From: Leucobacter aridicollis
GTDB lineage: Bacteria; Actinomycetota; Actinomycetes; Actinomycetales; Microbacteriaceae
DNA length: 64,000 bases
Direction of reading: 5' to 3'
Assembly: GCF_013409595.1 (NCBI RefSeq)
Contig: NZ_JACCBD010000001.1
Coordinates: 2,666,001-2,730,000, forward strand
Shown in pieces: positions 1 through 64,000 of this stretch. The notes beneath the pieces are model-generated. The model saw only the letters and a list, made by a program, of their open reading frames with translations, had not been told where the DNA came from and searched no databases. Each line of letters starts with the position of its first letter. Positions within the stretch are counted from its first letter, which is position 1. The translations under genes were made by a program, and so were the position numbers.

Positions 1-301
1 GGCGGTCCGGCACCTCGGGTTCCCAGCCCTGCTCACCCCAGACCACGCCAAACAGCTCGCGCTCGTCGTCAAATCGACGATCGAGGGCAAACCCGTCGCG
101 CCCTTCGAAGCGTGCCCACACGTCAAAGGGCCCTTCCCCGTCTTGATCGACGAAGACGTTAATGACGATAGCGTCGACGCCGCCACCGGCCCCTCCCGGG
201 GCGGTGGCGGCGTCGACGAAGCGTTCGAGTCGAGCTCTGGCGACGTCCGAGTGCTCCTCGAGCATCGGGCGCAGAGCCGTCTCGTAGTCGCGCTGATCCA
301 T
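1..301 (-). CDS. hypothetical protein, N-terminal part (runs off window)
   Basis: The first 100 codons are present and the 3' end lies beyond position 1. The protein starts MDQRDYETALRPMLEEHSD and contains an acidic, Trp/Phe-rich core (VFVDQDGEGPFDVWARFEG, then DDERELFGVVW). This resembles small cytoplasmic actinobacterial proteins of unknown function (possibly the DUF6389 type, from memory only). The ATG at 301 is preceded by TACGCT and a 6-nt gap, the pattern of a leaderless promoter, which supports this start. No function can be assigned. Confidence 0.6.
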   Translation of the reverse strand, partial: MDQRDYETALRPMLEEHSDVARARLERFVDAATAPGGAGGGVDAIVINVFVDQDGEGPFDVWARFEGRDGFALDRRFDDERELFGVVWGEQGWEPEVPDR

Positions 302-322
302 GCTGTCAGCGTAGCGTGGCGG

Positions 323-826
323 CTACCGGCCCGCTACGAGCATGTCGGCGAAACTTGCCGCCTTCAAACGAAGCGTATCGATGCGCTGCACGCGGGCCGC
401 GGCGACGTCAAACCCCTCGTAGGCGGGCGGCGGGTCGTTGCGCACGTTGCGGGAGCACTGGAATTCCCGGCAGAGCAGGATCCCGACCGTACTACCCCGT
501 CGCCCGGCGTCGCCAACGCGCTTCGCGGCCCAGAACACGACCTCGTTCGGCAGCCGTACGTCCTGGCACCAGTTGCACATGGCACGCGAGCGCGGCGTCG
601 CTTCGGCCTGCGAGAAACTGACGCCGACCGGGTCACCATCAAGCAGCGGGAGCACGGCGTAGGCGCGGCGCACGAACTTCGGGTCCCGCCACCCGTAGAA
701 GTCGAGCGCGGCCCAGTCGGCGTCGGTGAGGGTTTCGAAGGTCGCCGGCAGCGATAGCTCTTTCGTTTCCCTGCGCGATGCGTTGACGAACGAGGATCGG
801 ATGAATGATTCTGTGAGGGGTTGCAT
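323..826 (-). CDS. FBP-type zinc-finger protein (EF-G-binding C-terminal domain)
   Basis: 167 aa. The C-terminal half carries a treble-clef zinc-finger pattern: CNWC at residues 84-87 and C119/C124 (CREFQC), followed by RNDPPP. This is the arrangement of the C-terminal domain of FusB/FusC-type elongation factor G-binding proteins (Pfam FBP_C), common as a stand-alone protein in actinobacteria. The N-terminal part (SRRETKELSLPATFETL, then DWAALDFYGWRDPKF) also matches that family as I know it. Family knowledge suggests binding to ribosome-stalled EF-G. A role in fusidic acid resistance cannot be inferred from sequence. It is transcribed in the same direction as the partial gene at 301 but separated from it by 21 nt of stop-to-start spacing. 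Confidence 0.75.
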   Translation of the reverse strand: MQPLTESFIRSSFVNASRRETKELSLPATFETLTDADWAALDFYGWRDPKFVRRAYAVLPLLDGDPVGVSFSQAEATPRSRAMCNWCQDVRLPNEVVFWAAKRVGDAGRRGSTVGILLCREFQCSRNVRNDPPPAYEGFDVAAARVQRIDTLRLKAASFADMLVAGR

Positions 827-946
827 GAGTCAGCCTTTCGAGAGCCGGCCGCGAGACCGCGGCGCGGATCCTAGCGATGTGAGAAGTGGGTTCACCAAGC
901 CCGCGGCGGGGAGGCGCTCAGCATTCCCGCCGCGAGGGCAGTGCAG

Positions 947-1015
947 TCACTCACCGTCAGCAAGGGCTTCGCTGACGACCTCCTGACGCTGCGAGTACAG
1001 CTCTCGGTAACTCAT
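947..1015 (-). CDS. possible 22-aa peptide downstream of the permease
   Basis: A short frame (MSYRELYSQRQEVVSEALAD, then GE and TGA) begins 24 nt after the permease stop on the same strand. It is hydrophilic and predicted helical. There is no strong Shine-Dalgarno sequence. It is listed only because its position and composition look gene-like; it may be chance. Confidence 0.2.
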   Translation of the reverse strand: MSYRELYSQRQEVVSEALADGE

Positions 1016-1039
1016 GCGTACGAGTGTACTCGCGCTCGG

Positions 1040-2506
1040 CTACTCCGCGCTGTCAGCCTGTTGCGCGCCCGCCTTCGCCGCACGGACGCGCGCGAGCCGC
1101 CGCCGCACGGCCGGCCAGAACACGGCCAGCACGGCGACCGAAATGAGGCTCGTCCACACCTGCGTGCGGGTACCGTCGCCGCTCACGACCATGATGACGA
1201 CGATGCCGATCACCGCGAGAATCACGAGGATCCCGAGCCACGGGTGGAGCCACATCTTGAGCTCGAGCCCTGCGACCTCCTCCTTCGTCATGCGCTGCCG
1301 CATGCGGATCTGGGTGGCCGCGATGAACGCGTAGACGAACAGCGCGACCAGGCCAGCGGAGTTCATGATGAAGTCGAAGATGCCTGACTCGGGTGCCGCG
1401 AAGTTCACGATCACCGCCGCGTACCCGCCGAGTGTCGACGCAATGACCGCGGCGATCGGCACCCCGTTGCGCGAGCGCTTGGCGACGATCGCTGGGGCGT
1501 AGCCCTGCTCGGCGAGCGCCGCGAACATGCGCGCGGCAGAGTAGAGACCAGAGTTCAGCACCGAGCAGACCGCGGTGAGTGTGACGGCGCTCATGATCGC
1601 GCCGGCCGCGGGGATGCCGTACAGGGTGAAGACGTGCACGAACGGCCCCTCGACCTGCGGGTCGGGCAGCTGATTCCACGGCACGATCACGACGATGAGG
1701 AAGACTGCACCGACGAAGAACAGCAGGATGCGCCATACGACCGTCGTCGTCGCCTGCCGCACGCCCTTGGCCGGGTTCTCCGATTCCGCGGCGGCCATCA
1801 CGGCGATCTCCGTGCCGAAGTACGAGAAGATCACGATCGCGACGCCGGCGATGACAGGCCAGACGCCGTTCGGGGCGAAGCCGCCGTGCTCCCACAGGTT
1901 CGGCAGCGAGAACGAGGCGCCGGGCCACAGCCCGAAGGCGAAGAGCACGCCTACGCCGAGGAATACCACGATCGCGACAACCTTGATGCTCGCGAGCCAG
2001 AACTCGACCTCACCAAACGAGCGCACCGAGACCACGTTCGTGATGGTAAAGATCAGCATCATTGCGATCGAGAACACCCATTCGGGAATCCCCGGCATCC
2101 AGCCGTGCAGGATCGAGCCGCTCACGACGGCCTCGAATGCGATGACACCCACCCAGAAGTACCAGTAGAGCCAGCCCACGAAGTACGCGGCCCAGTCGCC
2201 GAGGCCGACCCGCGCGTATTCCATGAACGAGCCCGTCGTCGGCCGGGCCGCCGCCATCTCTCCGAGCATGCGCATCGCGAGGAAGACCAGCACACCGCCG
2301 ATGAGGTACGAGACGAGCGCGGCGGGCCCCACGGACCGGATCACGTTCCCCGAGCCAACGAACAGGCTCGCGCCGATGATCCCGCCGAGCGTGATCATCG
2401 TGATGTGGCGCGATGCCAGCTTCTTGGACTTCCCACCGCCCTTGCCAGGCACCACCTGTGCCACTGAGGTCGCTGGTGAAACCGGCTTATCGTAATTCGC
2501 TCGCAT
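1040..2506 (-). CDS. amino acid permease (APC superfamily, AAT family)
   Basis: 488 aa with about 12 hydrophobic segments. The first membrane segment carries the APC signature (ITLGGIIGASLFVGSGNVI), followed by GEMAAARPTTGSFMEYA and SYFGTEIAVMAAAESENPAKG, all typical of GabP/AroP/LysP-like proton-coupled amino-acid importers. The chosen ATG at 2506 (MRANYDKPVSPATS) has AAGGGCAGG just upstream. A longer frame reaches 2542 but lacks a better ribosome site. The substrate cannot be decided; GabP-like importers are the closest in feel. It stands alone, apart from a possible 22-aa frame behind it. Confidence 0.85.
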   Translation of the reverse strand: MRANYDKPVSPATSVAQVVPGKGGGKSKKLASRHITMITLGGIIGASLFVGSGNVIRSVGPAALVSYLIGGVLVFLAMRMLGEMAAARPTTGSFMEYARVGLGDWAAYFVGWLYWYFWVGVIAFEAVVSGSILHGWMPGIPEWVFSIAMMLIFTITNVVSVRSFGEVEFWLASIKVVAIVVFLGVGVLFAFGLWPGASFSLPNLWEHGGFAPNGVWPVIAGVAIVIFSYFGTEIAVMAAAESENPAKGVRQATTTVVWRILLFFVGAVFLIVVIVPWNQLPDPQVEGPFVHVFTLYGIPAAGAIMSAVTLTAVCSVLNSGLYSAARMFAALAEQGYAPAIVAKRSRNGVPIAAVIASTLGGYAAVIVNFAAPESGIFDFIMNSAGLVALFVYAFIAATQIRMRQRMTKEEVAGLELKMWLHPWLGILVILAVIGIVVIMVVSGDGTRTQVWTSLISVAVLAVFWPAVRRRLARVRAAKAGAQQADSAE

Positions 2507-2704
2507 ACCTGCCCTTGTCGTCGCGTCTCTGCGGATGCACATAGGCTACGCATGACGCCGAAACGCGTGAAACGAAGTTCTGCACATTGATCGGCGCTTC
2601 CCCGTGCAAAGCCATCTTTCCCGCGAATTCGCTTGTTTAGGCACTCGGCTGGCACCGAATCCGCTGCCCAGGGCTACAAGAACTCCGCTTTTCGCGTCCA
2701 CAAA

Positions 2705-2725
2705 TTCCCCCTTTTGGGAGGGGAA
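2705..2725 (-). terminator. weak hairpin after the response-regulator gene
   Basis: TTCCCC and GGGGAA arms (2705-2710 and 2720-2725) with a 9-nt loop lie 26 nt past the stop of the response-regulator gene on its strand, followed by a short T-rich stretch. It is a plausible but weak factor-independent terminator. Confidence 0.3.
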
Positions 2726-2750
2726 AGTCCACGGTCGACGCCTTCCACCA

Positions 2751-3437
2751 TCAGGCCTGCGGGGCTTCGGCAACTCCAATCTCGTAGCCGAGGATCACAG
2801 CGTGCACGCGGTCGCGCAGGTGCAGCTTCGCGAAGATCGCATTCACATGCGATTTCACCGTCGACGGCGCGAGATGGAGCGACGCGGCGATCTCGGCATT
2901 CGTCTCGCCGCGAACGATCCCCAGGAACACGTCGCGTTCACGCGGGCTCAGGATCGCTAGCTCGCCAGGCTCCTCCGCTCGCCCGCCCAGCGGCCCTTCG
3001 GATTCCTCGGATCCAACGAAATGCGCAACGAGTTGCGCCGTCAGCCGCGGCGAGACGACGGACTCGCCAGCGGCCACTGCTTGCACGGCCTCGACCAGCG
3101 CTGCTGGCTTCGAACTTTTGAGGAGAAAGGCACTCGCGCCCGCGCGCAGGCTCCCGAAGGCGTACTCGTCAAGGTCGAACGTGGTGAGCACGATCACCCG
3201 CACCGCTGGATGCCGCTCGGCGATAAGTCGCGTCGCCTCAAGGCCTCCCATCAGCGGCATGCGCACATCCATGAGCACCACATCCGGGTGCAGAACCGCC
3301 GCCGCGTCGAGTGCCTCGAGCCCGTTCCCCGCTTCACCGACAACGTCGATTCCGTCCGCGGAATCGAGGATCAGGGCGTGCCCAGCGCGCGCAAGCGGCT
3401 GATCATCGACCACGACGACACGGATCGGCCCGCTCAT
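2751..3437 (-). CDS. NarL/LuxR-family response regulator
   Basis: 228 aa. The receiver domain (about residues 5-120) has the acidic pair D11/D12, the phospho-acceptor D57 in VVLMDVRMP, the TTFD switch region and the conserved K in LLKSSKP. The C-terminal LuxR helix-turn-helix (about 165-225) shows LSPRERDVFLGIVRGETNAE and STVKSHVNAIFAKL. The ATG at 3437 overlaps the TGA of the kinase gene by 4 nt (ATGA), indicating translational coupling. Its natural partner is the kinase at 3434-4639. The divergent ABC exporter at 4833-6898 is the obvious regulon candidate. Confidence 0.92.
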   Translation of the reverse strand: MSGPIRVVVVDDQPLARAGHALILDSADGIDVVGEAGNGLEALDAAAVLHPDVVLMDVRMPLMGGLEATRLIAERHPAVRVIVLTTFDLDEYAFGSLRAGASAFLLKSSKPAALVEAVQAVAAGESVVSPRLTAQLVAHFVGSEESEGPLGGRAEEPGELAILSPRERDVFLGIVRGETNAEIAASLHLAPSTVKSHVNAIFAKLHLRDRVHAVILGYEIGVAEAPQA

Positions 3438-4639
3438 GATCGCCTCAGCTGAACCGGGAGCACTGCGCGCGTCTGCCACCCAGCGTGCGCACCCGGCAAT
3501 GGGGCGGCCGTCAGCTCTCCGCCGAACGCACGAGCGCGCTCGCGCAAAGCAGTGAGCCCAACACCAGCTCCGACGCCGATGTTCGGGTTCGCTCCGCCAC
3601 GACAGTTGTCGGTCACCGTCACGACGAGCTCGGAGTCGGTCACCGCAACCCGAACTTCGACATACGTTACGTCTACGCCGTGACGGAGCACATTCGTGAG
3701 CGATTCACGTACGATCCGGTGAACGGCTGTGCGCAGCCCGGGGTCAGCGGGCAACTCGGTATTGACGTCAAGCGTGACGGGGACGCCGGTGCGGCGAAAG
3801 ACCTCGACAAGCCCGTCAAGCGTCGGCGCCGTGTGCCCAGCCGTTTCGAGCGTCTCAACCAGATCTGGGTCGCTGTCGCGGAGGACGTGCAAGATACGCT
3901 GCATTTCCTCCAGCGCACCAGCCCCGACCTCGCCGAGCTGGTCGAGCGCCGCCCGAGCCCGCTCTGGGTGTTTCTCCCAGCCCGCCGCCGCGCCGCCCGC
4001 GAGCGCCACCATCACCGTCACGGAGTGGGCGACAACGTCGTGCATCTCAGCCGTAATACGGGCGCGCTCAGCGCCAGCCGCACGTTCCTCACGGAGGGCC
4101 ACGACCTGTTCAAGCGTCTCGCGCCTTCCCCGCGCCGTTCGCACCGCAACCCCCGCAGCAAGCGCGGCGACTGCGAACGGTTGCAGCCCAGCGATCGGCG
4201 GGGTCGCACGGATGCCGATCCACATCGCGGCCCAGCTCACGCCGAGCACGATGAGCGCAGCGGCGGCCGCACCGATCAGCGCGGTACGAAGGCGCACGCG
4301 ACTCGCAAGCGCGAACAGCCCGAAGATGATCTCTGTCGTTGGCCCGGCCAACGACGCTGCATAGACGGGGTTCAGCGAAGCTACTCCGGCCACGATGAGG
4401 AGCACGGGGAGCGGGTGGCTTCTGCGCCACCAGAACACAATGGCGACGACGACCACGCATGCCCAGCCGAGCCAGACCGGGTGACGCGGCTCGAGAATGA
4501 GCGCCGCCGCCGGCGGCGCCGAGCAAGCAAGGATCACCGCGACATCGGCGACCCTGGGACGTGCCGCGAACCACCTCGCGACGCGAGAACGCCCCTGCTG
4601 CAGGGAGAGGTCAGGGCGGTCCAACATCACACCTGCCAC
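3434..4639 (-). CDS. sensor histidine kinase (NarL/DesK type)
   Basis: 401 aa. About five or six hydrophobic segments occupy residues 30-165 with no extracellular sensor domain. A HisKA_3 dimerisation domain follows, with the phospho-acceptor His200 in ITAEMHDVVAHSVTVM. The HATPase region carries the N-box (VRESLTNVLRHG), VTVTDNCRGG and GVGLTALRERARAFGG. The GTG start at 4639 has AGAGAGGAAG upstream; an ATG at 4627 is an alternative. The lack of a sensor domain and the divergent ABC/FtsX genes suggest an intramembrane-sensing kinase responding to envelope stress or an antimicrobial compound; this is inference. Confidence 0.88.
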   Translation of the reverse strand: MAGVMLDRPDLSLQQGRSRVARWFAARPRVADVAVILACSAPPAAALILEPRHPVWLGWACVVVVAIVFWWRRSHPLPVLLIVAGVASLNPVYAASLAGPTTEIIFGLFALASRVRLRTALIGAAAAALIVLGVSWAAMWIGIRATPPIAGLQPFAVAALAAGVAVRTARGRRETLEQVVALREERAAGAERARITAEMHDVVAHSVTVMVALAGGAAAGWEKHPERARAALDQLGEVGAGALEEMQRILHVLRDSDPDLVETLETAGHTAPTLDGLVEVFRRTGVPVTLDVNTELPADPGLRTAVHRIVRESLTNVLRHGVDVTYVEVRVAVTDSELVVTVTDNCRGGANPNIGVGAGVGLTALRERARAFGGELTAAPLPGAHAGWQTRAVLPVQLRRS

Positions 4640-4719
4640 GCTCTTCCTCTCTGCACCACGGGGCGCAGCACACTGCGTGGCCCTCCTCCGACGCTACTGC
4701 GGAGCAGCTGTGCGCGCCA

Positions 4720-4764
4720 CCACCCGTGGGTGGAAGCCATGGCCCACCGGTTCAGCCCGTGGGC
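4720..4764. promoter_or_regulatory. two inverted repeats between kinase and ABC genes
   Basis: The divergent intergenic region holds CCACCC-GT-GGGTGG (4720-4733) and GCCCAC...GTGGGC (4742-4747 with 759-764). Two related dyads between a response-regulator operon and a divergent exporter are candidates for regulator binding. No proof is available from sequence alone. Confidence 0.3.
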
Positions 4765-4832
4765 GGTGACGACGCGCCTCACCCCGCTCGTAGCGTGGGT
4801 CGAACCAGCTGCTCATCGAAAGGTACGACGCT

Positions 4833-5558
4833 ATGGCCGACTCCGTCACCGTCCCCCGCCCGTGGCTTCTCAGCGCCGAAGGCCTCACTAAATCGTTCGG
4901 ACCAACGCACGCACTCGTCGACGCCGACTTCACCATATTTCCGGGCGAGGCCGTCGCGATCATGGGCCCGTCGGGGTCAGGCAAGTCGACGCTGCTGCAC
5001 GCGCTCGCGGGGATCGAGCCGGCGGACTCCGGCACTGTCATACTTCGTCGGACAGCTGCAACGGGGAGCTCCGACGCTGGCTTCGATGACCTCGCCACTC
5101 TGAGCGACGCCGCCCGTTCCGCCCTCCGGCTGCGGCGCTTCGGGTTCGTCTTTCAGCACGGCATGCTGGTGCCCGAACTCCGCGCATGGGAGAACGTCGC
5201 GCTTCCACTGCTGCTTGCTGGCGCGTCCCGAGATACGGCGAGGCATCGGGCCGCCGACGAACTCGAACGGCTGGGTCTCGCCGGGCTTGAAGATAGGCGC
5301 ATCGGCCAGCTCTCGGGCGGCGAGGCGCAGCGGGTGGCCATCGCCCGTGCCCTAGCGCCCCGCCCAACGTTGATCTTCGCCGATGAGCCGACCGGCGCGC
5401 TCGACTCCGTCACCGCTGGCGGTGTGCTCGACGCGCTTCTTGCGTCGAGCACGGGCCCGGCCCGGGCGCTCCTCATCGTCACCCATGACGAAGGTGTCGC
5501 CGCGCGCTGCGACCGTGTTGTCCGATTGCGTGACGGCAGCGTGGAGGCTCGCTCGTGA
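4833..5558 (+). CDS. ABC transporter ATP-binding protein (MacB/LolD-like)
   Basis: 241 aa, a single nucleotide-binding domain. It shows Walker A GPSGSGKST, Q-loop VFQHGMLVPELRAWENV, signature LSGGEAQRVAIARAL, Walker B LIFADEPTGALDS and the H-loop in VTHDEGVAARC. A-type GALDS Walker B segments are typical of the MacB/LolD/BceA exporters that pair with FtsX-like permeases. AAAGG precedes the ATG. The stop overlaps the GTG of the permease by 4 nt (GTGA). Divergent from the two-component genes, with which it probably forms a detoxification or envelope-stress module. Confidence 0.92.
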   Translation: MADSVTVPRPWLLSAEGLTKSFGPTHALVDADFTIFPGEAVAIMGPSGSGKSTLLHALAGIEPADSGTVILRRTAATGSSDAGFDDLATLSDAARSALRLRRFGFVFQHGMLVPELRAWENVALPLLLAGASRDTARHRAADELERLGLAGLEDRRIGQLSGGEAQRVAIARALAPRPTLIFADEPTGALDSVTAGGVLDALLASSTGPARALLIVTHDEGVAARCDRVVRLRDGSVEARS

Positions 5559-6898
5559 CCGCCCACGCCTTCCTCATCCTGGCGAGGCCGGCTGGCAAGT
5601 CTGGCACCATCGCGGCGATGCAACTTGCCGCGGCGGCCCTCACCACGATCCTCACGTTCGCCGTTGCCCTGCTTGCCCGGGCATATTGGAGCGTGCCCTC
5701 GCCGGAGCCGGGGTACCCCATCCTTGCTGTCGGTCTCGCCGGCGCGCTCCTCGTTCCACTCATCACGCTCGGAGGCTCGACGGCGCGGCTCGCAGCGCGG
5801 AGCCGCGACGACAGATTGGCGACGCTTCGGCTGCTCGGCGCTTCAGCCGGCACGGTCCGGCGACTCGCCGTCGCGGAGGCGACACTGATGGCTGCGGCGG
5901 GCGTCGCAGCGGGCACTGGGCTCTCAGTTGCGCTCCCTGCTGCGCTGGGCGGGCTCACCGTCCACGGGTCCCCCTTCCGCGAGGCCTCATATCACTTGCC
6001 GTGGTGGGTGACCGCAGCGCTCCCGCCGGCCCTCATCGCGGTCGCAGCGATGAGCGCACTGCTCGGCCTCCGGCGAGTCACGCTCTCACCGCTCGGGGTT
6101 CGCACACGGCAGGACGCGCCTCGATTGAGCTGGCTGCGTGCCGTCGCAGGAGTTGCAGTGGTCGTCGCAGCCGTCGTATTAGTGCAGATTTCGTCGCCTG
6201 GCTGGGGCACTGCCGCGCTCGTCGCAGCGTTCGCGCTCACAACGCTTGCGCTCATGGCGGTGCTGGGATTGGTTGGCCCTCTCGCCATCGGAGTGACAGC
6301 CCGCGTGACCGCAGCCCGAACCGCCGATGCGTCGTCACTCGTGGCGGCGCGAGGCGTCGCCGACGATCCGCGTGCAGCCTGGCGCAGCGTCTCTTCGCTC
6401 GCGCTTGCGAGCTTTGTGCTCCTGCCAGCGGGATCGCTGCTCGGATACCTTGACACGATCAGCCGCAGCGAGAGTCGCGCGATCATGACGACGGACCAGC
6501 TGCTGCTTTTTGCCGACACGCGGACGATGCTGCTCGCGCTCACCGCCGTGTCGTTCGTGGTTGTGTCATGCCAGATCGCCATCACTCAAACGGCCGCGAT
6601 TCTCGAACGTCGAGACCTCTACATTGCGCTGGATCGACTCGGCATGCCGAGGACGGCGCTCGAACGTGCGCGGCGCGTGCGCGTGTTGCGTCCGGCCCTC
6701 ATCGCCGTTGGCGGGTCTGCCGCCGTCGCCTCGGTCGTCGCCGCGCCGCTCGTGTTGGTTGCCGCCACCGTCGCGCCGCTCTTTCTTGTCTCGGCTGTCG
6801 CGATCCTCGGGCTCGGACTGTTACTCGTGTGGATCGGCGTCGCTGCCACACGTCCCGTCCTTAGCCGGGCGCTGACGGCTCCGTCGCGCGGTGAGTAG
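5555..6898 (+). CDS. FtsX-like ABC permease
   Basis: 447 aa starting at a GTG that overlaps the ATPase stop. The N-terminal part has several membrane segments, followed by the FtsX-type RDDRLATLRLLGASAGTVRR motif, repeated near the C-terminus as ERRDLYIALDRLGMPRTALE. About ten hydrophobic helices and no large extracellular domain are visible, closer to BceB-like or streptomycete FtsX permeases than to MacB. It partners the preceding ATPase. Its 3' end overlaps the tail of the converging broken glycosyltransferase gene by 38 nt. Confidence 0.87.
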   Translation: MTAHAFLILARPAGKSGTIAAMQLAAAALTTILTFAVALLARAYWSVPSPEPGYPILAVGLAGALLVPLITLGGSTARLAARSRDDRLATLRLLGASAGTVRRLAVAEATLMAAAGVAAGTGLSVALPAALGGLTVHGSPFREASYHLPWWVTAALPPALIAVAAMSALLGLRRVTLSPLGVRTRQDAPRLSWLRAVAGVAVVVAAVVLVQISSPGWGTAALVAAFALTTLALMAVLGLVGPLAIGVTARVTAARTADASSLVAARGVADDPRAAWRSVSSLALASFVLLPAGSLLGYLDTISRSESRAIMTTDQLLLFADTRTMLLALTAVSFVVVSCQIAITQTAAILERRDLYIALDRLGMPRTALERARRVRVLRPALIAVGGSAAVASVVAAPLVLVAATVAPLFLVSAVAILGLGLLLVWIGVAATRPVLSRALTAPSRGE

Positions 6899-7780
6899 GC
6901 GGAAGCGCTGCGATGAGTGCTTCCGCGCCCGCGACCGCGCCGTCATATTCACGCAACCGCGCTCCGAGTTCCCGCGCACGTCTCCGGGTCTCAGTGTCGT
7001 CGATCAGTTTCGATAACGCCGCGCGCACCGCGGCTACAGAGGCACCACGGCGGAGTGAGATCCCGACTCCTGCCCGCTCAACGGCGCGGCCGATTCCAGG
7101 CTGGTCCGAGCTCAGATCGAGCGGTACGACAAGCACGGGGACTCCATGCGCGAGCGCAGCGAGTGTTGTTCCGTGACCGCCGTGGGTAACAACGACGGAG
7201 GCATCCGGCATCAGTTCGGCACGATCTGACCACGCCAAGAGCCTGACGTGCGGCGGGGCCCGTAGCGTTTCCGAGTCGAGGGCGTGGCCCGTCGTTGCGG
7301 TTACTCGAACAGGAAGGTCGACGACGGCGTCGAGAAGTCGCTGCCACGTCTGCACGAGACGCGGAAACGGAAACGTGCTCAGGCTCATGAGTATGCCTGG
7401 TGTCCGCGGGTGAGCTTCCACGGCCCGCACCATCGGTGCCAGTATGGGACACGTCACGACTCACCTGTTCTTCAAGCTCGGGCGCGGACGCCGCGACTAT
7501 GGCCTCAGCACCACCGAGCAGCCGCCGCACCGGTAGCCCCCGGAGCCACAGGATCTTGCCGAGGCGCTGAAGCCTTCCGCGCATCAGCGAGTCGGTTGTC
7601 GGCTCCAACAGCGCGTATGGTTGACCACGTTTGCGGAGCGTCTGCAGCGTGGAGAGCAGCAGGGGGTCACCGACCACGAGGTCGGCTGGCCGGGCATCGA
7701 GCTCGACTCCAACGTCGCGTGCTGCCTTTGGGTCGCTCATGAGCGCGACCGGGCGGCCGGTGAGCGCGACTGTGGGCCGC
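6861..7780 (-). pseudogene. broken GT-B glycosyltransferase (UGT/MGT type)
   Basis: Two neighbouring frames together encode most of a UDP-glycosyltransferase. The downstream frame (6861-7457) holds the sugar-nucleotide-binding half, with VVVTHGGHGTTLAALAHGVP and SSDQPGIGRAVERAGVG, the hallmark of macrolide-type glycosyltransferases. The upstream frame (about 7450-7780) holds ELDARPADLVVGDPLLLS and continues to SAPELEEQ before the frame is lost near 7455-7475. The first 80-90 residues expected for the family (the N-terminal Rossmann start) are absent: the open frame runs straight into the 3' end of the gene at 7781. Truncation plus a frameshift indicate a pseudogene. A sequencing slip could explain the frameshift but not the missing N-terminus. 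Confidence 0.75.
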
Positions 7781-8533
7781 TCAGCGCGCAGCGAGCGCCA
7801 GGTGGAGGATCGGGTACGGTCGCCCGTCGCCGTCGAGCTCGCTGCGTCCCACTTCTTCGAAGCCGCGGCTCACGTAGAAGCCGTGAGCGCCCGGGTTCTG
7901 CTCGTTGACGTCAACCCTCGTCACGCCGAGCCGCTCGATCGTGTGAGCAAGCAGCGCGCTCCCCACCCCGGTGCCACGTGCGGCGTCGTCGACAAAGAGC
8001 ATCTCGAGGCCGCCGTTGGCAACCCCCGCGAACCCGAGTGGCTTCCCGTCCCGCTCGGCGACGACGAGCGTCACGGCCGGGAAGTAGGCGTCGGCAAGCT
8101 GCCCCTCGATGCGCGCGAAGTCGTCTTCGGCGAGAAAGTCGTGGGTCGCGCGCACCGCGCTCCGCCAGATTGCCACGAGTGCCGGGAACTCATCGGGCCC
8201 GTGCGTGGGCCGGATCGTCAGATCCGTCTCGCGCGCGTGTTCGAGACTGCGCTCATGCACGGCGAGCTCGTGCTGAATGAACGCCGAAATGAGGGCGCGG
8301 TAGGCGGCCTCGACGACCTCGGGCGATGCCCCGTGGTCGACCGCGAGCCCGCGGACCTTGGCGATCACCTGCTCGACCCGATCCGGCGCACGCACCGCCT
8401 GCGTATCGCTCTTCAGCGCTCCCGCGGCCTCGACCCAACGCTGCCGGGTCGCGATCAGCTCGACAATCTGACCGTCGAGCGCGTCGATGGCGGCTCGTAC
8501 CTCGGGGAGCGTAGCGGTCTGCTGGTTATTCAT
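7781..8533 (-). CDS. chorismate mutase (AroQ-like)-GNAT acetyltransferase fusion
   Basis: 250 aa with two domains. Residues 8-96 form a three-helix AroQ/PchB-like chorismate mutase domain: VRAAIDALDGQIVELIATRQ, then a K in AGALKSD, RVEQVIAKVR and ALISAFIQHEL. Residues 105-250 form a GNAT domain of the YjaB type: WRSAVRATHDFL, LEMLFVDDAARGTGVGSALL (acetyl-CoA loop), VDVNEQNPGAHGFYVSRGF and GRPYPILHLAL. Known PchB-like domains act on chorismate or isochorismate. The GNAT acceptor is unknown. The ATG at 8533 follows TACGCT with a 6-nt gap (leaderless pattern), so the fusion starts at the mutase domain. The two domains are in one unbroken frame. Confidence 0.85.
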   Translation of the reverse strand: MNNQQTATLPEVRAAIDALDGQIVELIATRQRWVEAAGALKSDTQAVRAPDRVEQVIAKVRGLAVDHGASPEVVEAAYRALISAFIQHELAVHERSLEHARETDLTIRPTHGPDEFPALVAIWRSAVRATHDFLAEDDFARIEGQLADAYFPAVTLVVAERDGKPLGFAGVANGGLEMLFVDDAARGTGVGSALLAHTIERLGVTRVDVNEQNPGAHGFYVSRGFEEVGRSELDGDGRPYPILHLALAAR

Positions 8534-8636
8534 CGCCCCAGCGTATCGCGTGGGTTCGTCCCTTCCCGGTTCAGGGTAGCGCCAGCGCTACTTCCGCGCT
8601 CGCGCCGGGGCCATCGCGCCGCCGCGCCGCTCGCGC

Positions 8637-9446
8637 GTGAATAGAGAAGTGACGATTCCGCCGCTTCCAGCCGAGCCCACCGACCCGACCCCTGAGGTCA
8701 GCCAGGCGAGCCACGCCAGCCGGGCCAGCCCGACCATCTCGGTCGTGATCCCGATGCACAATGAGGCCAGGATCATCGCCCGTTGCCTCCGCGCGCTCGA
8801 GGCGCAGACGGAGCCGGCCGACGAGATCGTCGTCGTCGACAACTGCTGCACGGACAGGAGCGCCGCAATCGCGCGGCGATTCCCCGGGGTGCGGGTGGTG
8901 GACGAGCCCCGCGCGGGCGTCACGTTCGCGCGCACGACGGGCTTCGACGCGGCCCGCTCCGATGTCATCGCCCGGATCGACGCAGACACCATCGTGCCGC
9001 CGGACTGGATCGCACGCCTCCGATCCGACTTTCGCGATCCCACCCTCGACGGTCAGGGCGGGGGCGCCGCGATCGCGGAACTCTCCCCCGGTGAACACTT
9101 CTGGTTCGCCTGGTGGTATCGCGGGTTTCGGGCGTGGCACCAGCGCAGCATTGGCGTGCGTCCCATGCTCTACGGCTTCAATAGTGCGTTCCGCAGGCAC
9201 GCGTGGTTGGAAGCACGGCCCCTTGTCGGGCTCGGTGACGAGCAGGTGAGCGAGGACGTCGACGTGACGATCGCGCTGCTTCGCACCGGGCACCGGCTGC
9301 GCTACGCTCCCGACCTCATCGTGCGGGCTCGGCTGTTTCGCTCAATCGACAGGAAGAAACTCAGCCGGTATTACGAGACCGACAGTTTGACGCTCGCCCG
9401 ACACCGCTACGGCAATCGGAAGCGATGGGCGGGACGCATCACGTGA
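8637..9446 (+). CDS. family 2 glycosyltransferase
   Basis: 269 aa, GTG start. The GT-A fold motifs are clear: SVVIPMHNEARIIARCLRAL at the N-terminus, DEIVVVDNCCTDRS, the DXD-type VIARIDADTIVPPDW, and EDVDVTIALLRTGHRLRY. No membrane segment is seen, so it is probably cytoplasmic or membrane-associated. Its stop overlaps the GTG of the next gene by 4 nt, so the two are co-translated. Together they resemble envelope-lipid or polyprenyl-sugar modification pairs; the substrate is not identifiable. The N-terminal 30 residues are Pro/Ala/Ser-rich and a later start is possible. Confidence 0.85.
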   Translation: MNREVTIPPLPAEPTDPTPEVSQASHASRASPTISVVIPMHNEARIIARCLRALEAQTEPADEIVVVDNCCTDRSAAIARRFPGVRVVDEPRAGVTFARTTGFDAARSDVIARIDADTIVPPDWIARLRSDFRDPTLDGQGGGAAIAELSPGEHFWFAWWYRGFRAWHQRSIGVRPMLYGFNSAFRRHAWLEARPLVGLGDEQVSEDVDVTIALLRTGHRLRYAPDLIVRARLFRSIDRKKLSRYYETDSLTLARHRYGNRKRWAGRIT

Positions 9447-10483
9447 GCCCCCGCTGGGTGCGCTCTCCCCGGTTCTGGGTGAGCACCGTCACGCTGCTCC
9501 TCGTCGCGGGGATCGTCATCGCTGCCTGGCCGACAATGGTCGACGCGGCACGCAGTCTCCCGCTCGCGAATCCGTGGATTATGGCCCTCCTCGTTCCCGT
9601 CCAGCTCGCGAGCTTCGCGGTCACCGGCGAGGCGCTGTTCGCCTACCTGCGAGCTCGGGGCGAGCTACGCGGAATGCGGCCGCTCACGGCGATGAGAATG
9701 TCGCTCGAGTTCAACTTCGCGAACCATATGCTGCCCTCGGGCGGCGCGGCGGGGATCACGTATGCGAGCTGGAAGCTCGCGGGCATGGGGGTCCCTCCAG
9801 CCCGCGGGACGCTCGCGCAGCTCGCCCGGTTCGCGGTGACGTTCGTGTCCTTCAGCATCATGCTGCTTGCCGCGGCAACCTGGCTGCTCGCGAGCGGTCA
9901 GGGAACCCCCGCGGTGCTCTGGTCGGCCGCGGGTGTCGGCGCGCTCGCGCTTGGCGCGACTGGCGGCGGCGCGCTGCTGCTGCGTCGCCGGCGCCCACTG
10001 CATCGCGTCGCGGGCGTCGTCATTCGGGTCGCGAACTGGGGCGCACACATCATCGGCAGGCCCGCCGTCGTGCGGACGGAGACTGTCGTACGTTTCTTCG
10101 ACGGGCTGCACGTCGAGCTGCGAGAGATCCTTCGCGACCCGCGCGCGCTGCGTGCCCCGTTCGCGTGGTCGTTCCTCGTACACGTCTGCGACGCCGGCCT
10201 GTTCTGGATCGCGCTCGCCGCATTCGGTCTACGCGCGGATCCCGCGCTGGTCTTCGTCGCGTACGGTCTCGCGACCGTCGCGAGCATGGTCGTCACCACG
10301 CCAAACGGCGTCGGCGCGTACGAGGTCGTCATGATCGGCCTGCTCGTGGCGGGCGGGCTCCCGAGTGCGCTCACTGTCGCCGCGATCACGCTCGCGCGCG
10401 CGATCCTGCTCGTCGGCACGATCGTCTTCGGGTGGGCCTTCTACCAACACAGCGTGGCGCGAGGCGGGCGGCGCGCGCCCTGA
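9443..10483 (+). CDS. lysylphosphatidylglycerol synthase-type membrane protein (UPF0104)
   Basis: About 346 aa from the GTG at 9443, which overlaps the upstream TGA (GTGA). About eight membrane helices are visible. Motifs typical of the LPG_synthase_TM family are FNFANHMLPSGGAAGITYAS and TTPNGVGAYEVVMIGLLVAG. There is no aminoacyl-transferase domain, so it is not a complete MprF. In actinobacteria such stand-alone proteins often sit beside GT2 enzymes and are thought to flip or support a glycolipid; here that is inference from context. Confidence 0.83.
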   Translation: MSPRWVRSPRFWVSTVTLLLVAGIVIAAWPTMVDAARSLPLANPWIMALLVPVQLASFAVTGEALFAYLRARGELRGMRPLTAMRMSLEFNFANHMLPSGGAAGITYASWKLAGMGVPPARGTLAQLARFAVTFVSFSIMLLAAATWLLASGQGTPAVLWSAAGVGALALGATGGGALLLRRRRPLHRVAGVVIRVANWGAHIIGRPAVVRTETVVRFFDGLHVELREILRDPRALRAPFAWSFLVHVCDAGLFWIALAAFGLRADPALVFVAYGLATVASMVVTTPNGVGAYEVVMIGLLVAGGLPSALTVAAITLARAILLVGTIVFGWAFYQHSVARGGRRAP

Positions 10484-10508
10484 GAGGCTGGCCGTGAACG
10501 GTCGCGCG

Positions 10509-11978
10509 CTACAGGTGCTTCAGCAGCTCGTCGGCCTGGTCGACGCCCGACACGTATGACGCCGTCACCGTGCTCGTTCGCATCCCCGCCCAGAACACCA
10601 CATCATCGGTCGGTGCTGACATGTCTGTCTCGTTGCCGCCGTGCCCGTAGGCTCCCCAGCTGAAGGGCTCGTTCGCCCAGTCTGTCATGAGGGCCTTCTT
10701 GTACTGCAGCCCGGGGTCGCCCGCGCTCTTACGCACGACGTCCAAGACCGCCTCGTGCTTCTGCTCGAGCGGCAGCGCGTGAAGTTCGCGCGCGGCTTCT
10801 CCCGTCTCCCAGCCGACGATGACCTGCCCGCCGTAGTCGGGTTGCGCGATCGATGCGTTCCACAGCGTTGTCGGGGTGAGGTCCATCGACTCGGCGTAGC
10901 CCCAGCTCGAGCTGCCGTCGGGCGTGAACACGTGCCCGTCGAATTCGAGCAGGCACTTGAAGATGTGGCTGTACTGGAACTCGTCGAACGCCACCCACTT
11001 GCGGTCGGGCAGCCCGGCGGAGAAGTCGATGTCTCTGCGCTGCATCACCCCGGCGGGAACGGCCATGACCAGACGGCGCGCGGACATGGTGCCCTGCGAC
11101 GTCAGAAGCTCAACGCCGTTCTTCGAATGCTGCACTGATTCCACGATGGTGTCGAGAAACACCGGAATATCGTCGGCGATGAAGGTCAGCAGCTGGTCGT
11201 AGCCGCCGATGATCTTGTAGTCGCCGTCGTTGCGCTCCGGGTCGTCCGGCTCGAGCTGCTCGGGCTCCGGCGCGTCCTCAGGGTGTAGCGAGTAGCGGAT
11301 GCACGCGGTCAGCGCCTCGCCGACCGCCGCGGCGTCGGTCGCGTACAGCGGTTCGGCGTCGTCGGTCAGCAGGTACCGGAGCCCGCTCGGGATGTTATCG
11401 GGTGCAACGCCCAGCCGCGACAGGTAGGCGTCCGCCTTCTCACGCGGCAGCACCTCCGGCAGCGGGCGCCCCTCCCCCGCGGGGTCGAACTTCGCGAGGC
11501 CGTCTGGGATGCCCGCGGGGAACGTCCACGACACTGGTGCGTCCGGGGCGTGCCACGCGTGGGAGGGCGAGCTGTCCGCCACGCCGTCCAAGCGAATGTA
11601 GTTCTTGGTGAACATCCGCATGTCGAACCCGGCCTCCTTGATCCAGGGATAGGTGTCAGCGTAGGGGCCGCCGTGCACAAGCTCGCATCCCCGCTCGACC
11701 GGGATCCCCATCGAGGTGCGATCGGTGAACATGCGCCCGCCGATCCGGTCCCGGGCCTCAACGATCGCGACCCGAAGACTCGGACGTTGATCGACGAGGC
11801 GCCGGGCCGCCCCGATTCCGGCGGACCCGGCACCCACAACGATGACGTCCCAGTCGCCGCCGCGCTCGTCACCGCCGGGTCGCCCGTTGATGGCGTTCCC
11901 CGCGATGATGCCAGCGGTGGCGAGGCCTGCGACCGCGGCGGCCCCGACCAAGAGGCTGCGACGTGAGACGTGAGCCAT
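10509..11978 (-). CDS. Tat-exported FAD-dependent amine oxidase
   Basis: 489 aa. A twin-arginine signal opens the protein (SRRSLLVGAAAVAGLATAG), then the FAD dinucleotide-binding motif VIVVGAGSAGIGAARRL and EARDRIGGRMFTD typical of flavin monoamine oxidases. The C-terminus (WANEPFSWGAYG, then VVFWAGMRTSTVTASYVSG) is the conserved FAD-binding end. The ATG at 11978 is preceded by AAAGGAG and is preferred over an earlier ATG at 11999. The probable reaction is oxidative deamination of an amine outside the membrane. It lies 65 nt behind an MFS transporter on the same strand, so the pair may take up and oxidise the same amine or its product. Confidence 0.88.
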   Translation of the reverse strand: MAHVSRRSLLVGAAAVAGLATAGIIAGNAINGRPGGDERGGDWDVIVVGAGSAGIGAARRLVDQRPSLRVAIVEARDRIGGRMFTDRTSMGIPVERGCELVHGGPYADTYPWIKEAGFDMRMFTKNYIRLDGVADSSPSHAWHAPDAPVSWTFPAGIPDGLAKFDPAGEGRPLPEVLPREKADAYLSRLGVAPDNIPSGLRYLLTDDAEPLYATDAAAVGEALTACIRYSLHPEDAPEPEQLEPDDPERNDGDYKIIGGYDQLLTFIADDIPVFLDTIVESVQHSKNGVELLTSQGTMSARRLVMAVPAGVMQRRDIDFSAGLPDRKWVAFDEFQYSHIFKCLLEFDGHVFTPDGSSSWGYAESMDLTPTTLWNASIAQPDYGGQVIVGWETGEAARELHALPLEQKHEAVLDVVRKSAGDPGLQYKKALMTDWANEPFSWGAYGHGGNETDMSAPTDDVVFWAGMRTSTVTASYVSGVDQADELLKHL

Positions 11979-12043
11979 GAGCACTCCTTTGTTGTTCACT
12001 CTCGGTACTGCGTGGTTCGGCGGCGCTCAGCCGCCGTGCGGTG

Positions 12044-13282
12044 TTAGCGTGCGAGCGCCTCCGCCGGTTGCGCGCGCCGCACGTCCTTCGCGAGGAAGGG
12101 GAAGCAGAGGTTCAAGAGCGCGGTGGCCACCACCATGCCAACAAACCCGAGCACGTAGTCCCCTGTGGAGTCCTTCACGAGGCCCATCACATACGGGTAG
12201 ACGAACCCGCCAACGATGAAGCCGATGCCGAGCACGAAGCCGTTGACCGCGCCAGCCATGCGCCCGGGCACGGACTCGGTCGCGAGGGCCAGGGCGAGGG
12301 GCATGCCGGTGTAGACCCCGAGGCCTACGAGCGGCAGGCAGATCGCGGCAAACACGTAGTTTCCGGAGGCGATGCTCACGGTGAGGGCGCCCATGAAGAG
12401 CGTCATCGCGAGACCGGCGAGCAGGATCAGGTTCTTCCGCTTACCCAGGCTGTCGGAGATGAGGCCAAAGATGATCGACGTCGCGACGCCGGCGAGCACG
12501 TAGCAGGACGCGAAGAAGCCCGCGGCGGTCGTCGACCATCCGGCGTCCTCGATGAGGATCGTCGGCATCCAGACCGCGACGACCGCGAAGATGCCCCACT
12601 CGCCGATGAAGAAGGCTGCGGCGACCAGGACGTTGCGGCTGAACAGCCAGCTGATGGCGGAACGGCCGCTGGTGTCTGACTCCTGCGCGGCCTCATCGGC
12701 CTGGGCAGGTGGAACGTCCTTCAGGAAGAGCGCCGCGATGACGAGCACGACGATGAGGAAGACCCCACCGATAGTCGAGCCAGTGCGCCAGCCGAACGCG
12801 ACGAGCACGATTGCGAACAGGTAGAGCGCGAACACCGAGCCGATGCCGTCGGTCGTGAACATCACGCCGAGCGCGATGCCGCTCTTGCGCTCGCGCTCGA
12901 ACCAGTTGATCGCCATCGTGTACGGGCCGACGAACAGCAGGCCGACGCCGAGGCCGCTGATGGCGCGGCCGAGCATGAGCATGCCGTAGTCAGGCGCGAG
13001 GGCGAAGACGAACTGCCCGATGATCGCGGCGACGAGGCCAACGAGGATGATCTTCTTGATTCCGATCTTGTCGCCGATCACCCCGGCGAAGGGCAGGATG
13101 ATGCCGCCGACGAGGGCGGTGATCGAGGCGAGCAGGCCGGCCTGGCTCGCGCTGAGCGACAGCTCTTCGGAGATCTCGAGCAGGCTCGGGGTCCATCCGA
13201 TGTAGGGGATGAAGCAGGCGATGAGAACCAGGTAGGACAGGCTCAGCATCACCCACTTGGTTGTGGGGCTCGTCTTAGTCAT
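12044..13282 (-). CDS. MFS transporter
   Basis: 412 aa, 12 predicted helices. The motif-A loop between helices 2 and 3 reads FAGVIGDKIGIKK, and the second-half equivalent is GLISDSLGKRKN. LGRAISGLGVGLLFVGPYT lies in helix 4. The family resembles cyanate/NarK/anion-type facilitators, but the substrate is uncertain. It is the first gene of a probable two-gene operon with the Tat-exported amine oxidase. An AT-rich dyad lies just upstream (13314-13333). Confidence 0.85.
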   Translation of the reverse strand: MTKTSPTTKWVMLSLSYLVLIACFIPYIGWTPSLLEISEELSLSASQAGLLASITALVGGIILPFAGVIGDKIGIKKIILVGLVAAIIGQFVFALAPDYGMLMLGRAISGLGVGLLFVGPYTMAINWFERERKSGIALGVMFTTDGIGSVFALYLFAIVLVAFGWRTGSTIGGVFLIVVLVIAALFLKDVPPAQADEAAQESDTSGRSAISWLFSRNVLVAAAFFIGEWGIFAVVAVWMPTILIEDAGWSTTAAGFFASCYVLAGVATSIIFGLISDSLGKRKNLILLAGLAMTLFMGALTVSIASGNYVFAAICLPLVGLGVYTGMPLALALATESVPGRMAGAVNGFVLGIGFIVGGFVYPYVMGLVKDSTGDYVLGFVGMVVATALLNLCFPFLAKDVRRAQPAEALAR

Positions 13283-13313
13283 GAAGGCGCACTTTCCATC
13301 TCGGCATTGAGAA

Positions 13314-13333
13314 CAAATTCAACAACGAATTTG
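13314..13333. promoter_or_regulatory. inverted repeat upstream of the MFS/amine-oxidase operon
   Basis: CAAATTC-AACAAC-GAATTTG is a perfect 7-bp dyad in an unusually AT-rich patch, 32 nt upstream of the MFS start. It is a candidate operator; no divergent or adjacent regulator gene is present to name its protein. Confidence 0.35.
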
Positions 13334-13502
13334 CATAGAGAACAGCAACCAAACCATTGGCTTGCTGCCAGAGCAAAACCATATAGCTAAACTTGCTCAT
13401 TCACAAGCTCAAGATCGCAAAAACTGGCGCTGGGGCCAAAAGCGGAGCCCAAACTCCGCGCCAGGAGCGGTCACCGCGCGGGTGAACTTGCTCACAACGC
13501 AA

Positions 13503-13528
13503 CGAAGCCCCTCCGAGGAGGGGCTTCG
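13503..13528 (-). terminator. terminator hairpin after tRNA-Asp
   Basis: A perfect 12-bp stem (CGAAGCCCCTCC / GGAGGGGCTTCG) with a two-base loop lies just past the CCA end of the tRNA-Asp gene. It lacks a clear T-tract but is the natural end of the tRNA transcript. Confidence 0.6.
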
Positions 13529-13533
13529 AACTG

Positions 13534-13610
13534 TGGCGACCCTGACGGGACTTGAACCCGCGACCTCCGCCGTGACAGGGCGGCGCGCTAACCAACTGCG
13601 CTACAGGGCC
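13534..13610 (-). tRNA. tRNA-Asp(GTC), CCA encoded
   Basis: 77 nt including an encoded CCA. The acceptor stem pairs GGCCCTG with CAGGGTC, the anticodon arm is CCGCC-CTGTCAC-GGCGG with anticodon GTC, and the T-arm carries GGTTCAAGTCC. It is nearly identical to the second Asp gene at 13907-13980, which differs in lacking the CCA. A strong hairpin follows. Confidence 0.96.
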
Positions 13611-13683
13611 AGATGTTGCTCTTCAATTATGCCTTGCTCGACGACGCTTCCAGACCACACAGGGCACCGGGAACGGGTTCTGC

Positions 13684-13724
13684 AAGAAAAAGAACCCCCA
13701 CGAGTAGAAGCCTCATGAGGGTTC
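13684..13724 (-). terminator. factor-independent terminator after tRNA-Phe
   Basis: A 13-bp stem (692-704 paired with 712-724 within 13 kb, including G-T pairs) with a 7-nt loop is followed on the minus strand by TTTTTCTT. It ends tRNA-Phe transcription. Confidence 0.75.
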
Positions 13725-13748
13725 AGTAACGGTGTAATAGCCGCTACG

Positions 13749-13821
13749 TGGCTCCGACCGGCATCGATCCGGTGACCTTTCGATTTTCAGTCGAACGCTC
13801 TACCAACTGAGCTACAGAGCC
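13749..13821 (-). tRNA. tRNA-Phe(GAA)
   Basis: 73 nt without an encoded CCA. Acceptor stem GGCTCTG with CGGAGCC and discriminator A; anticodon arm TTCGA-CTGAAAA-TCGAA gives GAA. D-arm and T-arm are complete. Its own terminator follows at 13684-13724, so it can be expressed separately from the flanking Asp genes. Confidence 0.96.
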
Positions 13822-13871
13822 AGACGATCGTTCGAACTGGGTGACCAACTCTGGCAATCGCCGTTGGAATG

Positions 13872-13894
13872 AAGAAACCCTTCCTTAGAAGGGC
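13872..13894 (-). terminator. terminator hairpin after second tRNA-Asp
   Basis: CCCTTC-TAAG-GAAGGG followed by TTTCTTC on the minus strand, a short stem with a T-rich tail directly behind the tRNA-Asp at 13907-13980. Confidence 0.6.
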
Positions 13895-13906
13895 TCCTCA
13901 ATCCAG

Positions 13907-13980
13907 CGACCCTGACGGGACTTGAACCCGCGACCTCCGCCGTGACAGGGCGGCGCGCTAACCAACTGCGCTACAGGGCC
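13907..13980 (-). tRNA. tRNA-Asp(GTC), second copy
   Basis: 74 nt. The mature sequence appears identical to the copy at 13534-13610 (anticodon GTC in CTGTCAC), but the downstream bases are not CCA, so the 3' end must be added enzymatically. The duplicate pair flanks tRNA-Phe. Confidence 0.96.
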
Positions 13981-14007
13981 ATGCATATTTAATTGTGTTC
14001 GGTATAG

Positions 14008-14080
14008 TGACCCCAACGGGATTCGAACCCGTGCTGCCGCCGTGAAAGGGCGGTGTCCTAGGCCGCTAAACGATGGGGCC
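14008..14080 (-). tRNA. tRNA-Glu(TTC)
   Basis: 73 nt without an encoded CCA. Acceptor stem GGCCCCA with TGGGGTC, anticodon arm CCGCC-CTTTCAC-GGCGG giving TTC, T-arm GGTTCGAATCC. It is the first gene of the Glu-Asp-Phe-Asp tRNA cluster as read on the minus strand, an order often seen in actinobacteria. Confidence 0.96.
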
Positions 14081-14211
14081 GGGGCAATTTCTTGCCTTGC
14101 TACCGAGATATGAGCTTAGGGCACGAATGCCGCGGGACGCAAATCCCGGTGACCATCCGGTATCCCTGGCGTGTCGCGACGGCGATTCGGCACCGAGCGC
14201 GGACGCGCTGC

Positions 14212-14496
14212 TTATCCCCCGAGGGCGCGCTGCACGCGGTTGAGGGAGATGTTCTCGAGTCGCTGCACGCCGTCGCCGGTGCGCTGCTCGAAGTGATAGC
14301 CCATCTTGCCCTGGCTGAGCATGCCGATGAGATACGGCTCGTTCGCATTCCACATGATCCAGGTCGGCTGCCCCTGCATGTTCGGACCCAAGAATGTGAA
14401 CTCAATCGCCTGCTGTCCGAACCGCTGAATGTGCGGCATCAGCCGATCCGTGGGGAGCGCTAGTACCTTCTCACCCTGCCGTTGCACCTCGCTCAT
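14212..14496 (-). CDS. small hypothetical protein
   Basis: 94 aa, soluble, no recognised domain. Central sequence FTFLGPNMQGQPTWIMWNAN is rich in aromatic and amide residues and looks like a compact beta-structured protein. The ATG at 14496 follows TAGGAT and CGGGCC, a leaderless-promoter spacing, which supports expression. It stands alone between the tRNA cluster and the aminopeptidase gene. I do not recognise the family. Confidence 0.7.
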   Translation of the reverse strand: MSEVQRQGEKVLALPTDRLMPHIQRFGQQAIEFTFLGPNMQGQPTWIMWNANEPYLIGMLSQGKMGYHFEQRTGDGVQRLENISLNRVQRALGG

Positions 14497-14592
14497 GGCC
14501 CGATCCTATCGAACAGACATAAAAATTTCGATGACGAAACGCTCAGCTACGCACCCTTCCGCGCAGCTGAGCGCCATTCCGTCACGTCGGGA

Positions 14593-15948
14593 CTACGCGC
14601 CAGCGTAGAACGCGCCGATTGCGCGGGCGAGTCCGTGCAGGTCGTCCACGTGCGCGAGCTCGCGAGCCGAGTGCATCGAGAGCAGCGGAACGCCGACGTC
14701 GACGGTGCGGATCCCGATCCTCGTTGCCGTGATCGGGCCGATCGTCGAGCCGCACGGAACCGTGTTGTTCGACACGAACTCCTGCGTCTGGACCCCTGCC
14801 GCCTCGCACGCGCGCTGCCAGAGCGCTGCGCCGTGCGCATCGCTCGCGTAGCGCTGGTTCGCGTTGACCTTCAGCATCGGCCCGTTGCCCGCGAGCGGGC
14901 GCACGTTCGGGTCGTGCTTCTCCTGATAGTTCGGGTGCACCGAGTGCCCCGCATCCGCCGACAGGCACCACGACGCTGCGAGCGCGCGTGCGGCCTCATC
15001 CGGCGTCGCGCCGAGCCCGGCACGCAAGCGCACGAGAACGTCCTCCAGGAACGGCCCTGCCGCACCTGAGCGCGTCTCCGAGCCGAGCTCCTCGTGGTCG
15101 AAGGAGGCAAACACGGAGATCGTGCCGGGCGCCGGCTCGGTCTCGATGAGCGCGACCAGGCCCGCGAAGGTCGAGCTCAGGTTGTCGAGCCGCGGCGACG
15201 CGAGAAACTCCTCACGCGCGCCGATCCTGCTCGCCGGCTGCGTGTCATACAGCCGCACGTCGGTGCCCGCGATGTCGGCGGCCGCGATCCGCGCCGGATC
15301 CAGCTTCAACTCAGCAGTCGGAGCCGCAACGAAGGGCTCGCCCGGTTGCGGCAAGTTCGCCGCGGCCGCGAGCAGCTCAATCACCGACGTCTCGGGCGCC
15401 GAGACCGCGAGGATCGGCTGCGTGTGGCGCTGCCGATCGAGCGTGAGGCCCGAGTTCGCCTCGCGGTCGAGGTGGATCGCGAGCTGCGGGATTCGCGCGA
15501 CGGCCTGCGTGCATACGAGGCGCTCCTCGCCCGAGCGGGTGACGACGCGCCCCGCGAAGCCGAGGTCCCGGTCGAGCCACGAGTTGATGAGCGGCCCGCC
15601 GTAGACCTCGACCCCGGCCTGCGACCAGCCAGCTGCCGTGAAGTCGGGCTGCGGCTTCAGGACGAAGCCGGGGGAATCCGTGTGCGCGCCGAGCACGCGC
15701 ACGGGGCTCGTCGCGGAGACGCCCTCCCCCGCCCGCCATGCGATGACCGCGCCGTCGCGCACGACGACGCCGCGGGCGCCGGATGCGACCGGCCCCCACG
15801 CGTCGTCTTCGATGAGCTCGGTGAAGCCCTGGCTCACGAGCATCGCTGCCGAGAATCGCGCCGCGTGGTACGAGCTCGGCGATGATCCTACGAACCCGAT
15901 GAACTCATTGATGTAGTCGTCGCGACTCTCAAGCAGCGTCTCGGTCAT
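14593..15948 (-). CDS. apeB: M18 family aminopeptidase (aspartyl aminopeptidase type)
   Basis: 451 aa, typical length. Metal-ligand and catalytic motifs of M18 are present in order: LGAHTDSPGFVLKP (about residue 90), SFDHEELGSETRSGA in the centre, and LLSMHSARELAHVDDLHGL near the C-terminus. These are cytosolic dodecameric dizinc enzymes that release N-terminal acidic or other residues from short peptides. It lies 4 nt behind the M17 aminopeptidase gene, so the two intracellular peptidases are probably co-transcribed. Confidence 0.92.
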   Translation of the reverse strand: MTETLLESRDDYINEFIGFVGSSPSSYHAARFSAAMLVSQGFTELIEDDAWGPVASGARGVVVRDGAVIAWRAGEGVSATSPVRVLGAHTDSPGFVLKPQPDFTAAGWSQAGVEVYGGPLINSWLDRDLGFAGRVVTRSGEERLVCTQAVARIPQLAIHLDREANSGLTLDRQRHTQPILAVSAPETSVIELLAAAANLPQPGEPFVAAPTAELKLDPARIAAADIAGTDVRLYDTQPASRIGAREEFLASPRLDNLSSTFAGLVALIETEPAPGTISVFASFDHEELGSETRSGAAGPFLEDVLVRLRAGLGATPDEAARALAASWCLSADAGHSVHPNYQEKHDPNVRPLAGNGPMLKVNANQRYASDAHGAALWQRACEAAGVQTQEFVSNNTVPCGSTIGPITATRIGIRTVDVGVPLLSMHSARELAHVDDLHGLARAIGAFYAGA

Positions 15949-15952
15949 GGCG

Positions 15953-17506
15953 CTAGTTCATCTCGCTTGACTGGGGTGCGTCGGTCGCGGCGGGAGCCGT
16001 GAACGCTGCGGCGAGCTCGGTGAGCAGGCGCGCGCCGAAGCCCGTCGAGCCTGTCGAACGCCAGAGGTCGTCGCTCGCGACCTCCATCGTCGGGGCGATG
16101 TCGATGTGGCCCCACGGCACGTCAGCGACGAACTCGTTGAGGAAGAGGGCCGCGAGGATCGCGCCGCCGTAGGGCCCGCCGATGTTCGACAGGTCCGCGA
16201 CGTTCGACTTCATCTGGTCGGCGTACCGGTGATCGAGCGGCATCTGCCAGACGCGCTCGTCGGTGAGGTCCGCCGCCGCCGCGAGCTGCGCCGCGACCTC
16301 GTCGTTGTTCGCGAAGGTCGCTGCCGTGCGGAGCCCGAGCGCCGCCATCGCGTTGCCGGTGAGCGTCGCAATGTCGACGATTGCGTCGGGGCGATCGGCT
16401 TCCTCGGTGGCGAGGACGAGGCCGTCGGCCATGACAATGCGCCCCTCGGCGTCGGAGTTCTTCACCTCGACGGTCTTGCCGCCGCGGATCGTGAGCACGT
16501 CGCCGATCTTCGTCGCGGTGCCCGAGAGCATGTTGTCGGTGCACATGAGCCAGCCGGTGACCTTGTTCGTCACGCCGAGCTCACGGAGGCCGAGCATCGC
16601 CGAGAAGACGGCTCCGGCGCCCATCATGTCCATCTTCATGTCGCCCATCGACGTCGGGGGCTTCAGGCTCACGCCGCCCGAGTCGAACATGATGCCCTTG
16701 CCGACGAGGCCGAGGTGCGGGGTGTTCGCGTTCGCGCCCTCGGGCGTGTAGCGCAGCTTGATCATGCGGGGCTCGTCGACGGAACCGGCGTTCACGCCGA
16801 GCAGGCCGCCGGTGCCGAGCTCGATGAGCGCGTCACGGTCGAAGATCTCGACCTCGAGGCCGAACTCCGGGCCGAGCTTCGCGGCGATGTCGGCGAACTT
16901 CTCGGCCGTGAGGTGCCGTGGCGGGGTGTTGCCGAGGTCGCGCGAGAGCGCGGCGGCGCGTGCGAGCACGAGTCCGCGGGCGACGCCCTCCTTGGCTGCG
17001 GCCTGGTCCGCGTCGGCGACGCCGAGCGTCAGCGTCTTCAGCGCGACGTTCTTCGCCTCGCCCTTCAGCGCCTCGAACCGGTAGCGCGCGAGCACGGCGC
17101 CCTCGGTTGCGGCGAGCGCGGCGTCGTGCGCGTTCAGCTTGTCGGAGACCACGCCAGTGAGGTCGAGAGCAAGTGCGTCCGACTCGCTCGCGGCGCGGGT
17201 GAAGGAGGCCACCGCGTTGCGGAGCTCAGCCGCCGAGGTGATGCCCGTGCCGGTGCCGACGAGTACGCAGAGCGTCTGGCCGGGGAGGCGCAGCGTCTGG
17301 CCGGCCTTCCCGGTGAATCCGGCGGCCGCAAGCGACTCGCGGGTCTGGCCGTCGAGGTGATCGCATGCTGGCAGATCCCCCTCGGCGGCGATCAGGCACG
17401 CACGGACGGGCGCTGCGGTGACATCGGCGACGGAGCCGATGACAACGTCAGTTGTCTGCGCGAGCGAAGGGACAGGATCGAAGGATGGGTCAATCACTAC
17501 ACTCAT
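15953..17506 (-). CDS. pepA: leucyl aminopeptidase (M17, PepA)
   Basis: 517 aa from the ATG at 17506 (MSVVIDPSFDPVPSLAQTTD). The M17 signature NSDAEGRIVMADGLV is at about residue 350, preceded by metal ligands in GKGIMFDSGGVSLKP and DMKMDMMGAGAV, and followed by ATLTGNAMAALG. A longer frame reaches 18385 but overlaps the LysR gene in an unlikely frame. The ATG follows TAGGGT and a 7-nt gap, a leaderless pattern. It probably forms a peptide-recycling operon with the M18 enzyme 4 nt downstream. Confidence 0.94.
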   Translation of the reverse strand: MSVVIDPSFDPVPSLAQTTDVVIGSVADVTAAPVRACLIAAEGDLPACDHLDGQTRESLAAAGFTGKAGQTLRLPGQTLCVLVGTGTGITSAAELRNAVASFTRAASESDALALDLTGVVSDKLNAHDAALAATEGAVLARYRFEALKGEAKNVALKTLTLGVADADQAAAKEGVARGLVLARAAALSRDLGNTPPRHLTAEKFADIAAKLGPEFGLEVEIFDRDALIELGTGGLLGVNAGSVDEPRMIKLRYTPEGANANTPHLGLVGKGIMFDSGGVSLKPPTSMGDMKMDMMGAGAVFSAMLGLRELGVTNKVTGWLMCTDNMLSGTATKIGDVLTIRGGKTVEVKNSDAEGRIVMADGLVLATEEADRPDAIVDIATLTGNAMAALGLRTAATFANNDEVAAQLAAAADLTDERVWQMPLDHRYADQMKSNVADLSNIGGPYGGAILAALFLNEFVADVPWGHIDIAPTMEVASDDLWRSTGSTGFGARLLTELAAAFTAPAATDAPQSSEMN

Positions 17507-17516
17507 GCCCCCAACC

Positions 17517-18443
17517 CTACTCTCTCGCTTCGTCCCAGAGCCCGACCTCCGGCGGCGCATCGATGCGGGCGACGTCGGGAAGCGTCGGGACCCAGGCGGC
17601 GAGCGCGTCGGCCCACGCTCCGATGTGCGCCGCCGCGAAGTGGTCGGCGTACCAGCCCGCATAGAGCTGCATGCGCACCTGGGATCCGTCGAGCATGATC
17701 CGGACCGTGCGCACGCCGTAGCTCGCGCGGTCGGTGAGGATCGCGATCCCCCGCCCGGCCGCAGCGTGGGCCTGCGCGAGGCTCGTCGCCCGCATCTCGG
17801 TGATGTTCGCCCGGCCCGCCCCGGCGCGCGCCACGGCGGTGTCAAACGAGGTGCGCGCCGTGTGGCTGCGGTCCATGCAGATGAGTGGGTACTCGAGCAG
17901 CTCGGCGACCTCGACACTCGGCCGTTCGTAGAGCGGGTGGCCTGGCGGAACGTGCGCGGTGATGCCGACCTGGGTGATGAGCCTCGAGGCCCAGGTCGCG
18001 GGCGGCGCGAAGGTGGAGATGCCGAAGTCTGCGCCGGTCGCCTCGACGCGGTCGAACACCTCGGCGGGGCTCGCGGCGATCGCGTCGACGAGCGGGAGCG
18101 CGGCGCCGTGGTCCGCGCTGAACGCCGCGATCGTGCGCTCGATGGTGGTGGACTGCGCGACGGCCGTGAGCCTGACGTCTGCCGGGTCCGTGAGGGCGGC
18201 GACGAGCCGCGCCTCGTCTGCGCGGCGCAGGAGGTCCCGCGCGATCCCCAGGAAGCGCCTGCCCGCGTGGGTGAGCTGGAGCGCACCGCGGCCGCGTTCG
18301 AACAACGCCGCCCCGACCTCGCGTTCGAGCGCGGCGAGCTGCCGCGAGACCGCCGGCTGCGAGACGTGCACGCGTGCGGCCCCACCCGTGACCGAGCCTT
18401 CCTCGGCGGCGGCGACGAAGTAGCGGAGTACGCGCAGTTCCAC
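17517..18443 (-). CDS. LysR-family transcriptional regulator
   Basis: 308 aa. The N-terminal winged helix-turn-helix reads MELRVLRYFVAAAEEGSVTG, then ARVHVSQPAVSRQLAALERE, then the effector-binding domain. The GTG at 18443 has AGGAGG six bases upstream; an upstream ATG at 18461 lacks one. It is divergent from the MHS transporter and amidohydrolase, its likely targets, with an inverted repeat in the shared promoter region. Confidence 0.9.
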   Translation of the reverse strand: MELRVLRYFVAAAEEGSVTGGAARVHVSQPAVSRQLAALEREVGAALFERGRGALQLTHAGRRFLGIARDLLRRADEARLVAALTDPADVRLTAVAQSTTIERTIAAFSADHGAALPLVDAIAASPAEVFDRVEATGADFGISTFAPPATWASRLITQVGITAHVPPGHPLYERPSVEVAELLEYPLICMDRSHTARTSFDTAVARAGAGRANITEMRATSLAQAHAAAGRGIAILTDRASYGVRTVRIMLDGSQVRMQLYAGWYADHFAAAHIGAWADALAAWVPTLPDVARIDAPPEVGLWDEARE

Positions 18444-18496
18444 GGTATGCCTCCTATGCATAGAGATCGTGCTTTTTAGATATTAGACGGCATACC
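18444..18496. promoter_or_regulatory. candidate LysR operator between regulator and MHS transporter
   Basis: GGTATGCC (18444-18451) and GGCATACC (18489-18496) form a perfect 8-bp inverted repeat with 37 bases between, and the palindrome CTATGCATAG (18454-18463) lies inside. Paired sites of this kind at a divergent promoter suit LysR-type activation and autoregulation. The left arm touches the LysR ribosome-binding site. Confidence 0.45.
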
Positions 18497-18556
18497 TGTT
18501 TGGCTCTACCTTCGATGAGGTCGCCTCTGACATCCCTGACTACAACGGAGAAGCAC

Positions 18557-19876
18557 ATGTCAACATCTCGCTCGTCTGTCGAGCTCGAAGCCCACGCGAA
18601 GAAGGCGAGGTTCGCCGCGTTCCTCGGCACCACCGTCGAGTGGTACGACTTCTTTATCTACTCGACCGCCGCGGCCATCGCCTTCGGCCCGGTGTTCTTC
18701 CCGGATCAGACCGCCGGCACCGCGCTGCTGCTCTCCTTCGCGACGTTCTGGGCAGGCTTTCTCGCCCGCCCCATCGGCGGCGTCGTCTTCGGCCACCTCG
18801 GCGACAAGTTTGGCCGCAAGAACACGCTCGTCGCGACCCTGCTCATCATGGGCATCGCGACCTTCTGCATCGGCATCCTGCCGGGCGCGAACCAGATCGG
18901 GGTGTGGGCACCGATCCTGCTCGTCTCACTGCGCGCGCTCCAGGGCTTCGCGGTCGGTGGCGAGTGGGGCGGCGCTGTGCTCCTCGCCTCCGAGTCCGGC
19001 AGCAAGAGCAAGGCAATCCGCGGCGGCATGTTCGTGCAGCAGGGATCCCCGGCCGGCAACATCCTCGCGACCGCGGCGTTCGCGCTCGCCGCGCTCCTGC
19101 CCGCCGAGCAGTTCATCGCGTGGGGCTGGCGCCTCCCGTTCCTCTTCTCAGCCGTGCTCGTCATCATCGGCCTCGTCATTCGCGCCCGCCTCGACGAGTC
19201 ACCCGAGTTCCTCGCGCAACAGGCAAACCGCGAGGAGATCAAGGTGCCCATCGCCGAACTCTTCAAGCACCACTGGAAGCAGGTCATCGCTGGCGTCTTC
19301 GCGAGCGCGATCGGCATCGGTATGGCGTACTTCGTGAGCGCGTTCATGCTCGCGTACACGACGACCTCGCTCGGCATCGACCGCGGCATCATGCTCAACG
19401 TGTTGCTCATCAACGCCATCGCGCAGTTCATCTGGCAGCCCATCGCGACCCGCATCGCCGAGAAGGTCGGCAGCGCGAAGTTCATGGCGTGGGCCCTCGC
19501 CGCGCAGGCGATCCTCGTCATCCCGATGTTCCTGCTCGTGAACACCGGCAACGTTGTCGCGATCGCCGCGGGCATCATCGCCTCGACGATCGCAGGGTCC
19601 GGCTACTACGCCGTGCTCGCCGGCTTCCTCGCGCAGGCGTTCCCCGTCGAGGTGCGCTACACGGGCGTCTCGTTCGCCTATCAGGCATCCTCCACGCTCA
19701 TCGGCGGCACGACGCCGCTGCTCGCACAGTCCTTCCTCGTCTCGATGGGCTGGCAGGGCGTCGCGGGCTTCAACATCGTGCTCGTCGGCCTCACCATCGC
19801 GGGCGTGCTCGCGCTCGCGTCGCTCACCGGATTCACCGCCGCCCGCGAACGCGAGCAGCGCGCAGCCGACGCCTGA
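18557..19876 (+). CDS. MHS-family MFS transporter
   Basis: 439 aa, 12 helices. The metabolite:H+ symporter signature is plain: FLGTTVEWYDFFIYSTAAA near the N-terminus, GGVVFGHLGDKFGRKNTL, and LQGFAVGGEWGGAVLL. Family members carry shikimate, proline/betaine, citrate and other metabolites. The ATG at 18557 has GGAGAAG just upstream. It precedes the amidohydrolase by 128 nt and probably imports the amidohydrolase substrate; the identity is not visible. Confidence 0.9.
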   Translation: MSTSRSSVELEAHAKKARFAAFLGTTVEWYDFFIYSTAAAIAFGPVFFPDQTAGTALLLSFATFWAGFLARPIGGVVFGHLGDKFGRKNTLVATLLIMGIATFCIGILPGANQIGVWAPILLVSLRALQGFAVGGEWGGAVLLASESGSKSKAIRGGMFVQQGSPAGNILATAAFALAALLPAEQFIAWGWRLPFLFSAVLVIIGLVIRARLDESPEFLAQQANREEIKVPIAELFKHHWKQVIAGVFASAIGIGMAYFVSAFMLAYTTTSLGIDRGIMLNVLLINAIAQFIWQPIATRIAEKVGSAKFMAWALAAQAILVIPMFLLVNTGNVVAIAAGIIASTIAGSGYYAVLAGFLAQAFPVEVRYTGVSFAYQASSTLIGGTTPLLAQSFLVSMGWQGVAGFNIVLVGLTIAGVLALASLTGFTAAREREQRAADA

Positions 19877-20004
19877 CCCCCGGGTGCGGGGCCGATTCCC
19901 CCGGCCCCGCGCTCCCTTCCCCACTGCCGCCCCCAGGCACCCGGGGGCCCGCCACGCTGGATCCATTCAGCACCACCCGTTCGCACTCGCAGCCAAGGAG
20001 CATC

Positions 20005-21657
20005 ATGCGCATCGACACCATCATCGAGAACGCACGCATCACTACCGTCGACCCCGACCGCCCACACGCCAGCCGCATCGGCGTCTGGAACGGCCGCATC
20101 GTCGGCGTCGACGAGGAACTCGACGGGGTCACCGCCGACACCCGCATCGACCTCGACGGCGCACCGGTGGTGCCCGGGTTCAACGACGCCCACTTCCACT
20201 TCTCGATGCTCGGACTCGAGATGACCCAGCTCGACCTGGCCCCGGAGCAGGCACCCACGCTCGACGCACTGTACGCGCGCATCGAAGAGTACGCGGCGAC
20301 ACGGCCGCCGGGCGCGTGGGTCCGCGGGCAGGGCTACGACCAGAACAAGCTCGGCGGCGAGCACCCCGACATCGCGGTGCTCGACAGGATTGCCGGCGGT
20401 CGCCCCGTCTACCTGCAACACAACTCGCACCACATGGCCGTCGCGAACACCCAAGCGTTCGCGCTCGCCGGGCACAGTGACGTGACGCGGCTCTCCGCGC
20501 CCGTTGGCGGCAGCCTCGGCACCGACGCCACCGGCAGGTTCACCGGCCTGATCCAGGAGCAGGCGATGTCGCTCGTCGCCCACCTGTTCCGCCCGGTGCC
20601 GCAGGAGGACCTCGTCGAGGCGCTCGGTGCCGCGTCGCAGTGGGCGCTCAGGCACGGCGTCACGAGCGCGACCGAGCCGGGGATCGGCGGCACGACGATC
20701 GGGCACGGCCCGGCAGACATCCGCGCGTTCCAGACCGCGTCCGAGCGCGGCATCCTCCGTACCCGCCTCACCCTCATGCCGTACATCGACGCCCTGCACG
20801 GGCTCGGCCCCATCGGCGGCGGCGACGGCTGGGGCATCGACCTCGGTATTCGTAGCGGACTCGGCGACGAGTGGCTGCGCGTCGGGCCCGTAAAGGTGCT
20901 CAGCGACGGGTCGCTCATCGGGCGCACCGCCGCAATGTGCTGCGACTACAACGACACCCCTGGCAACGCGGGCTACCTGCAGTGGGAGCAGCAAGATCTG
21001 CACGACAAGATCGTCGCCGCGCACGTGAACGGCTGGCAGGTGGCAGCCCACGCGATCGGCGACCGCGCGCTCGACGTCGTCCTCGACGCGTTCGAAGCCG
21101 GGCAGCGACAGGTCGCTCGGGCGAACACCAGGCACCGCATCGAGCACGTCGCCGTCGCGTCTGACGCGCAGGTCGCGCGGATCGCGGCCGGTGGCCACGT
21201 CCCGGTCCCGCAGGGCAGGTTTATCTCCGAGCTTGGCGACGGCTTCACGGCCGCGCTCGGCGCCGACCGCGTCGAGCTCGCGTACCGGATGCGCAGCTTC
21301 CTCGACGCCGGCGTCGAACTCCCGGGGTCCACCGACGCCCCGGTTGTGCCGGGCGAGCCGATCCTCAGCCTGCACGACATGGTGAACCGCCGTTCGGCGT
21401 CGGGCGCCCCCATCGGGCTCGGGGAGGCCCTCACCCCCGCCCAGGCCCTCCGCGCCTACACCCACGGCTCGGCGTACGCGGTGCACGAGGAGCAGCGCAA
21501 GGGCACCCTCTCGCGGGGCAAGGTCGCCGACCTTGTCGTCCTCTCCGACGATCCGGCCGCGGTCGCTGCCGAGCGGATCCGCGACATCGAGGTGCGCGCG
21601 ACGATGATCGGCGGCGAGTTCGGTTTCGACGCCACGGGTGAGCTCGCGGCATCCTAG
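20005..21657 (+). CDS. YtcJ-type amidohydrolase (Amidohydro_3)
   Basis: 550 aa from the ATG at 20005, with AAGGAG upstream. Metal-ligand motifs of the family are FNDAHFHFSMLG near residue 70, AHAIGDRALDVVLDAFE, RHRIEHVAVASDAQV and the PGSTDAPVVPGEPILSLHD segment near the end. The C-terminal KGTLSRGKVADLVVLSDDP is the usual beta-sandwich closing. It hydrolyses an amide, carbamate or formyl-type bond in a small molecule, substrate unknown. It follows the MHS transporter under the LysR-linked promoter and ends at a strong shared terminator. Confidence 0.88.
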   Translation: MRIDTIIENARITTVDPDRPHASRIGVWNGRIVGVDEELDGVTADTRIDLDGAPVVPGFNDAHFHFSMLGLEMTQLDLAPEQAPTLDALYARIEEYAATRPPGAWVRGQGYDQNKLGGEHPDIAVLDRIAGGRPVYLQHNSHHMAVANTQAFALAGHSDVTRLSAPVGGSLGTDATGRFTGLIQEQAMSLVAHLFRPVPQEDLVEALGAASQWALRHGVTSATEPGIGGTTIGHGPADIRAFQTASERGILRTRLTLMPYIDALHGLGPIGGGDGWGIDLGIRSGLGDEWLRVGPVKVLSDGSLIGRTAAMCCDYNDTPGNAGYLQWEQQDLHDKIVAAHVNGWQVAAHAIGDRALDVVLDAFEAGQRQVARANTRHRIEHVAVASDAQVARIAAGGHVPVPQGRFISELGDGFTAALGADRVELAYRMRSFLDAGVELPGSTDAPVVPGEPILSLHDMVNRRSASGAPIGLGEALTPAQALRAYTHGSAYAVHEEQRKGTLSRGKVADLVVLSDDPAAVAAERIRDIEVRATMIGGEFGFDATGELAAS

Positions 21658-21664
21658 GCGACGG

Positions 21665-21723
21665 CCACACAGCACAAGGTCGGCCCTCACGAGTGCACCG
21701 TGAGGGCCGACCTTGCTGTGTGG
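21665..21723. terminator. long bidirectional terminator hairpin
   Basis: A 25-bp stem: CCACACAGC pairs with GCTGTGTGG and the inner AAGGTCGGCCCTCACG with CGTGAGGGCCGACCTT, broken only by a two-base bulge, with a 7-nt loop. It separates the converging amidohydrolase and FtsX genes and can serve both. Confidence 0.75.
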
Positions 21724-21788
21724 CGATAGGGCGCTGCCGGCGCCGTGTCTCCGCGGGGACGCCGAGGGGCTGCCCCGGCTACCGTCGG

Positions 21789-23189
21789 CTACGCGACGGA
21801 GAGCGCGGTGACCGGCGATACCCGCACCGCACGCCGCGCGGGAGCGGCGGCAGCGACGAGGGCGAGCGCGACCCCGAAGAGCACGACGCCGGCGATCACG
21901 AGCCACGGCACGCTCGGCGCCGCGAACCCGATCTCGGAACCGAGCAGCGACTGCGCGGCGACCCAGCCGTAGAACACGCCGAGCAGGATCCCGAACCCGA
22001 GCGCCGCGAGCGTCATCTGCGCGCTCTCCGCGACGACCATGCGCCGCACCTGCGATCCGGTGAACCCGAGCGCGCGCAGCAGCCCGAGTTCGCGGGTGCG
22101 CTGCAGCACGCTGAGCGACAGCGTGTTGACCATGCCGACCGCCGCGATGATCGCCGAGAAGCCGACGAGGCCGGTGAAGATCGCGGTCGTCACGGTGAGC
22201 GTCTCGTTCAGGATCGCCGCCATCGCCGGGTCATTGTCGAACGCGGCGAGCGTCATCGCCCGGTAGCTCTCGAGCGCGACCGCAAACATGATGACGAGGG
22301 TGACGCCGATCACGAGGCCGATCGTTGAGCGCGCGCTGCGCTCGGGGAACCGCACGGCGTTCGCCGCGGCGAGGGAGCCCGTCGGACCGCGGTCGATGAG
22401 CTTGCCGGTGAGCTTCAGCACGGGCGGCATGATGAAGTGGGCGCCGACCGCGATCCCCGTGAACGAGAACAGGCCGCCGAAGAACGACACCATGAGCGCC
22501 ATCGGGGTGAGCACGCTGAGCGCGATACCACCGGCGAGCAGCGCGGCGCCGATCACGATGAGGATCCACGCCCACACCGTCCTGGCGCGCCTGCCGCGCG
22601 ACTCCTCCGGCCGCAGCTCCACTGAGGCGCCCGTCGCCGCGATCGGCGACACCGACCCGACGCGACGCGATCCCGCCCATGCCGCGGCCCACGTCGTGAG
22701 CGTCACGACCGCAACGGCAACGATCGCGAGCGGGTCGAACAGCGGGTAGTTCGGCCCCTCAGGGAGCCAGCCCCAGCCCGGCCCGAAATGGACGACACCT
22801 GCGATGAGGGCCTCGGCGAGCACGAAGCCGATGGCCGCGCCGATCGCCCCCATGAGCAGGCCCTCCCCGGCGACGCGCGACCGGATCCGCGCCGACGTCG
22901 ACCCGATGAGGCGGTACAGCGCGATCGTGCGTGTGCGCCCAGCGATGATCGTCGCAAACGTGTTCGCGGTGACGATCGCGCCCACGTACAGCGCGATGAT
23001 GATGAAGATCGCCGACACCATGAGCAGCGTCATGCGGAACGTGCCTGAGCCCTCGATGAGCTCCGGGTCGAGCGCCGCGCCCATCACTCCGGTCGTGAGA
23101 ATGAGGGCGACGGCGAACAGCGTGCTCAGGCCCGAGACGACGACGGTTGCGGCGTGCTCGCGCAGCGCGGACCCCTGCGCGGCGCTCAT
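21789..23189 (-). CDS. FtsX-like ABC permease
   Basis: 466 aa. An N-terminal helix is followed by a soluble stretch, then ASTIIAGRTRTIA-like permease signature seen as IIAGRTRTIALYRLIGSTSA, a middle helix set, and a second repeat with LQRTRELGLLRALGFTGSQV near residue 360. This duplicated layout is typical of FtsX/MacB permeases of Gram-positive exporters. The ATG overlaps the ATPase stop by 4 nt. Its likely job is export of a peptide or lipid or mechanotransmission; the substrate is unknown. Confidence 0.87.
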   Translation of the reverse strand: MSAAQGSALREHAATVVVSGLSTLFAVALILTTGVMGAALDPELIEGSGTFRMTLLMVSAIFIIIALYVGAIVTANTFATIIAGRTRTIALYRLIGSTSARIRSRVAGEGLLMGAIGAAIGFVLAEALIAGVVHFGPGWGWLPEGPNYPLFDPLAIVAVAVVTLTTWAAAWAGSRRVGSVSPIAATGASVELRPEESRGRRARTVWAWILIVIGAALLAGGIALSVLTPMALMVSFFGGLFSFTGIAVGAHFIMPPVLKLTGKLIDRGPTGSLAAANAVRFPERSARSTIGLVIGVTLVIMFAVALESYRAMTLAAFDNDPAMAAILNETLTVTTAIFTGLVGFSAIIAAVGMVNTLSLSVLQRTRELGLLRALGFTGSQVRRMVVAESAQMTLAALGFGILLGVFYGWVAAQSLLGSEIGFAAPSVPWLVIAGVVLFGVALALVAAAAPARRAVRVSPVTALSVA

Positions 23190-23950
23190 GCTGCGTGCCC
23201 CTCAAGGTTCAGCATTGTCGCCGAGATCTCCTCCGCCGTCATCGGGCCGCGGTCGGCGACAATGCGGCCGTCGCCGAGGAACACGATGCGGTCCGCGTAG
23301 CTCGCCGCGATCGGGTCGTGCGTGACCATGACGATGCTCTGGCCAGAGTTCGTAACCGCCGAGCGCAGCAGCTTCAGCACCTCGCGCCCCGTTCGGGAGT
23401 CGAGGGCGCCGGTCGGCTCATCCGCGAAGATGACGTCGGGCTTCGTCGCGAGGGCGCGGGCGATCGCGACGCGCTGCTGCTGGCCACCGGACAGCTCATG
23501 TGGGCGATGATCGAGGCGACCCGAGAGGCCGAGCTGGTTCAGCAGGGCGTCGATCCACGCCATCTCCTGCAGGCTCGGCTTCTTGCCGTCGAGCTGGAAT
23601 GGCAGCATGATGTTGCCGCGCACGTCGAGCGTTGGCACGAGGTTGAAGGCCTGGAAGATGAACCCGATGCGGCGGCGGCGCAGCTTCGTGAGCTCGGCGT
23701 CGCCGAGGCCGGAGATCTCGTCGCCGCCGAGCCACACCTTGCCCTCGCTGGGGGTGTCGAGGCCGGCCATGACGTGCATGAGCGTCGACTTGCCCGAGCC
23801 CGAGGGGCCCATGATCGCGGTGAACTGGCCGCGACCGACTCCGACGGACACGTCGTGGAGCGCGACGACCCGCTGCTCGCCCGCCCCGTAGTACTTGCCG
23901 AGGTTCGCGACCCCCGCGACCGTCTCAATTGCTGCTGCTTGTGCGTTCAT
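23186..23950 (-). CDS. ABC transporter ATP-binding protein (MacB/LolD type)
   Basis: 254 aa. Walker A GPSGSGKST, Q-loop IFQAFNLVPTLDVRGNI, signature LSGGQQQRVAIARAL, Walker B VIFADEPTGALDS and H-loop VTHDPIAASYADR. The N-terminal GKYYGAGEQRVVALHDVSV contains the A-loop aromatic residues. Paired with the FtsX permease by a 4-nt overlap. No two-component genes adjoin it, unlike the first exporter in the window. Confidence 0.93.
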   Translation of the reverse strand: MNAQAAAIETVAGVANLGKYYGAGEQRVVALHDVSVGVGRGQFTAIMGPSGSGKSTLMHVMAGLDTPSEGKVWLGGDEISGLGDAELTKLRRRRIGFIFQAFNLVPTLDVRGNIMLPFQLDGKKPSLQEMAWIDALLNQLGLSGRLDHRPHELSGGQQQRVAIARALATKPDVIFADEPTGALDSRTGREVLKLLRSAVTNSGQSIVMVTHDPIAASYADRIVFLGDGRIVADRGPMTAEEISATMLNLEGHAA

Positions 23951-24009
23951 ACCTCGAAGGTACGTCGGCCGGTGGTACCGGCGGATCGCCCTACGGTGCC
24001 GCCCGGATG

Positions 24010-24023
24010 GTACTCGGGTACCG
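24010..24023. promoter_or_regulatory. GGTAC dyad upstream of ABC exporter genes
   Basis: GGTAC-TCGG-GTACC lies 60 nt upstream of the ATPase start, with a further GGTACC palindrome nearer the gene. It may be an operator for the exporter operon; the binding protein is not evident. Confidence 0.25.
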
Positions 24024-24084
24024 TCCGGCGCCGCCCGCTCCGCATGGCGAGCGGAGCGGCCCGGGCGCCAGCCCGCTTCAGCGC

Positions 24085-25545
24085 CTACCCCTCCACGGCA
24101 GCGGCCTGCTTCTTTGGCACGAAGAACGACAGCACGATCGCGAGCACCGAGCTCGCGGCGGCGACGACGAACGCCCCGTGGATGCCCTGCGCGGTCGCGG
24201 CCGCTGCGTCATGTCCCGCGGCGACCGCGCTCGAGGTGCCGACGGCCATGAGCGTCACGAACATCGCGGTTCCGACCGCGCCCGCGAGCTGCTGCACCGT
24301 CGAGAAGATCGCGCTGCCGTGGCTGTAGAGCTCGGGCGCGAGCGATCCGAGCGACGAAGTCATGAGCGGCGTCATCATGAAGGCGATGCCGAGGTTCAGC
24401 ACGAGCATCGCGACGACCACGAGCCACACGGGGCTCGTCGCCCCGAGCTGCATGAACAGGAGGAGCGCGATCGAGACGACGAACGCGCCGGGGATGACGA
24501 GCGGCCGCGCCCCGACCTTGTCGAACAGCGCGCCGACGAACGGGGCGGCGACACCCATGAGGAGTCCGCCGGGGAGCACGGCGAGGCCAGCCGCGAGCGG
24601 CGTGAGTCCGAGCACGTTCTGCATGTAGATCGGCAGCAGGATGAGCGACCCGAACATCGACAGCATCACGACGGAGATGAGCACGATGCCGACCCAGAAG
24701 GGACGCTCGCGGAACGGACGAAGGTCGAGGAACGCTGCGCCCCGGCGCTGGAGCGCGAGCTGCCGCGCGACGAAGAGCACGAGCCCGATGGCACCCAGCA
24801 CGATCGGGATCGCGGGCGGCACGGACGCCCCGCCGTCGACGGCCTGGCCGAGGCTGCCCAGCCCGTACACGAGGCCGCCGAACGCGACGACGGACAGCAG
24901 TGCCGAAGGGACATCGAACTTCGTCGCGGCGCCCTTGGCTCCCGAGCCGATGAGCAGCGCTCCGACCACGAGCACAAGGATCGCGATCGGCAGCACCGAC
25001 AGAAATACGGCGCGCCAGCCCAGCGCGGTGATGAGCATGCCCGAGAAGGTCGGCCCGAGCGCCGGCGCCGCCGACATGACGATCGCGATGAGCCCCATCA
25101 TGCGGCCGCGCCGCTCGGCGGGAATCCGGGTGAGGATCGTGGTGGTGAGCAGCGGCATCATGACCGCCGTGCCCGCTGCCTGCGCGACGCGCGCAACGAC
25201 GAGCACCGGGAATGCCGGCGCGAAGGCCGCGGCTGCGGTGCCCGCGGTGAAGAGTACGAGTGCGGTGACGAAGATCGTGCGCGGCGTGAAGCGCTGCAGC
25301 AGGAAGCCCGACATCGGGATGAGCACGGCCATGACCAGCATGTATGCGGTCGTCAGCCACTGCCCCGCCGACGCGGCCACGCCGAACTCCTGCATGAGCG
25401 GGGGCAGGGCGACGCCCATCACGGTCTCGTTGAGCACCATCACGAATGCGCCGGCGAGCAGGATCCAGATGAGCGCGGTGCCGCGTCCCTTCGGCTCTGC
25501 TGGCTCGGCCGCGGTGGGTGCGACGACTGGGGAGCTCTGACTCAC
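24085..25545 (-). CDS. DHA2-family MFS drug exporter (EmrB/QacA type)
   Basis: 486 aa with 14 predicted helices. Motif D1 (MVLNETVMGVALPPLMQEFG), motif A (PMSGFLLQRFTPRTIF) and motif C (SAAPALGPTFSGMLI) place it among proton-coupled multidrug exporters. The GTG at 25545 is preceded by GGAGG five bases upstream and is preferred over an ATG at 25572, which lies inside the palindromic operator. It is divergent from a TetR regulator and is probably repressed by it. Confidence 0.9.
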   Translation of the reverse strand: MSQSSPVVAPTAAEPAEPKGRGTALIWILLAGAFVMVLNETVMGVALPPLMQEFGVAASAGQWLTTAYMLVMAVLIPMSGFLLQRFTPRTIFVTALVLFTAGTAAAAFAPAFPVLVVARVAQAAGTAVMMPLLTTTILTRIPAERRGRMMGLIAIVMSAAPALGPTFSGMLITALGWRAVFLSVLPIAILVLVVGALLIGSGAKGAATKFDVPSALLSVVAFGGLVYGLGSLGQAVDGGASVPPAIPIVLGAIGLVLFVARQLALQRRGAAFLDLRPFRERPFWVGIVLISVVMLSMFGSLILLPIYMQNVLGLTPLAAGLAVLPGGLLMGVAAPFVGALFDKVGARPLVIPGAFVVSIALLLFMQLGATSPVWLVVVAMLVLNLGIAFMMTPLMTSSLGSLAPELYSHGSAIFSTVQQLAGAVGTAMFVTLMAVGTSSAVAAGHDAAAATAQGIHGAFVVAAASSVLAIVLSFFVPKKQAAAVEG

Positions 25546-25563
25546 TTTTCCTCCGAATTGACT

Positions 25564-25603
25564 ATGTGTCATTGACTGACAGGAATGTCAGCCTATGACA
25601 CAT
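25564..25603. promoter_or_regulatory. nested 40-bp palindromic operator between MFS pump and TetR
   Basis: The inner dyad is CTGACA-GGAA-TGTCAG (25576-25591). The outer arms ATGTGTCAT (25564-25572) and ATGACACAT (25595-25603) are perfectly symmetrical around the same centre. It lies within 45 nt of both start codons, so a dimer or pair of dimers of the TetR protein could block both promoters. A -10-like TAACCT lies only 10 nt from the right arm. Confidence 0.7.
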
Positions 25604-25624
25604 TCGCGCTGTTAACCTGTGAGC

Positions 25625-26278
25625 ATGCCGAAGCCCACCCTCAGAGAGCTGTCGCGACAGGCCTCCCGCCGACGCATCGCCGACGTCGCGCTCGAGCTGT
25701 TCGACGAGCACGGCTACGACGCGACGACGGTCGAGGAGATCGCGGCGGCCGCGGGCATCTCCGAGCGCACGTTCTTCCGCTACTTCGCCACGAAGGACGA
25801 GGCGTTCTTCTCCACGGCGACGGAGGACACGGCGACGGTCGTCGAGCTCGTGCGGTCCCGGCCCGGCACCGAGGCCCCCTGGAACGCCCTGCAGTACGCG
25901 GTCGAGCAGCTGCTCGGCGAGCTCGACCAAGACGCGGAGTACGAGCGGAGCCGGCGCTACCGCGCGATTCTCGCTGGCTCGGCAGACCTCACCGCACACC
26001 AGTTCGCGCGGATGTCGGATTCGCAGGACCGGATCGGCGAGGCCCTCTGGGAGCGCTGGTCTGCCGCGCAGCAGCGCGAGATCCTCGATGCCGAAGCGGC
26101 CGACATGCGGGTCGTCCTCCGCGCGCTCGTCGGCTCGATGCTCGGCGTCCTCTCTGAGGTCATCATGCACACCGAGGACCGCACGCCCGAGGGGCGCATG
26201 ACCCTCGTCCGGTCGACGTTCGACGCGATCCGCCCGGGGCGGGCAGACATCGGCGGGGCCGCCAGCCCCTCACGCTGA
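25625..26278 (+). CDS. TetR-family repressor
   Basis: 217 aa from the ATG at 25625. The N-terminal helix-turn-helix reads IADVALELFDEHGYDATTVE, then EIAAAAGISERTFFRYFATK, typical of TetR. The C-terminal part is all-helical and binds the inducer. The ATG follows TAACCT with a 6-nt gap, which suggests a leaderless transcript; a GTG six bases earlier is the alternative start. It probably controls the divergent DHA2 exporter through the palindrome at 25564-25603. Its last codons overlap the end of the converging AraC gene by 9 nt. Confidence 0.91.
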   Translation: MPKPTLRELSRQASRRRIADVALELFDEHGYDATTVEEIAAAAGISERTFFRYFATKDEAFFSTATEDTATVVELVRSRPGTEAPWNALQYAVEQLLGELDQDAEYERSRRYRAILAGSADLTAHQFARMSDSQDRIGEALWERWSAAQQREILDAEAADMRVVLRALVGSMLGVLSEVIMHTEDRTPEGRMTLVRSTFDAIRPGRADIGGAASPSR

Positions 26279-27094
26279 TCCCGCGGCCGCGATCCTGACC
26301 TTCTCGCTCGCGCGACCGCGGAGCGTCGATGGCGGCGCCCCGAACGCGCTCGTGAACGCGTACGAGAAGGCGGCCGGCGAGGCGTATCCGAGCGCCCCCG
26401 AGACCTCGGCGACGGGCTGGTGCTGCAGCAGCGGGATCGCCGCGAGCAGCCGCGCGCGGGCCCGCCAGGCGCCGGGGCTCATGCCCGTCGCCGCGCGAAA
26501 GTCGCGGCTCAGGGTGCGCTCGGCGACGTTCGCAGCGTCCGCCCATTCGGCGTTCGTGACCGCGACGTCCGGGGTCGCGATGTACGCGCGGCAGAGCCCG
26601 GCGAACGGCGGCGCGGCGGGGAGCGGGAGGTGCAGCGGCGCCTCCCGCACGCGCTCGAGTTCGATGAGGATCAACGCGAGCAGAGCCTCAGCGCGAACGT
26701 CGCCGTCGCCCGTCGTTCCCGGCGGCTCGGCGCCCGTGCGCCCGAGGTCGGCCGCGGCACGGAGGAGCTCGCGAAGCAGCGGCGGCACGTCGACCGCCCG
26801 GCACCTGGTGGGCCACCACGGGACCGCCGCCGGCTCAATGTAGAGGCTGCTCGTCTGCACGTCGAGCATGCGGACGCGGTGCTGCGTGCGCGGCGGGATG
26901 AGCACGGCACGCTCGCCGGGGACCGTCCATGCGCCGTCCGCCGTCTCCACGAGCATGGTGCCCGTTGCGGCGTAGAGCAGTTGCGCGCGGCGGTGCTCGT
27001 GCCAGTCGAGCAGGTGCCCCGGCGGGTAGTCGGTCGCGATCGGCAGCACCGGACGTGCGGAGCTGTCGAGCGTTGCGAGCGAGACGTTGCGCAT
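26270..27094 (-). CDS. AraC-family transcriptional regulator
   Basis: 274 aa. An N-terminal cupin-like sensor (HLLDWHEHRRAQLLYAATGT, then AVLIPPRTQHRV) precedes two helix-turn-helix units at the C-terminus: NVAERTLSRDFRAATGMSPG and EVSGALGYASPAAFSYAFTS. This is the RclR/YpdC-like cupin-AraC layout. The ATG follows TAGCAT and a 6-nt gap (leaderless pattern). It is divergent from the TauE/SafE exporter and probably regulates it. Confidence 0.9.
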   Translation of the reverse strand: MRNVSLATLDSSARPVLPIATDYPPGHLLDWHEHRRAQLLYAATGTMLVETADGAWTVPGERAVLIPPRTQHRVRMLDVQTSSLYIEPAAVPWWPTRCRAVDVPPLLRELLRAAADLGRTGAEPPGTTGDGDVRAEALLALILIELERVREAPLHLPLPAAPPFAGLCRAYIATPDVAVTNAEWADAANVAERTLSRDFRAATGMSPGAWRARARLLAAIPLLQHQPVAEVSGALGYASPAAFSYAFTSAFGAPPSTLRGRASEKVRIAAAGSA

Positions 27095-27176
27095 GCCTCC
27101 ATGCTAGGCAGGTATTCGAATGATCCGGGCATGCCTTCGATTGTGGGCCGTTGCGTCTGCCACTGGAATGGGATGA

Positions 27177-27995
27177 GTGAGTATTCCTCTTGTCATTCTT
27201 GTCGGCGTCTTCACCGGCGCCACCACCGTCCTCTTCGGCTTTGGGGGCGGGTTCGTCACCGTCCCCGTGATCCTGCTCCTCGACGCCGCGCTCGGCCCCG
27301 ACGCCGCCGTGACCGCCGTCGCCACGTCGGCCGTGGTGATGGCCGTGAACGCCGCCGTCGCGACGGCGGCGACCCCGGCGCCGATCCTCAGGGAACTGCG
27401 CGGCACGCTCCCCCTGCTCGTGCTGCTTGGCGCCGGCGGGGCGCTCGGCGCGCTCGCGGCGTCCGTGGCGCCGCCGGCGCTGATCCTGTGGGGGTTCGTT
27501 GCGTACCTGGCCGTGACGGTTCTCGACGCGCTGCTGCGGCCCGGGTTTCTTCGCCCGCGCACGGCAGGCGGCGAGCGCGACGACGACACCGGCGGCGAAC
27601 GCTTCGCGATCCGGGCCGGCCTCGGCGCCCCCATTGGCGCGCTGGCGTCATTCCTCGGCGTCGGCGGCTCGGTCATGACGGTGCCGCTCCTGCGGCGCTC
27701 GGGAAAGCCGATGATAACGGCGGCCGCACTCGCGAATCCGCTCACGCTCTGCGTCTCGATCCCCGCGCTCGCGGCGTTCCTCCTCACCTCGCACGCGTCG
27801 CCCGGCGGCGGCGTGCTGTCGGTTGGCGCGGTCGACCTCGGCGCCGCGGCGCTGCTCCTTGTCGGCTCGATCCCGGTCGTTGTGCTCTGGCGCAGGCGGC
27901 CGCCGCGCCTTCCAGACCGCCTGCACGCGTGGGGCTATGTCGCGCTGCTCGTGGCCGTTCTCGTCACGGCGCTCGCCCGCACGCTGTGGGTGTAG
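27177..27995 (+). CDS. TauE/SafE-family sulfite/anion exporter
   Basis: 272 aa, GTG start, about eight membrane helices in two repeats. The repeat motif GFGGGFVTVPVILLL near the N-terminus recurs as FLGVGGSVMTVPLLRRSGKP, the hallmark of this family. Members export sulfite, sulfoacetate or other organic anions. The AraC gene 82 nt away on the opposite strand is a probable regulator. The next gene on this strand encodes a flavin oxidoreductase but 66 nt separate them. Confidence 0.85.
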   Translation: MSIPLVILVGVFTGATTVLFGFGGGFVTVPVILLLDAALGPDAAVTAVATSAVVMAVNAAVATAATPAPILRELRGTLPLLVLLGAGGALGALAASVAPPALILWGFVAYLAVTVLDALLRPGFLRPRTAGGERDDDTGGERFAIRAGLGAPIGALASFLGVGGSVMTVPLLRRSGKPMITAAALANPLTLCVSIPALAAFLLTSHASPGGGVLSVGAVDLGAAALLLVGSIPVVVLWRRRPPRLPDRLHAWGYVALLVAVLVTALARTLWV

Positions 27996-28061
27996 TGGGG
28001 TTCGCGCGATCCCGAACTATATGCGCGGGAATGTAATTCGCTGGAGTGCGTTACACCGAGC

Positions 28062-29123
28062 ATGAGATCATTCGGATTCCTCTCCTTCGGCCACTACGGC
28101 CCCGTCCCAGGGTCGCGCGTGCGCACCGCGGGCGACATGCTCAAGCAGACCATCGAGCTTGCCGAGGGCGCCGACGAGATCGGCGTCAACGGCGCCTACG
28201 TGCGCGTGCATCACTTCGCGCGCCAGGCGGCATCGCCGATCCCGCTGCTCACCGCGATGGCGGCTCGCACGAGCCGCATCGAGGTCGGCACCGGCGTCAT
28301 CGACCTGCGCTACGAAAACCCGCTCTACCTTGCCGAAGAGGCCGCGGCGCTCGACCTCATCTCCGACGGCAGGCTCGCGCTCGGCGTGAGCCGGGGGTCA
28401 CCCGAGACCGCGCTCCGCGGATACGAGGCGTTCGGGTACACCGGTTCGCAGGACCCGCGCGGGGCCGACCTCGCGCGCCCGAAGTTCGACCTGTTCCTCC
28501 GCGCGATCGAGGGCGAGGCGCTCGTCGAGGCCGACCCGAAGATGTCGCCTCCCGGACGGCTCGCACTCGAGCCGCACTCGCCCGGCCTGCGCGAGCGGGT
28601 CTGGTGGGGCGCAGGCTCGACCGACACCGCGATCAACGCCGGCAAGATGGGCGTGAACCTGATGAGCTCGACCCTCGTCACCGAGGCGACGGGCGAACCG
28701 CTCGGCATTCTGCAGCGCAAGCAGATCGATGCGTTCCGTGAGGCCTACCGGGAAGCCGGCCACACTGGAAAGCCGCGCGTCTCTGTGAGCCGCAGCGTGT
28801 TCCCGATCGTCACCGAGCAGGACGAACTCTACTTCGGGCTCCGTGGGGGCGGACCCGGGTCGGAGTCGCAGGATCAGATCGGTGTCATCGACGGGTTCCG
28901 CTCGACGTTCGGCAAGACCTACGCGGATACGCCCGACCGGCTCATCGAGCAGCTCAAGGCCGACGAGGCGGTGATGGCGGCTGACACGCTCATGCTGACA
29001 ATCCCGAACCAGCTCGGGCCCGAGTACAACCTGCACATTCTCGACTCGTTCGCGAAGCACGTTGCACCCGCGCTCGGCTGGAAGCCGAACACGGAGGGAC
29101 CCGCGGAGGGCGACACCGTCTAA
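28062..29123 (+). CDS. LLM-class flavin-dependent oxidoreductase
   Basis: 353 aa. A luciferase-like monooxygenase fold is indicated by the N-terminal MRSFGFLSFGHYGPVPGSR, IPLLTAMAARTSRIEVGTGV, and SDGRLALGVSRGSPETALRG. These proteins use FMN or F420-type cofactors; which one, and the substrate, cannot be told. It ends at a very strong hairpin. Upstream is the TauE/SafE exporter on the same strand; a shared role with sulfur compounds is possible but speculative. Confidence 0.85.
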   Translation: MRSFGFLSFGHYGPVPGSRVRTAGDMLKQTIELAEGADEIGVNGAYVRVHHFARQAASPIPLLTAMAARTSRIEVGTGVIDLRYENPLYLAEEAAALDLISDGRLALGVSRGSPETALRGYEAFGYTGSQDPRGADLARPKFDLFLRAIEGEALVEADPKMSPPGRLALEPHSPGLRERVWWGAGSTDTAINAGKMGVNLMSSTLVTEATGEPLGILQRKQIDAFREAYREAGHTGKPRVSVSRSVFPIVTEQDELYFGLRGGGPGSESQDQIGVIDGFRSTFGKTYADTPDRLIEQLKADEAVMAADTLMLTIPNQLGPEYNLHILDSFAKHVAPALGWKPNTEGPAEGDTV

Positions 29124-29129
29124 CGCCTG

Positions 29130-29161
29130 GAGCCGCGCGAGGGGACGCCCTCGCGCGGCTC
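29130..29161 (+). terminator. strong hairpin after the LLM oxidoreductase
   Basis: A perfect 14-bp stem (GAGCCGCGCGAGGG / CCCTCGCGCGGCTC) with a 4-nt loop, 6 nt past the stop codon, followed by TGGCTTT. A typical high-GC factor-independent terminator. Confidence 0.7.
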
Positions 29162-29251
29162 TGGCTTTGCGCCCTCGCGCGCTCTGATCCGCACGCCCCG
29201 CGGCCAGCGGTAGGCTCGCTGCAGGTCAACGGGAGACACTGAGGGGGCGCA

Positions 29252-29743
29252 ATGAGCGACGAACGCACGGGCGGACTGGGATTTCAGCTCTACGCTGACA
29301 CGGCCGACATTGCCGGTGCCGCCGAGCGGCTCGGGCGCCCGCTTCGCGTGATCGGACATCTTCACCGACCCGAGGAGTTCCTCGTTGCTGAGGATCCAGC
29401 CGACGGCTCAGTCTGGGTGCTCTCCGCCGACCTGTCGGCCGAATGGCCGCTCAACGCATCCCGTTCCGCCCTCGACGCATGCCTCACCGCGTTCGGGCGC
29501 TACGTCGAGGACGGCCCCGAGGCGTCCAGCCCCACTGTCTACTCGGCCGATGAGATGCGAGAACGACTGGAGCGGTTCGCAAGAGGCGAGGTTGTCTCCC
29601 GCGCTCCGCAAAAGCCGCCGGTGCCCCACCGGACGCGACTCAGGCGCGTCCACAGTGATCTGAAAGCTGCCGACCGGTCCGCGCTCGCCCGCACGTCATG
29701 GTGGTCAGGAGTGCTGGAGGACGCGAAGCACGACCTGCTCTGA
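29252..29743 (+). CDS. hypothetical protein
   Basis: 163 aa, soluble. The N-terminal half alternates hydrophobic and charged residues (RPLRVIGHLHRPEEFLVAED, then SVWVLSADLSAEWPLNASRS), reminiscent of SUKH-type immunity folds, but I cannot confirm that. The C-terminal third is basic (RTRLRRVHSDLKAADR). The ATG at 29252 has GAGGGGG upstream and a TAGGCT hexamer about 40 nt before it. No neighbouring toxin gene is seen, which weakens an immunity role. Confidence 0.65.
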   Translation: MSDERTGGLGFQLYADTADIAGAAERLGRPLRVIGHLHRPEEFLVAEDPADGSVWVLSADLSAEWPLNASRSALDACLTAFGRYVEDGPEASSPTVYSADEMRERLERFARGEVVSRAPQKPPVPHRTRLRRVHSDLKAADRSALARTSWWSGVLEDAKHDLL

Positions 29744-29900
29744 GGTGCTCTTCATATCTTGAGCACTGCGACCGTCACCCCGCGAACCTCGCACACCGAG
29801 AGGTGAGTACGACCGCCGCTAGCGCACAGAGTGTCCGGTATTGCTCCCCTGCGCGAACACTCAATTGTGGGGTTCGTCGGCGCCGAGCACGCTAACCCAG

Positions 29901-30089
29901 ATGAGCTACAAGTGGACGTTAGGCGCGGGAAGTGTGCTGCTTCTCTCGGCAATGCTGCTGATGCGTAGCGACGAAGCATTCCTCAATGGGCTGGGAACAG
30001 CATTCGCACTCGGCGCGATTGTCATTCAGCTCCGCTATGGCTTCGCGTACTTTGCCGGCCGCCGGTACCGCACCGCTCGCCGGCGATAG
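29901..30089 (+). CDS. small two-helix membrane protein
   Basis: 62 aa: MSYKWTLGAGSVLLLSAMLL opens a first membrane helix, and GTAFALGAIVIQLRYGFAYF forms the second, ending in a basic tail RRYRTARRR. A longer frame from 29841 has no hydrophobic or conserved extension, so the ATG at 29901 is preferred. Function unknown. It ends 4 nt from the converging gene at 30094. Confidence 0.5.
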   Translation: MSYKWTLGAGSVLLLSAMLLMRSDEAFLNGLGTAFALGAIVIQLRYGFAYFAGRRYRTARRR

Positions 30090-30093
30090 CACT

Positions 30094-30486
30094 TCAGGTT
30101 CGCTTCTCACGCGTTTCGCCTGCGAACTGCTCCACTGCCTTAGCAATGCGCTGACGCGCAGCTTCGGCGTCCGCGACGGACAGGTAGAGCCTGTCGAACG
30201 GCTTCCTGCTGCGGACGTGGATGAGGAGCGCCGCTCCGGGTCCAGACACGTTCCAATACGTGCGCTCGCCCGGCGGGTGAAACGTGCCGCTCAGCTTTGT
30301 GCCCGCGTCGAGCCCGGGGCCGCGCCACCCCGTTTCGACCCGATGGGGGCGCTGCTCAACCTCGACACCGGCAACCTCCTCGAGCGGTACGACAATCCGC
30401 CGCCGAAAGCCCCACACCTTGTCGAGCCCTCTCGGAACGATGACAAGCTCACCACCGATGACGTCGATGTCGTTGCGGTCAGCCAT
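30094..30486 (-). CDS. hypothetical PH-like domain protein
   Basis: 130 aa, soluble, beta-rich then helical. It opens MADRNDIDVIGGELVIVPRG, continues with VPLEEVAGVEVEQRP and closes with a helix rich in Ala and charged residues (DAEAARQRIAKAVEQFAGE). The pattern of a beta-sandwich followed by one helix is like bacterial PH-domain proteins; this is inference from layout. It lies downstream of a membrane-protein gene and a possible 31-aa frame on the same strand. Confidence 0.6.
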   Translation of the reverse strand: MADRNDIDVIGGELVIVPRGLDKVWGFRRRIVVPLEEVAGVEVEQRPHRVETGWRGPGLDAGTKLSGTFHPPGERTYWNVSGPGAALLIHVRSRKPFDRLYLSVADAEAARQRIAKAVEQFAGETREKRT

Positions 30487-30532
30487 CTCGCCTCCAGCGC
30501 GTCAGGTGCGAGCAGGGATCCCCGCTATCTTT

Positions 30533-30628
30533 TCAGCCCAACGCACGGTGAAGCAAGGTCGAGCTCCCTGAGGCAGCCCGGGCGCTAAAGACCTCATCAA
30601 GTTGCGCCCGCAGTTGCGTCGTCGTCAC
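30533..30628 (-). CDS. possible 31-aa coupled peptide
   Basis: A GTG overlapping the preceding stop (GTGA) opens a short frame with TTTQLRAQLDEVFSARAASG and ends after 31 codons. The overlap with the membrane-protein gene and the helical, charged character suggest a coupled peptide or the remnant of a longer gene. It may also be chance. Confidence 0.25.
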   Translation of the reverse strand: MTTTQLRAQLDEVFSARAASGSSTLLHRALG

Positions 30629-31023
30629 GGCTGTTCCTCTCCCGGATACTCGAAGACTAGATCGCGCGGCGACACCACCGCGCACAGCACGCCGTAGAGC
30701 ATCGCGCACATCGTCACGAACATTGAGAGCCCTACTTCGGGCTCGCTCCCGCGCAGCAGGGCCTGCGTCATCGCCCAGGACGAGAAGAGCACCGTGCTCA
30801 GCGTCGCCGCGATCGACCCCATCAGTCCGCGCTGCCACCTGCGGTTGTACTTCCAACGGTCACGCGTGCCCAGCAGGCCGAGCGCCGCGCACGCGACGGT
30901 GGCGGCGAGGGCGAGTACGGCGAGGATCCAGCCCGGGTCGCGACCAACCGTCTCGGCGCCGTCCGAGAAGAACACGGCGAGGTCCGTCGCCCAGACTGCG
31001 CTGTTCACGATCAGGAAGGCCAC
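30625..31023 (-). CDS. hypothetical membrane protein
   Basis: 132 aa, GTG start. Four hydrophobic segments are visible: the N-terminal FLIVNSAVWATDLAVFF, ILAVLALAATVACAALGLL, SIAATLSTVLFSSWAM and MFVTMCAMLYGVLCAVV. A stop codon lies three codons upstream in frame, so the start cannot be much earlier. No family recognised. The gene overlaps a tiny downstream frame by 4 nt. Confidence 0.6.
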   Translation of the reverse strand: MAFLIVNSAVWATDLAVFFSDGAETVGRDPGWILAVLALAATVACAALGLLGTRDRWKYNRRWQRGLMGSIAATLSTVLFSSWAMTQALLRGSEPEVGLSMFVTMCAMLYGVLCAVVSPRDLVFEYPGEEQP

Positions 31024-31232
31024 GGACAGCTATGAGCGGCAGCACCATGGGGCCCACGCTCAGCGCCTCGCGCACTCGGGCTGCGCCCAGCTGCCGCCCG
31101 GCGGGCACCTCAGGCAAATCAGTCGCTGCCCATCCAGTCACTGCGTACCTCCGTGCGCTCAATCCTCGCAGTACCCACCGCGTGCGTGCTAGCCCCAGAG
31201 CCCGGACGCCCCGAGCCTGCGAGACTACCTCT

Positions 31233-31745
31233 ATGACTGCCCGACTGGTTCCGCTCCCTGTGCACGACTTCCCGGCCTGGCTGAGCGCCTCGCAGACCGA
31301 GTACGAGGCAGACCTCATCGCCACCGGGTCTACCCCCGATGCCGCGGCGCAGCAGGCCGCGAACAGCCTCGCGTCCGCCTTCCCAGAAGGTGAACCGTCG
31401 CCCACCAACGCGGTGTTCAACATCGTTGATGAGGCCGACTTGACCGTCGGCTACCTGTGGGTGGGCCGCGACAGCTCCGACGATCCCACCGCCTGGTGGA
31501 TCTGGGACATCGTCGTCGACCCGGCTTTCCGCGGCCGCGGGCTCGGCCGCGAGGGCATGCGGTTGGCGGAAGAGTATGCGCGCTCGCAGGGCGCCAAGAC
31601 GCTCGGGCTTAACGTCTTCGGGTTCAACACGACCGCCAGGGGCCTCTACGAGTCCCTCGGGTACGAAACGACGAGCGTGAAGATGCGCAAGCAACTCTCA
31701 AACGGCGGCGAACCCCAGCCGCCGGAGACCGGACCGCAGGGCTAG
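31233..31745 (+). CDS. GNAT-family N-acetyltransferase
   Basis: 170 aa. The acetyl-CoA-binding core reads WIWDIVVDPAFRGRGLGREG (motif A with RGRGLG), followed by LGLNVFGFNTTARGLYESLG (motif B). The N-terminal part is typical of a small-substrate GNAT. The ATG at 31233 is chosen because the acetyltransferase fold begins there; a longer frame upstream encodes low-complexity arginine-rich sequence. It is followed 9 nt later by a frameshifted oxidoreductase. Confidence 0.85.
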   Translation: MTARLVPLPVHDFPAWLSASQTEYEADLIATGSTPDAAAQQAANSLASAFPEGEPSPTNAVFNIVDEADLTVGYLWVGRDSSDDPTAWWIWDIVVDPAFRGRGLGREGMRLAEEYARSQGAKTLGLNVFGFNTTARGLYESLGYETTSVKMRKQLSNGGEPQPPETGPQG

Positions 31746-31754
31746 GCTCCGACT

Positions 31755-32833
31755 GTGAATACCAGCGAGAGCCGCAACGCAGCACCCGGTCGGAACCGCG
31801 TCATCATCGTCGGGGCGGGGATCGTCGGTGCCGTCGCCGCGCACAGCCTCGCACAGGCAGGTCACGAAGTCGTCGTACTCGACGCCGGTCGGCCCGGTCG
31901 CGGCACGACGGCGGCGTCGTTTGCGTGGGTCGGTGTCGCCAAGAGCCCCGCAGGCTCACAACGGTCACCGCTCCGCTCCCGGGCGCGCGCCGACTTCGCC
32001 GCCCTGCTCGCCGAACTCCCCAGTGCAGCGAACACCGTCGGCCACCGCGCATCCGGGGCGATCTCGTGGGAGGAAACCGACGCGCTCACCCGCGAGTTCG
32101 TCGCCGCACACGTGGCCGCGGGGAACCCCATGCGCCTCATCACAGGAGCAGCAGCGCGCGAGCTTGAGCCCACGCTGCGCGAGGCACCGGAGGTCGTCGC
32201 GTACGCTCCCGACGACGCGGGGGTGGATCCGGTCGCCCTCACGGAGGCCCTGCTCTCCAGCGCCCGGCGTCACGGTGCAGAGGTACTACCCGACACCGCC
32301 GTTACGGCACTCGTCGTGGAGCACGGCAGCGTCACTGGCGTCGCGACTGCTGACGGTCGGATGGCCGGTGCGAGTGTCGTGCTCGCCGCAGGAACCGGTT
32401 CCTCCGCGCTCGCCGCAGCGGCTGGCGTCAGCGTCGACCTCGTGCCGGCGCCGTGCGCGCTGCTGAGGTTCTCAACTCCGCGGCCAATCGTCCGGGGGAT
32501 CGTGTCGACGCCGGAACTCGAGATCCGGCAGCTCGACGACACGACACTCCTCGCGGCGGAAGACGTGCCGGCAGGGTTTAGCGGCGATCCTGCGATGCTT
32601 GCACCCCGGCGCTCGCGGCGATCCGCGCGAACTTCCACGGCGCGGGCGACATCCGGCTCGACGGGGCGGTGATCGCGGATCGACCGATGCCCAGCGCCGG
32701 CGAGCCGCTCGTCGGCCCAGCCCCGGAGCTGCCCGGCCTGTACCTCGCGGTCGCGCACCCGGGGGTCATACTTTCGGGGGCGATCGGGCGCCGGATTGCA
32801 GAGGATCACGCGCGACTGCTTCCGTTCGCATAG
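31755..32833 (+). pseudogene. frameshifted DAO-type FAD oxidoreductase
   Basis: From the GTG at 31755 the frame encodes an FAD-binding N-terminus (RVIIVGAGIVGAVAAHSLAQ) and the body of a glycine/D-amino-acid-oxidase-like protein as far as SGDPAMLA near 32600. It then leaves frame, and the expected C-terminus continues one frame over: PALAAIRANFHGAGDIRLDG, then GLYLAVAHPGVILSGAIGRR, ending at TAG 32831-32833. A single missing base near 32600 explains everything. All domains are otherwise intact, so this is either a recent pseudogene or a base-calling error. The start has TAGGCT six bases before it, the leaderless pattern. Confidence 0.8.
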
Positions 32834-33116
32834 CGACGCTGGCCGGTACTCGGGCCGCCCGATTAGCCTGGAAGGATGGCTCACCGCGGAGGAACGGCTC
32901 GACGAGCTCGGGATCGGCTATCTCGCCGACCGCTACGCCTACTGGAAGACCTCTGCGGCGTGGGCGCGGGTGAAAATCATCGAGGTATCCCCCGACGGGA
33001 TCACCGTGCAGGAGGATGACTACGGTGACGCCATCGGAGGAGTCCCGCTCCCCTCGCACCGGCTCGCCTGGCCGATGCCTGTCGAGCTCATGCCGCTCAC
33101 AGAGGTCTCCGGCTAG
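32796..33116 (+). CDS. small hypothetical protein, start uncertain
   Basis: The conserved-looking part reads LTAEERLDELGIGYLADRYA, then WARVKIIEVSPDGITVQEDD, and ends PVELMPLTEVSG. In this frame the only ATG (32796) lies inside the preceding oxidoreductase. A better-placed ATG at 32876, with TAGCCT six bases before it, is out of frame by one base. Deleting one G after that ATG would give M-LTAEERLDEL directly. So the start may be frameshifted, or a CTG near 32865 may be used. Function unknown. Confidence 0.45.
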   Translation: MQRITRDCFRSHSDAGRYSGRPISLEGWLTAEERLDELGIGYLADRYAYWKTSAAWARVKIIEVSPDGITVQEDDYGDAIGGVPLPSHRLAWPMPVELMPLTEVSG

Positions 33117-33173
33117 CCGCGCTGCGGCGAGCGCAGATCAGGATCGGTCACATGCCCTCCGTAGAATATGCGC

Positions 33174-33677
33174 ATGGCTGAACCTGTTTCCCCGCTCATC
33201 CGCGACTACACCGAGGCCGACGCCGCGGCAGCCCTCACGATCTTCACTGACGCGATCATGGAGACTGCGGCAGCGGACTACTCAGCGGAGCAGCTCAGGG
33301 CGTGGGCGAGACCTGGTGAGCGCGACCTCACCAGCTGGCACGGCGCCATGTCAGAGCGCAACAGCTTCGTCGCGGTCGCGGCGGGGAGCGTCGTGGGTTT
33401 CTCGGACGTGACCGGTGATGGCTTCATCGACATGCTGTTTGTTGCCCCGGCCTGGGGCGGTCGCGGAGTCGCGCGCGCCCTGCTCGCCGAGGCCCTGGTC
33501 CGAGCCCGGGTCGCGGGAGCACACGAGCTCACCGCCGACGCGAGCATCACGGCAAGGCCGGTGTTCGAACGCCTCGGCTTCGAAATGTACCGTCGACAGG
33601 AGATTGTGCGGGAGGGCGTTGCGCTCGCGAACTTCCACATGCGCAAGGCTGTCCGCGCAGATTCGGGCATCGCCTGA
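33174..33677 (+). CDS. GNAT-family N-acetyltransferase
   Basis: 167 aa. Motif A IDMLFVAPAWGGRGVARALL and motif B ELTADASITARPVFERLGFE fit YafP/ElaA-like GNATs; the substrate is unknown. TAGAAT at 33162-33167 leaves exactly six bases before the ATG at 33174, while the ATG at 33168 would abut the -10 hexamer. The later ATG is therefore chosen. Confidence 0.85.
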   Translation: MAEPVSPLIRDYTEADAAAALTIFTDAIMETAAADYSAEQLRAWARPGERDLTSWHGAMSERNSFVAVAAGSVVGFSDVTGDGFIDMLFVAPAWGGRGVARALLAEALVRARVAGAHELTADASITARPVFERLGFEMYRRQEIVREGVALANFHMRKAVRADSGIA

Positions 33678-33740
33678 GATTGGACGGCGTCGCGGTGCCG
33701 ACGCCAGCGGCCTCTCACGCCGCGCAATACACTTTTCAGC

Positions 33741-34598
33741 ATGGAACATCACCCGCAGCAGCACCGCGTCACTCTCTCCGACGGTCGGGTACTCGCGGGA
33801 ACGAGCTGGGGCCCCATAGATGGGCGGCCCGTGCTGTTCGTCGCGGGCGCCGCGACGGGCAAGTCGATGGCGTTTGGTGAGGAGGCGCTCGGCGAGGCCG
33901 GCGTCCGGCTGATCACGATGGACCGGCCCGGCATCGGTGACTCGTCGCCCGCCGACGCGCGCACGATCGAGTCGACCGCGTCAGACTACCGCGCGTACGT
34001 GGCCGGGGTGCTCGGCGCCAATGCCGGCCCGATCCCCGTCGTGGCGAACTCGCAGGGCGCGATCTTCGGGCTCGCCCTGGCGCTCGCGGGCGCTGCCGAG
34101 CGCCTCGTGCTTGTCTCTCCGGCAGACGAGCTGCAGCACCCAGACGTTCACGCGCTGCTGCCAGCCGAGGCGACCGGGCTCTCGGACCTTGCGGAGGCGA
34201 ACCCTGGTGAGGCCGCCGCCGTGCTCGCCGGCTTCACGGCGCAGGCGATGGAGGAGATGGTGCTTGGGGGCTCGCACGAGAGCGACCGGGCGTTCTACTC
34301 GTCGCCCGACTTCCTGCCGCGGTACCGGGCAGCGCTCGCTGAGGGCTTCGCGAATGGGGGCGTCGGCTACGTTCAGGACACCGTGCTCGCGATGCGCGCG
34401 TGGGGCCTCCCGCTCGACCGGATCGCCTGCCCCGTGCAGGTGTGGTTCGGCACGCACGACCTCAGCCACTCCCCCGACCACGGCGAGATCCTGACCGCGC
34501 GCGTCCCCGACGCGACGCGTGAGATTCGCGAGGACGCGGGCGGCGCACTGCTCTGGACGCACGCGCGCGAGGTGCTCGCGGCCGCACTCGCTCGGTAG
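33741..34598 (+). CDS. alpha/beta-fold hydrolase
   Basis: 285 aa. Fold landmarks are GRPVLFVAGAATGKS, ITMDRPGIGDSSPADA, a nucleophile elbow VVANSQGAIFGLAL (Ser in ANSQG rather than the strict GXSXG), and VQVWFGTHDLSHSPDHG carrying the probable acid. The histidine is likely in GALLWTHAREV. Start ATG follows TACACT and a 7-nt gap. A second, different hydrolase follows 83 nt later. Confidence 0.83.
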   Translation: MEHHPQQHRVTLSDGRVLAGTSWGPIDGRPVLFVAGAATGKSMAFGEEALGEAGVRLITMDRPGIGDSSPADARTIESTASDYRAYVAGVLGANAGPIPVVANSQGAIFGLALALAGAAERLVLVSPADELQHPDVHALLPAEATGLSDLAEANPGEAAAVLAGFTAQAMEEMVLGGSHESDRAFYSSPDFLPRYRAALAEGFANGGVGYVQDTVLAMRAWGLPLDRIACPVQVWFGTHDLSHSPDHGEILTARVPDATREIREDAGGALLWTHAREVLAAALAR

Positions 34599-34681
34599 CG
34601 GGCCGGCGAAGATCAGGATCGCGACGCCTCCGGTGCCCCGCCCCCGCGAGCACCTCCGCCCGGTGTGGCTAGGCTCGTAGG

Positions 34682-35470
34682 GTGATTGCAGAGACACGTG
34701 GCGACGGAACCCCTCTGATCGCGGTGCACGGGTTCGGGGTGGACCACCGGATCATGCTACCGCTCGAAGAGATGGTGAGCGGCGCCGGCTGGCGGCGCGT
34801 CTACATCGACCTGCCGTGGGCGGAGGGCGCAGCCGACACTGGGGCCGCGACTCCACGGGCGGTCGCCGACGCCGTGCTCGCCGAGGTCCGCACGGTCGCG
34901 GGCGACGGCCCGTTCGCGATCATCGGCAACTCGTTTGGCGCGATGGTCGCGCGCCATGTCGCGCACGCACTCGCGCCGCAGTGCGTGGGGCTCGCGACGC
35001 TCGCGGGCGCGTTCGAGCTCGATCGCACCCGGCGCGAGCTCCCGCCGCGCGAGATCCTGGTTCGTGACGAACGGGTCCTCGAGCTCGCGGGCGAGGCGCG
35101 TGGCGAGTTCGAGGAGATGGCCGTGCTCCACACCGAAGCAGCGCTGCGCGCGTTCGAACGCTACGTGTTGCCCGGAGTTCGCGGTTCGAACCTGCGGGTC
35201 CTCGCACGGCTCAACGCGACCTACACTGACGCGTACGCGCCCGAGCTGGAGCACCCGGAACCGTTCACCGCTCCCGCGCTCCACGTCTTCGGTAGGCAGG
35301 ATCACGTCGTCGGGTTCGCGGACGGGCTTGCCGCCTCAGGGCATTACCCGCGCGGCACCTTCGCGGTGCTCGACGGGGCAGGACACAACGTGCACATCGA
35401 ACAGCCGGACGCCGTCGGCGCGCTGGTGCGCGACTGGCTCGCGCGCGCGGCCGCCCACGGGACGCGCTGA
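34682..35470 (+). CDS. alpha/beta-fold hydrolase
   Basis: 262 aa, GTG start six bases after TAGGCT (leaderless pattern). It has the oxyanion-hole VHGFGVDHRIMLPLE, the nucleophile elbow FAIIGNSFGAMVARHVAHAL, an acid in VFGRQDHVVGF and the catalytic His in LDGAGHNVHIEQPDAVG. These match proline iminopeptidase/esterase-like enzymes of about this size. Not clearly related to the hydrolase in front of it beyond the fold. Confidence 0.86.
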   Translation: MIAETRGDGTPLIAVHGFGVDHRIMLPLEEMVSGAGWRRVYIDLPWAEGAADTGAATPRAVADAVLAEVRTVAGDGPFAIIGNSFGAMVARHVAHALAPQCVGLATLAGAFELDRTRRELPPREILVRDERVLELAGEARGEFEEMAVLHTEAALRAFERYVLPGVRGSNLRVLARLNATYTDAYAPELEHPEPFTAPALHVFGRQDHVVGFADGLAASGHYPRGTFAVLDGAGHNVHIEQPDAVGALVRDWLARAAAHGTR

Positions 35471-35602
35471 GCGCCCGCGCGCGAGACCCCCGAAAGGAGG
35501 TCACCGCACGCGCGAATTTGAGGTTGTCACGCTGTGTTCCCGCGAACATCCCCTACGGTAAAAGGAATGCGCCAGGCACCCGCCGGCGGATGGGGTAGCG
35601 AT

Positions 35603-36673
35603 ATGAGGCTCACACGCGTGAAGGCAGCGACCGCTGCCGTACTCGCAGCCGTCATGCTTGCGGGCGCGACGGCGCTCACTGCGTGCGTGCCAGCGTCTCC
35701 GCCACCGACGCCCACCGCGGAAGCGACGCCGGAGGCGCTCAGCGGCGGCGGATCAGGATCGGCTCCCGCCGTCATTCCCGCGTGCGACGCGGTGAACCCC
35801 GCGGCGCAGGCCGAGCAGACCAAGTTTCTCACCTCGTACGGCAGGGAGCGCATCACCGCGCAGTTTGGCGAAACTGACCGTGCGCTCTTCAACGAGTTCG
35901 CGAGTCCGAGCGCGCTCACTGCGGTGAAGTCCGTAACCCAGGAGCGCAACTGCAACTGGGTCATCTATCTGGATAGCGTCTACCTCTACCAGCTCACCGC
36001 GGAGCTGCCGCAGTCGGCGATGGCGCCGCTCATTGCCGACCTCCGCACCTCCGACTTCACGGAGTCCACGAGGGGGCCCGCCACCGTCTTCACTCAGGCG
36101 ATTCAGACGGGAGACATGCGCGGCACCATGGGGATCTCGCACTCGTTCGTCGGCGACATGTGGATCGTACTCATCGAGAACTCCGCGTCGTCGTACGAGC
36201 AGTCAGCGGTCGACGCGATCCTCGCGGCTAACCCGTCCTTGCAGCGGACCGCGACGACGTCGTGTGTCGAGCACACGGCGCGGCCCGCCGTTACCAGCGC
36301 CGTCGCCGAGATCGAAGCCCGTGGAGGCGACGCCGGGCGGTGGGATGTGGAGCGCGCGATCACGCTCGCCGCGGCAACGTTTGACGCCTGCATGCCGCTC
36401 TCGTGGGCGCTCCTGCCCACCGTGGGATCGGTAGGTCCGGCCCCCACGCCGATCTTGTTCTTCCACTACGGCGACTTCGTTGGGACGGACGCTGACCGGG
36501 GCCTCGGGGTCGACGTGCAGGTCTCGCGGCTGTCGAAGTACTCGCTCAACGCCGAGTACCGCTGGCAGCAGCGCGGTGAGCTGACGGCGTCGGGCCAGGC
36601 CACCTCCACCTACACGTGGGACGTGACGACAAAGTCGATCCTGCGGGAGGGAGAACTTCCGCCCGAAACCTAA
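35603..36673 (+). CDS. secreted lipoprotein of unknown function
   Basis: 356 aa from the ATG at 35603. A lipoprotein signal is clear: basic start MRLTRVKAATAAVLAAVML, lipobox LTAC with Cys28, then a Pro/Thr-rich linker. The mature part has several cysteines (for example in IPACDAVNPAA and TTSCVEHTARP) and two similar halves of about 140 residues may be present. No enzyme motif is seen. Earlier in-frame ATGs at 35534 and 35567 would bury the signal peptide. Anchored outside the membrane. Confidence 0.75.
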   Translation: MRLTRVKAATAAVLAAVMLAGATALTACVPASPPPTPTAEATPEALSGGGSGSAPAVIPACDAVNPAAQAEQTKFLTSYGRERITAQFGETDRALFNEFASPSALTAVKSVTQERNCNWVIYLDSVYLYQLTAELPQSAMAPLIADLRTSDFTESTRGPATVFTQAIQTGDMRGTMGISHSFVGDMWIVLIENSASSYEQSAVDAILAANPSLQRTATTSCVEHTARPAVTSAVAEIEARGGDAGRWDVERAITLAAATFDACMPLSWALLPTVGSVGPAPTPILFFHYGDFVGTDADRGLGVDVQVSRLSKYSLNAEYRWQQRGELTASGQATSTYTWDVTTKSILREGELPPET

Positions 36674-36746
36674 CCCGAACCGGGCGCGATGCGGTGCTGC
36701 CTGGACCGGCAGCGGACGCGCTCCGCGTTGAGGTGCGCGCTCCGGC

Positions 36747-37208
36747 CTACGCGGGGTAGACGAGCCGAAACCGCTCGCACAGCACCGGCATGTCAGGCGC
36801 GTAGCCCTTCGGGCTCTCCGAGTGGAGCCGCCAGAAGCGCTCGTGGATCGTGCGCCAGGAGGCCAGCGTACGGTCGTCCTCTCCCTCAGCGTGAGCGTGC
36901 TCGTCGGTCACCTCGGTGAAGGGCACAATTTCAACGCTCGTCGTTTCGATGACCGCTCGCGGCTCGCCGGCCCCGTCAAGGATGATGCTGTGCTCGCCAA
37001 CCTGCGGCAGCGGATCTCCCGAGAACTCGTAGTCCCATACCGACGACGCCGTGCCAGTCTTTGTGCCGTCGAGCACGAGTTGCAGCAGACCGTCGGCATG
37101 CTCCGTCGTCGCCCCGAACGCCCAGGCCTCGGGAACGTCGGCGGGCAGCGCGGAGTCACGCGCCCGGCACCGCTCCCAGAACTCGCGAACGGCGGTCGAA
37201 GCCGTCAT
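36747..37208 (-). CDS. ASCH domain-containing protein
   Basis: 153 aa. The ASCH fold is indicated by AWAFGATTEHADGLLQLVLD, GTKTGTASSVWDYEF, PQVGEHSIILDGAGEPRAVI and the C-terminal CERFRLVY. ASCH proteins are small RNA-binding or RNA-cleaving proteins related to PUA domains; some act as ribonucleases. The next gene upstream on this strand ends 21 nt away from this start, so co-transcription with DUF3027 and cold-shock genes is possible. Confidence 0.83.
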   Translation of the reverse strand: MTASTAVREFWERCRARDSALPADVPEAWAFGATTEHADGLLQLVLDGTKTGTASSVWDYEFSGDPLPQVGEHSIILDGAGEPRAVIETTSVEIVPFTEVTDEHAHAEGEDDRTLASWRTIHERFWRLHSESPKGYAPDMPVLCERFRLVYPA

Positions 37209-37229
37209 TCGGTGCGCTCCGGGCGCAAC

Positions 37230-37959
<730 letters not shown>

Positions 37960-37967
<8 letters not shown>

Positions 37968-38337
37968 CGAAATCGTCCGCCACTCGCCGCAGCATCGTCG
38001 CGACCTGGCGCGAAGCCTGCCGCTCCGGGTACTGGCCGCCCTTGAGCTTGCCACCGACGCCATCGAGCAGCTTCACGAGATCCTCAATGATCACGGCCAT
38101 CTCGTCAGCCGACTTGCGGCTTCGCTTCGCCAGCAACGGCGTGTCAATCACGCGCACGGAGAGCGCCTGGGGACCGCGACGGCCCTCGCCGACGCTGTAC
38201 TCGAGCCGGCTTCCCGCTCGCACCTCGACGCCATCCGGGATCACCGAAGCGTGCAGGTACACCTGCTGTCCGTCTTCGCCCTGGATGAATCCAAAGCCCT
38301 TGTCCTCGTCGTAGAACCTGACCTTGCCGTTCGGCAT
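37960..38337 (-). CDS. cold-shock domain protein with C-terminal extension
   Basis: 125 aa. The first 65 residues are a cold-shock domain: MPNGKVRFYDEDKGFGFIQG carries RNP1 (KGFGFI), and QQVYLHASVI is the RNP2-like strand. The C-terminal extension (about residues 70-125) is basic and helical and typical of the actinobacterial two-domain cold-shock proteins found beside DUF3027. It binds single-stranded nucleic acid. The start with AAGGGCGAG upstream is preferred over an ATG eight codons earlier. Confidence 0.9.
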
Positions 38338-38508
38338 GTCTCGCCCTTCCCTTCGCGGCATGCGCCGCAGTGGCCTTTCCGGCCCAACGTTTTCGAGCGC
38401 GGCCGTATGGCCACGCGTTGATTAGCAGTCTAGCCGTTCGGCCCTTTAGAACTGTGCGAAATCGCATCGCAGAGGGACCATGCACACGCGCGCGCTAAAC
38501 TCGGTGGA

Positions 38509-38775
38509 ATGAGCACCGAAGAAACCAGCACCCCGTCGCTGTTCGAGCGGATTCTCGCCTACGCGACAGTCTCGATCATTGTCGTCGCACTCGGTTCGTT
38601 CTTTGCGACGCTCATTGTCGGCATGAGCAACCGGCAGGCCGTCGCCGAGGGGTTCTGGCCCGTGGTCTACGGGATCTCGCTGTTCGCGCTCCCAATCGGG
38701 TTCGTGATGCTCATCGTCCTGCTGCTCGTGGCGCAGCGTCGCCGCAGCCGGGATGCCCGCCGCGGAACCAACTAG
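38509..38775 (+). CDS. small two-helix membrane protein
   Basis: 88 aa. Two helices: YATVSIIVVALGSFFATLIV and PVVYGISLFALPIGFVMLIV, with a basic C-terminus QRRRSRDARRG. The ATG follows TAAACT and a 7-nt gap. Its 3' end overlaps the start of the helicase-associated gene by 23 nt. This small gene commonly sits between the cold-shock and helicase-associated genes in relatives. Function unknown. Confidence 0.7.
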   Translation: MSTEETSTPSLFERILAYATVSIIVVALGSFFATLIVGMSNRQAVAEGFWPVVYGISLFALPIGFVMLIVLLLVAQRRRSRDARRGTN

Positions 38776-40636
38776 CCAGGCTCGCCCGTTGAGTGGCACG
38801 CTCGCGCTCTCGTCCCTGATCGCCTCGCTCGACCGGGCGGGGCTTGAGTCGCTCGTGCGCTCGCGCCGTGTTGCCGTCCCTACGTCGGTGCACGACTCGC
38901 TCGATCTCGCGAGCGAGCTGCTCAAGCCTGAATCGATCTCGCAGGCGCTCACGCTCCTCCCGAGGGTGCAGCTTGCCCGGCTCGCACGGGCCCGAGAGGG
39001 CGCAGCGTCTCGTGAGCCGTCGCCGATCCTGACCGACGGCGCCGCGGACGCGGCGGCCGGCAACCTTCTTCGCGCGCGTGGCCTGCTCGGTGCGGGCGAC
39101 GCGGAGCTTCCCGAGGTTACTGCTGCGCTCGATGCGCTGCTCGCCGCTCGTGGTCTCACCGTCGACACGCTCCTTGCGGGCGCTCCCGCCGACGCGCACG
39201 GCACGGACGCCGACGCCGCCGACACCTCGTCGTGGTTTGCGGCGGCCCTCGCCGCCACCGGTCAGGCCGCCTGGCTGCTGCGCGAGCTCGAACGCACCCC
39301 AGCGAAGCTCAATCGGAACGGCGACGTCGCCTCCGCCTGGCTGCGCACCGCTGAGGATCGGCTCGCCATTCCCCACGCCGGAGAACTCATCGTGCTGTTG
39401 CGCGAGGCAGGGCTCGCCCACGCGTCCGACGGACTCTGCTTGTCAGCGGGAGGCGACTGGCTCGCGGCGAGTCACGATGACAGGTGGATCGCCCTGGCGC
39501 GGGCCGCCGTTGAGCTGATGCCGGGCGAGCTCCGCGGGCTCCTCGTCGGCGCGACCGCGGGGTCGCCGCTCGCGCCACACGTGGCCGAGTTCCCCGCACA
39601 GTTTCCGCTCGCCACCGAACCGACCTTCGCCGCGATCGACCGCGCAGCCGCACTCTGGGAGCGCATCGGGCTCACCGTGGCTGGGCATTTCAGCGACGTC
39701 GGGATCGCCGCGCTGCGCGGCGCGCTCGCTGTCCCGGGCCAGGCCCCACTGCTCGGGTTCCCCGACCCGGCACCCGGGATCTACATTCAGCCCGACCTTT
39801 CGGTCGTCGTCCCCGGTCCGCTCGGCGCCGCAGATGAGGCCGCGCTCGCCGCGATCGCACTGCCCGAACAGCTCGGCGTCGCGTCGACGCTGCGAATCTC
39901 GGAGGGCACCCTCTCGGAAGCGTTCCACCGCGGTCTCGATGGCGCGGCCATCCGGAAGCTGATTGATGGCCTCGCGCTGACGGGTATCCCGCAGCCGGTC
40001 GACTATCTCATCACGGCATTGAGCGAGCGGGCCGGAAGCATCGTCGTCAGCCCGTACCTGAACGAACAGTGGCGCACCCGGGTCGAGTTCGCAAGGCCCG
40101 AGCTCCGGTCGACTGTGCTCGTCGACCGGAGGCTCGCGCACCTGCAATTGCACGAGCCTGACCCGCAACCGACGGACTCGTTCGAAGCGCTCACCACGGA
40201 CGCAGCCGTGCTCTATTCGCGGCTTCGCGCCGATCACGTGCTCGCCGCGCTCCTCGATGCCCGCTACCCGGCCCGCGGCGCCGATGGGCTCGTCGCGGCG
40301 AGCGAGGGCCGCGAGCGCGCCACCGGTGCCCGCATGCCTGCCCAGGCGACGACGCCCGACGCGTCCGAGCGCCGCGCTTCCGCGACGGAGGCGCTCGTTG
40401 AACGCGTGCTCGAATCCGCAAGCGACGGGCCCACCGACACGAGCCGGCTCATCACGCTCGCGATTCGCGACCGCACGCGGCTCGAGGTGAGTGTCGAGAT
40501 TCGGGGAGAGGCCCGCACCTTCGCCATCGTGCCGGTCTCGCTCGCTGGCGGGCGCATGCGCGCACTCGACGAGACCGCCGGGGTCGAGCGCACGCTACCG
40601 CTTGAGGCGATCACCGCCATCACGCAGCTCCCCTAG
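38753..40636 (+). CDS. helicase-associated domain protein (Helicase_C_3)
   Basis: 627 aa. The N-terminal LASLIASLDRAGLE-like winged-helix region (here ALSSLIASLDRAGLESLV) is followed by a long helical middle and, after residue 330, LGFPDPAPGIYIQPDLSVVV, the signature of the Helicase_C_3 domain that accompanies XPB helicases in actinobacteria. It lacks ATPase motifs. In most relatives the XPB gene follows at once; here XPB is 13.5 kb away. A role in nucleotide-excision repair or helicase regulation is assumed from this association. Confidence 0.85.
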   Translation: MPAAEPTSQARPLSGTLALSSLIASLDRAGLESLVRSRRVAVPTSVHDSLDLASELLKPESISQALTLLPRVQLARLARAREGAASREPSPILTDGAADAAAGNLLRARGLLGAGDAELPEVTAALDALLAARGLTVDTLLAGAPADAHGTDADAADTSSWFAAALAATGQAAWLLRELERTPAKLNRNGDVASAWLRTAEDRLAIPHAGELIVLLREAGLAHASDGLCLSAGGDWLAASHDDRWIALARAAVELMPGELRGLLVGATAGSPLAPHVAEFPAQFPLATEPTFAAIDRAAALWERIGLTVAGHFSDVGIAALRGALAVPGQAPLLGFPDPAPGIYIQPDLSVVVPGPLGAADEAALAAIALPEQLGVASTLRISEGTLSEAFHRGLDGAAIRKLIDGLALTGIPQPVDYLITALSERAGSIVVSPYLNEQWRTRVEFARPELRSTVLVDRRLAHLQLHEPDPQPTDSFEALTTDAAVLYSRLRADHVLAALLDARYPARGADGLVAASEGRERATGARMPAQATTPDASERRASATEALVERVLESASDGPTDTSRLITLAIRDRTRLEVSVEIRGEARTFAIVPVSLAGGRMRALDETAGVERTLPLEAITAITQLP

Positions 40637-40721
40637 TGGCACGGCCACCGGGGTTGGAGCGTGCCGCGCCGCCCCGCTCGGGTTACACTTGCAAAGTCTA
40701 TGTAAGGCTTTGGGGGTTTCA

Positions 40722-42446
40722 ATGTTGAGAATGCTGGGTGCGATCCTCGCTTCCGCGCTTGTATTCGGCGCATCGGTGCCGGCTGACGCGACCGCTGCGT
40801 TCGCCGCCCCGCCCGCGGTCGAGCCGGCGTACACGGACCACAAGCGGCCGCTCGACGCCGAGGCGCCTGCACAAGAGGAAGCCCCGGAGACACCCGAGTC
40901 TCCTGACGTCGTCGGCGCGCCGACGACGCTCCCAGAGGTCGTTGGCGGCAGAGCCATCGTCGGCACGCCCGCGTCCGCGGCCCTCGGCGTCTGGCCTGAC
41001 GCCGAGCTCGAGTTCGAGATCATTTGGCAACGCGACGGAGTGGACATCGCTGGGGCCCAGGGCGACAGCTACACGCCGAGCGCTGACGACCTCGGGGCCA
41101 CCCTCAGCGCCGCGGTCACTGCGACCGCGCCGAGCGGCGCGTCTCTGACAGTCTCCACGCAGCCAGTCATCGTCGAGGCGGGCACGTTCGAACTCGCAGC
41201 GGTGAGCCTCACTGGCGCGACCTCCGTTGGCAGCGCCCTGAAGACGGTACTCGCTTCGCAGGCCCCCGCTGACGCCACGCTCAGCTACCGATGGACCCGC
41301 AGCGGCGCGACGATCGCGGGAGCGACCGGCGCAAGCTACGCGCTGACCGCTGCAGACCTCGGCAAAGCGGTCACCGTCACCGTTTCAGCGACGCGGCCCG
41401 GCTACGAAGTAGCCACCCGGACCTCAGCGCCGACCCGCGCGGTCACAGCCGGCGCCCTTGCCGTTGCAAAGCCGGCCATCTCCGGCACCGCCGCCGTCGG
41501 CAAGACGCTGACGGGCAGGCCAGGCACCTGGGGCCCGAAGCCAGTCAAGCTGCAGTACCAGTGGCTGCGAAACGGCAAGGCCATCCCGAAAGCGACAGGC
41601 GCCACCTACAAACTCGCGGCCGCCGACGCTGGCAAACGAATCACCTTCCGCGTCACCGGCACGCTTGGTGGATACACGACCGCGACGCAGACCTCCGGGG
41701 CGACCGCCGCGGTGCCGCGATCGCTGTCGGCCGCACCTGCTCCAGCCGTCGCCGGCACCGTGAAGGTCGGCCAGACCCTCTCCGCGAAGCCGGGAACCTG
41801 GAAGCCCGCTCCAGTCAAGCTCTCGTACCAGTGGCTTCGCAACGGCTCTGCAATCAAGGGCGCGACGAAGAGCACCTACAAGCTCACTTCGGCAGATGGT
41901 GGCGCGAAGATCAGCGTCAGGGTGACCGGGAAGAAGTCCGGCTACCTCACGGTCACCAAGACCTCTGCAACGAAGAGCGTGCCCCGTGTGCTCGGCACCT
42001 CCAAGCCAAAGATCTCCGGCACAAAACTTGTCGGATCGAGCCTCACCGTGAACCGTGGCAAGTGGACGGCCGGCACCACGCTCAAAGTTCAGTGGCTCCG
42101 CAACGGTGCCGCGATCAAGGGCGCGACGAAGACTACCTATAAGCTCTCCGCCGCGGACGCGGGCAAGCGGATCTCCGTTCGCGTCACTGGGAGCAAGTCG
42201 GGCTACACCGCCGCGTCGCAGACCTCGGCGGCCACCGGCAGCATCGGGTACCCGTCGCGCACCCGACCGAACAGCGTCGGGTCGTGCCCAAGCTGGGCGC
42301 CGGTAAAGGGCAACGTGAACTCGAGTCGCGGCACGAAGATCTACCACGTCCCAGGTAGCACCTACTATTCCCGAACGAATCCCGAGGAGTGTTTCTCGAA
42401 TGCGAGCGCCGCCCAACGGGCAGGTTACCGAGCGCCGCTGCGATAG
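40722..42446 (+). CDS. secreted Ig-like repeat protein with C-terminal metal-binding-like domain
   Basis: 574 aa. A signal peptide ends near AFAAPP (residue 29). Five tandem repeats of about 85-90 residues start near residues 73, 161, 249, 340 and 427; the best conserved read GTAAVGKTLTGRPGTWGP, QYQWLRNGKAIPKATGATYK and ADAGKRITFRVTG. The final 55 residues (from 520) hold KIYHVPGSTYYSRTNPEECF and ASAAQRAGYR, a small domain found at the C-termini of secreted nucleases and envelope proteins. No sortase motif or C-terminal helix is seen, so it is probably released or wall-associated. Its function is not evident; adhesion or carbohydrate binding is a guess. Confidence 0.85.
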   Translation: MLRMLGAILASALVFGASVPADATAAFAAPPAVEPAYTDHKRPLDAEAPAQEEAPETPESPDVVGAPTTLPEVVGGRAIVGTPASAALGVWPDAELEFEIIWQRDGVDIAGAQGDSYTPSADDLGATLSAAVTATAPSGASLTVSTQPVIVEAGTFELAAVSLTGATSVGSALKTVLASQAPADATLSYRWTRSGATIAGATGASYALTAADLGKAVTVTVSATRPGYEVATRTSAPTRAVTAGALAVAKPAISGTAAVGKTLTGRPGTWGPKPVKLQYQWLRNGKAIPKATGATYKLAAADAGKRITFRVTGTLGGYTTATQTSGATAAVPRSLSAAPAPAVAGTVKVGQTLSAKPGTWKPAPVKLSYQWLRNGSAIKGATKSTYKLTSADGGAKISVRVTGKKSGYLTVTKTSATKSVPRVLGTSKPKISGTKLVGSSLTVNRGKWTAGTTLKVQWLRNGAAIKGATKTTYKLSAADAGKRISVRVTGSKSGYTAASQTSAATGSIGYPSRTRPNSVGSCPSWAPVKGNVNSSRGTKIYHVPGSTYYSRTNPEECFSNASAAQRAGYRAPLR

Positions 42447-42455
42447 GAGAGGTTT

Positions 42456-42493
42456 CGGGGCGCAGGCGTCGGATCCACCGACCCTGCGCCCCG
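42456..42493. terminator. bidirectional terminator hairpin
   Basis: CGGGGCGCAGG pairs with CCTGCGCCCCG and the inner GTCGG with CCGAC, with a single bulged base and a 5-nt loop. It separates the converging repeat-protein gene and the catabolic operon. Confidence 0.65.
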
Positions 42494-42504
42494 GACAGGG
42501 CCTA

Positions 42505-44427
42505 CTAGATGACTCGGTCGTTCCCGCCGTCGACGCTCAAGTGGGCGCCGGTCGTCGCCGGGAACCGCTCGCAGAAGGCGACGACCGCCTCGGCGACGGT
42601 CCGACTGCGCACCTCAGTACGGAGTAGGTTGCGGGTGCGGTATTCCTCGACAGAGAGGCCGTAGTTCGCAGCGCGGGCCGCGAGCAGCTCAGGCGTCCAG
42701 ATCGCCGTGTCGAACACGGCGTCGGGCTCAACCTGATTCACCCTGATGCCGTCGGCGGCCCACTCGAGCGCCGCAACGCGCGCGAGCTGAGCGGCTGCAG
42801 TCTTGCTCGCCGAGTACGCGGCGACACCGGGGCCAGGGGCGGCGACGTTCTTCGTCGACACGAGCACGACGCGACCCCCGTTCGGCGCGAGGGCGAGCAC
42901 GGGGTGCACCGCACGAAACAGCCGCGCGACCGCGGTTACGTTCACGCGGAATGCGCGATCCCAGACCTCGTCGTCAAGCTCTGCGAGTGCCTGGCTCGGC
43001 GGGAAGATACCCGCCGCAACGACAACCATGTCGACGCCGCCGAACTCGCGAACCGCAGTCTCGACCGCCGCTTCGATAGTCTCGGGTGCACTCACGTCAC
43101 CGGTGACACCGCGCCAGGAATCGCTGTCGCTGAGCGTGGTGACCGCAGCGTTCAGGTCGATCCCGACGACCGCAGCGCCCTGCGCGAGGAGCAGCTCGGC
43201 GATGGCCCGGCCGATCCCCGACGCAGCACCAGTGACGACGGCGACCTCTCCCCCGAGCGGCTTCGCCTGCTTTCCTGCGAGCTTCAGCTGTTCGAGCGTC
43301 CAGTACTCGATATCGAAGGAGTCCGCCTCCGAGAGTGATCCGTACGTCCCAATCGCGTCGGCCGCGTCGATGACGTCGAGCGTGTGGAGAGCAATATCTC
43401 CGGCGATCTTGAGTTCCTTGGTCGTCGCGCCGGTCACCAGCAGCCCGAGCTCTGGGTCGAGCACGACGCGCGGCGCGGGGTGCAACGGCGACACGGCCGG
43501 GTTGGCCCGCGCGGCGTGCCGCTCAAAGTAGGCACGATACTCGGCCGCGTATGCCTCAACGTCACGACCGATCATGGGCGTGCGCTTGGTGTGGATGACG
43601 TGCTCGGGCGTCGCGGTTCCGCGGCGCGTAAGCTCAGCCAACCCGGGGCGGGCGGCGAACTCGGCGCCGCGCGCGGAGCGCGTCTGACGCACGAGCATGG
43701 GGGTGCCCGCGGCCCGAGACACGTCGCGCCGAAGCGTCGCGAGTTCTGTGACAGTTCCGGACGCCGGCGCTGTTCCGCCTGGGTTACCCCACGTGCTGAC
43801 GCCCAGGTGCGTATCGGCGAGCGAGACAAGCTCGCGGTGTCGCGAGAGCGCCGTATCGGCGGCGTCGGCGAAGGTAAAGAGCCCATGGTTTCGAAGCACC
43901 ACCGCGTCGACGCCCGACACGTCGCTGTCGGCGATGAGCCGCGCGAGCGGGAACCCGGGCATGACGTATGGCAGCACGAGCACGCGTTCCCCGAGCACGG
44001 CAACGATCTCCGCGTCAGAGAGCCCGCTGTTCGTCAGCGCGACAATCGCGTTCGCGTGCGAGTGCAGCACGGCCTTGCCCGGCAGGTAGGCGTGGAGCAG
44101 CGCCTCGATCGATGCCGTCGGCGCTGCCGCGTCGAGTGAGGCCTGACGCAGCTCGTTCACCATTGTCACATCGTCGAGTTCGGCGAGCGAGAGGAGTTCT
44201 GCGAGCCTGTCGAGGCGCAGCGGGGCGAAGCCCGGCGCCTCGATCGTGCCGAGATCCCACCCGCTGCCCTTGACGAGCACGAGATCAACCGGAGCACCCG
44301 TGACGTCGATACCGGTGGTCTTGATCGACGTGTTGCCGCCGCCGTGGAGCACGAGCGACGGGTCACCACCAAGCTCTCGGCTCACGCGGACGATGACGTC
44401 GAGGTCGCGCTGCAGTTCGGTTGTCAC
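42505..44427 (-). CDS. class II aldolase-short-chain dehydrogenase fusion (RhaD/SDR type)
   Basis: 640 aa, GTG start overlapping the kinase stop (GTGA). Residues 1-380 are a class II aldolase/adducin domain: LHGGGNTSIKTTG, HSHANAIVALTNSG and VLRNHGLFTFADAADTALSR supply the metal-binding and phosphate-binding pattern. From about residue 395 follows an SDR with AVVTGAASGIGRAIAELLLA (GxxxGxG), VVVAAGIFPPSQ and catalytic YSASK. Family members cleave rhamnulose-1-phosphate-type ketoses and reduce or oxidise the aldehyde. The reaction here is unknown. Last gene of the operon. Confidence 0.88.
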   Translation of the reverse strand: MTTELQRDLDVIVRVSRELGGDPSLVLHGGGNTSIKTTGIDVTGAPVDLVLVKGSGWDLGTIEAPGFAPLRLDRLAELLSLAELDDVTMVNELRQASLDAAAPTASIEALLHAYLPGKAVLHSHANAIVALTNSGLSDAEIVAVLGERVLVLPYVMPGFPLARLIADSDVSGVDAVVLRNHGLFTFADAADTALSRHRELVSLADTHLGVSTWGNPGGTAPASGTVTELATLRRDVSRAAGTPMLVRQTRSARGAEFAARPGLAELTRRGTATPEHVIHTKRTPMIGRDVEAYAAEYRAYFERHAARANPAVSPLHPAPRVVLDPELGLLVTGATTKELKIAGDIALHTLDVIDAADAIGTYGSLSEADSFDIEYWTLEQLKLAGKQAKPLGGEVAVVTGAASGIGRAIAELLLAQGAAVVGIDLNAAVTTLSDSDSWRGVTGDVSAPETIEAAVETAVREFGGVDMVVVAAGIFPPSQALAELDDEVWDRAFRVNVTAVARLFRAVHPVLALAPNGGRVVLVSTKNVAAPGPGVAAYSASKTAAAQLARVAALEWAADGIRVNQVEPDAVFDTAIWTPELLAARAANYGLSVEEYRTRNLLRTEVRSRTVAEAVVAFCERFPATTGAHLSVDGGNDRVI

Positions 44428-45914
44428 TTGTATTCCTCCCAGACGGGTCCCATTGCGGTGATGATGCGGTCGAACGTCGCGGCCTGTACGGCGTACTGTT
44501 CTCGTTCGGGGCCGGGCTCGACCACGAGCTCGGGGTCGGGTTCGACCCGCCACGCAGCCATGTCGCAGCCGATACCGTTCGCCGCGAGCGAGGCCACCCC
44601 GCGCGCCCCGAGTTCGGTGCCCAGCTGCCTGCGCATCGGGTGACCGACAACGTCGGCAAACATCTGCGCCCACTCGGGGTTCTTTGCGCCGCCGCCGGCG
44701 AGGGTCCATGGCTCATCGCTGAGCTCGGCATCACTGCTCGTCACCTTCTCAATCTGTACGCGGTGGTACTGCGTGATGCCCTCGGCGACCGCGCGCGCGA
44801 CGTGCGCGTATCCATGGCTGCCCTTGATGCCAAGCAGCGTGCCCGACGCACCGAGATGCTCGGGTGCGCCGTGGATGAACGGGAGAAAGATCAGCCCGTC
44901 GGCGAGCGGCGGTACGTTACCCGCCGCTTCGAGAAGCTCTCGTGGGGTGAGGGGGCAAGCCGCGCGATCACCGAGCACGTTGGCCGCCCACTCGATGCTC
45001 GCGGCCGACGTCGGCGCGACCTCCATCGCGAGCATGTAGCGCGGGTCGGGAAGCAGCGCGTTGATGGTCACCCTCGGAGGCTCCGCGTTCGCCGGCACGA
45101 CAACGCTGTTAATGGCCCACGTCCCGACGATCACCGTGACGTCGCCGCTTTCGGTCGATCCCGCGCCGAGCGGGCTCGCCACGCAGTCCATGCAACCGGC
45201 GACAACGGGCACGCCCACCGGCAGTCCCGTCTGCTGGGCCGCCTCAGCGGTCACCGTTCCGACAACGGCATCCGAGGAGTGCAACGCGGGCAGCAATCGC
45301 ATGAGGTCTTGCGGCACTCCGAGCATGTCGAAGACGGCCGGCTCGTATTCACGGGTGCGGAGATTCACCAGGCCGCACCCCGATGAGTCCGACAGGTCGG
45401 CGCTCGGAGCGCCAGTGAGGCAGACCGTAATCCAGTCCTTGCAGGTGAGCGCCCAGGCCGCGGCAGCGAGCGTCTCAGGCTCGTTGTCGTGCAGCCACCG
45501 TAGTAGCACCCCCGGCTGTGCTGCCCACGGAATTGAGCCGCTGATCTGGCGCACGGATTCGACTGTTTCGGGATCGAGCCCAGCGACGATCCGCTCGGCT
45601 CGGCTATCGGTTGATGCGATCGCAGTGCGCACCGGCGCGAGTTGCTCGTCGACGAGGTAGAGCCCGTTTCCGTGCCCGGTCGCGCCGATGCCGCGCACGA
45701 CCCAGCCGTCGCGAGCGAGCCCATCCTGGAGTTCGCGCAGCACGCCCGCGACGACGTCCCAGAGGGCGCGCATATCGATTTCCTGGCGCTCGCGCGAGAC
45801 AGCGACGCGGGGATTCGGAGCCGACACCGTCGCAATCTCATGCCCGACCTCGTCGAAGGCAGCCGCTTTCGCGCTCGTGAGCCCGACATCAATTCCGATG
45901 ACACAGGTCTTCAT
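44424..45914 (-). CDS. FGGY-family carbohydrate kinase
   Basis: 496 aa. The N-terminal phosphate-binding strand is VIGIDVGLTSAKAAAFDEVG and the ATP-side motif VTVIVGTWAIN. A substrate segment reads GHGNGLYLVDEQLAPVRTAI, then VAGCMDCVASPLGAG with the catalytic Asp, and LAGGGAKNPEWAQMFADVVG closes the fold. Overall arrangement reminds me of L-xylulose/erythritol-type kinases rather than AI-2 kinase LsrK or glycerol kinase; this is a judgement by eye. It shares 4-nt overlaps with the dehydrogenase in front and the aldolase-SDR behind. Confidence 0.9.
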   Translation of the reverse strand: MKTCVIGIDVGLTSAKAAAFDEVGHEIATVSAPNPRVAVSRERQEIDMRALWDVVAGVLRELQDGLARDGWVVRGIGATGHGNGLYLVDEQLAPVRTAIASTDSRAERIVAGLDPETVESVRQISGSIPWAAQPGVLLRWLHDNEPETLAAAAWALTCKDWITVCLTGAPSADLSDSSGCGLVNLRTREYEPAVFDMLGVPQDLMRLLPALHSSDAVVGTVTAEAAQQTGLPVGVPVVAGCMDCVASPLGAGSTESGDVTVIVGTWAINSVVVPANAEPPRVTINALLPDPRYMLAMEVAPTSAASIEWAANVLGDRAACPLTPRELLEAAGNVPPLADGLIFLPFIHGAPEHLGASGTLLGIKGSHGYAHVARAVAEGITQYHRVQIEKVTSSDAELSDEPWTLAGGGAKNPEWAQMFADVVGHPMRRQLGTELGARGVASLAANGIGCDMAAWRVEPDPELVVEPGPEREQYAVQAATFDRIITAMGPVWEEYK

Positions 45915-47560
45915 CGTTCTCCCCCACCCTGTTCCACACGCAGCGCGCGCGGTGCGAACCGCCGTACGGCGTGCCGGTAGCGCGCAAGCTCCTCAGCTGC
46001 GAGGTCTTGCGTCCAACCGACATGCTGCGTGAGCACCGCGGCGGCCCGAGGCGCCACGCTGAGCCCAACATCGCTATTCAACGCGATAGTCGTGCGTCGA
46101 AGCAACACGTCCTCGAGCGTGACCGCGCCCTCCTCGCGAACGGCGTAGACAAGCTCGGCCGCGATGGCGCCGGTCTCGTCGTCGATGATCTCCGCGAGCG
46201 AAGGATCCTCAGCCGCGAACGCCGCGACCTCCCACGCGAGCTCGCCGTAGACCGCCGCGAGCCGCTCTGCGGTGCGACTTGGGAGTGTACTTGCCGCAAC
46301 GAACCTCGCGCGGAACTCATCTACGTCCACGGCGGGGGCACCGGGGAATGGCAGCTTGTCGGTCCGTGAACGCCGGTGCGGCAGGCCGAGCGCCTTCTCG
46401 ATGACTTTCAGCGCCTGCACGCCAAGCGCACGGTGCGTCGTGTACTTCCCGCCGATGAGCGTGAAGAGTCCCCGCGAATCGCCCGTGTGGGCGACGATCT
46501 CACTGTCGCGCGTCACCGACGATGGGTCGGTGAGGTCGGCCACATACGGCAACGGGCGAACTCCGGAGTATGACCAGAGCACATCGTCGCTCGTGAGCTT
46601 CGCGCCGGGCAGAATCGTGTTGACCGCTCGCAGGAGGTAGTCGGTCTCGTCTCCGTCCGCGATGATCTCGTCGATGGACTCGTCGTATGGCAGGTCGGTC
46701 GTGCCGAGCATGTACTTCCCGTTGTGCCACGGCAAGACAAACATTGGCCGGTTGTCATCGGGGGACTCGAAGAAGATGCACTTATCGGGGGCGGTCGGGA
46801 ACGCGTCGACGACGAGGTGGCTACCCTTCGTCGGCCCGATCTTCCGCTCGTGCTCACCGTCGAGGTCGAGCACCGAATCGACCCAGGGGCCCGCCGCGTT
46901 GATCACGATGGGAGCGCGCAACGAACGTTGCTCGCCAGTCTCGCGATCTCGATACACGACCCCGGCGACGTGCCCACCCTCGTGGATGAGCGATAGCACG
47001 GGCGTATGGGTCAGGATCGTCGCGCCGTTGCGCGCGGCGTCGATCGCGATCTCTACCGCGAACCGCTCGGTGACTGGCACATGGGCGTCTTGGAAGAGAC
47101 CGCCCCATTTGACCCCGCCAGCTGCGATACCGGGGAAGTCGCGCTTCAGCCCGCGCGAGAACACGATGCGGTTGAACGGCAGCTTCTTGCCCACCGAGAG
47201 CACGTCGTGGAAGATGAGGCCGCACGAGAGCAGCCAGCCGGGCCGCGAGCCGTCCTTCGTGAACGGAATGAGCATCGGGTACGGGCGCACGAGGTGCGGC
47301 GCCGTGCGCAACAGAATGTTGCGCTCCCTGATCGACTCGAAGACGAGCGGGATCTCGAACCGTTCAAGGTACTTCAGGCCGCCGTGGATGAGACGCGACG
47401 AGATCGCCGAGGTGCGTGCGGCGAGGTCGTCCTGGTCAATCATCACGACGTTCAGGCCGCGCCGAGCCGCCTCGCGGGTGATCGCAAGGCCGTTGATTCC
47501 GGCGCCGATGACGACGACGTCGGCTGCGCTCGGTTCGGCGTAGGTACGGAGGGTAGGCAA
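45911..47560 (-). CDS. GlpD-like FAD-dependent polyol-phosphate dehydrogenase
   Basis: 549 aa, TTG start. It has FAD-binding VVVIGAGINGLAITREAARR, the GlpD signature SSRLIHGGLKYLERFEIPLV, INAAGPWVDSVLD, LPWHNGKYMLGTTDLPYDES and YSGVRPLPY, followed by a C-terminal DAO_C domain. That is the full layout of sn-glycerol-3-phosphate or erythritol-phosphate dehydrogenase. Placement between an LsrF-type gene and an FGGY kinase suggests oxidation of a phosphorylated polyol to a ketose phosphate, with electrons passed to quinones at the membrane. A gap of 54 nt from the LsrF-type gene is the second-longest spacing in the operon. Confidence 0.87.
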   Translation of the reverse strand: MPTLRTYAEPSAADVVVIGAGINGLAITREAARRGLNVVMIDQDDLAARTSAISSRLIHGGLKYLERFEIPLVFESIRERNILLRTAPHLVRPYPMLIPFTKDGSRPGWLLSCGLIFHDVLSVGKKLPFNRIVFSRGLKRDFPGIAAGGVKWGGLFQDAHVPVTERFAVEIAIDAARNGATILTHTPVLSLIHEGGHVAGVVYRDRETGEQRSLRAPIVINAAGPWVDSVLDLDGEHERKIGPTKGSHLVVDAFPTAPDKCIFFESPDDNRPMFVLPWHNGKYMLGTTDLPYDESIDEIIADGDETDYLLRAVNTILPGAKLTSDDVLWSYSGVRPLPYVADLTDPSSVTRDSEIVAHTGDSRGLFTLIGGKYTTHRALGVQALKVIEKALGLPHRRSRTDKLPFPGAPAVDVDEFRARFVAASTLPSRTAERLAAVYGELAWEVAAFAAEDPSLAEIIDDETGAIAAELVYAVREEGAVTLEDVLLRRTTIALNSDVGLSVAPRAAAVLTQHVGWTQDLAAEELARYRHAVRRFAPRALRVEQGGGER

Positions 47561-47614
47561 TGCAGGGGTCCCTTCAGACCGATGGGCGCCCGGTAGGCGC
47601 CCATCGAGGTGGTA

Positions 47615-48487
47615 TCAGTTCGCGAGTGTCTGGTAGAGGTCGAATGCCTCTTCGGGGGTGAGGCCGTCGTGGACGACGCCGCGCACAGCGGAGAGCATGG
47701 CTGCCGGGTGCTCTGACTGGAACACGTTGCGCCCCATGTCAACGCCCGCAGCGCCCTCCTGCATCGCGCGGTACGCAACGCGCAGCGCCTCGGGCTCCGA
47801 CACCTTCTTGCCGCCGGCGATGACGATCGGAACCGGGCACGCGCTGGTGATGGTCTCGAAGCCCTCCTCGACGTAGTAGGTCTTCACGAACGCGGCGCCG
47901 AGCTCTGCACTCATGCGGGTGGCGAGGCGGAAGTAGCGGGCGTCGCGCACCATGTCCTTACCGACGGCGGTGACGGCGAGCACGGGGATCCCGGCTGCCT
48001 GGCCCTGGTCGACGAGCGTCGTCATGTTCTTGATCGACTTCGTTTCATTCTCAGCGCCGACGAACACCTGCACCGCGAGTGCCGCAGCGTCGAGGCGGAC
48101 CGCGTCGTCGATCGAAACGGCGATCTCCTCGTTCGAGAGGTCGGTTAGCACGCTGGGCCCGCCCGAGGCGCGAAGCACGATGCCCTTGCCGTTGTCTGCC
48201 GGGATCGTCGTGCGCAGCGCACCGCGAGTGCACATGAGCGCGTCAGCCTGCGGCACGAGCGGAACGATGGAGCGATCGAGACGCTCGAGGCCGGAGGTCG
48301 GGCCCTGGAAGTAGCCGTGGTCGAACGCCAGCATCACGGTGTTGCCATCACGGGGGTCGAAGATGCGCGACAGGCGAGCCTTCATCCCCCAGTCCTGGCC
48401 GGCCTGGCCCTTGAGGTGGAATCCCTCACGTGCGGCGGCGCCGCCGGTGAAATTGGTACCTTCGCGGAGGTCGTCGAGGTCAGCCAT
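47615..48487 (-). CDS. lsrF-like: LsrF-type thiolase/class I aldolase
   Basis: 290 aa. Similarity to E. coli LsrF as I remember it runs the whole length: MADLDDLREGTNF at the start, LKGQAGQDWGMKARLSRIF, VMLAFDHGYFQGPTSGLERL, KDMVRDARYFRLATRMSAEL and KTYYVEEGF with the catalytic Lys202. CPVPIVIAGGKK and GVDMGRNVFQSEHPAAM complete the phosphate-binding end. E. coli LsrF converts 3-hydroxy-2,4-pentadione-5-phosphate plus CoA to dihydroxyacetone phosphate and acetyl-CoA. The rest of the Lsr pathway is missing here, so the substrate may differ. AAAGGAG precedes the ATG, which overlaps the permease gene by 8 nt. Confidence 0.88.
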   Translation of the reverse strand: MADLDDLREGTNFTGGAAAREGFHLKGQAGQDWGMKARLSRIFDPRDGNTVMLAFDHGYFQGPTSGLERLDRSIVPLVPQADALMCTRGALRTTIPADNGKGIVLRASGGPSVLTDLSNEEIAVSIDDAVRLDAAALAVQVFVGAENETKSIKNMTTLVDQGQAAGIPVLAVTAVGKDMVRDARYFRLATRMSAELGAAFVKTYYVEEGFETITSACPVPIVIAGGKKVSEPEALRVAYRAMQEGAAGVDMGRNVFQSEHPAAMLSAVRGVVHDGLTPEEAFDLYQTLAN

Positions 48488-49544
48488 TGGTGTTCTCCTT
48501 TTGTTGTGAAACGGAATCGGGGGAATCGGGTGCCACTGCGGCTGGCGCCGGCGAGACCGATGCCTTGAGTCGGGAAAGGCTGGAGCGGCCGGTGCCCGTC
48601 GCGAGCGATGCGACGATCACCACGAGCACGACGAGTACGCCCTTGAGCACGTTCTGAGCACCAACGGACCACCCGACAAGGTTCAAGAGGCCCGAGAGCA
48701 GCACGAAGAAGAGTGCGCCGGTCCAGGCGCCGATCGGCACGGGGCGGCCACCCGAGATGAGCGTGCCGCCGATGACGACGACCGCGATCGAGTCGAGCAT
48801 GTATGAGGTGCCGAGCACCGTACTCGGCGAGATGAACGCCGCGAGCAGGGCACCGACGAGCCCGGCAAGGCCGGCGCAGAGAATGTAGGCGGAGGCGGTG
48901 ACGAGCGTGACGGGGAGGCCCGCACGCTCCGCCGCCTTGGCGCTCTGTCCGACAGCGATCACCGAGTGCCCGAACCGAGTGCGACGCAGCACGAACCAGA
49001 TCACGACGGTGACGACGAGCACGAAGACGGCAATCAGTGGAATGCCAAGAATCTTCGCGTTCACGAGCTCGCGCAGCGCCTGCGGAGCGCTCCCGCGGGC
49101 AGAACCCGCGAGCAGCAGCGTCGCGCTCGTCACGATCAGGCTCGTCGCGAGCGTCGCGATGATGGGAGGCACTCGCAAGTAAAGGATCGCGGCGGTGCTC
49201 ACGAGCCCGGCTACGAGCCCCGCGGCGACGCCCGCAAGCACGCCGGCGAGCAGGCCCGCCGAGGACGCGACCAGCACGGAGACGTACGAGGACATTGAAA
49301 TGACCGTGCCAACGGAGACGTCGATGTTGCCGGGGCCAAGCGTGATGACGAGCATCTGTCCGAGCGCGACGAGCACGAGGAACGGTGCGAGCGAGAGTGC
49401 CTGCGTGAGCGGGTCGAACGGCGCGCCGGGGCGCACGGAGACAATGATGCCCCAGACGACGAGGACACCGACGAGAGACCAGCCCCAGGCGGGCCAGACG
49501 AAGCCCCGGCGCGGGGCGCGGTCAGAGTGTAGCTGCGTGTTCAT
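48480..49544 (-). CDS. sugar ABC transporter permease (RbsC-like), second copy
   Basis: 354 aa, about nine membrane helices of the BPD_transp_2 type. Landmarks are LGQMLVITLGPGNIDVSVGT, KILGIPLIAVFVLVVTVV, RRTRFGHSVIAVGQSAKAAE (the cytoplasmic EAA-like loop) and VVIGGTLISGGRPVPIGAWT. It overlaps the preceding permease by 4 nt and the LsrF-type gene by 8 nt. It probably heterodimerises with the permease at 49541-50512, as LsrC/LsrD or similar pairs do. Confidence 0.9.
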   Translation of the reverse strand: MNTQLHSDRAPRRGFVWPAWGWSLVGVLVVWGIIVSVRPGAPFDPLTQALSLAPFLVLVALGQMLVITLGPGNIDVSVGTVISMSSYVSVLVASSAGLLAGVLAGVAAGLVAGLVSTAAILYLRVPPIIATLATSLIVTSATLLLAGSARGSAPQALRELVNAKILGIPLIAVFVLVVTVVIWFVLRRTRFGHSVIAVGQSAKAAERAGLPVTLVTASAYILCAGLAGLVGALLAAFISPSTVLGTSYMLDSIAVVVIGGTLISGGRPVPIGAWTGALFFVLLSGLLNLVGWSVGAQNVLKGVLVVLVVIVASLATGTGRSSLSRLKASVSPAPAAVAPDSPDSVSQQKENTNG

Positions 49545-50512
49545 CGCGCAATCCTCTCCGTGATGATTCGACCCGCGAGCACGGCGAGCACGATGAGGCC
49601 CTGGGCCGCGGACTGCAGACTCGAAGGCAGGTTGATGAGGCTCAAGAGCACGGTGATGAGACCGAGCGTGACGGCGCCGATCGTGACGCCGACAGGCAGG
49701 GCGCGGCCGCCGGAGAACGTGCCGCCGCCGAGGATCACCGCGGCAATCGTCATGAGTGTGAACTCGCTGGCCGAATTGATGTCACCCGACCAGGTCTGGG
49801 AAGCGAGCAACAGGCCAGCAAGCACCAACAGGCCGGCGGCGATCACATAGGCGCTGATGCGCGTGCCGACGAGCGAGACGCCGGCCTTCTCGAGTGTGGG
49901 CGCCTGCGACCCCAGAGCGCGAATGCGCATGCCGACCTTCGCTCGACGAGAAATGAACCAGCCGAGCAGCGTTGCCAGTGCGATGAGCACGATCGGGGCA
50001 GGGAAGCTGGTCGGCCGCCACTGCGAGATCGCCGAGAGCCAGGCCGGCGTCTCGCCGCCAGGGGTTGGGCTGATCTGCAGGCCGATCCCGAGCCAGACAA
50101 ACGACATACCGAGCGTGACAATGATCGAGGGCACGCCGTGTCGCTGCACGACGTAGGCGAGCACCGCGTACACCGCGAGAATGCCTGCAACGAGCAGCAC
50201 AGCAATGAGCGGCGCGTCGGCAAGCAGCCTGGCCGCGATCACCGTGACGAGCCCGACCAGGTAGCCGACGCTCAGATCGATGTCGCCAACGCTCATCATG
50301 ATCATCTGCGCCTGGGCAGCAAGCACGAGCGGCACCGACGACATGAGCATCAGCGTGAGACCGGGAACGCTGAGGATCCCGGGCTGCAGGGACGCGGTGA
50401 TCGCGAAGATCACGGCGAGGGCGACGAACGACAGCAGTGCGGGCGAGCCGTTCTGGGCCCCGGCGCGCAAGCGCTCGCGCGGGCCGGGCGCAGACGAAAT
50501 GGTTGTGCTCAT
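49541..50512 (-). CDS. sugar ABC transporter permease (RbsC-like), first copy
   Basis: 323 aa, BPD_transp_2 fold. AQAQMIMMSVGDIDLSVGYL near the N-terminus, GVPSIIVTLGMSFVWLGIGL, RRAKVGMRIRALGSQAPTLE and AAVILGGGTFSGGRALPVG are the family landmarks. The ATG shares one base with the ATPase stop (TGATG). The first of two different permeases, so the transporter is probably a heterodimer. Confidence 0.9.
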   Translation of the reverse strand: MSTTISSAPGPRERLRAGAQNGSPALLSFVALAVIFAITASLQPGILSVPGLTLMLMSSVPLVLAAQAQMIMMSVGDIDLSVGYLVGLVTVIAARLLADAPLIAVLLVAGILAVYAVLAYVVQRHGVPSIIVTLGMSFVWLGIGLQISPTPGGETPAWLSAISQWRPTSFPAPIVLIALATLLGWFISRRAKVGMRIRALGSQAPTLEKAGVSLVGTRISAYVIAAGLLVLAGLLLASQTWSGDINSASEFTLMTIAAVILGGGTFSGGRALPVGVTIGAVTLGLITVLLSLINLPSSLQSAAQGLIVLAVLAGRIITERIAR

Positions 50513-52008
50513 CAGTTCTCCTCCGTCAGCCGGGGGTCTACGCCGAAGGAGTCGGCGATGATCCGTTCCTCGGAAATCTCTTCGTTGGCAAGCTCGCTCA
50601 CGATCCGGCCGGAGCGGAAGACGTACACGCGGTCGCAGTGCGCCATCTCGCCGTTCTCCGTCGAGTACCAAACGATCGAGCGGCCGCGGGAGGCCTCGAT
50701 ACGCATGAGTGCGTAAAGCTCGTTCTTCGTCTTGACGTCGACGCCGCGAAACGGGTCGTCGAGCAGCACGAGGGGCGCGTCGGTTGCGAACGCGCGCGCG
50801 ACGAGCACCTTCTGCTGGTTGCCACCAGACAGTGATGTGATCGGGGCCTTCGCGCCGCCCTTTACGTTGAGGCGCTGCACCCAGTCCGCGGCGAGCATGC
50901 GCTCGCGCGCGGCGGAGATCACGCCACCGACGGAGAACTGGCGGGCAGCGGACACCGTGAGGTTTTCTGCGACAGACCAGAGCGGGAAGATCCCACTCGT
51001 CTGGCGATCGCCGGGCACGTACGCTCTGCGGCCGCGCACGTCGACCCCGCGCGATCCTGACCACAGGCGCTGCAGCAGCTGCTCCTGGCCGTGCCCCGCG
51101 AGGCCTGCAAGGCCGATGATCTCGCCGCTGCGCACGGTGAATGAAGTGTCCTCGGTAGCGATCTCTGCGACGGTCTCGCCCGCCGTCGCGACCGGTGCAT
51201 CGCTGATCGCTTCGACGTTCTGCATCACGGCAGTGTCGGCATGGACGCCCCCGCCCATGATCGACAGCAACTCATCCTCGTCCGTCTCGCTCGCGGGCAG
51301 GATCTCAACGACCTTGCCGTCCTTCATCACAGCGATCCGATCGGCATTCGCGAGCACCTCCTGCATGCGATGGGAGATGAGGACCATGCCGACGCCGCGA
51401 GCCGCGAGCTCGCCGAGTGCCGCGTACATCTGCTTTGTGGCATCCATGCTTAGCGACTCAGTGGGCTCGTCAAGGATCAGCATGGCGAGCTTCGGGGTGC
51501 ACATCGCTCTGGCGATCTCGACCATTTGGCGCTGCGGCATCGAGAGCGAGCTCGTGCGCCGCACAATACTGATCCCGTGTCCGGGGAACACCCGGTCGAG
51601 AGTCTCGGTGACCTCGCGCTCGGCCCGTTGCTTCCAGTTCCAACCGCGGGCGGAGTCGTTGGACAGCGCAATGTTCTCGGCGACCGTGAGGTCGGGGCAC
51701 AGGGCGAGTTCCTGGTAAATCATGCGGACGCCGGCGCGAGCGGCGGCGCGCTGATCCCACGCGCCGCCCTCGTACCACTCCACCGATCCGGTATCTGTGG
51801 ATTCGCGGCCGGCGAGCACCCGCATGAGGGTGCTCTTGCCGGCGCCGTTGTGGCCGACCAGCCCGAGGATCTCCCCCGCTGCGACCGTGATATCGATTCC
51901 CGCGAGCGCGAGCGTGTTCCCGTACCGCTTCGACACCGCTGTTGCGCGCAGCAGGTCGTGCCCGGGCTGCGCCCCCGTCACGCGGGTGCTCTCCGTCTGG
52001 GTCGTCAT
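50512..52008 (-). CDS. sugar ABC transporter ATP-binding protein, two-domain (RbsA/MglA-like)
   Basis: 498 aa with two nucleotide-binding domains. The first has a canonical Walker A (GHNGAGKST), MIYQELALCPDLTVAENIAL and Walker B ILDEPTESLS. The second is degenerate: the P-loop reads GLAGHGQEQL without the Lys, signature SGGNQQKVLVARA is kept, and Walker B is LLDDPFRGVD with Asp in place of the usual Glu. One impaired site is normal in this family. The ATG at 52008 lies 31 nt from the binding-protein stop. Confidence 0.92.
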   Translation of the reverse strand: MTTQTESTRVTGAQPGHDLLRATAVSKRYGNTLALAGIDITVAAGEILGLVGHNGAGKSTLMRVLAGRESTDTGSVEWYEGGAWDQRAAARAGVRMIYQELALCPDLTVAENIALSNDSARGWNWKQRAEREVTETLDRVFPGHGISIVRRTSSLSMPQRQMVEIARAMCTPKLAMLILDEPTESLSMDATKQMYAALGELAARGVGMVLISHRMQEVLANADRIAVMKDGKVVEILPASETDEDELLSIMGGGVHADTAVMQNVEAISDAPVATAGETVAEIATEDTSFTVRSGEIIGLAGLAGHGQEQLLQRLWSGSRGVDVRGRRAYVPGDRQTSGIFPLWSVAENLTVSAARQFSVGGVISAARERMLAADWVQRLNVKGGAKAPITSLSGGNQQKVLVARAFATDAPLVLLDDPFRGVDVKTKNELYALMRIEASRGRSIVWYSTENGEMAHCDRVYVFRSGRIVSELANEEISEERIIADSFGVDPRLTEEN

Positions 52009-52039
52009 CGGGTTCTCCTTGTGAGCTGGTCGGCCGGGG

Positions 52040-53128
52040 TTACTTCTGAGCCGGAGCCTGGACGTCTTCGCCTGCGAGGAGCGCCTTGATGGCGGCTTCT
52101 GTCGAGGACTCATCCCACTGGTTCGCGGCGTACTCGTCCGCGCCGAGGGTCTCGACCCAGTAGTCGAGGCTGTCCTTCGTGACCTGCACGAGGGGCAGCA
52201 CGACCTGGTCGGGCACCTCTTCACCGCGCTCCTTCGCGAGCGAGACGTACAGCGCGGCGATGACCTGGCCGGGGTCGGTGAGGGCTGCGAACGAGCCGTT
52301 GTCGATCCCCTTGTCCTTCCAGAAGCTCAGCGACTTGCCGTCTGTGTCGAACACGACGACGGGTGCTTCGCGGTTCGCCGACTCGAACGCCTGAACGACT
52401 CCCATTCCGCCAATGCAGCCGGGAACGGCAGCGATATCAGGCATGGATCCGAGCACTGCGACGATCTCCTTTTGCGCGGTTGCCGCATCGCAGAAGCCGT
52501 TGACCTCCGCCGCCACCTTCACGTCGGGGTACTCAGCGAGGATCTCCTGCTGCCGCGCGTTGAACTCTTCCTCCGGCTGCGAGCCGATGACGCCGCGGTT
52601 CACGATGACGTTGCCCTTGCCTCCGATGGCCTCAAGCGCAGGCTCGAGCGAGTCAGCGCCCCACTGTCCGTAGTCGTTCCGAACGACCGTGCCACAGCTC
52701 GTGTCCATATCGGCGTCGAGGATGACGACGTTGATGCCCGCGGTGCAGGCTTCCTCAACGACGGGCACGAGCGCGGTCGACGACGCGGGGATCACCATGA
52801 GCACGTCTGGGTTCTGAAGCATGAGGCTGCGGATCTGCGAGGCCTGCTCGGTCGCGCTGTTCTCGCCCGGTGCATTCACGACCGAGTACTCGGAGACGAT
52901 TCCCTCGCCCTTGAGCTTTTCGGCTTCCTTCTCGAACTTGTCGATAAGGGTGAGGCGCCAGCCGTTGACGAACCCGTTCGAGAGCGCGACTTTCAGCCCC
53001 TTCGGGTCTCCGTCAGTCTTGCCATCCTCGGAGGGAGTCGCCGCGCCGGAGCAGCCGGCAAGCAGCAGCGCAGCCGCGCTTGCGGCAGCGATTCCGCCGA
53101 TCAGGCGGCGGTTGATCTTGAACTTCAT
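52040..53128 (-). CDS. sugar-binding lipoprotein (periplasmic-binding-protein-like, Peripla_BP_4)
   Basis: 362 aa. A lipoprotein signal (RRLIGGIAAASAAALLLAGC, Cys26) is followed by a type-I fold: KGLKVALSNGFVNGWRLTLI, LMLQNPDVLMVIPASSTALV, GINVVILDADM and VVFDTDGKSLSFWKDKGI. AGGAGA precedes the ATG. It does not resemble LsrB in my memory of that sequence beyond the fold. It captures the transported substrate on the outer membrane face. First gene of the operon, facing the GntR gene. Confidence 0.9.
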   Translation of the reverse strand: MKFKINRRLIGGIAAASAAALLLAGCSGAATPSEDGKTDGDPKGLKVALSNGFVNGWRLTLIDKFEKEAEKLKGEGIVSEYSVVNAPGENSATEQASQIRSLMLQNPDVLMVIPASSTALVPVVEEACTAGINVVILDADMDTSCGTVVRNDYGQWGADSLEPALEAIGGKGNVIVNRGVIGSQPEEEFNARQQEILAEYPDVKVAAEVNGFCDAATAQKEIVAVLGSMPDIAAVPGCIGGMGVVQAFESANREAPVVVFDTDGKSLSFWKDKGIDNGSFAALTDPGQVIAALYVSLAKERGEEVPDQVVLPLVQVTKDSLDYWVETLGADEYAANQWDESSTEAAIKALLAGEDVQAPAQK

Positions 53129-53203
53129 TGTTGTCTCCTGGTCGCTCCATTGCGCGGCGCGAAATTCACTTCCGTGCCACAAGATCTACATCACCTTGTA
53201 ATA

Positions 53204-53227
53204 ACCAACTGGTAATGACGAGTTGGT
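53204..53227. promoter_or_regulatory. candidate GntR operator
   Basis: ACCAACT (53204-53210) and AGTTGGT (53221-53227) form a perfect 7-bp inverted repeat, and ACCA-AC-TGGT overlaps its left arm. It lies in the 205-bp region between the divergent transporter operon and the GntR gene, 76 nt upstream of the binding-protein start. Position and symmetry suit repression by the GntR protein. Confidence 0.5.
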
Positions 53228-53333
53228 CGTGACTAGATTAGGGTGAAGTCATACCGCTGTCAATTCCGAAGCGTGCACCACCCGCAAACCGTTATGCTCG
53301 GGCGAGACCATCGCTCAGTCAGGAAGGCCAGCA

Positions 53334-54083
53334 ATGCAGAGTCCAGCCGCACCAGGGTCCCTCGACCGCTTCGCGGACGCCCCCCTGTGGCAACAGCTCT
53401 CAAGCGCCCTCAGAGAAGAGATCGATGAGGGGCGCCTGCGACCCGACCAAGCGCTACCCTCCGAGTCTGAGCTCATCAACCGATACGGCGTATCGCGCAC
53501 CGTTGTCAGGGAAGCGCTCGCAGACCTCGTGCGCGCCGGCCTCATTTACAAGGTGCGCGCCCGTGGCTCATTCGTCTCACCGCGCCGCCCTGAACTGAAG
53601 TTCGTCGGCTCGATGATGGGATCCTCGGCCGACCTGGAAGCGACCGGCCGCATCATCACCACCAAGGTGATCAACTTCGAGACCGACGCAGCCGACGCGA
53701 AGCTCGCGGAAGAACTCCAGATCGCCGTCGGCGAGCCGGTGATCCGGCTGCGCCGTCTGCGTTTCGTAGACACCGCACCGTGGTTGCTCGTCGACACGGT
53801 ACTCCCCGAACAGCGCTTCCCGAACCTCGCCCGCGCGAACCTCGAGAATCAGTCGCTCTACGACCACCTGCGGCGGCACTACGGGGTGCATCCGAGCGGG
53901 GCCGACCGCTGGATCAGCGCGGTGAACCCGTCTGTCGAGGACGCAGAGCTCCTGCAGTTGCGCCCTGAAGACCCGATCCTCGCCATCGACTCCATCGCCT
54001 GGGATGCGCAGGGAGTCCCGTTCGAGCGATACCACGCCCTGCACCGCAGCGACGGCAATAGGTTCTACCTGGGCATTCGGTAG
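53334..54083 (+). CDS. GntR/HutC-family transcriptional regulator
   Basis: 249 aa. The N-terminal winged helix-turn-helix reads ALPSESELINRYGVSRTVVR, and the C-terminal UTRA ligand-binding domain includes VINFETDAADAKLAEELQIA and WLLVDTVLPEQRFPNLARA. The ATG follows AGGAAGG. Divergent from the transporter-kinase-aldolase operon, it most likely senses the imported sugar derivative or its phosphate. Downstream is the unrelated XPB helicase gene with its own promoter. Confidence 0.9.
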   Translation: MQSPAAPGSLDRFADAPLWQQLSSALREEIDEGRLRPDQALPSESELINRYGVSRTVVREALADLVRAGLIYKVRARGSFVSPRRPELKFVGSMMGSSADLEATGRIITTKVINFETDAADAKLAEELQIAVGEPVIRLRRLRFVDTAPWLLVDTVLPEQRFPNLARANLENQSLYDHLRRHYGVHPSGADRWISAVNPSVEDAELLQLRPEDPILAIDSIAWDAQGVPFERYHALHRSDGNRFYLGIR

Positions 54084-54133
54084 CACCGTCACACACGCCC
54101 AATGCGCAGCGAACCGGGGTAGAATGGCCAGTT

Positions 54134-55780
54134 ATGACTCTCGGCCCCCTCATCGTTCAGAGCGACCACACCGTACTGCTCGAGGTAGCGCACCCTGACG
54201 CCGAGGATGCGCGACACGAACTCGCCGTCTTCGCCGAGCTTGAGCGCGCCCCCGAGCACATCCACACGTACAGGGTGACGCGTCTCGGGCTGTGGAACGC
54301 GCGCGCCGCTGGGCACACCGCCGAGGAAATCCTCGACACCCTCAACCGGCACGCCAAGTTCCCCGTGCCGAGCGGCGTCGCGTCGGAGATCGCCGACACC
54401 ATGCGCCGCTACGGCAGGCTCACCATCGAGCGCGACGCCGAGGGTGAACTCATCCTCCGCTCGGATGACGCCGCAATCATGCGCGAGGTGTCGTCGGCGA
54501 AGAAGATTGCGCCGCTGCTCGGCAACAAGATTGACGACCTCACCGCGCCGGTCGAGGCGTGGGCCCGCGGCGAGCTCAAGCAGCAGCTCGTCGCCCGCGG
54601 CTGGCCCGCGGAGGATCTCGCCGGGTACCGACCAGGCGAGCCCTACGACATTTCGCTCGAGGAGGGCGATTGGGAGCTCCGCGATTACCAGGCGAAGGCC
54701 GTCGAGGCGTTCCAGCGAGGCGGATCCGGCGTCGTCGTGCTTCCCTGTGGCGCGGGCAAGACCCTCGTCGGCGCGGCATCGATGGCCGCGGTCGGCGCGA
54801 AGACGCTGATCCTCGTCACCAACGCGGTCTCGGCGCGGCAGTGGCGCGACGAGCTCCTCAAGCGAACCAACCTCGCCGAGGATGAGATCGGCGAGTACTC
54901 GGGTCAGGTCAAAGAGGTCAAGCCCGTCACGATCGCGACCTACCAGATCCTCACCAGCAAGCGAAAGGGCGAGTACGCGCACCTCTCGCTCCTCGACGCC
55001 CAGGACTGGGGCGTCATTGTCTACGACGAGGTGCACCTGCTCCCCGCACCCGTGTTCAAGCTCACCGCCGAGCTGCAGGCGCGCCGCCGCCTTGGCCTCA
55101 CCGCAACGCTCGTGCGCGAGGACGGCCGCGAGGGTGACGTCTTCAGCCTCATCGGGCCGAAGCGCTACGACGCGGCCTGGAAAGACATCGAGGCGCAGGG
55201 ATTCATCGCCCCGGCGGAGTGCTTCGAGATCCGCATCGATCTCCCGGAGAGCGAGCGGCTCGAGTACGCCATCGCCGAAGATCAGGATCGCTACCGCATC
55301 GCTTCCTCCACCGCTCAGAAGGAACGCGTCGCTCGTGAGATCATCGACCGGCACGCCGGTGAGAGCATCCTCGTCATCGGGCAGTACATCGACCAGCTGG
55401 AGTCGATGGCCGAGGCCCTCGGTGCTCCGCTCATCACCGGGCAGACGCCGGTGAACGAGCGCGAGGACCTGTTTAACGCGTTCCGCAGCGGGGAAGAGAA
55501 GATCCTCGTCGTGTCGAAGGTCGCGAACTTCTCGGTCGATCTCCCCGACGCCTCGGTTGCGATCCAGATTTCGGGCTCGTTTGGATCGCGTCAGGAGGAG
55601 GCACAGCGCCTCGGCCGGCTTCTCCGGCCCAAGCAGACCGACGTGAAGGCCTCGTTCTACACGCTCATCGCGCGCGACACCGTCGACCAGGACTTCGCGC
55701 AGAACCGCCAGCGTTTCCTCGCCGAGCAGGGCTACGCCTACACGATCCTTGACGCGGAGGACCTGGCGGCGGTCCGCTAG
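54134..55780 (+). CDS. XPB-type DNA repair helicase
   Basis: 548 aa. An N-terminal DUF3558-free XPB-like domain precedes superfamily 2 motifs: LRDYQAKAVEAFQ (Q-motif), Walker A PCGAGKT with Lys209, DEVH at residues 298-301, and SATATLV-like motif seen here as LGLTATLVRED. Helicase C follows: RILVIGQYIDQ-like ESILVIGQYIDQLESMAE and EEAQRLGRLLRPK (motif VI). Actinobacterial XPB acts with a partner nuclease or the helicase-associated protein in repair. The ATG has TAGAAT eight bases upstream. The usual helicase-associated neighbour lies 13.5 kb away here. Confidence 0.93.
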   Translation: MTLGPLIVQSDHTVLLEVAHPDAEDARHELAVFAELERAPEHIHTYRVTRLGLWNARAAGHTAEEILDTLNRHAKFPVPSGVASEIADTMRRYGRLTIERDAEGELILRSDDAAIMREVSSAKKIAPLLGNKIDDLTAPVEAWARGELKQQLVARGWPAEDLAGYRPGEPYDISLEEGDWELRDYQAKAVEAFQRGGSGVVVLPCGAGKTLVGAASMAAVGAKTLILVTNAVSARQWRDELLKRTNLAEDEIGEYSGQVKEVKPVTIATYQILTSKRKGEYAHLSLLDAQDWGVIVYDEVHLLPAPVFKLTAELQARRRLGLTATLVREDGREGDVFSLIGPKRYDAAWKDIEAQGFIAPAECFEIRIDLPESERLEYAIAEDQDRYRIASSTAQKERVAREIIDRHAGESILVIGQYIDQLESMAEALGAPLITGQTPVNEREDLFNAFRSGEEKILVVSKVANFSVDLPDASVAIQISGSFGSRQEEAQRLGRLLRPKQTDVKASFYTLIARDTVDQDFAQNRQRFLAEQGYAYTILDAEDLAAVR

Positions 55781-55800
55781 CCCGCGCGCACACGCAGCGC

Positions 55801-55822
55801 CGGTTCCGGTTCCGGTTCCGGT
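55801..55822. repeat. short tandem repeat CGGTTC x3.7
   Basis: Three full CGGTTC units and a partial copy lie between the helicase stop and the response-regulator gene. Too short for function to be inferred. Confidence 0.6.
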
Positions 55823-55896
55823 GGGCAGCCGGCCCGGCGCCACGCCACCCGGCCCACTTCCAGCCAGTTCATAGCAAATCATCAGAGACTGGAATC

Positions 55897-56598
55897 ATGA
55901 ACATTGAACGAAAAGGCCCCAGGATCCTCATCGTCGATGATGAGCCGAACATTCGTGAGCTTCTCAGCACCAGCCTCCGCTTCGCCGGTTTCGGCGTTCG
56001 CTCCGTAGGTAACGGCGCTCAGACAATCTCAGCAGTCCTCGAGGAAGAGCCAGATCTCATTATCCTCGACGTCATGCTCCCCGACATGAACGGCTTCAGC
56101 GTGACCAAGCGGCTGCGCTCGGCCGGCTACACGGCTCCGATTATCTTCCTCACGGCAAAGGACGACACCGAGGACAAGGTCGAGGGCCTGAACGTTGGCG
56201 GAGACGACTACGTCACTAAGCCCTTCAGCCTTGACGAGATTATCGCCCGGATCAACGCCGTGCTTCGACGCACGATCCAGGAGGACGAGGAGACCATGCT
56301 CGAGGTCGGGCCCATCAGCCTCGACCAGGACACGCACGAGGTCACCGTGTCGGGCACGTCCGTCGAGCTGTCGCCGACCGAGTTCAAGCTGCTGCGCTAC
56401 CTCATGCAGAACGCGAACCGCGTGCTGTCGAAGGCGCAGATCCTCGACCACGTCTGGGAGTACGACTTCAACGGCGACGCAGGCATCGTGGAGTCCTACA
56501 TCTCCTACCTTCGCCGCAAGCTCGACCCGCTGACGGACGAGTCCCTCATCCAGACCAAGCGTGGCTTCGGGTACATGCTGAAGGCTGACACGATCTAG
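55897..56598 (+). CDS. OmpR-family response regulator (PhoP/TrcR-like)
   Basis: 233 aa. Receiver domain with D14/D15 and phospho-acceptor D58 (LIILDVMLPDMNGFSV), T/S switch FLTAKDDTEDK and conserved Lys in VTKPFSLDEIIAR. The winged-helix effector has SPTEFKLLRYLMQNANRVLS, LDHVWEYDFNGDAGIVESYI and RGFGYMLKAD. The sequence resembles mycobacterial PhoP and TrcR in my recollection. It shares one base with the kinase gene (TAGTG). Confidence 0.92.
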   Translation: MNIERKGPRILIVDDEPNIRELLSTSLRFAGFGVRSVGNGAQTISAVLEEEPDLIILDVMLPDMNGFSVTKRLRSAGYTAPIIFLTAKDDTEDKVEGLNVGGDDYVTKPFSLDEIIARINAVLRRTIQEDEETMLEVGPISLDQDTHEVTVSGTSVELSPTEFKLLRYLMQNANRVLSKAQILDHVWEYDFNGDAGIVESYISYLRRKLDPLTDESLIQTKRGFGYMLKADTI

Positions 56599-58217
56599 TG
56601 ACACAGCTGCGCGACTTCGGGAACCACTGGGCGGACGTTTCACTCCGGACGAAGATCACTATCGTCACGGTGTTCATCCTCTTCCTGGGACTCATTGTCG
56701 CCGGGGTGGGCACCTTTTCGGTGCTCCGCCCCATCCTCATCAACCAGCAGAGCGCTGAGCTCGCGCAGATCCGCAACGACCCGTCGGTCGTGCTCGCGCC
56801 CGGAGCCGACACGAAACAGCTCACGCAGGACGACGTGATCGCCGCGAACGGGCGGTACTACGTGGCGGTGCTCGATCCAAACGGTGAGGTGAGTTTCGAC
56901 AACTCGCGCGATCGCCGCCCGGGATCGCTGCCCGACGTCGAGCGGCTCGGGTTCTCCCTCAAGGTCGCCGCCGCGCACGAGGCGTCCGCCGCGCCGCCAG
57001 AGGACATTCTCAGCGCCGACGGCACCCGCTGGCGAGCGGTAGTGACGATGCTCTCCGTGGTGGACGCCTCCGGCCAGAAACACGCCTCGGGCGCCCTGCT
57101 CATCGCCGATTCAACGACGATCATCAATCAGCTCGTCGCGCAATACGTGATCGTGTTCACCGGGTTCGGGATCGCCGTGATCCTGCTCGGCGCCGCACTC
57201 ACGCGCATCCTCATCACAACGACCCTGCTCCCGCTCGCCGAGGTCGAGCAGACGGCCCTCGAGATTTCGCGCGGCGACTTCTCAAAGCGCATCCTGGTGG
57301 CGAGCCCGCACACCGAGGTCGGTCACCTCGGGGACTCGCTCAACGTCATGCTCGACCGGCTCGATGGCTCCCTGGAGGACCGCGAGCGCACCATCGAGCG
57401 CATGCGGCGCTTCGTGGGCGATGCAAGCCATGAGCTGCGCACACCGCTCGTGTCCGTTCGCGGCTACGCCGAGCTCTACCGGATGGGCGCGCTCCAGAGC
57501 CCCGAGCAGGTGAGCCAGGCCATGGAGCGCATCGAGAAAGAGGCGATCCGGATGACCTCGCTCGTTGAGGATCTCCTCGCGCTCGCCCGCCTCGACGAAC
57601 GCCGCCAGCTCGAACTCGCCCCGCTCCCCCTGAACCAGCTCGCGCAGGACGCGGCGCTCGACGCGCGGGCCGGCGCCCCCGACCGCGAGATTAGCGTCGT
57701 TGAGGATCCGAACAATCCGCAGGCGCTCGGCGACGAGAACAAGATCAGGCAGCTCATCACGAACCTCATCGGCAACGCCAAACAGCACACGCCCGAGGGC
57801 AGCCCGATTGAGATCGTGGTGAGCGCGCTGCCGGCGCCAGAGCCCGTTGTTTCGGAGGCGCCCGCAGACCAGCCGACGTCGAAGCGCGCCGGCTCCTCAC
57901 CGGCGACAGGTAGCACCGGCGTCATCAAGACCGTTCAGCCGCAGCCGCAGGCGATGACTCGGTTCGAGATCGTGGATCACGGCGAGGGCATCCCCGAGCA
58001 GGTACGCGAGAAGATCTTCAGCAGGTTCTGGCGAGCGGACAGCTCGCGCAACCGCGAGACGGGTGGGTCCGGCCTCGGGCTTGCGATCGTGAAGTCGATC
58101 GTCGAGGCGCACAAGGGCACAGTTTCCGTGCACGACACCCCTGGGGGCGGCGCGACCTTCCGGGTTGACCTTCCCGCGGCGACGCCCGCGGAGATCCCTG
58201 CGGGCCCCGAGGCCTAG
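56598..58217 (+). CDS. sensor histidine kinase
   Basis: 539 aa, GTG start. A first membrane helix (about 19-41) precedes an extracellular domain of about 130 residues, then a second helix (about 173-198), a HAMP-like linker, HisKA with His278 in GDASHELRTPLVSV, and a catalytic domain with NLIGNAKQHTPEG (N-box), DHGEGIPEQVREKIFSRFWR and GGSGLGLAIVKSIVEAHKG. The extracellular domain could sense envelope state. A Pro/Ala-rich insertion (about residues 415-445) splits the ATP domain before its G1 box, an unusual loop. Coupled to the response regulator. Confidence 0.9.
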   Translation: MTQLRDFGNHWADVSLRTKITIVTVFILFLGLIVAGVGTFSVLRPILINQQSAELAQIRNDPSVVLAPGADTKQLTQDDVIAANGRYYVAVLDPNGEVSFDNSRDRRPGSLPDVERLGFSLKVAAAHEASAAPPEDILSADGTRWRAVVTMLSVVDASGQKHASGALLIADSTTIINQLVAQYVIVFTGFGIAVILLGAALTRILITTTLLPLAEVEQTALEISRGDFSKRILVASPHTEVGHLGDSLNVMLDRLDGSLEDRERTIERMRRFVGDASHELRTPLVSVRGYAELYRMGALQSPEQVSQAMERIEKEAIRMTSLVEDLLALARLDERRQLELAPLPLNQLAQDAALDARAGAPDREISVVEDPNNPQALGDENKIRQLITNLIGNAKQHTPEGSPIEIVVSALPAPEPVVSEAPADQPTSKRAGSSPATGSTGVIKTVQPQPQAMTRFEIVDHGEGIPEQVREKIFSRFWRADSSRNRETGGSGLGLAIVKSIVEAHKGTVSVHDTPGGGATFRVDLPAATPAEIPAGPEA

Positions 58218-58237
58218 CGCGATCCTGGCCGCGCTGG

Positions 58238-58257
58238 CGTCGGGCACGAGCCCGGCG
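58238..58257. terminator. possible hairpin between kinase and sepX
   Basis: CGTCGGGC-ACGA-GCCCGGCG, eight pairs with one G-T, lies between the converging kinase and sepX genes. It lacks a T-tract and is a weak call. Confidence 0.3.
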
Positions 58258-58277
58258 TCGAACGATCCGGTGTGAAG

Positions 58278-59303
58278 CTAGCCGGCGTTACGGCGGCGGC
58301 GGAGCACCTTGTCGAGGTCGGGCATACCCTCGGTCGTGTCGCCGACGACGCCGAGCTGGCTCAGGCGAGACGGCGCTGCCGCGCGTCCCTGCGCCTGGCC
58401 GCCACTGGCTGCGGTCCGTGACGTGCCGGTGGCCCGATCCTGCGCGTCAGGAGTCCCCTGACTCGCTGCGGCTGGCTGCTCAGCGCCCGCATCGATGCGC
58501 CGCTGCCTGGCGACCTGCTCCCGCACCTCGCGGAGCAGCATCGAGTCGGGCTGATTCTCCCGCGGCGCGTAGGCGCGGGCCTCGCGGGCGCGAGCCATAG
58601 TCCGCGCGCGCTCAATCCGCTCGGCTGCCGCACGCTGGGCCGCAGCGTGGGCGGCCGCCGAGTCGCGGGTCTCGCCGGTTGCTGCAACGTCGTCAAACAC
58701 GGGCTCGTCTTCGACGGCTGCGACGACGGCCTGCTCCGCGGCGATCGGGGCGAGCTTTGCACGACCAGGGGCAAGCAACACGAGCGTGCCGAGACCGACA
58801 GTGAACGCGAGCAGGGACCAGAGCAGCACGGCGGGTCCGATGCCGGCGATGAGCATGCCAAGGCCCACGAGGGAGCCCACGACGCCGAGCAAGCCGGCAA
58901 GCGCAGCGAGCGAACGCACCCGTCGCACGATCGGCTTCCGAAGCTTCGCTGCCCGGTTCATCGCTACCTGCTTTCTCTGCATCTGTTGTGCTCGGATCTC
59001 CGCACGAACCTGCTCTGCCCGCGCGTTCGCGAGCTCCGCTTCGCGCTCAGCTTCCTGCCGCTTCTGCGCGGTCTTGAGGAGTCGCTCGTGTGCGAGTGCC
59101 TCGCGGGCGGTGGCCTCGACACGCACCTCGTGCGGCACCTCGGCTGTCTCGGCGAGCACGCGAAGGGTCCGCTGCAGGCGCAGCGCGTTGCGCTCGGCGG
59201 CGTTGAATTCGCGACGCCGAAACCACGCTGGGACGAGGACGACGGCCCAGAGGAGCGCGATGATGAGGAACATCACCCCGCCGCCAAGCCCGCCTGTACC
59301 CAT
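58278..59303 (-). CDS. sepX: SepX-like membrane protein
   Basis: 341 aa from the ATG at 59303 (MGTGGLGGGVMFLIIALLWA). An N-terminal helix at about residues 11-27 is followed by an arginine-rich coiled region (about 28-115, RREFNAAERNALRLQRTLRV), two close helices near residues 130-180, and a disordered tail. Gene order with rimJ, galU and the formyl-THF cyclo-ligase matches the Streptomyces/Mycobacterium locus (Rv0996 type) where SepX is a cell-division membrane protein. The call rests mainly on this order and the single N-terminal helix. The start has TACAGT and a 6-nt gap. Confidence 0.7.
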   Translation of the reverse strand: MGTGGLGGGVMFLIIALLWAVVLVPAWFRRREFNAAERNALRLQRTLRVLAETAEVPHEVRVEATAREALAHERLLKTAQKRQEAEREAELANARAEQVRAEIRAQQMQRKQVAMNRAAKLRKPIVRRVRSLAALAGLLGVVGSLVGLGMLIAGIGPAVLLWSLLAFTVGLGTLVLLAPGRAKLAPIAAEQAVVAAVEDEPVFDDVAATGETRDSAAAHAAAQRAAAERIERARTMARAREARAYAPRENQPDSMLLREVREQVARQRRIDAGAEQPAAASQGTPDAQDRATGTSRTAASGGQAQGRAAAPSRLSQLGVVGDTTEGMPDLDKVLRRRRNAG

Positions 59304-59372
59304 GGGGTAACTGTAGCTAGCGCTGCAGCGGGGCGCACTGTCGGCACGCCGCAAACCGCCGGGTTCCCAGTG

Positions 59373-59984
59373 TCACGCGGGTTCGTCGAGGCGTGAAAGC
59401 ATCGACCCGCGCACCTCCTCGCGGGTGACGGCGAAACTGTCGTGGTCCCGCCAGGCACCGTCGATGTGAATGTAGCGCAGACGTCGCCCCTCATAGCGGA
59501 ACCCGAGCTTCTCGGGAATCCGCAGCGAGGCAGCGTTCTCCGGCCGGATGCACATCTCGACGCGATGCAACCCAACCGTCGCGAACAGGTAGTCCACGGC
59601 GAGCGCCACAGCCGTCGGCGTGATGTTCCGCCCCGCGTGGCCGCCGTCGATCCAGTATCCGATACTCGCCGACCACAGCGCGCCACGCGAAATGTCGGAG
59701 GCCGAAAGCTGGCCGACGACCATCCCGTCGTAGGTGATGACGAACGGAACCCCGCGGCCTTCGCGATGCTGCTCGAGCATTCGCTTGATCGACGGCTTCA
59801 GCGACACCGTGCCTGGCACCGGCCCTGCTCCACCGGGGTGCGTCGCCTCCCACGGCGTCAGCCACTCCCTGTTGTCGCGCAGCAGCGCCTCGAGCGCGCG
59901 GGCATCGCGGCGACGGATCAGCCGAATGCCGACCCGCCCCGCGCTCAGAGAACTCGGCAGCTCTCCCCCGTCAGCACCAAACAT
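59373..59984 (-). CDS. RimJ/RimL-type GNAT acetyltransferase
   Basis: 203 aa. The family pattern VGIRLIRRRDARALEALLRD, REWLTPWEATHP, WSASIGYWIDGGHAGRNITP and GLHRVEMCIRPENAASLRIP is clear, followed by EKLGFRYEGRRL. These enzymes acetylate protein N-termini or small molecules. Conserved neighbour of galU and sepX. It ends 69 nt from sepX and starts 15 nt after galU on the same strand, so the three form a likely operon. Confidence 0.9.
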   Translation of the reverse strand: MFGADGGELPSSLSAGRVGIRLIRRRDARALEALLRDNREWLTPWEATHPGGAGPVPGTVSLKPSIKRMLEQHREGRGVPFVITYDGMVVGQLSASDISRGALWSASIGYWIDGGHAGRNITPTAVALAVDYLFATVGLHRVEMCIRPENAASLRIPEKLGFRYEGRRLRYIHIDGAWRDHDSFAVTREEVRGSMLSRLDEPA

Positions 59985-59998
59985 TGCCGAGGGATCGG

Positions 59999-60904
59999 CT
60001 ATTCGCCGCGCAGCTTGTCTGCGAAGCCGATCACCCAGTCGCGGATCTCGTCGCCGAGCTCGGCGTGATCGACGCCGAGGAGCACGTTCGCCTTGATCCA
60101 GTCCGCACGGTCGCCGGTGTCGTAGCGGCGACCCTTGAAGATCACGCCATACACCGGAGCCTCGCCCTCGCCAGCGGCGAGTACGTTGAGCGCGTCAGTG
60201 AGCTGGTACTCGCCACCACGGCCGGGCTCGAGATCATCGATGATGTCGAAGATCTCAGGGCGCAGCACATACCGGCCAATGATCGCGAGGTTCGACGGCG
60301 CTTCCTCTCGGCTCGGCTTCTCAACGAGCTCGGTGATGCGCACGACGTCGGCGTCATCGGTGGGCTCGACCTGAGCGCAGCCGTACAGGTGGATCGATTC
60401 CATCGGCACTTCCATGAGCGCGACGACGGTCGCCTCGCGGGTGTTGTGCACCTCAACCATGCGGTCGAGCAGCGGGTCGTGGGCGTCGATGAGATCGTCG
60501 CCGAGTAGCACGGCGAACGACTCGTCCCCCACGTGCATCCGCGCGCGACCAACGGCATGCCCGAGGCCCAACGGCTGTCCCTGGCGGAGGAAGTGCACCT
60601 CGGCGAGCTCGCTCGCTTCGTGGACCTTGCCGAGCTTGTTGTCGTCGCCCTTGTTCTGCAGGGTGTACTCGAGCTCGGGAACCCCGTCGAAGTGGTTCAC
60701 AAGGTTGTCTTTATTGCGCCCGGTGATAATGAGGACGTCGTTCAGGCCAGCGCTCGCTGCCTCCTCGACGACGTACTGGATCGCCGGCTTGTCAACGATC
60801 GGCAGCATTTCCTTTGGCATTGCTTTCGTCGCGGGGAGGAAGCGGGTGCCAAGGCCAGCCGCCGGGATCACCGCTTTCACGACGCTCGCTCGGTTTTCAG
60901 TCAT
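59999..60904 (-). CDS. galU: UTP-glucose-1-phosphate uridylyltransferase
   Basis: 301 aa. The nucleotide-binding motif GLGTRFLPATKAMPKEMLPI is intact, with VEEAASAGLNDVLIITGRNK, AVLLGDDLIDAHDPLLDRMV and GEYQLTDALNVLAAGEGEA. It makes UDP-glucose for cell-wall glycans and lipids. The ATG follows TAGGCT and a 7-nt gap, so the transcript may be leaderless. It is divergent from the cyclo-ligase gene, the usual actinobacterial arrangement, although the moeA gene often found after galU is absent. Confidence 0.94.
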   Translation of the reverse strand: MTENRASVVKAVIPAAGLGTRFLPATKAMPKEMLPIVDKPAIQYVVEEAASAGLNDVLIITGRNKDNLVNHFDGVPELEYTLQNKGDDNKLGKVHEASELAEVHFLRQGQPLGLGHAVGRARMHVGDESFAVLLGDDLIDAHDPLLDRMVEVHNTREATVVALMEVPMESIHLYGCAQVEPTDDADVVRITELVEKPSREEAPSNLAIIGRYVLRPEIFDIIDDLEPGRGGEYQLTDALNVLAAGEGEAPVYGVIFKGRRYDTGDRADWIKANVLLGVDHAELGDEIRDWVIGFADKLRGE

Positions 60905-60983
60905 GAGGGTAAGCCTATCCCGCAGCCCCAGAAATCGCCGTATCCGCGGGCGCCCCCTCGCCGTACGGAGCTAGGCTGGCGTT

Positions 60984-61577
60984 GTGTTGGAGAAGCAACA
61001 ACTGCGCCGGGAGATCCAAGCGCGCCGCGTCGCGCGGGGTGGCGCCGACGAGACCGCCGCTCCAGACGCGCACGCAGGACGCAGCGGCCTCACCGAGAAC
61101 CTGATCGCGGTTGCGACCGGGATCGGTGCGACCCGCATCGCGTGCTTCGTTGGGGTGCGTGGAGAGCCCGACACCGCAGAATTTCTCGCGTGGGCCCGCA
61201 CGGCGGGTGTCGACGTGCTGCTCCCACGTTCCCTCGCCGGCGGATCGCTCGAGTGGGCACTGCACGTTCCGGGCGATCTTAAAGCGGGCGCGTTCGGGAT
61301 CCCGGAGCCGCAAGGACCCGCGATCGTTGGGGGCGCTGCGAGCGCAGAGCTGATCTTCGTGCCCGCCGCCGCGGTCGATACGGCTGGCGGCCGACTCGGC
61401 TGGGGCAGGGGCTTCTACGACCGCGAGCTCGCGCGCATCGCCGCACTGGGTGCAGCGTCCCCTGCGGTCTTCGCTGTGGTCTGGGAGTCCGAGGTGCTCG
61501 CAGCCGTGCCCCGCGAGCCCCACGACGTTCCCGTTCATGGGGCGGTCACCGAGGAAACCGTGCACCACTTCGGGTAG
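60984..61577 (+). CDS. 5-formyltetrahydrofolate cyclo-ligase
   Basis: 197 aa, GTG start with TAGGCT six bases upstream. It has the MTHFS motifs MLEKQQLRREIQARRVARG, DVLLPRSLAGGSLEWALHVP and the ATP/folate loop GGRLGWGRGFYDRELARI. It converts 5-formyl-THF to 5,10-methenyl-THF in an ATP-dependent step of folate recycling. Head-to-tail with an FmdB-type gene 11 nt downstream. Confidence 0.92.
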   Translation: MLEKQQLRREIQARRVARGGADETAAPDAHAGRSGLTENLIAVATGIGATRIACFVGVRGEPDTAEFLAWARTAGVDVLLPRSLAGGSLEWALHVPGDLKAGAFGIPEPQGPAIVGGAASAELIFVPAAAVDTAGGRLGWGRGFYDRELARIAALGAASPAVFAVVWESEVLAAVPREPHDVPVHGAVTEETVHHFG

Positions 61578-61588
61578 GCTCGTAGATT

Positions 61589-61813
61589 GTGCCTACCTAT
61601 GCTTACCGCTGCGCCGATTGCGGGCACAGCTTTGACATCTACCAGAGTTTCTCCGACGCGACCCTGACGGAGTGCCCAGAGTGCGGCGGCGACCTTCGCA
61701 AGGTGTTCGGATCGCTCGGCGTGACCTTCAACGGTTCCGGGTTTTACCGCACGGATTCCCGGGCGAGCGGCGGCTCAGACTCCTCGAGCAACAGCTCAAG
61801 CAGCAACTCCTAG
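61589..61813 (+). CDS. FmdB-family zinc-ribbon protein (Ruc-like)
   Basis: 74 aa, GTG start. Two CxxC pairs (YRCADCGHSF and ECPECGGDL) form a zinc ribbon, followed by a Ser-rich disordered tail (SDSSSNSSSSNS). It matches the FmdB family, and the order with the cyclo-ligase matches Rv0991c (Ruc), a redox-controlled chaperone in mycobacteria; function here is inferred from that. TAGGCT lies eight bases before the start. Confidence 0.85.
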   Translation: MPTYAYRCADCGHSFDIYQSFSDATLTECPECGGDLRKVFGSLGVTFNGSGFYRTDSRASGGSDSSSNSSSSNS

Positions 61814-62061
61814 CCCCAGTGAGGCGGCTTGTCCGCCTGCAACCGCTGGTCGTTCTCTCCGGCAGTCGCTGCGCGTCGCGCCGTCGCGCCGCCCCACCCC
61901 TCAGGCTTGTCTTCGGCCGCCCGAGACGTCAGCGCGTGATCAGATGGCCGCGGGTCGACGCCGTCCGGCGCCGGCCGCTGCGCGCGCCGAGCGCCCCGCA
62001 CTCTCCGTGCGGGTTGCTGGGCGGCGTCTCGACTCGCGTCTCCAGCCGCTGCGTCGTTCAC
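61810..62061 (-). CDS. small hypothetical protein ending PPHWG
   Basis: 83 aa from a GTG at 62061, 13 nt after the stop of the helicase gene. It is hydrophilic, Arg/Ala-rich, and ends in DQRLQADKPPHWG. That tail is familiar from short proteins that follow this helicase in related genomes (from memory). The alternative is chance coding in GC-rich DNA. A GGCGGGGG stretch sits upstream as a possible ribosome site. Confidence 0.45.
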   Translation of the reverse strand: MNDAAAGDASRDAAQQPARRVRGARRAQRPAPDGVDPRPSDHALTSRAAEDKPEGWGGATARRAATAGENDQRLQADKPPHWG

Positions 62062-62074
62062 AACTGGCCCCCGC

Positions 62075-64000
62075 CTACTTCGCAGTGATCGCCGCAGCGC
62101 CCTCGGTGACCCCGAGCACGCGCGCGATCCGCGCTGCCGCTCCCTCGGGATCGGCGAAGAGATCAAAGCTCTGCACCCGGTGGTAGTGCCAGCCAAGCCG
62201 ACGAAGCACCGCGGGCCGGAGTCGCAGCGCCTCCCGGAGGCTCACGCCGCCGTCGCTCGCTGTTCCGAGGTCGATGTCAATCGCGATCGCGCGATCCCCA
62301 AACGACGCGGCAATGGGGATCTCTCCGCGATAGTCGAGCACGACCGTGATCCCGTGGCCCTCGAGTCGGTCTGCGAACTCTCGAATGAGCGGGTCCGTCT
62401 CGGCTGGCAGCGACGCCGGCTCGGGCTCAGGATGCTCGAACGCGAGCAGCTCGGCGAGCTCGACGACTCCGTGCTTCAGACGGGACGAATCAAGGTCCTC
62501 CGGTTTGAAGCACGACACGATCGTCATCGCACGACGGGCACGGGTCATCGCGACGGCGAGCAGGTGCTCGCCCCCTGGGCGCCCGAGCGCACCGAAGTTT
62601 GACAGCACGCGACCGTGCGGCGTCCGACCGTACCCGATCGAGAAGATCACGCGGTCCCGGCTCTGCGCGGTTGCCTGCTCGAGCGTGAGCACGGCGAACG
62701 GCTCAGCGCGGTCCCCCAGGAGGAAGTCGCGGTATTGCGGGAACTTCGAGAATGCCTGCAACACCTCGCGGTACACCCGCACCGCGTGCTTCTCGCTGGC
62801 GGTGATCACCATGAGCGATTCGTTCGGGCGCTCATCGGCGTGCTGCAACACCATCTGCACGACTCGGTCAACCTCAGCCTCGGTGCTCTCGACGGCGCCG
62901 GTCTGCTGGTCAGGCAGCCCCTGCCCAGCCGGCACGAAGTCGTAGGTGAGACTTGAGTGGCCGAGGAAGCTGCCGGCCCACGGCAGCGAGTTAATCTCGC
63001 CGTCGTAGAAGCGGTCGTTGACGAGGTTCGTGAGATCCTCACCTCCCGCACGGTAGCTGCGCGTGAGCTTCAGCGTGGGAAGCACCTGGGCGAGCTCGTC
63101 GAGTGCCGAACGCAGCTCGACCCCGCCCTCGCCGGGATCGGTCTCAGGGCTGTGCACGCCGATTTCGAACGTGCTGGGGCTCTGCGTCGTGCTGTCGCCG
63201 AACACGACCACCTGGTCTGCGCGGCGAATCGCGCCGAGGTTCTCGGCGAGCGTGGTCGCGCCAGCGTCGACAAGCAGTACGGTGTCGAAACGTGCCGTCT
63301 CCGGGAGCTGCGAGACCTCGTACGGCGACATCGCGAGCACAGGGGCGAGCGTCGAGAACAGCACGGGCGAGTCCTGTGCGAGTGCGGCAATCGTTGCGTA
63401 GCCGCTGCGCAGCAGCCCGCGCAGCGCGAGCGCCTCCTGCTTGTTGTCGAGCACCGCGACGCGCCACGAGTCCGCCAGCTTCGACGCGAGCAACGCGCCG
63501 TTCGCGCCGGCGTGCGCATCGTCAACGAGACGGAAGTCAGCCTCGAGCCGCTCGATCACTCCGGTGTTCGCACTCAACAGCGCCGGGTTCGTCTGCAGCA
63601 TCCGCTCGAGCACCGACTGCCACCAGGCGAGCTCAAGCTCTGCCCCGACCTCTTCGGCCGGCACGTGCCTGGCCGACAGGTCGTCGAGGAGCGGGCCGAG
63701 CCGAGCGCTCCGAAGCCGCTCAACGATCGTCGTGCGCTCCTGAATGTTCTGCAGCACCTCGGACTCTTTCGCAAGCTCCGAAATCCGCGCTGCGAGCTCG
63801 TGCAAGCCGAGGTTCTTCAGCCGGTCGGGCTCGACGGTCGTGCCGAGGACCGCGTCGAGCTTGTCGAGATCCTGATAGGCCGCTTGGAACGCCACCACGA
63901 CGTCAGCGATCCCGAGAGGCACCTCCGGTCGCGTACCGACGACGGTCGTGTAGCGCTGCCAGAGCACACGCTGCTGCTGGATCTGCACGAGCCGCGCGTA
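62075..64000 (-). CDS. large SF1-type helicase with C-terminal nuclease-like domain, C-terminal part
   Basis: At least 641 codons lie in the window; the 5' end is beyond 64000. The visible part has AAA/UPF1-like helicase motifs: DTVLLVDAGATTLAENLGAI, QVVVFGDSTTQSPSTFEIG, LTRSYRAGGEDLTNLVNDRF and LLAVAMTRARRAMTIVSCF. It ends in a small restriction-endonuclease-like domain (AIAIDIDLGTASDGGVSLRE, LRLRPAVLRRLGWHYHRVQS), as in large actinobacterial helicases with an MTES_1575-type end. These are sometimes annotated as defence or repair helicases; the missing N-terminus prevents a firmer call. Confidence 0.85.
   Translation of the reverse strand, partial: YARLVQIQQQRVLWQRYTTVVGTRPEVPLGIADVVVAFQAAYQDLDKLDAVLGTTVEPDRLKNLGLHELAARISELAKESEVLQNIQERTTIVERLRSARLGPLLDDLSARHVPAEEVGAELELAWWQSVLERMLQTNPALLSANTGVIERLEADFRLVDDAHAGANGALLASKLADSWRVAVLDNKQEALALRGLLRSGYATIAALAQDSPVLFSTLAPVLAMSPYEVSQLPETARFDTVLLVDAGATTLAENLGAIRRADQVVVFGDSTTQSPSTFEIGVHSPETDPGEGGVELRSALDELAQVLPTLKLTRSYRAGGEDLTNLVNDRFYDGEINSLPWAGSFLGHSSLTYDFVPAGQGLPDQQTGAVESTEAEVDRVVQMVLQHADERPNESLMVITASEKHAVRVYREVLQAFSKFPQYRDFLLGDRAEPFAVLTLEQATAQSRDRVIFSIGYGRTPHGRVLSNFGALGRPGGEHLLAVAMTRARRAMTIVSCFKPEDLDSSRLKHGVVELAELLAFEHPEPEPASLPAETDPLIREFADRLEGHGITVVLDYRGEIPIAASFGDRAIAIDIDLGTASDGGVSLREALRLRPAVLRRLGWHYHRVQSFDLFADPEGAAARIARVLGVTEGAAAITAK

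Follow-up and report, generated by a model that had tools for sequence, protein, structure and literature searches.

Leucobacter aridicollis carries, within the 64,000-nucleotide stretch of DNA that was analysed (the window, to which all positions refer), what was confirmed as a real and conserved operon for sugar-alcohol uptake. Its most probable role, to which we assign a probability of about 0.5, is the import and catabolism of a five-carbon polyol, for example 5-deoxyribitol, that carries a methyl group or a similar block at one end and whose carbon would pass through an LsrF-type enzyme to DHAP and acetyl-CoA. The initial annotation knew of no description of the route; the open-access literature matches listed contain no description of the operon, and none of them connects LsrF to a polyol operon, to 5-deoxyribose or to MtnA/MtnK.

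Eight genes lie on the minus strand. The first encodes a CUT2-type sugar-binding protein (SBP; 52040..53128, PF13407), probably a lipoprotein judging from a lipobox Cys recognised by eye. It is followed by the CUT2 ABC transporter ATPase with two ABC domains (50512..52008, assigned by domain matches) and by two permeases (49541..50512 and 48480..49544, both PF02653). The enzymes come next: an LsrF-type thiolase/class I aldolase (47615..48487), a GlpD-like FAD polyol-phosphate dehydrogenase with a TTG start (45911..47560, PF01266 and PF16901), an FGGY carbohydrate kinase (44424..45914) and a class II aldolase-SDR fusion with a GTG start (42505..44427; NF006196, 810 bits vs cut-off 831), in which the aldolase half spans residues 1 to 384 and the SDR half residues 388 to 640, approximately. 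A GntR-family regulator (GntR + UTRA by domain matches; 53334..54083) is divergent, on the plus strand. These assignments, made in the initial annotation, were borne out by family searches and position, while its description of eight overlapping genes holds for five of the seven junctions (overlaps of 1-8 bases) and fails at SBP-ATPase and LsrF-GlpD, where gaps of 31 and 54 bases occur. A putative GntR operator (53204..53227, no strand assigned) consists of two inverted, overlapping half-sites with the pattern ACCAACTsGTmATkA. The 3.57 Mb genome holds these two matches and one other; the reversed control also gives one match, and a second genomic target of the regulator is not claimed.

The grouping of these genes is not due to chance, because all nine recur in the same order at 13 other Microbacteriaceae loci and eight recur at another, L002, which begins after the GntR gene; the conserved neighbourhood that the initial annotation proposed to look for in this family is therefore present at 14 other loci. 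Eight further distinct actinobacterial loci combine importer, LsrF, GlpD-like dehydrogenase and kinase without the fusion. The regulator keeps its place in 13 of the 14 Microbacteriaceae relatives and in 8/8 loci lacking the fusion. Flanking genes are shared only between close relatives (e.g. L004/L006/L008 or the Microbispora loci) and not by the whole set. The SBP and LsrF genes are rare in the class-wide searches conducted, with 6 of 394 genomes positive for the former and, in the class of genome G611, 5 of 289 for the latter.

LsrF is known from the disposal of the AI-2 quorum signal. The protein encoded here is of orthologue grade by sequence comparison, scoring 462 bits against the NCBIfam equivalog NF006081 (cut-off 297) and 378 bits against the PDB LsrF. 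As already noticed in the initial annotation, it matches the E. coli enzyme throughout (residues 1-286), catalytic Lys included. Its active site is invariant: Asp57, His58, Lys203, Gly226/227, Asp251, Met252, Gly253 and Arg254, residues named in an excerpt of PMC2728841, are all nine kept in 95/95 aligned rows, this LsrF among them. The products of the enzyme are given as acetyl-CoA and DHAP in an excerpt of PMC7828210.

The operon shares with the lsr AI-2 system (LsrB/ACD, LsrK, LsrG, LsrF) a CUT2 importer, an FGGY kinase and an LsrF with the same active site, but an LsrB-type receptor, LsrK, LsrR and LsrG are missing, and two dehydrogenases and a GntR regulator stand in their place. At E 1e-5 the SBP matches no LsrB family, and it reaches only 23 bits against the SmLsrB structure, while the kinase scores 139 bits against the AI-2 kinase model (cut-off 528). 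A home-made LsrG model found no match among ORFs of at least 50 aa in 42001-54600, where the intergenic gaps are too small for an extra gene, and the regulator belongs to a family other than LsrR. The absences reported in the initial annotation, as well as the dissimilarity of the binding protein to LsrB, thus stand, and identification of the operon as an lsr system was rejected on all four components.

The kinase is closest to the XylB and LsrK families; its best curated match is xylulokinase, also below cut-off (XylB, 208 bits vs 380). The dehydrogenase is a near relative of GlpD, falling just under two equivalog models (342 bits vs 360 and 321 vs 352); its longest paralogue match in its own genome is 33% identical. 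The SBP is 47% identical to 4pe6. When its predicted structure (mean pLDDT 80.8, from a 12-sequence alignment) was compared with known ones, this orthologue came first, followed by a run of close scores, with neighbours within two to three Z units; directly behind the orthologue come three carbohydrate SBPs of M. smegmatis, whose ligands we take to be polyols. On this model the structural neighbours do not appear to fix a polyol specificity, and no ligand is assigned.

What was observed directly is which genes are present, that they are conserved, that their active-site residues are intact, and the partner patterns described below; from these we infer both the substrate and every reaction of the pathway. 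The CUT2 transporter would import a 5-deoxypentitol-like polyol, and the FGGY kinase would phosphorylate its CH2OH end. The GlpD-like flavoprotein would then oxidise the carbon beside the phosphate (C2), giving a 5-deoxypentulose-1-phosphate, and the SDR half of the fusion would oxidise C4 to yield 3-hydroxy-2,4-pentanedione-5-phosphate (P-HPD), which LsrF, with CoA, would cleave into DHAP and acetyl-CoA. The aldolase half would be accessory and might act as an epimerase or ketol isomerase, setting up the SDR or the LsrF step. The outline of the initial annotation, from polyol through polyol phosphate and ketose phosphate to cleavage into DHAP and acetyl-CoA, is supported by these data, each reaction in it being putative. 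P-HPD is the substrate that gives the LsrF family its name, and 5-deoxyribitol is, according to an excerpt of PMC6079011, excreted by rats.

The genes around LsrF in other genomes bear on the oxidation steps. A dehydrogenase lies less than 9 kb from LsrF in 53 of 80 loci, a count made with no shuffled control for genes as common as SDRs. None of the eight LsrB loci has one; an SDR occurs in 5/5 DhaK loci, and the SDR of the fusion in six of the seven MtnA loci, the contig of the seventh (L077) breaking off within the fusion; loci with kinase and GlpD-like protein have one or two dehydrogenases. This pattern fits a substrate with two carbonyls, because AI-2 already has both, a deoxyaldose or ketose has one and a polyol has none; for a polyol, the two dehydrogenases of the operon fit. 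At the thresholds used, 19 of the 80 loci show neither dehydrogenase nor LsrB, including L031 and L077, cut inside the fusion, and L067, with an SDR at 148 bits. L112, where an LsrB-like SBP lies beside an alcohol dehydrogenase, is contrary to this book-keeping.

The methyl end of the substrate is suggested by the Mtn genes of other clades, the operon itself containing neither MtnK/DrdK nor MtnA/DrdI and the L. aridicollis genome giving no match to MtnA (PF01008). One locus (L056) reads MtnP-MtnA-fusion-LsrF, and two pairs (L128/L139 and L129/L140) combine an ABC importer, MtnK, MtnA, the fusion, an epimerase-like gene and LsrF. At L128, MtnK and MtnA exceed the NCBIfam cut-offs, and the best PDB match of the SBP is the 5-methylthioribose SBP 4ry8 (225 bits). 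At these loci, therefore, a fusion of this kind acts together with LsrF downstream of what would be a 5-deoxy- or methylthio-pentulose-1-phosphate. Among 57 loci that are neither actinobacterial nor lsr, MtnA is linked to LsrF in 7, where one gene in 4 Mb would give an expectation of 0.26; with four lineages counted, P is about 1e-4, the data that revealed the pattern being also those used to test it. A partner prediction fixed in advance held in four of five classifiable new loci, the miss being L130, with MtnK and MtnA and neither fusion nor SDR in 35.5 kb. Genome-wide presence of MtnA (32/39 genomes, no control) was dropped as evidence in favour of physical linkage only.

Alternative roles of the fusion have to be weighed. 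A 6-deoxyhexitol or deoxypentitol could be degraded by way of the aldolase half, which would split the ketose-1-phosphate into DHAP plus an aldehyde for the SDR to oxidise, with LsrF as a side enzyme. The related fusion RhaEW, which has the same class II aldolase and SDR architecture, was shown to be an aldolase and aldehyde dehydrogenase (excerpt of PMC3870299), and the aldolase half encoded here keeps its Glu, HxH and His, hence the Glu and three His, in 40/40 rows showing the site; YxxxK is present in the SDR half in 59/59 rows. This reading is nevertheless unlikely. The fusion scores 396 bits against the RhaD-ADH equivalog TIGR02632 (cut-off 567.75) and is dispensable, as the eight distinct loci without it keep LsrF, kinase and GlpD-like dehydrogenase; its identification as RhaEW was rejected. 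It differs from RhaEW also in its linkage to LsrF, and the operon contains no rhamnose isomerase. In its own genome the fusion is the single match at E 1e-30. Five genomes with a fusion-less operon were searched: three contain one distant, presumably RhaEW-type fusion elsewhere (36-37%) and two contain none at E 1e-40. Moreover, seven LsrF clusters have the SDR half without the aldolase half, as ORFs of about 250-280 aa. Pointing the other way, one lsr operon (L114) has the aldolase half and lacks the SDR, so that either half can accompany LsrF, and at L076 another class II aldolase lies 3.5 kb off. Given the seven clusters and the eight loci, cleavage looks like the constant task of LsrF, with the dehydrogenase of the fusion apparently serving to adjust the oxidation level; the idea of two cleavage enzymes acting on successive or alternative intermediates, advanced in the initial annotation, is not borne out.

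Quite unlikely, too, is the degradation of an ordinary pentitol (ribitol, arabitol, xylitol) in the same way, with LsrF releasing glycolyl-CoA instead of acetyl-CoA. The xylulokinase-like kinase and the M. smegmatis neighbours of the SBP would suit it, but the LsrF active site is unchanged from that of enzymes acting on the methyl-ended AI-2 skeleton, and related fusions travel with MtnK/MtnA/MtnP. Uptake and disposal of an AI-2-like compound through a dedicated receptor, with reduction and re-oxidation replacing LsrG, is very improbable. It would account for LsrF in the operon and LuxS in the genome, for a small LsrG-like ORF after the operon at L007 (35 bits to the home-made model, no NCBIfam match) and for L114, an lsr (AI-2) operon of the same family with the aldolase half, no SDR and no LsrG match. 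Against it stand the distance of SBP and kinase from their AI-2 counterparts, the fact that a dione needs no two dehydrogenases, and the scarcity of LuxS, which only 4 genomes possess among the 19 searched (one of the 19 counted twice, and one, a Mycobacterium, with only part of the cluster).

If the 5-deoxypentitol pathway proposed here is placed beside the related gene clusters, which appear to tie LsrF to 5-deoxysugar salvage, a broader reading may tentatively be put forward, at somewhat less than even odds. LsrF would be, at root, no AI-2 enzyme but the common terminal thiolase of widespread 5-deoxypentose catabolic pathways with interchangeable front ends (MtnP or MtnK + MtnA; DhaKL; FGGY kinase + GlpD-like; LsrK), each brought to P-HPD by a dehydrogenase, mostly the aldolase-SDR fusion. 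Carbon of 5-deoxysugars from SAM by-products would thereby reach DHAP and acetyl-CoA with no free aldehyde; polyols would enter through this operon, and the AI-2 lsr operon would be a redox-free special case. Such a scheme would provide a role unrelated to quorum sensing for many LsrF genes that lie outside lsr operons, explain the partnership of LsrF with the fusion in many phyla, add an acetyl-CoA-yielding, non-aldehyde route to known 5-deoxyribose or methylthioribose salvage, and advise caution in naming a genome AI-2-degrading for encoding LsrF. The wider LsrF-SDR partnership and the MtnK/MtnA/MtnP link lay outside the view of the initial annotation.

The DHAP shunt, or 5-deoxyribose disposal (MtnK or DrdK, MtnA or DrdI, class II aldolase), would meet the proposed pathway at 5-deoxypentulose-1-phosphate and shares the DHAP product and a class II aldolase domain. 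It differs in its entry, here through kinase and GlpD-like protein, and in ending with aldol cleavage to acetaldehyde rather than LsrF thiolysis to acetyl-CoA; the word LsrF is absent from the portions of this literature retrieved by term search. In erythritol catabolism, EryA is an FGGY kinase and EryB a GlpD-like dehydrogenase. Compared by description only, that system resembles the operon in its FGGY kinase, GlpD-like polyol-phosphate dehydrogenase and sugar ABC importer, whereas LsrF and the aldolase-SDR fusion here replace the Ery isomerases.

All eight genes of the window operon lie on the minus strand, namely the sugar-binding protein (SBP; 52040-53128), the ATPase (50512-52008), two permeases (49541-50512 and 48480-49544), LsrF (47615-48487), a GlpD-like dehydrogenase (45911-47560), an FGGY kinase (44424-45914) and a class II aldolase-SDR fusion (42505-44427), with a GntR regulator (53334-54083) divergent from them. 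The initial annotation had described eight overlapping genes, which holds for five of the seven junctions, the remaining two being gaps of 31 and 54 bases. LsrF scores 462 bits with its curated model, above the cut-off of 297. The SBP, the permeases, the kinase, the dehydrogenase and the fusion each score below the cut-offs set for their listed equivalogs. Inspection by eye of the 54-base lsrF/glpD-like gap revealed an inverted repeat whose 10-base arms match perfectly around a 5-base loop (47581-47605), a possible mRNA hairpin.

The operon is conserved. Among the loci of the best 80 of 565 LsrF relatives, at least nine from Microbacteriaceae (L002-L010) have the same gene order, and at least five from Streptomyces, Microbispora and Nonomuraea (L012-L015 and L018) have the operon without the fusion. 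Further genomes added five loci with the fusion, all in the window's family (L107 and L116-L119), and three distinct loci without it (L109-L111), all in a single other family and, by the LsrF tree, nested with Microbispora. Rechecking with all nine window proteins bore out the conserved neighbourhood that had been sought in Microbacteriaceae: nine genes stand in order in 13 of 14 fusion-bearing loci, L002 beginning after GntR, and eight of the nine are present in all eight no-fusion loci. Comparison of flanks across these loci found no gene common to the whole set, and flanks common to close relatives. LsrF is rare in the window's family (10 of 199 genomes drawn, the window's own included; E 1e-40), and the window LsrF falls within a supported clade of 15 rows holding operon members only (SH-aLRT 95). 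A search for the fusion elsewhere in five no-fusion genomes found one distant fusion (36-37%) in three and none in two. In Mycobacterium sp. 236 (L022:9935-12593), GntR, LsrF and the GlpD-like gene are present with no kinase or CUT2 importer nearby, and about 7 kb away lies a fusion relative whose match covers residues 11-469 at 42%.

LsrF was also found in other gene settings. Dehydrogenase partners were defined as an SDR, GlpD-like or MDR alcohol dehydrogenase scoring above 150 bits to home-made models within 9 kb of LsrF; among the best 80 of 565, whose members share ancestry and several of which are cut by contig ends, 53 loci have such a partner and 44 an SDR. In the same set, no dehydrogenase was found within 9 kb in the eight loci with an LsrB-type receptor, the fusion's SDR is present in six of seven MtnA loci (the seventh, L077, ends inside the fusion at a contig end), and all five DhaK loci have an SDR or fusion, those of L053 and L066 being just 31-35% identical to the window's. 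SDRs occur in 11/11 uncut MtnA/DhaK loci vs 0/8 LsrB loci (P = 1.3e-5, Fisher's test, kinship ignored). MtnA is linked to LsrF in 7 of 57 loci (the 80 minus 14 operon loci, L022 and eight lsr loci) vs 0.26 expected; counted as about four lineages, because three of the seven form one SAR324-type clade, this gives P ~1e-4, the pattern having been found and tested on the same loci. Neither a dehydrogenase nor LsrB was found in 19 of the 80 within these limits, including L031 and L077, cut inside the fusion, and L067, whose SDR is slightly under threshold. Two loci outside the 80 depart from the dehydrogenase pattern: in L112 an LsrB-like SBP is accompanied by an alcohol dehydrogenase, and L113 combines an FGGY kinase with an alcohol dehydrogenase plus an SDR. 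The SDR half alone matches in seven LsrF clusters, where it adjoins LsrF (L035, L063, L089), is separated from it by one gene, an epimerase (L073, L076, L081), or lies past DhaK-DhaL (L030). Curated cut-offs were passed by one example each of MtnP, MtnA, MtnK, DhaL and RPE (from L056, L036, L077, L080 and L016); L080 DhaK falls under its own (348 vs 406).

These distributions would follow from redox book-keeping. The LsrF substrate carries two carbonyls, and front-end dehydrogenases would supply whichever are missing: AI-2 supplies both, and no dehydrogenase is present in its operons; 5-deoxyribose or a ketose supplies one, and an SDR is present in those loci. The substrate is given by the LsrF family name, and the products are described in an excerpt of PMC7828210; excerpts of PMC6079011 and PMC10986504 give the MtnA product as 5-deoxy- or 5-methylthio-ribulose-1-phosphate. 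By our own chemical reasoning, a single C4 oxidation of 5-deoxyribulose-1-phosphate would yield the LsrF substrate. In the window, the FGGY kinase and GlpD-like enzyme would stand in for MtnK and MtnA, a polyol being phosphorylated and then oxidised at the carbon beside the phosphate. This carbon is the position that GlpD attacks, and C2 of 5-deoxy-D-ribitol-1-phosphate would, on our stereochemical reading, correspond to sn-glycerol-3-phosphate. The window's GlpD-like and SDR pair fits a polyol, for which we propose a methyl end by analogy; kinase and GlpD-like enzyme without SDR would fit a 1-deoxyketose. Rats excrete 5-deoxyribitol, according to an excerpt of PMC6079011, so a nutrient of this kind exists.

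Before a further search, the prediction was fixed that the dehydrogenase would be absent from LsrB loci and present in Mtn or Dha loci. Of 394 genomes in the family to which G621, a Paracoccus, belongs, 9 have LsrF; two were already in the set (L077, L080). The others contributed eight loci (L127-L134), none duplicating a locus already in hand, with long DNA matches at ~85% or below. Four of the five classifiable loci agree: LsrB-type L131 and L132, close kin of L062, have no dehydrogenase (2/2), and two of three Mtn-type loci (L128/L139 and L129/L140) carry MtnK, MtnA and the full fusion, the third, L130, having MtnK and MtnA with neither fusion nor SDR found in 35.5 kb. L127 (importer, epimerase-like protein, LsrF, SorC) could not be assigned; its 51 kb contain neither an Mtn gene nor the fusion, with one unlike SDR ~19 kb off. 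L133 and L134 were likewise outside the classifiable set. The cluster of L128:8996-19001 with L139:1-3597 encodes an ABC importer, MtnK, MtnA, a SorC regulator, the fusion, an epimerase-like protein (121 vs a curated cut-off of 213) and LsrF; its SBP best matches PDB 4ry8 (225 bits), titled as a 5-methylthioribose transporter SBP. From sequence, the cluster has the appearance of a full uptake pathway for methylthioribose/5-deoxyribose via LsrF.

The window operon resembles the final stage of lsr AI-2 disposal, but joined to a polyol front end. Membership tests placed it in neither the lsr system nor the DHAP shunt, and its fusion outside RhaEW. The route had been proposed as one not known to be described, and none of the papers listed by the literature searches gives an account of this operon or of the LsrF-MtnA link.

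As for the aldolase half, its metal and acid residues are kept in 40/40 rows showing the site. In L114 (Microbacteriaceae; 6301-15999) it stands alone beside LsrF inside an lsr operon whose receptor scores 480 against an LsrB cut-off of 384 and whose kinase scores 696 against 528 for the AI-2 kinase; the regulator stays under the LsrR cut-off (244 vs 486). No LsrG match was found in that operon, and the stand-alone half is a candidate LsrG replacement; L114 suggests an isomerase role, AraD-like C4 epimerisation being another choice. In an excerpt of PMC3870299, DHAP and lactate were undetectable when RhaEW was assayed without NAD+, an outcome that could indicate oxidation before cleavage in fusions of this family. 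Directly after the fusion of Leifsonia sp. Root4 (L007:16075-16377) lies a small LsrG-like ORF that scores 35 bits against a home-made model of LsrG and has no match in NCBIfam. In L065 and L070, LsrF has no dehydrogenase partner and sits one ORF downstream of genes resembling, by eye, those for SUF iron-sulphur assembly, and L105 clusters with both in the LsrF tree.
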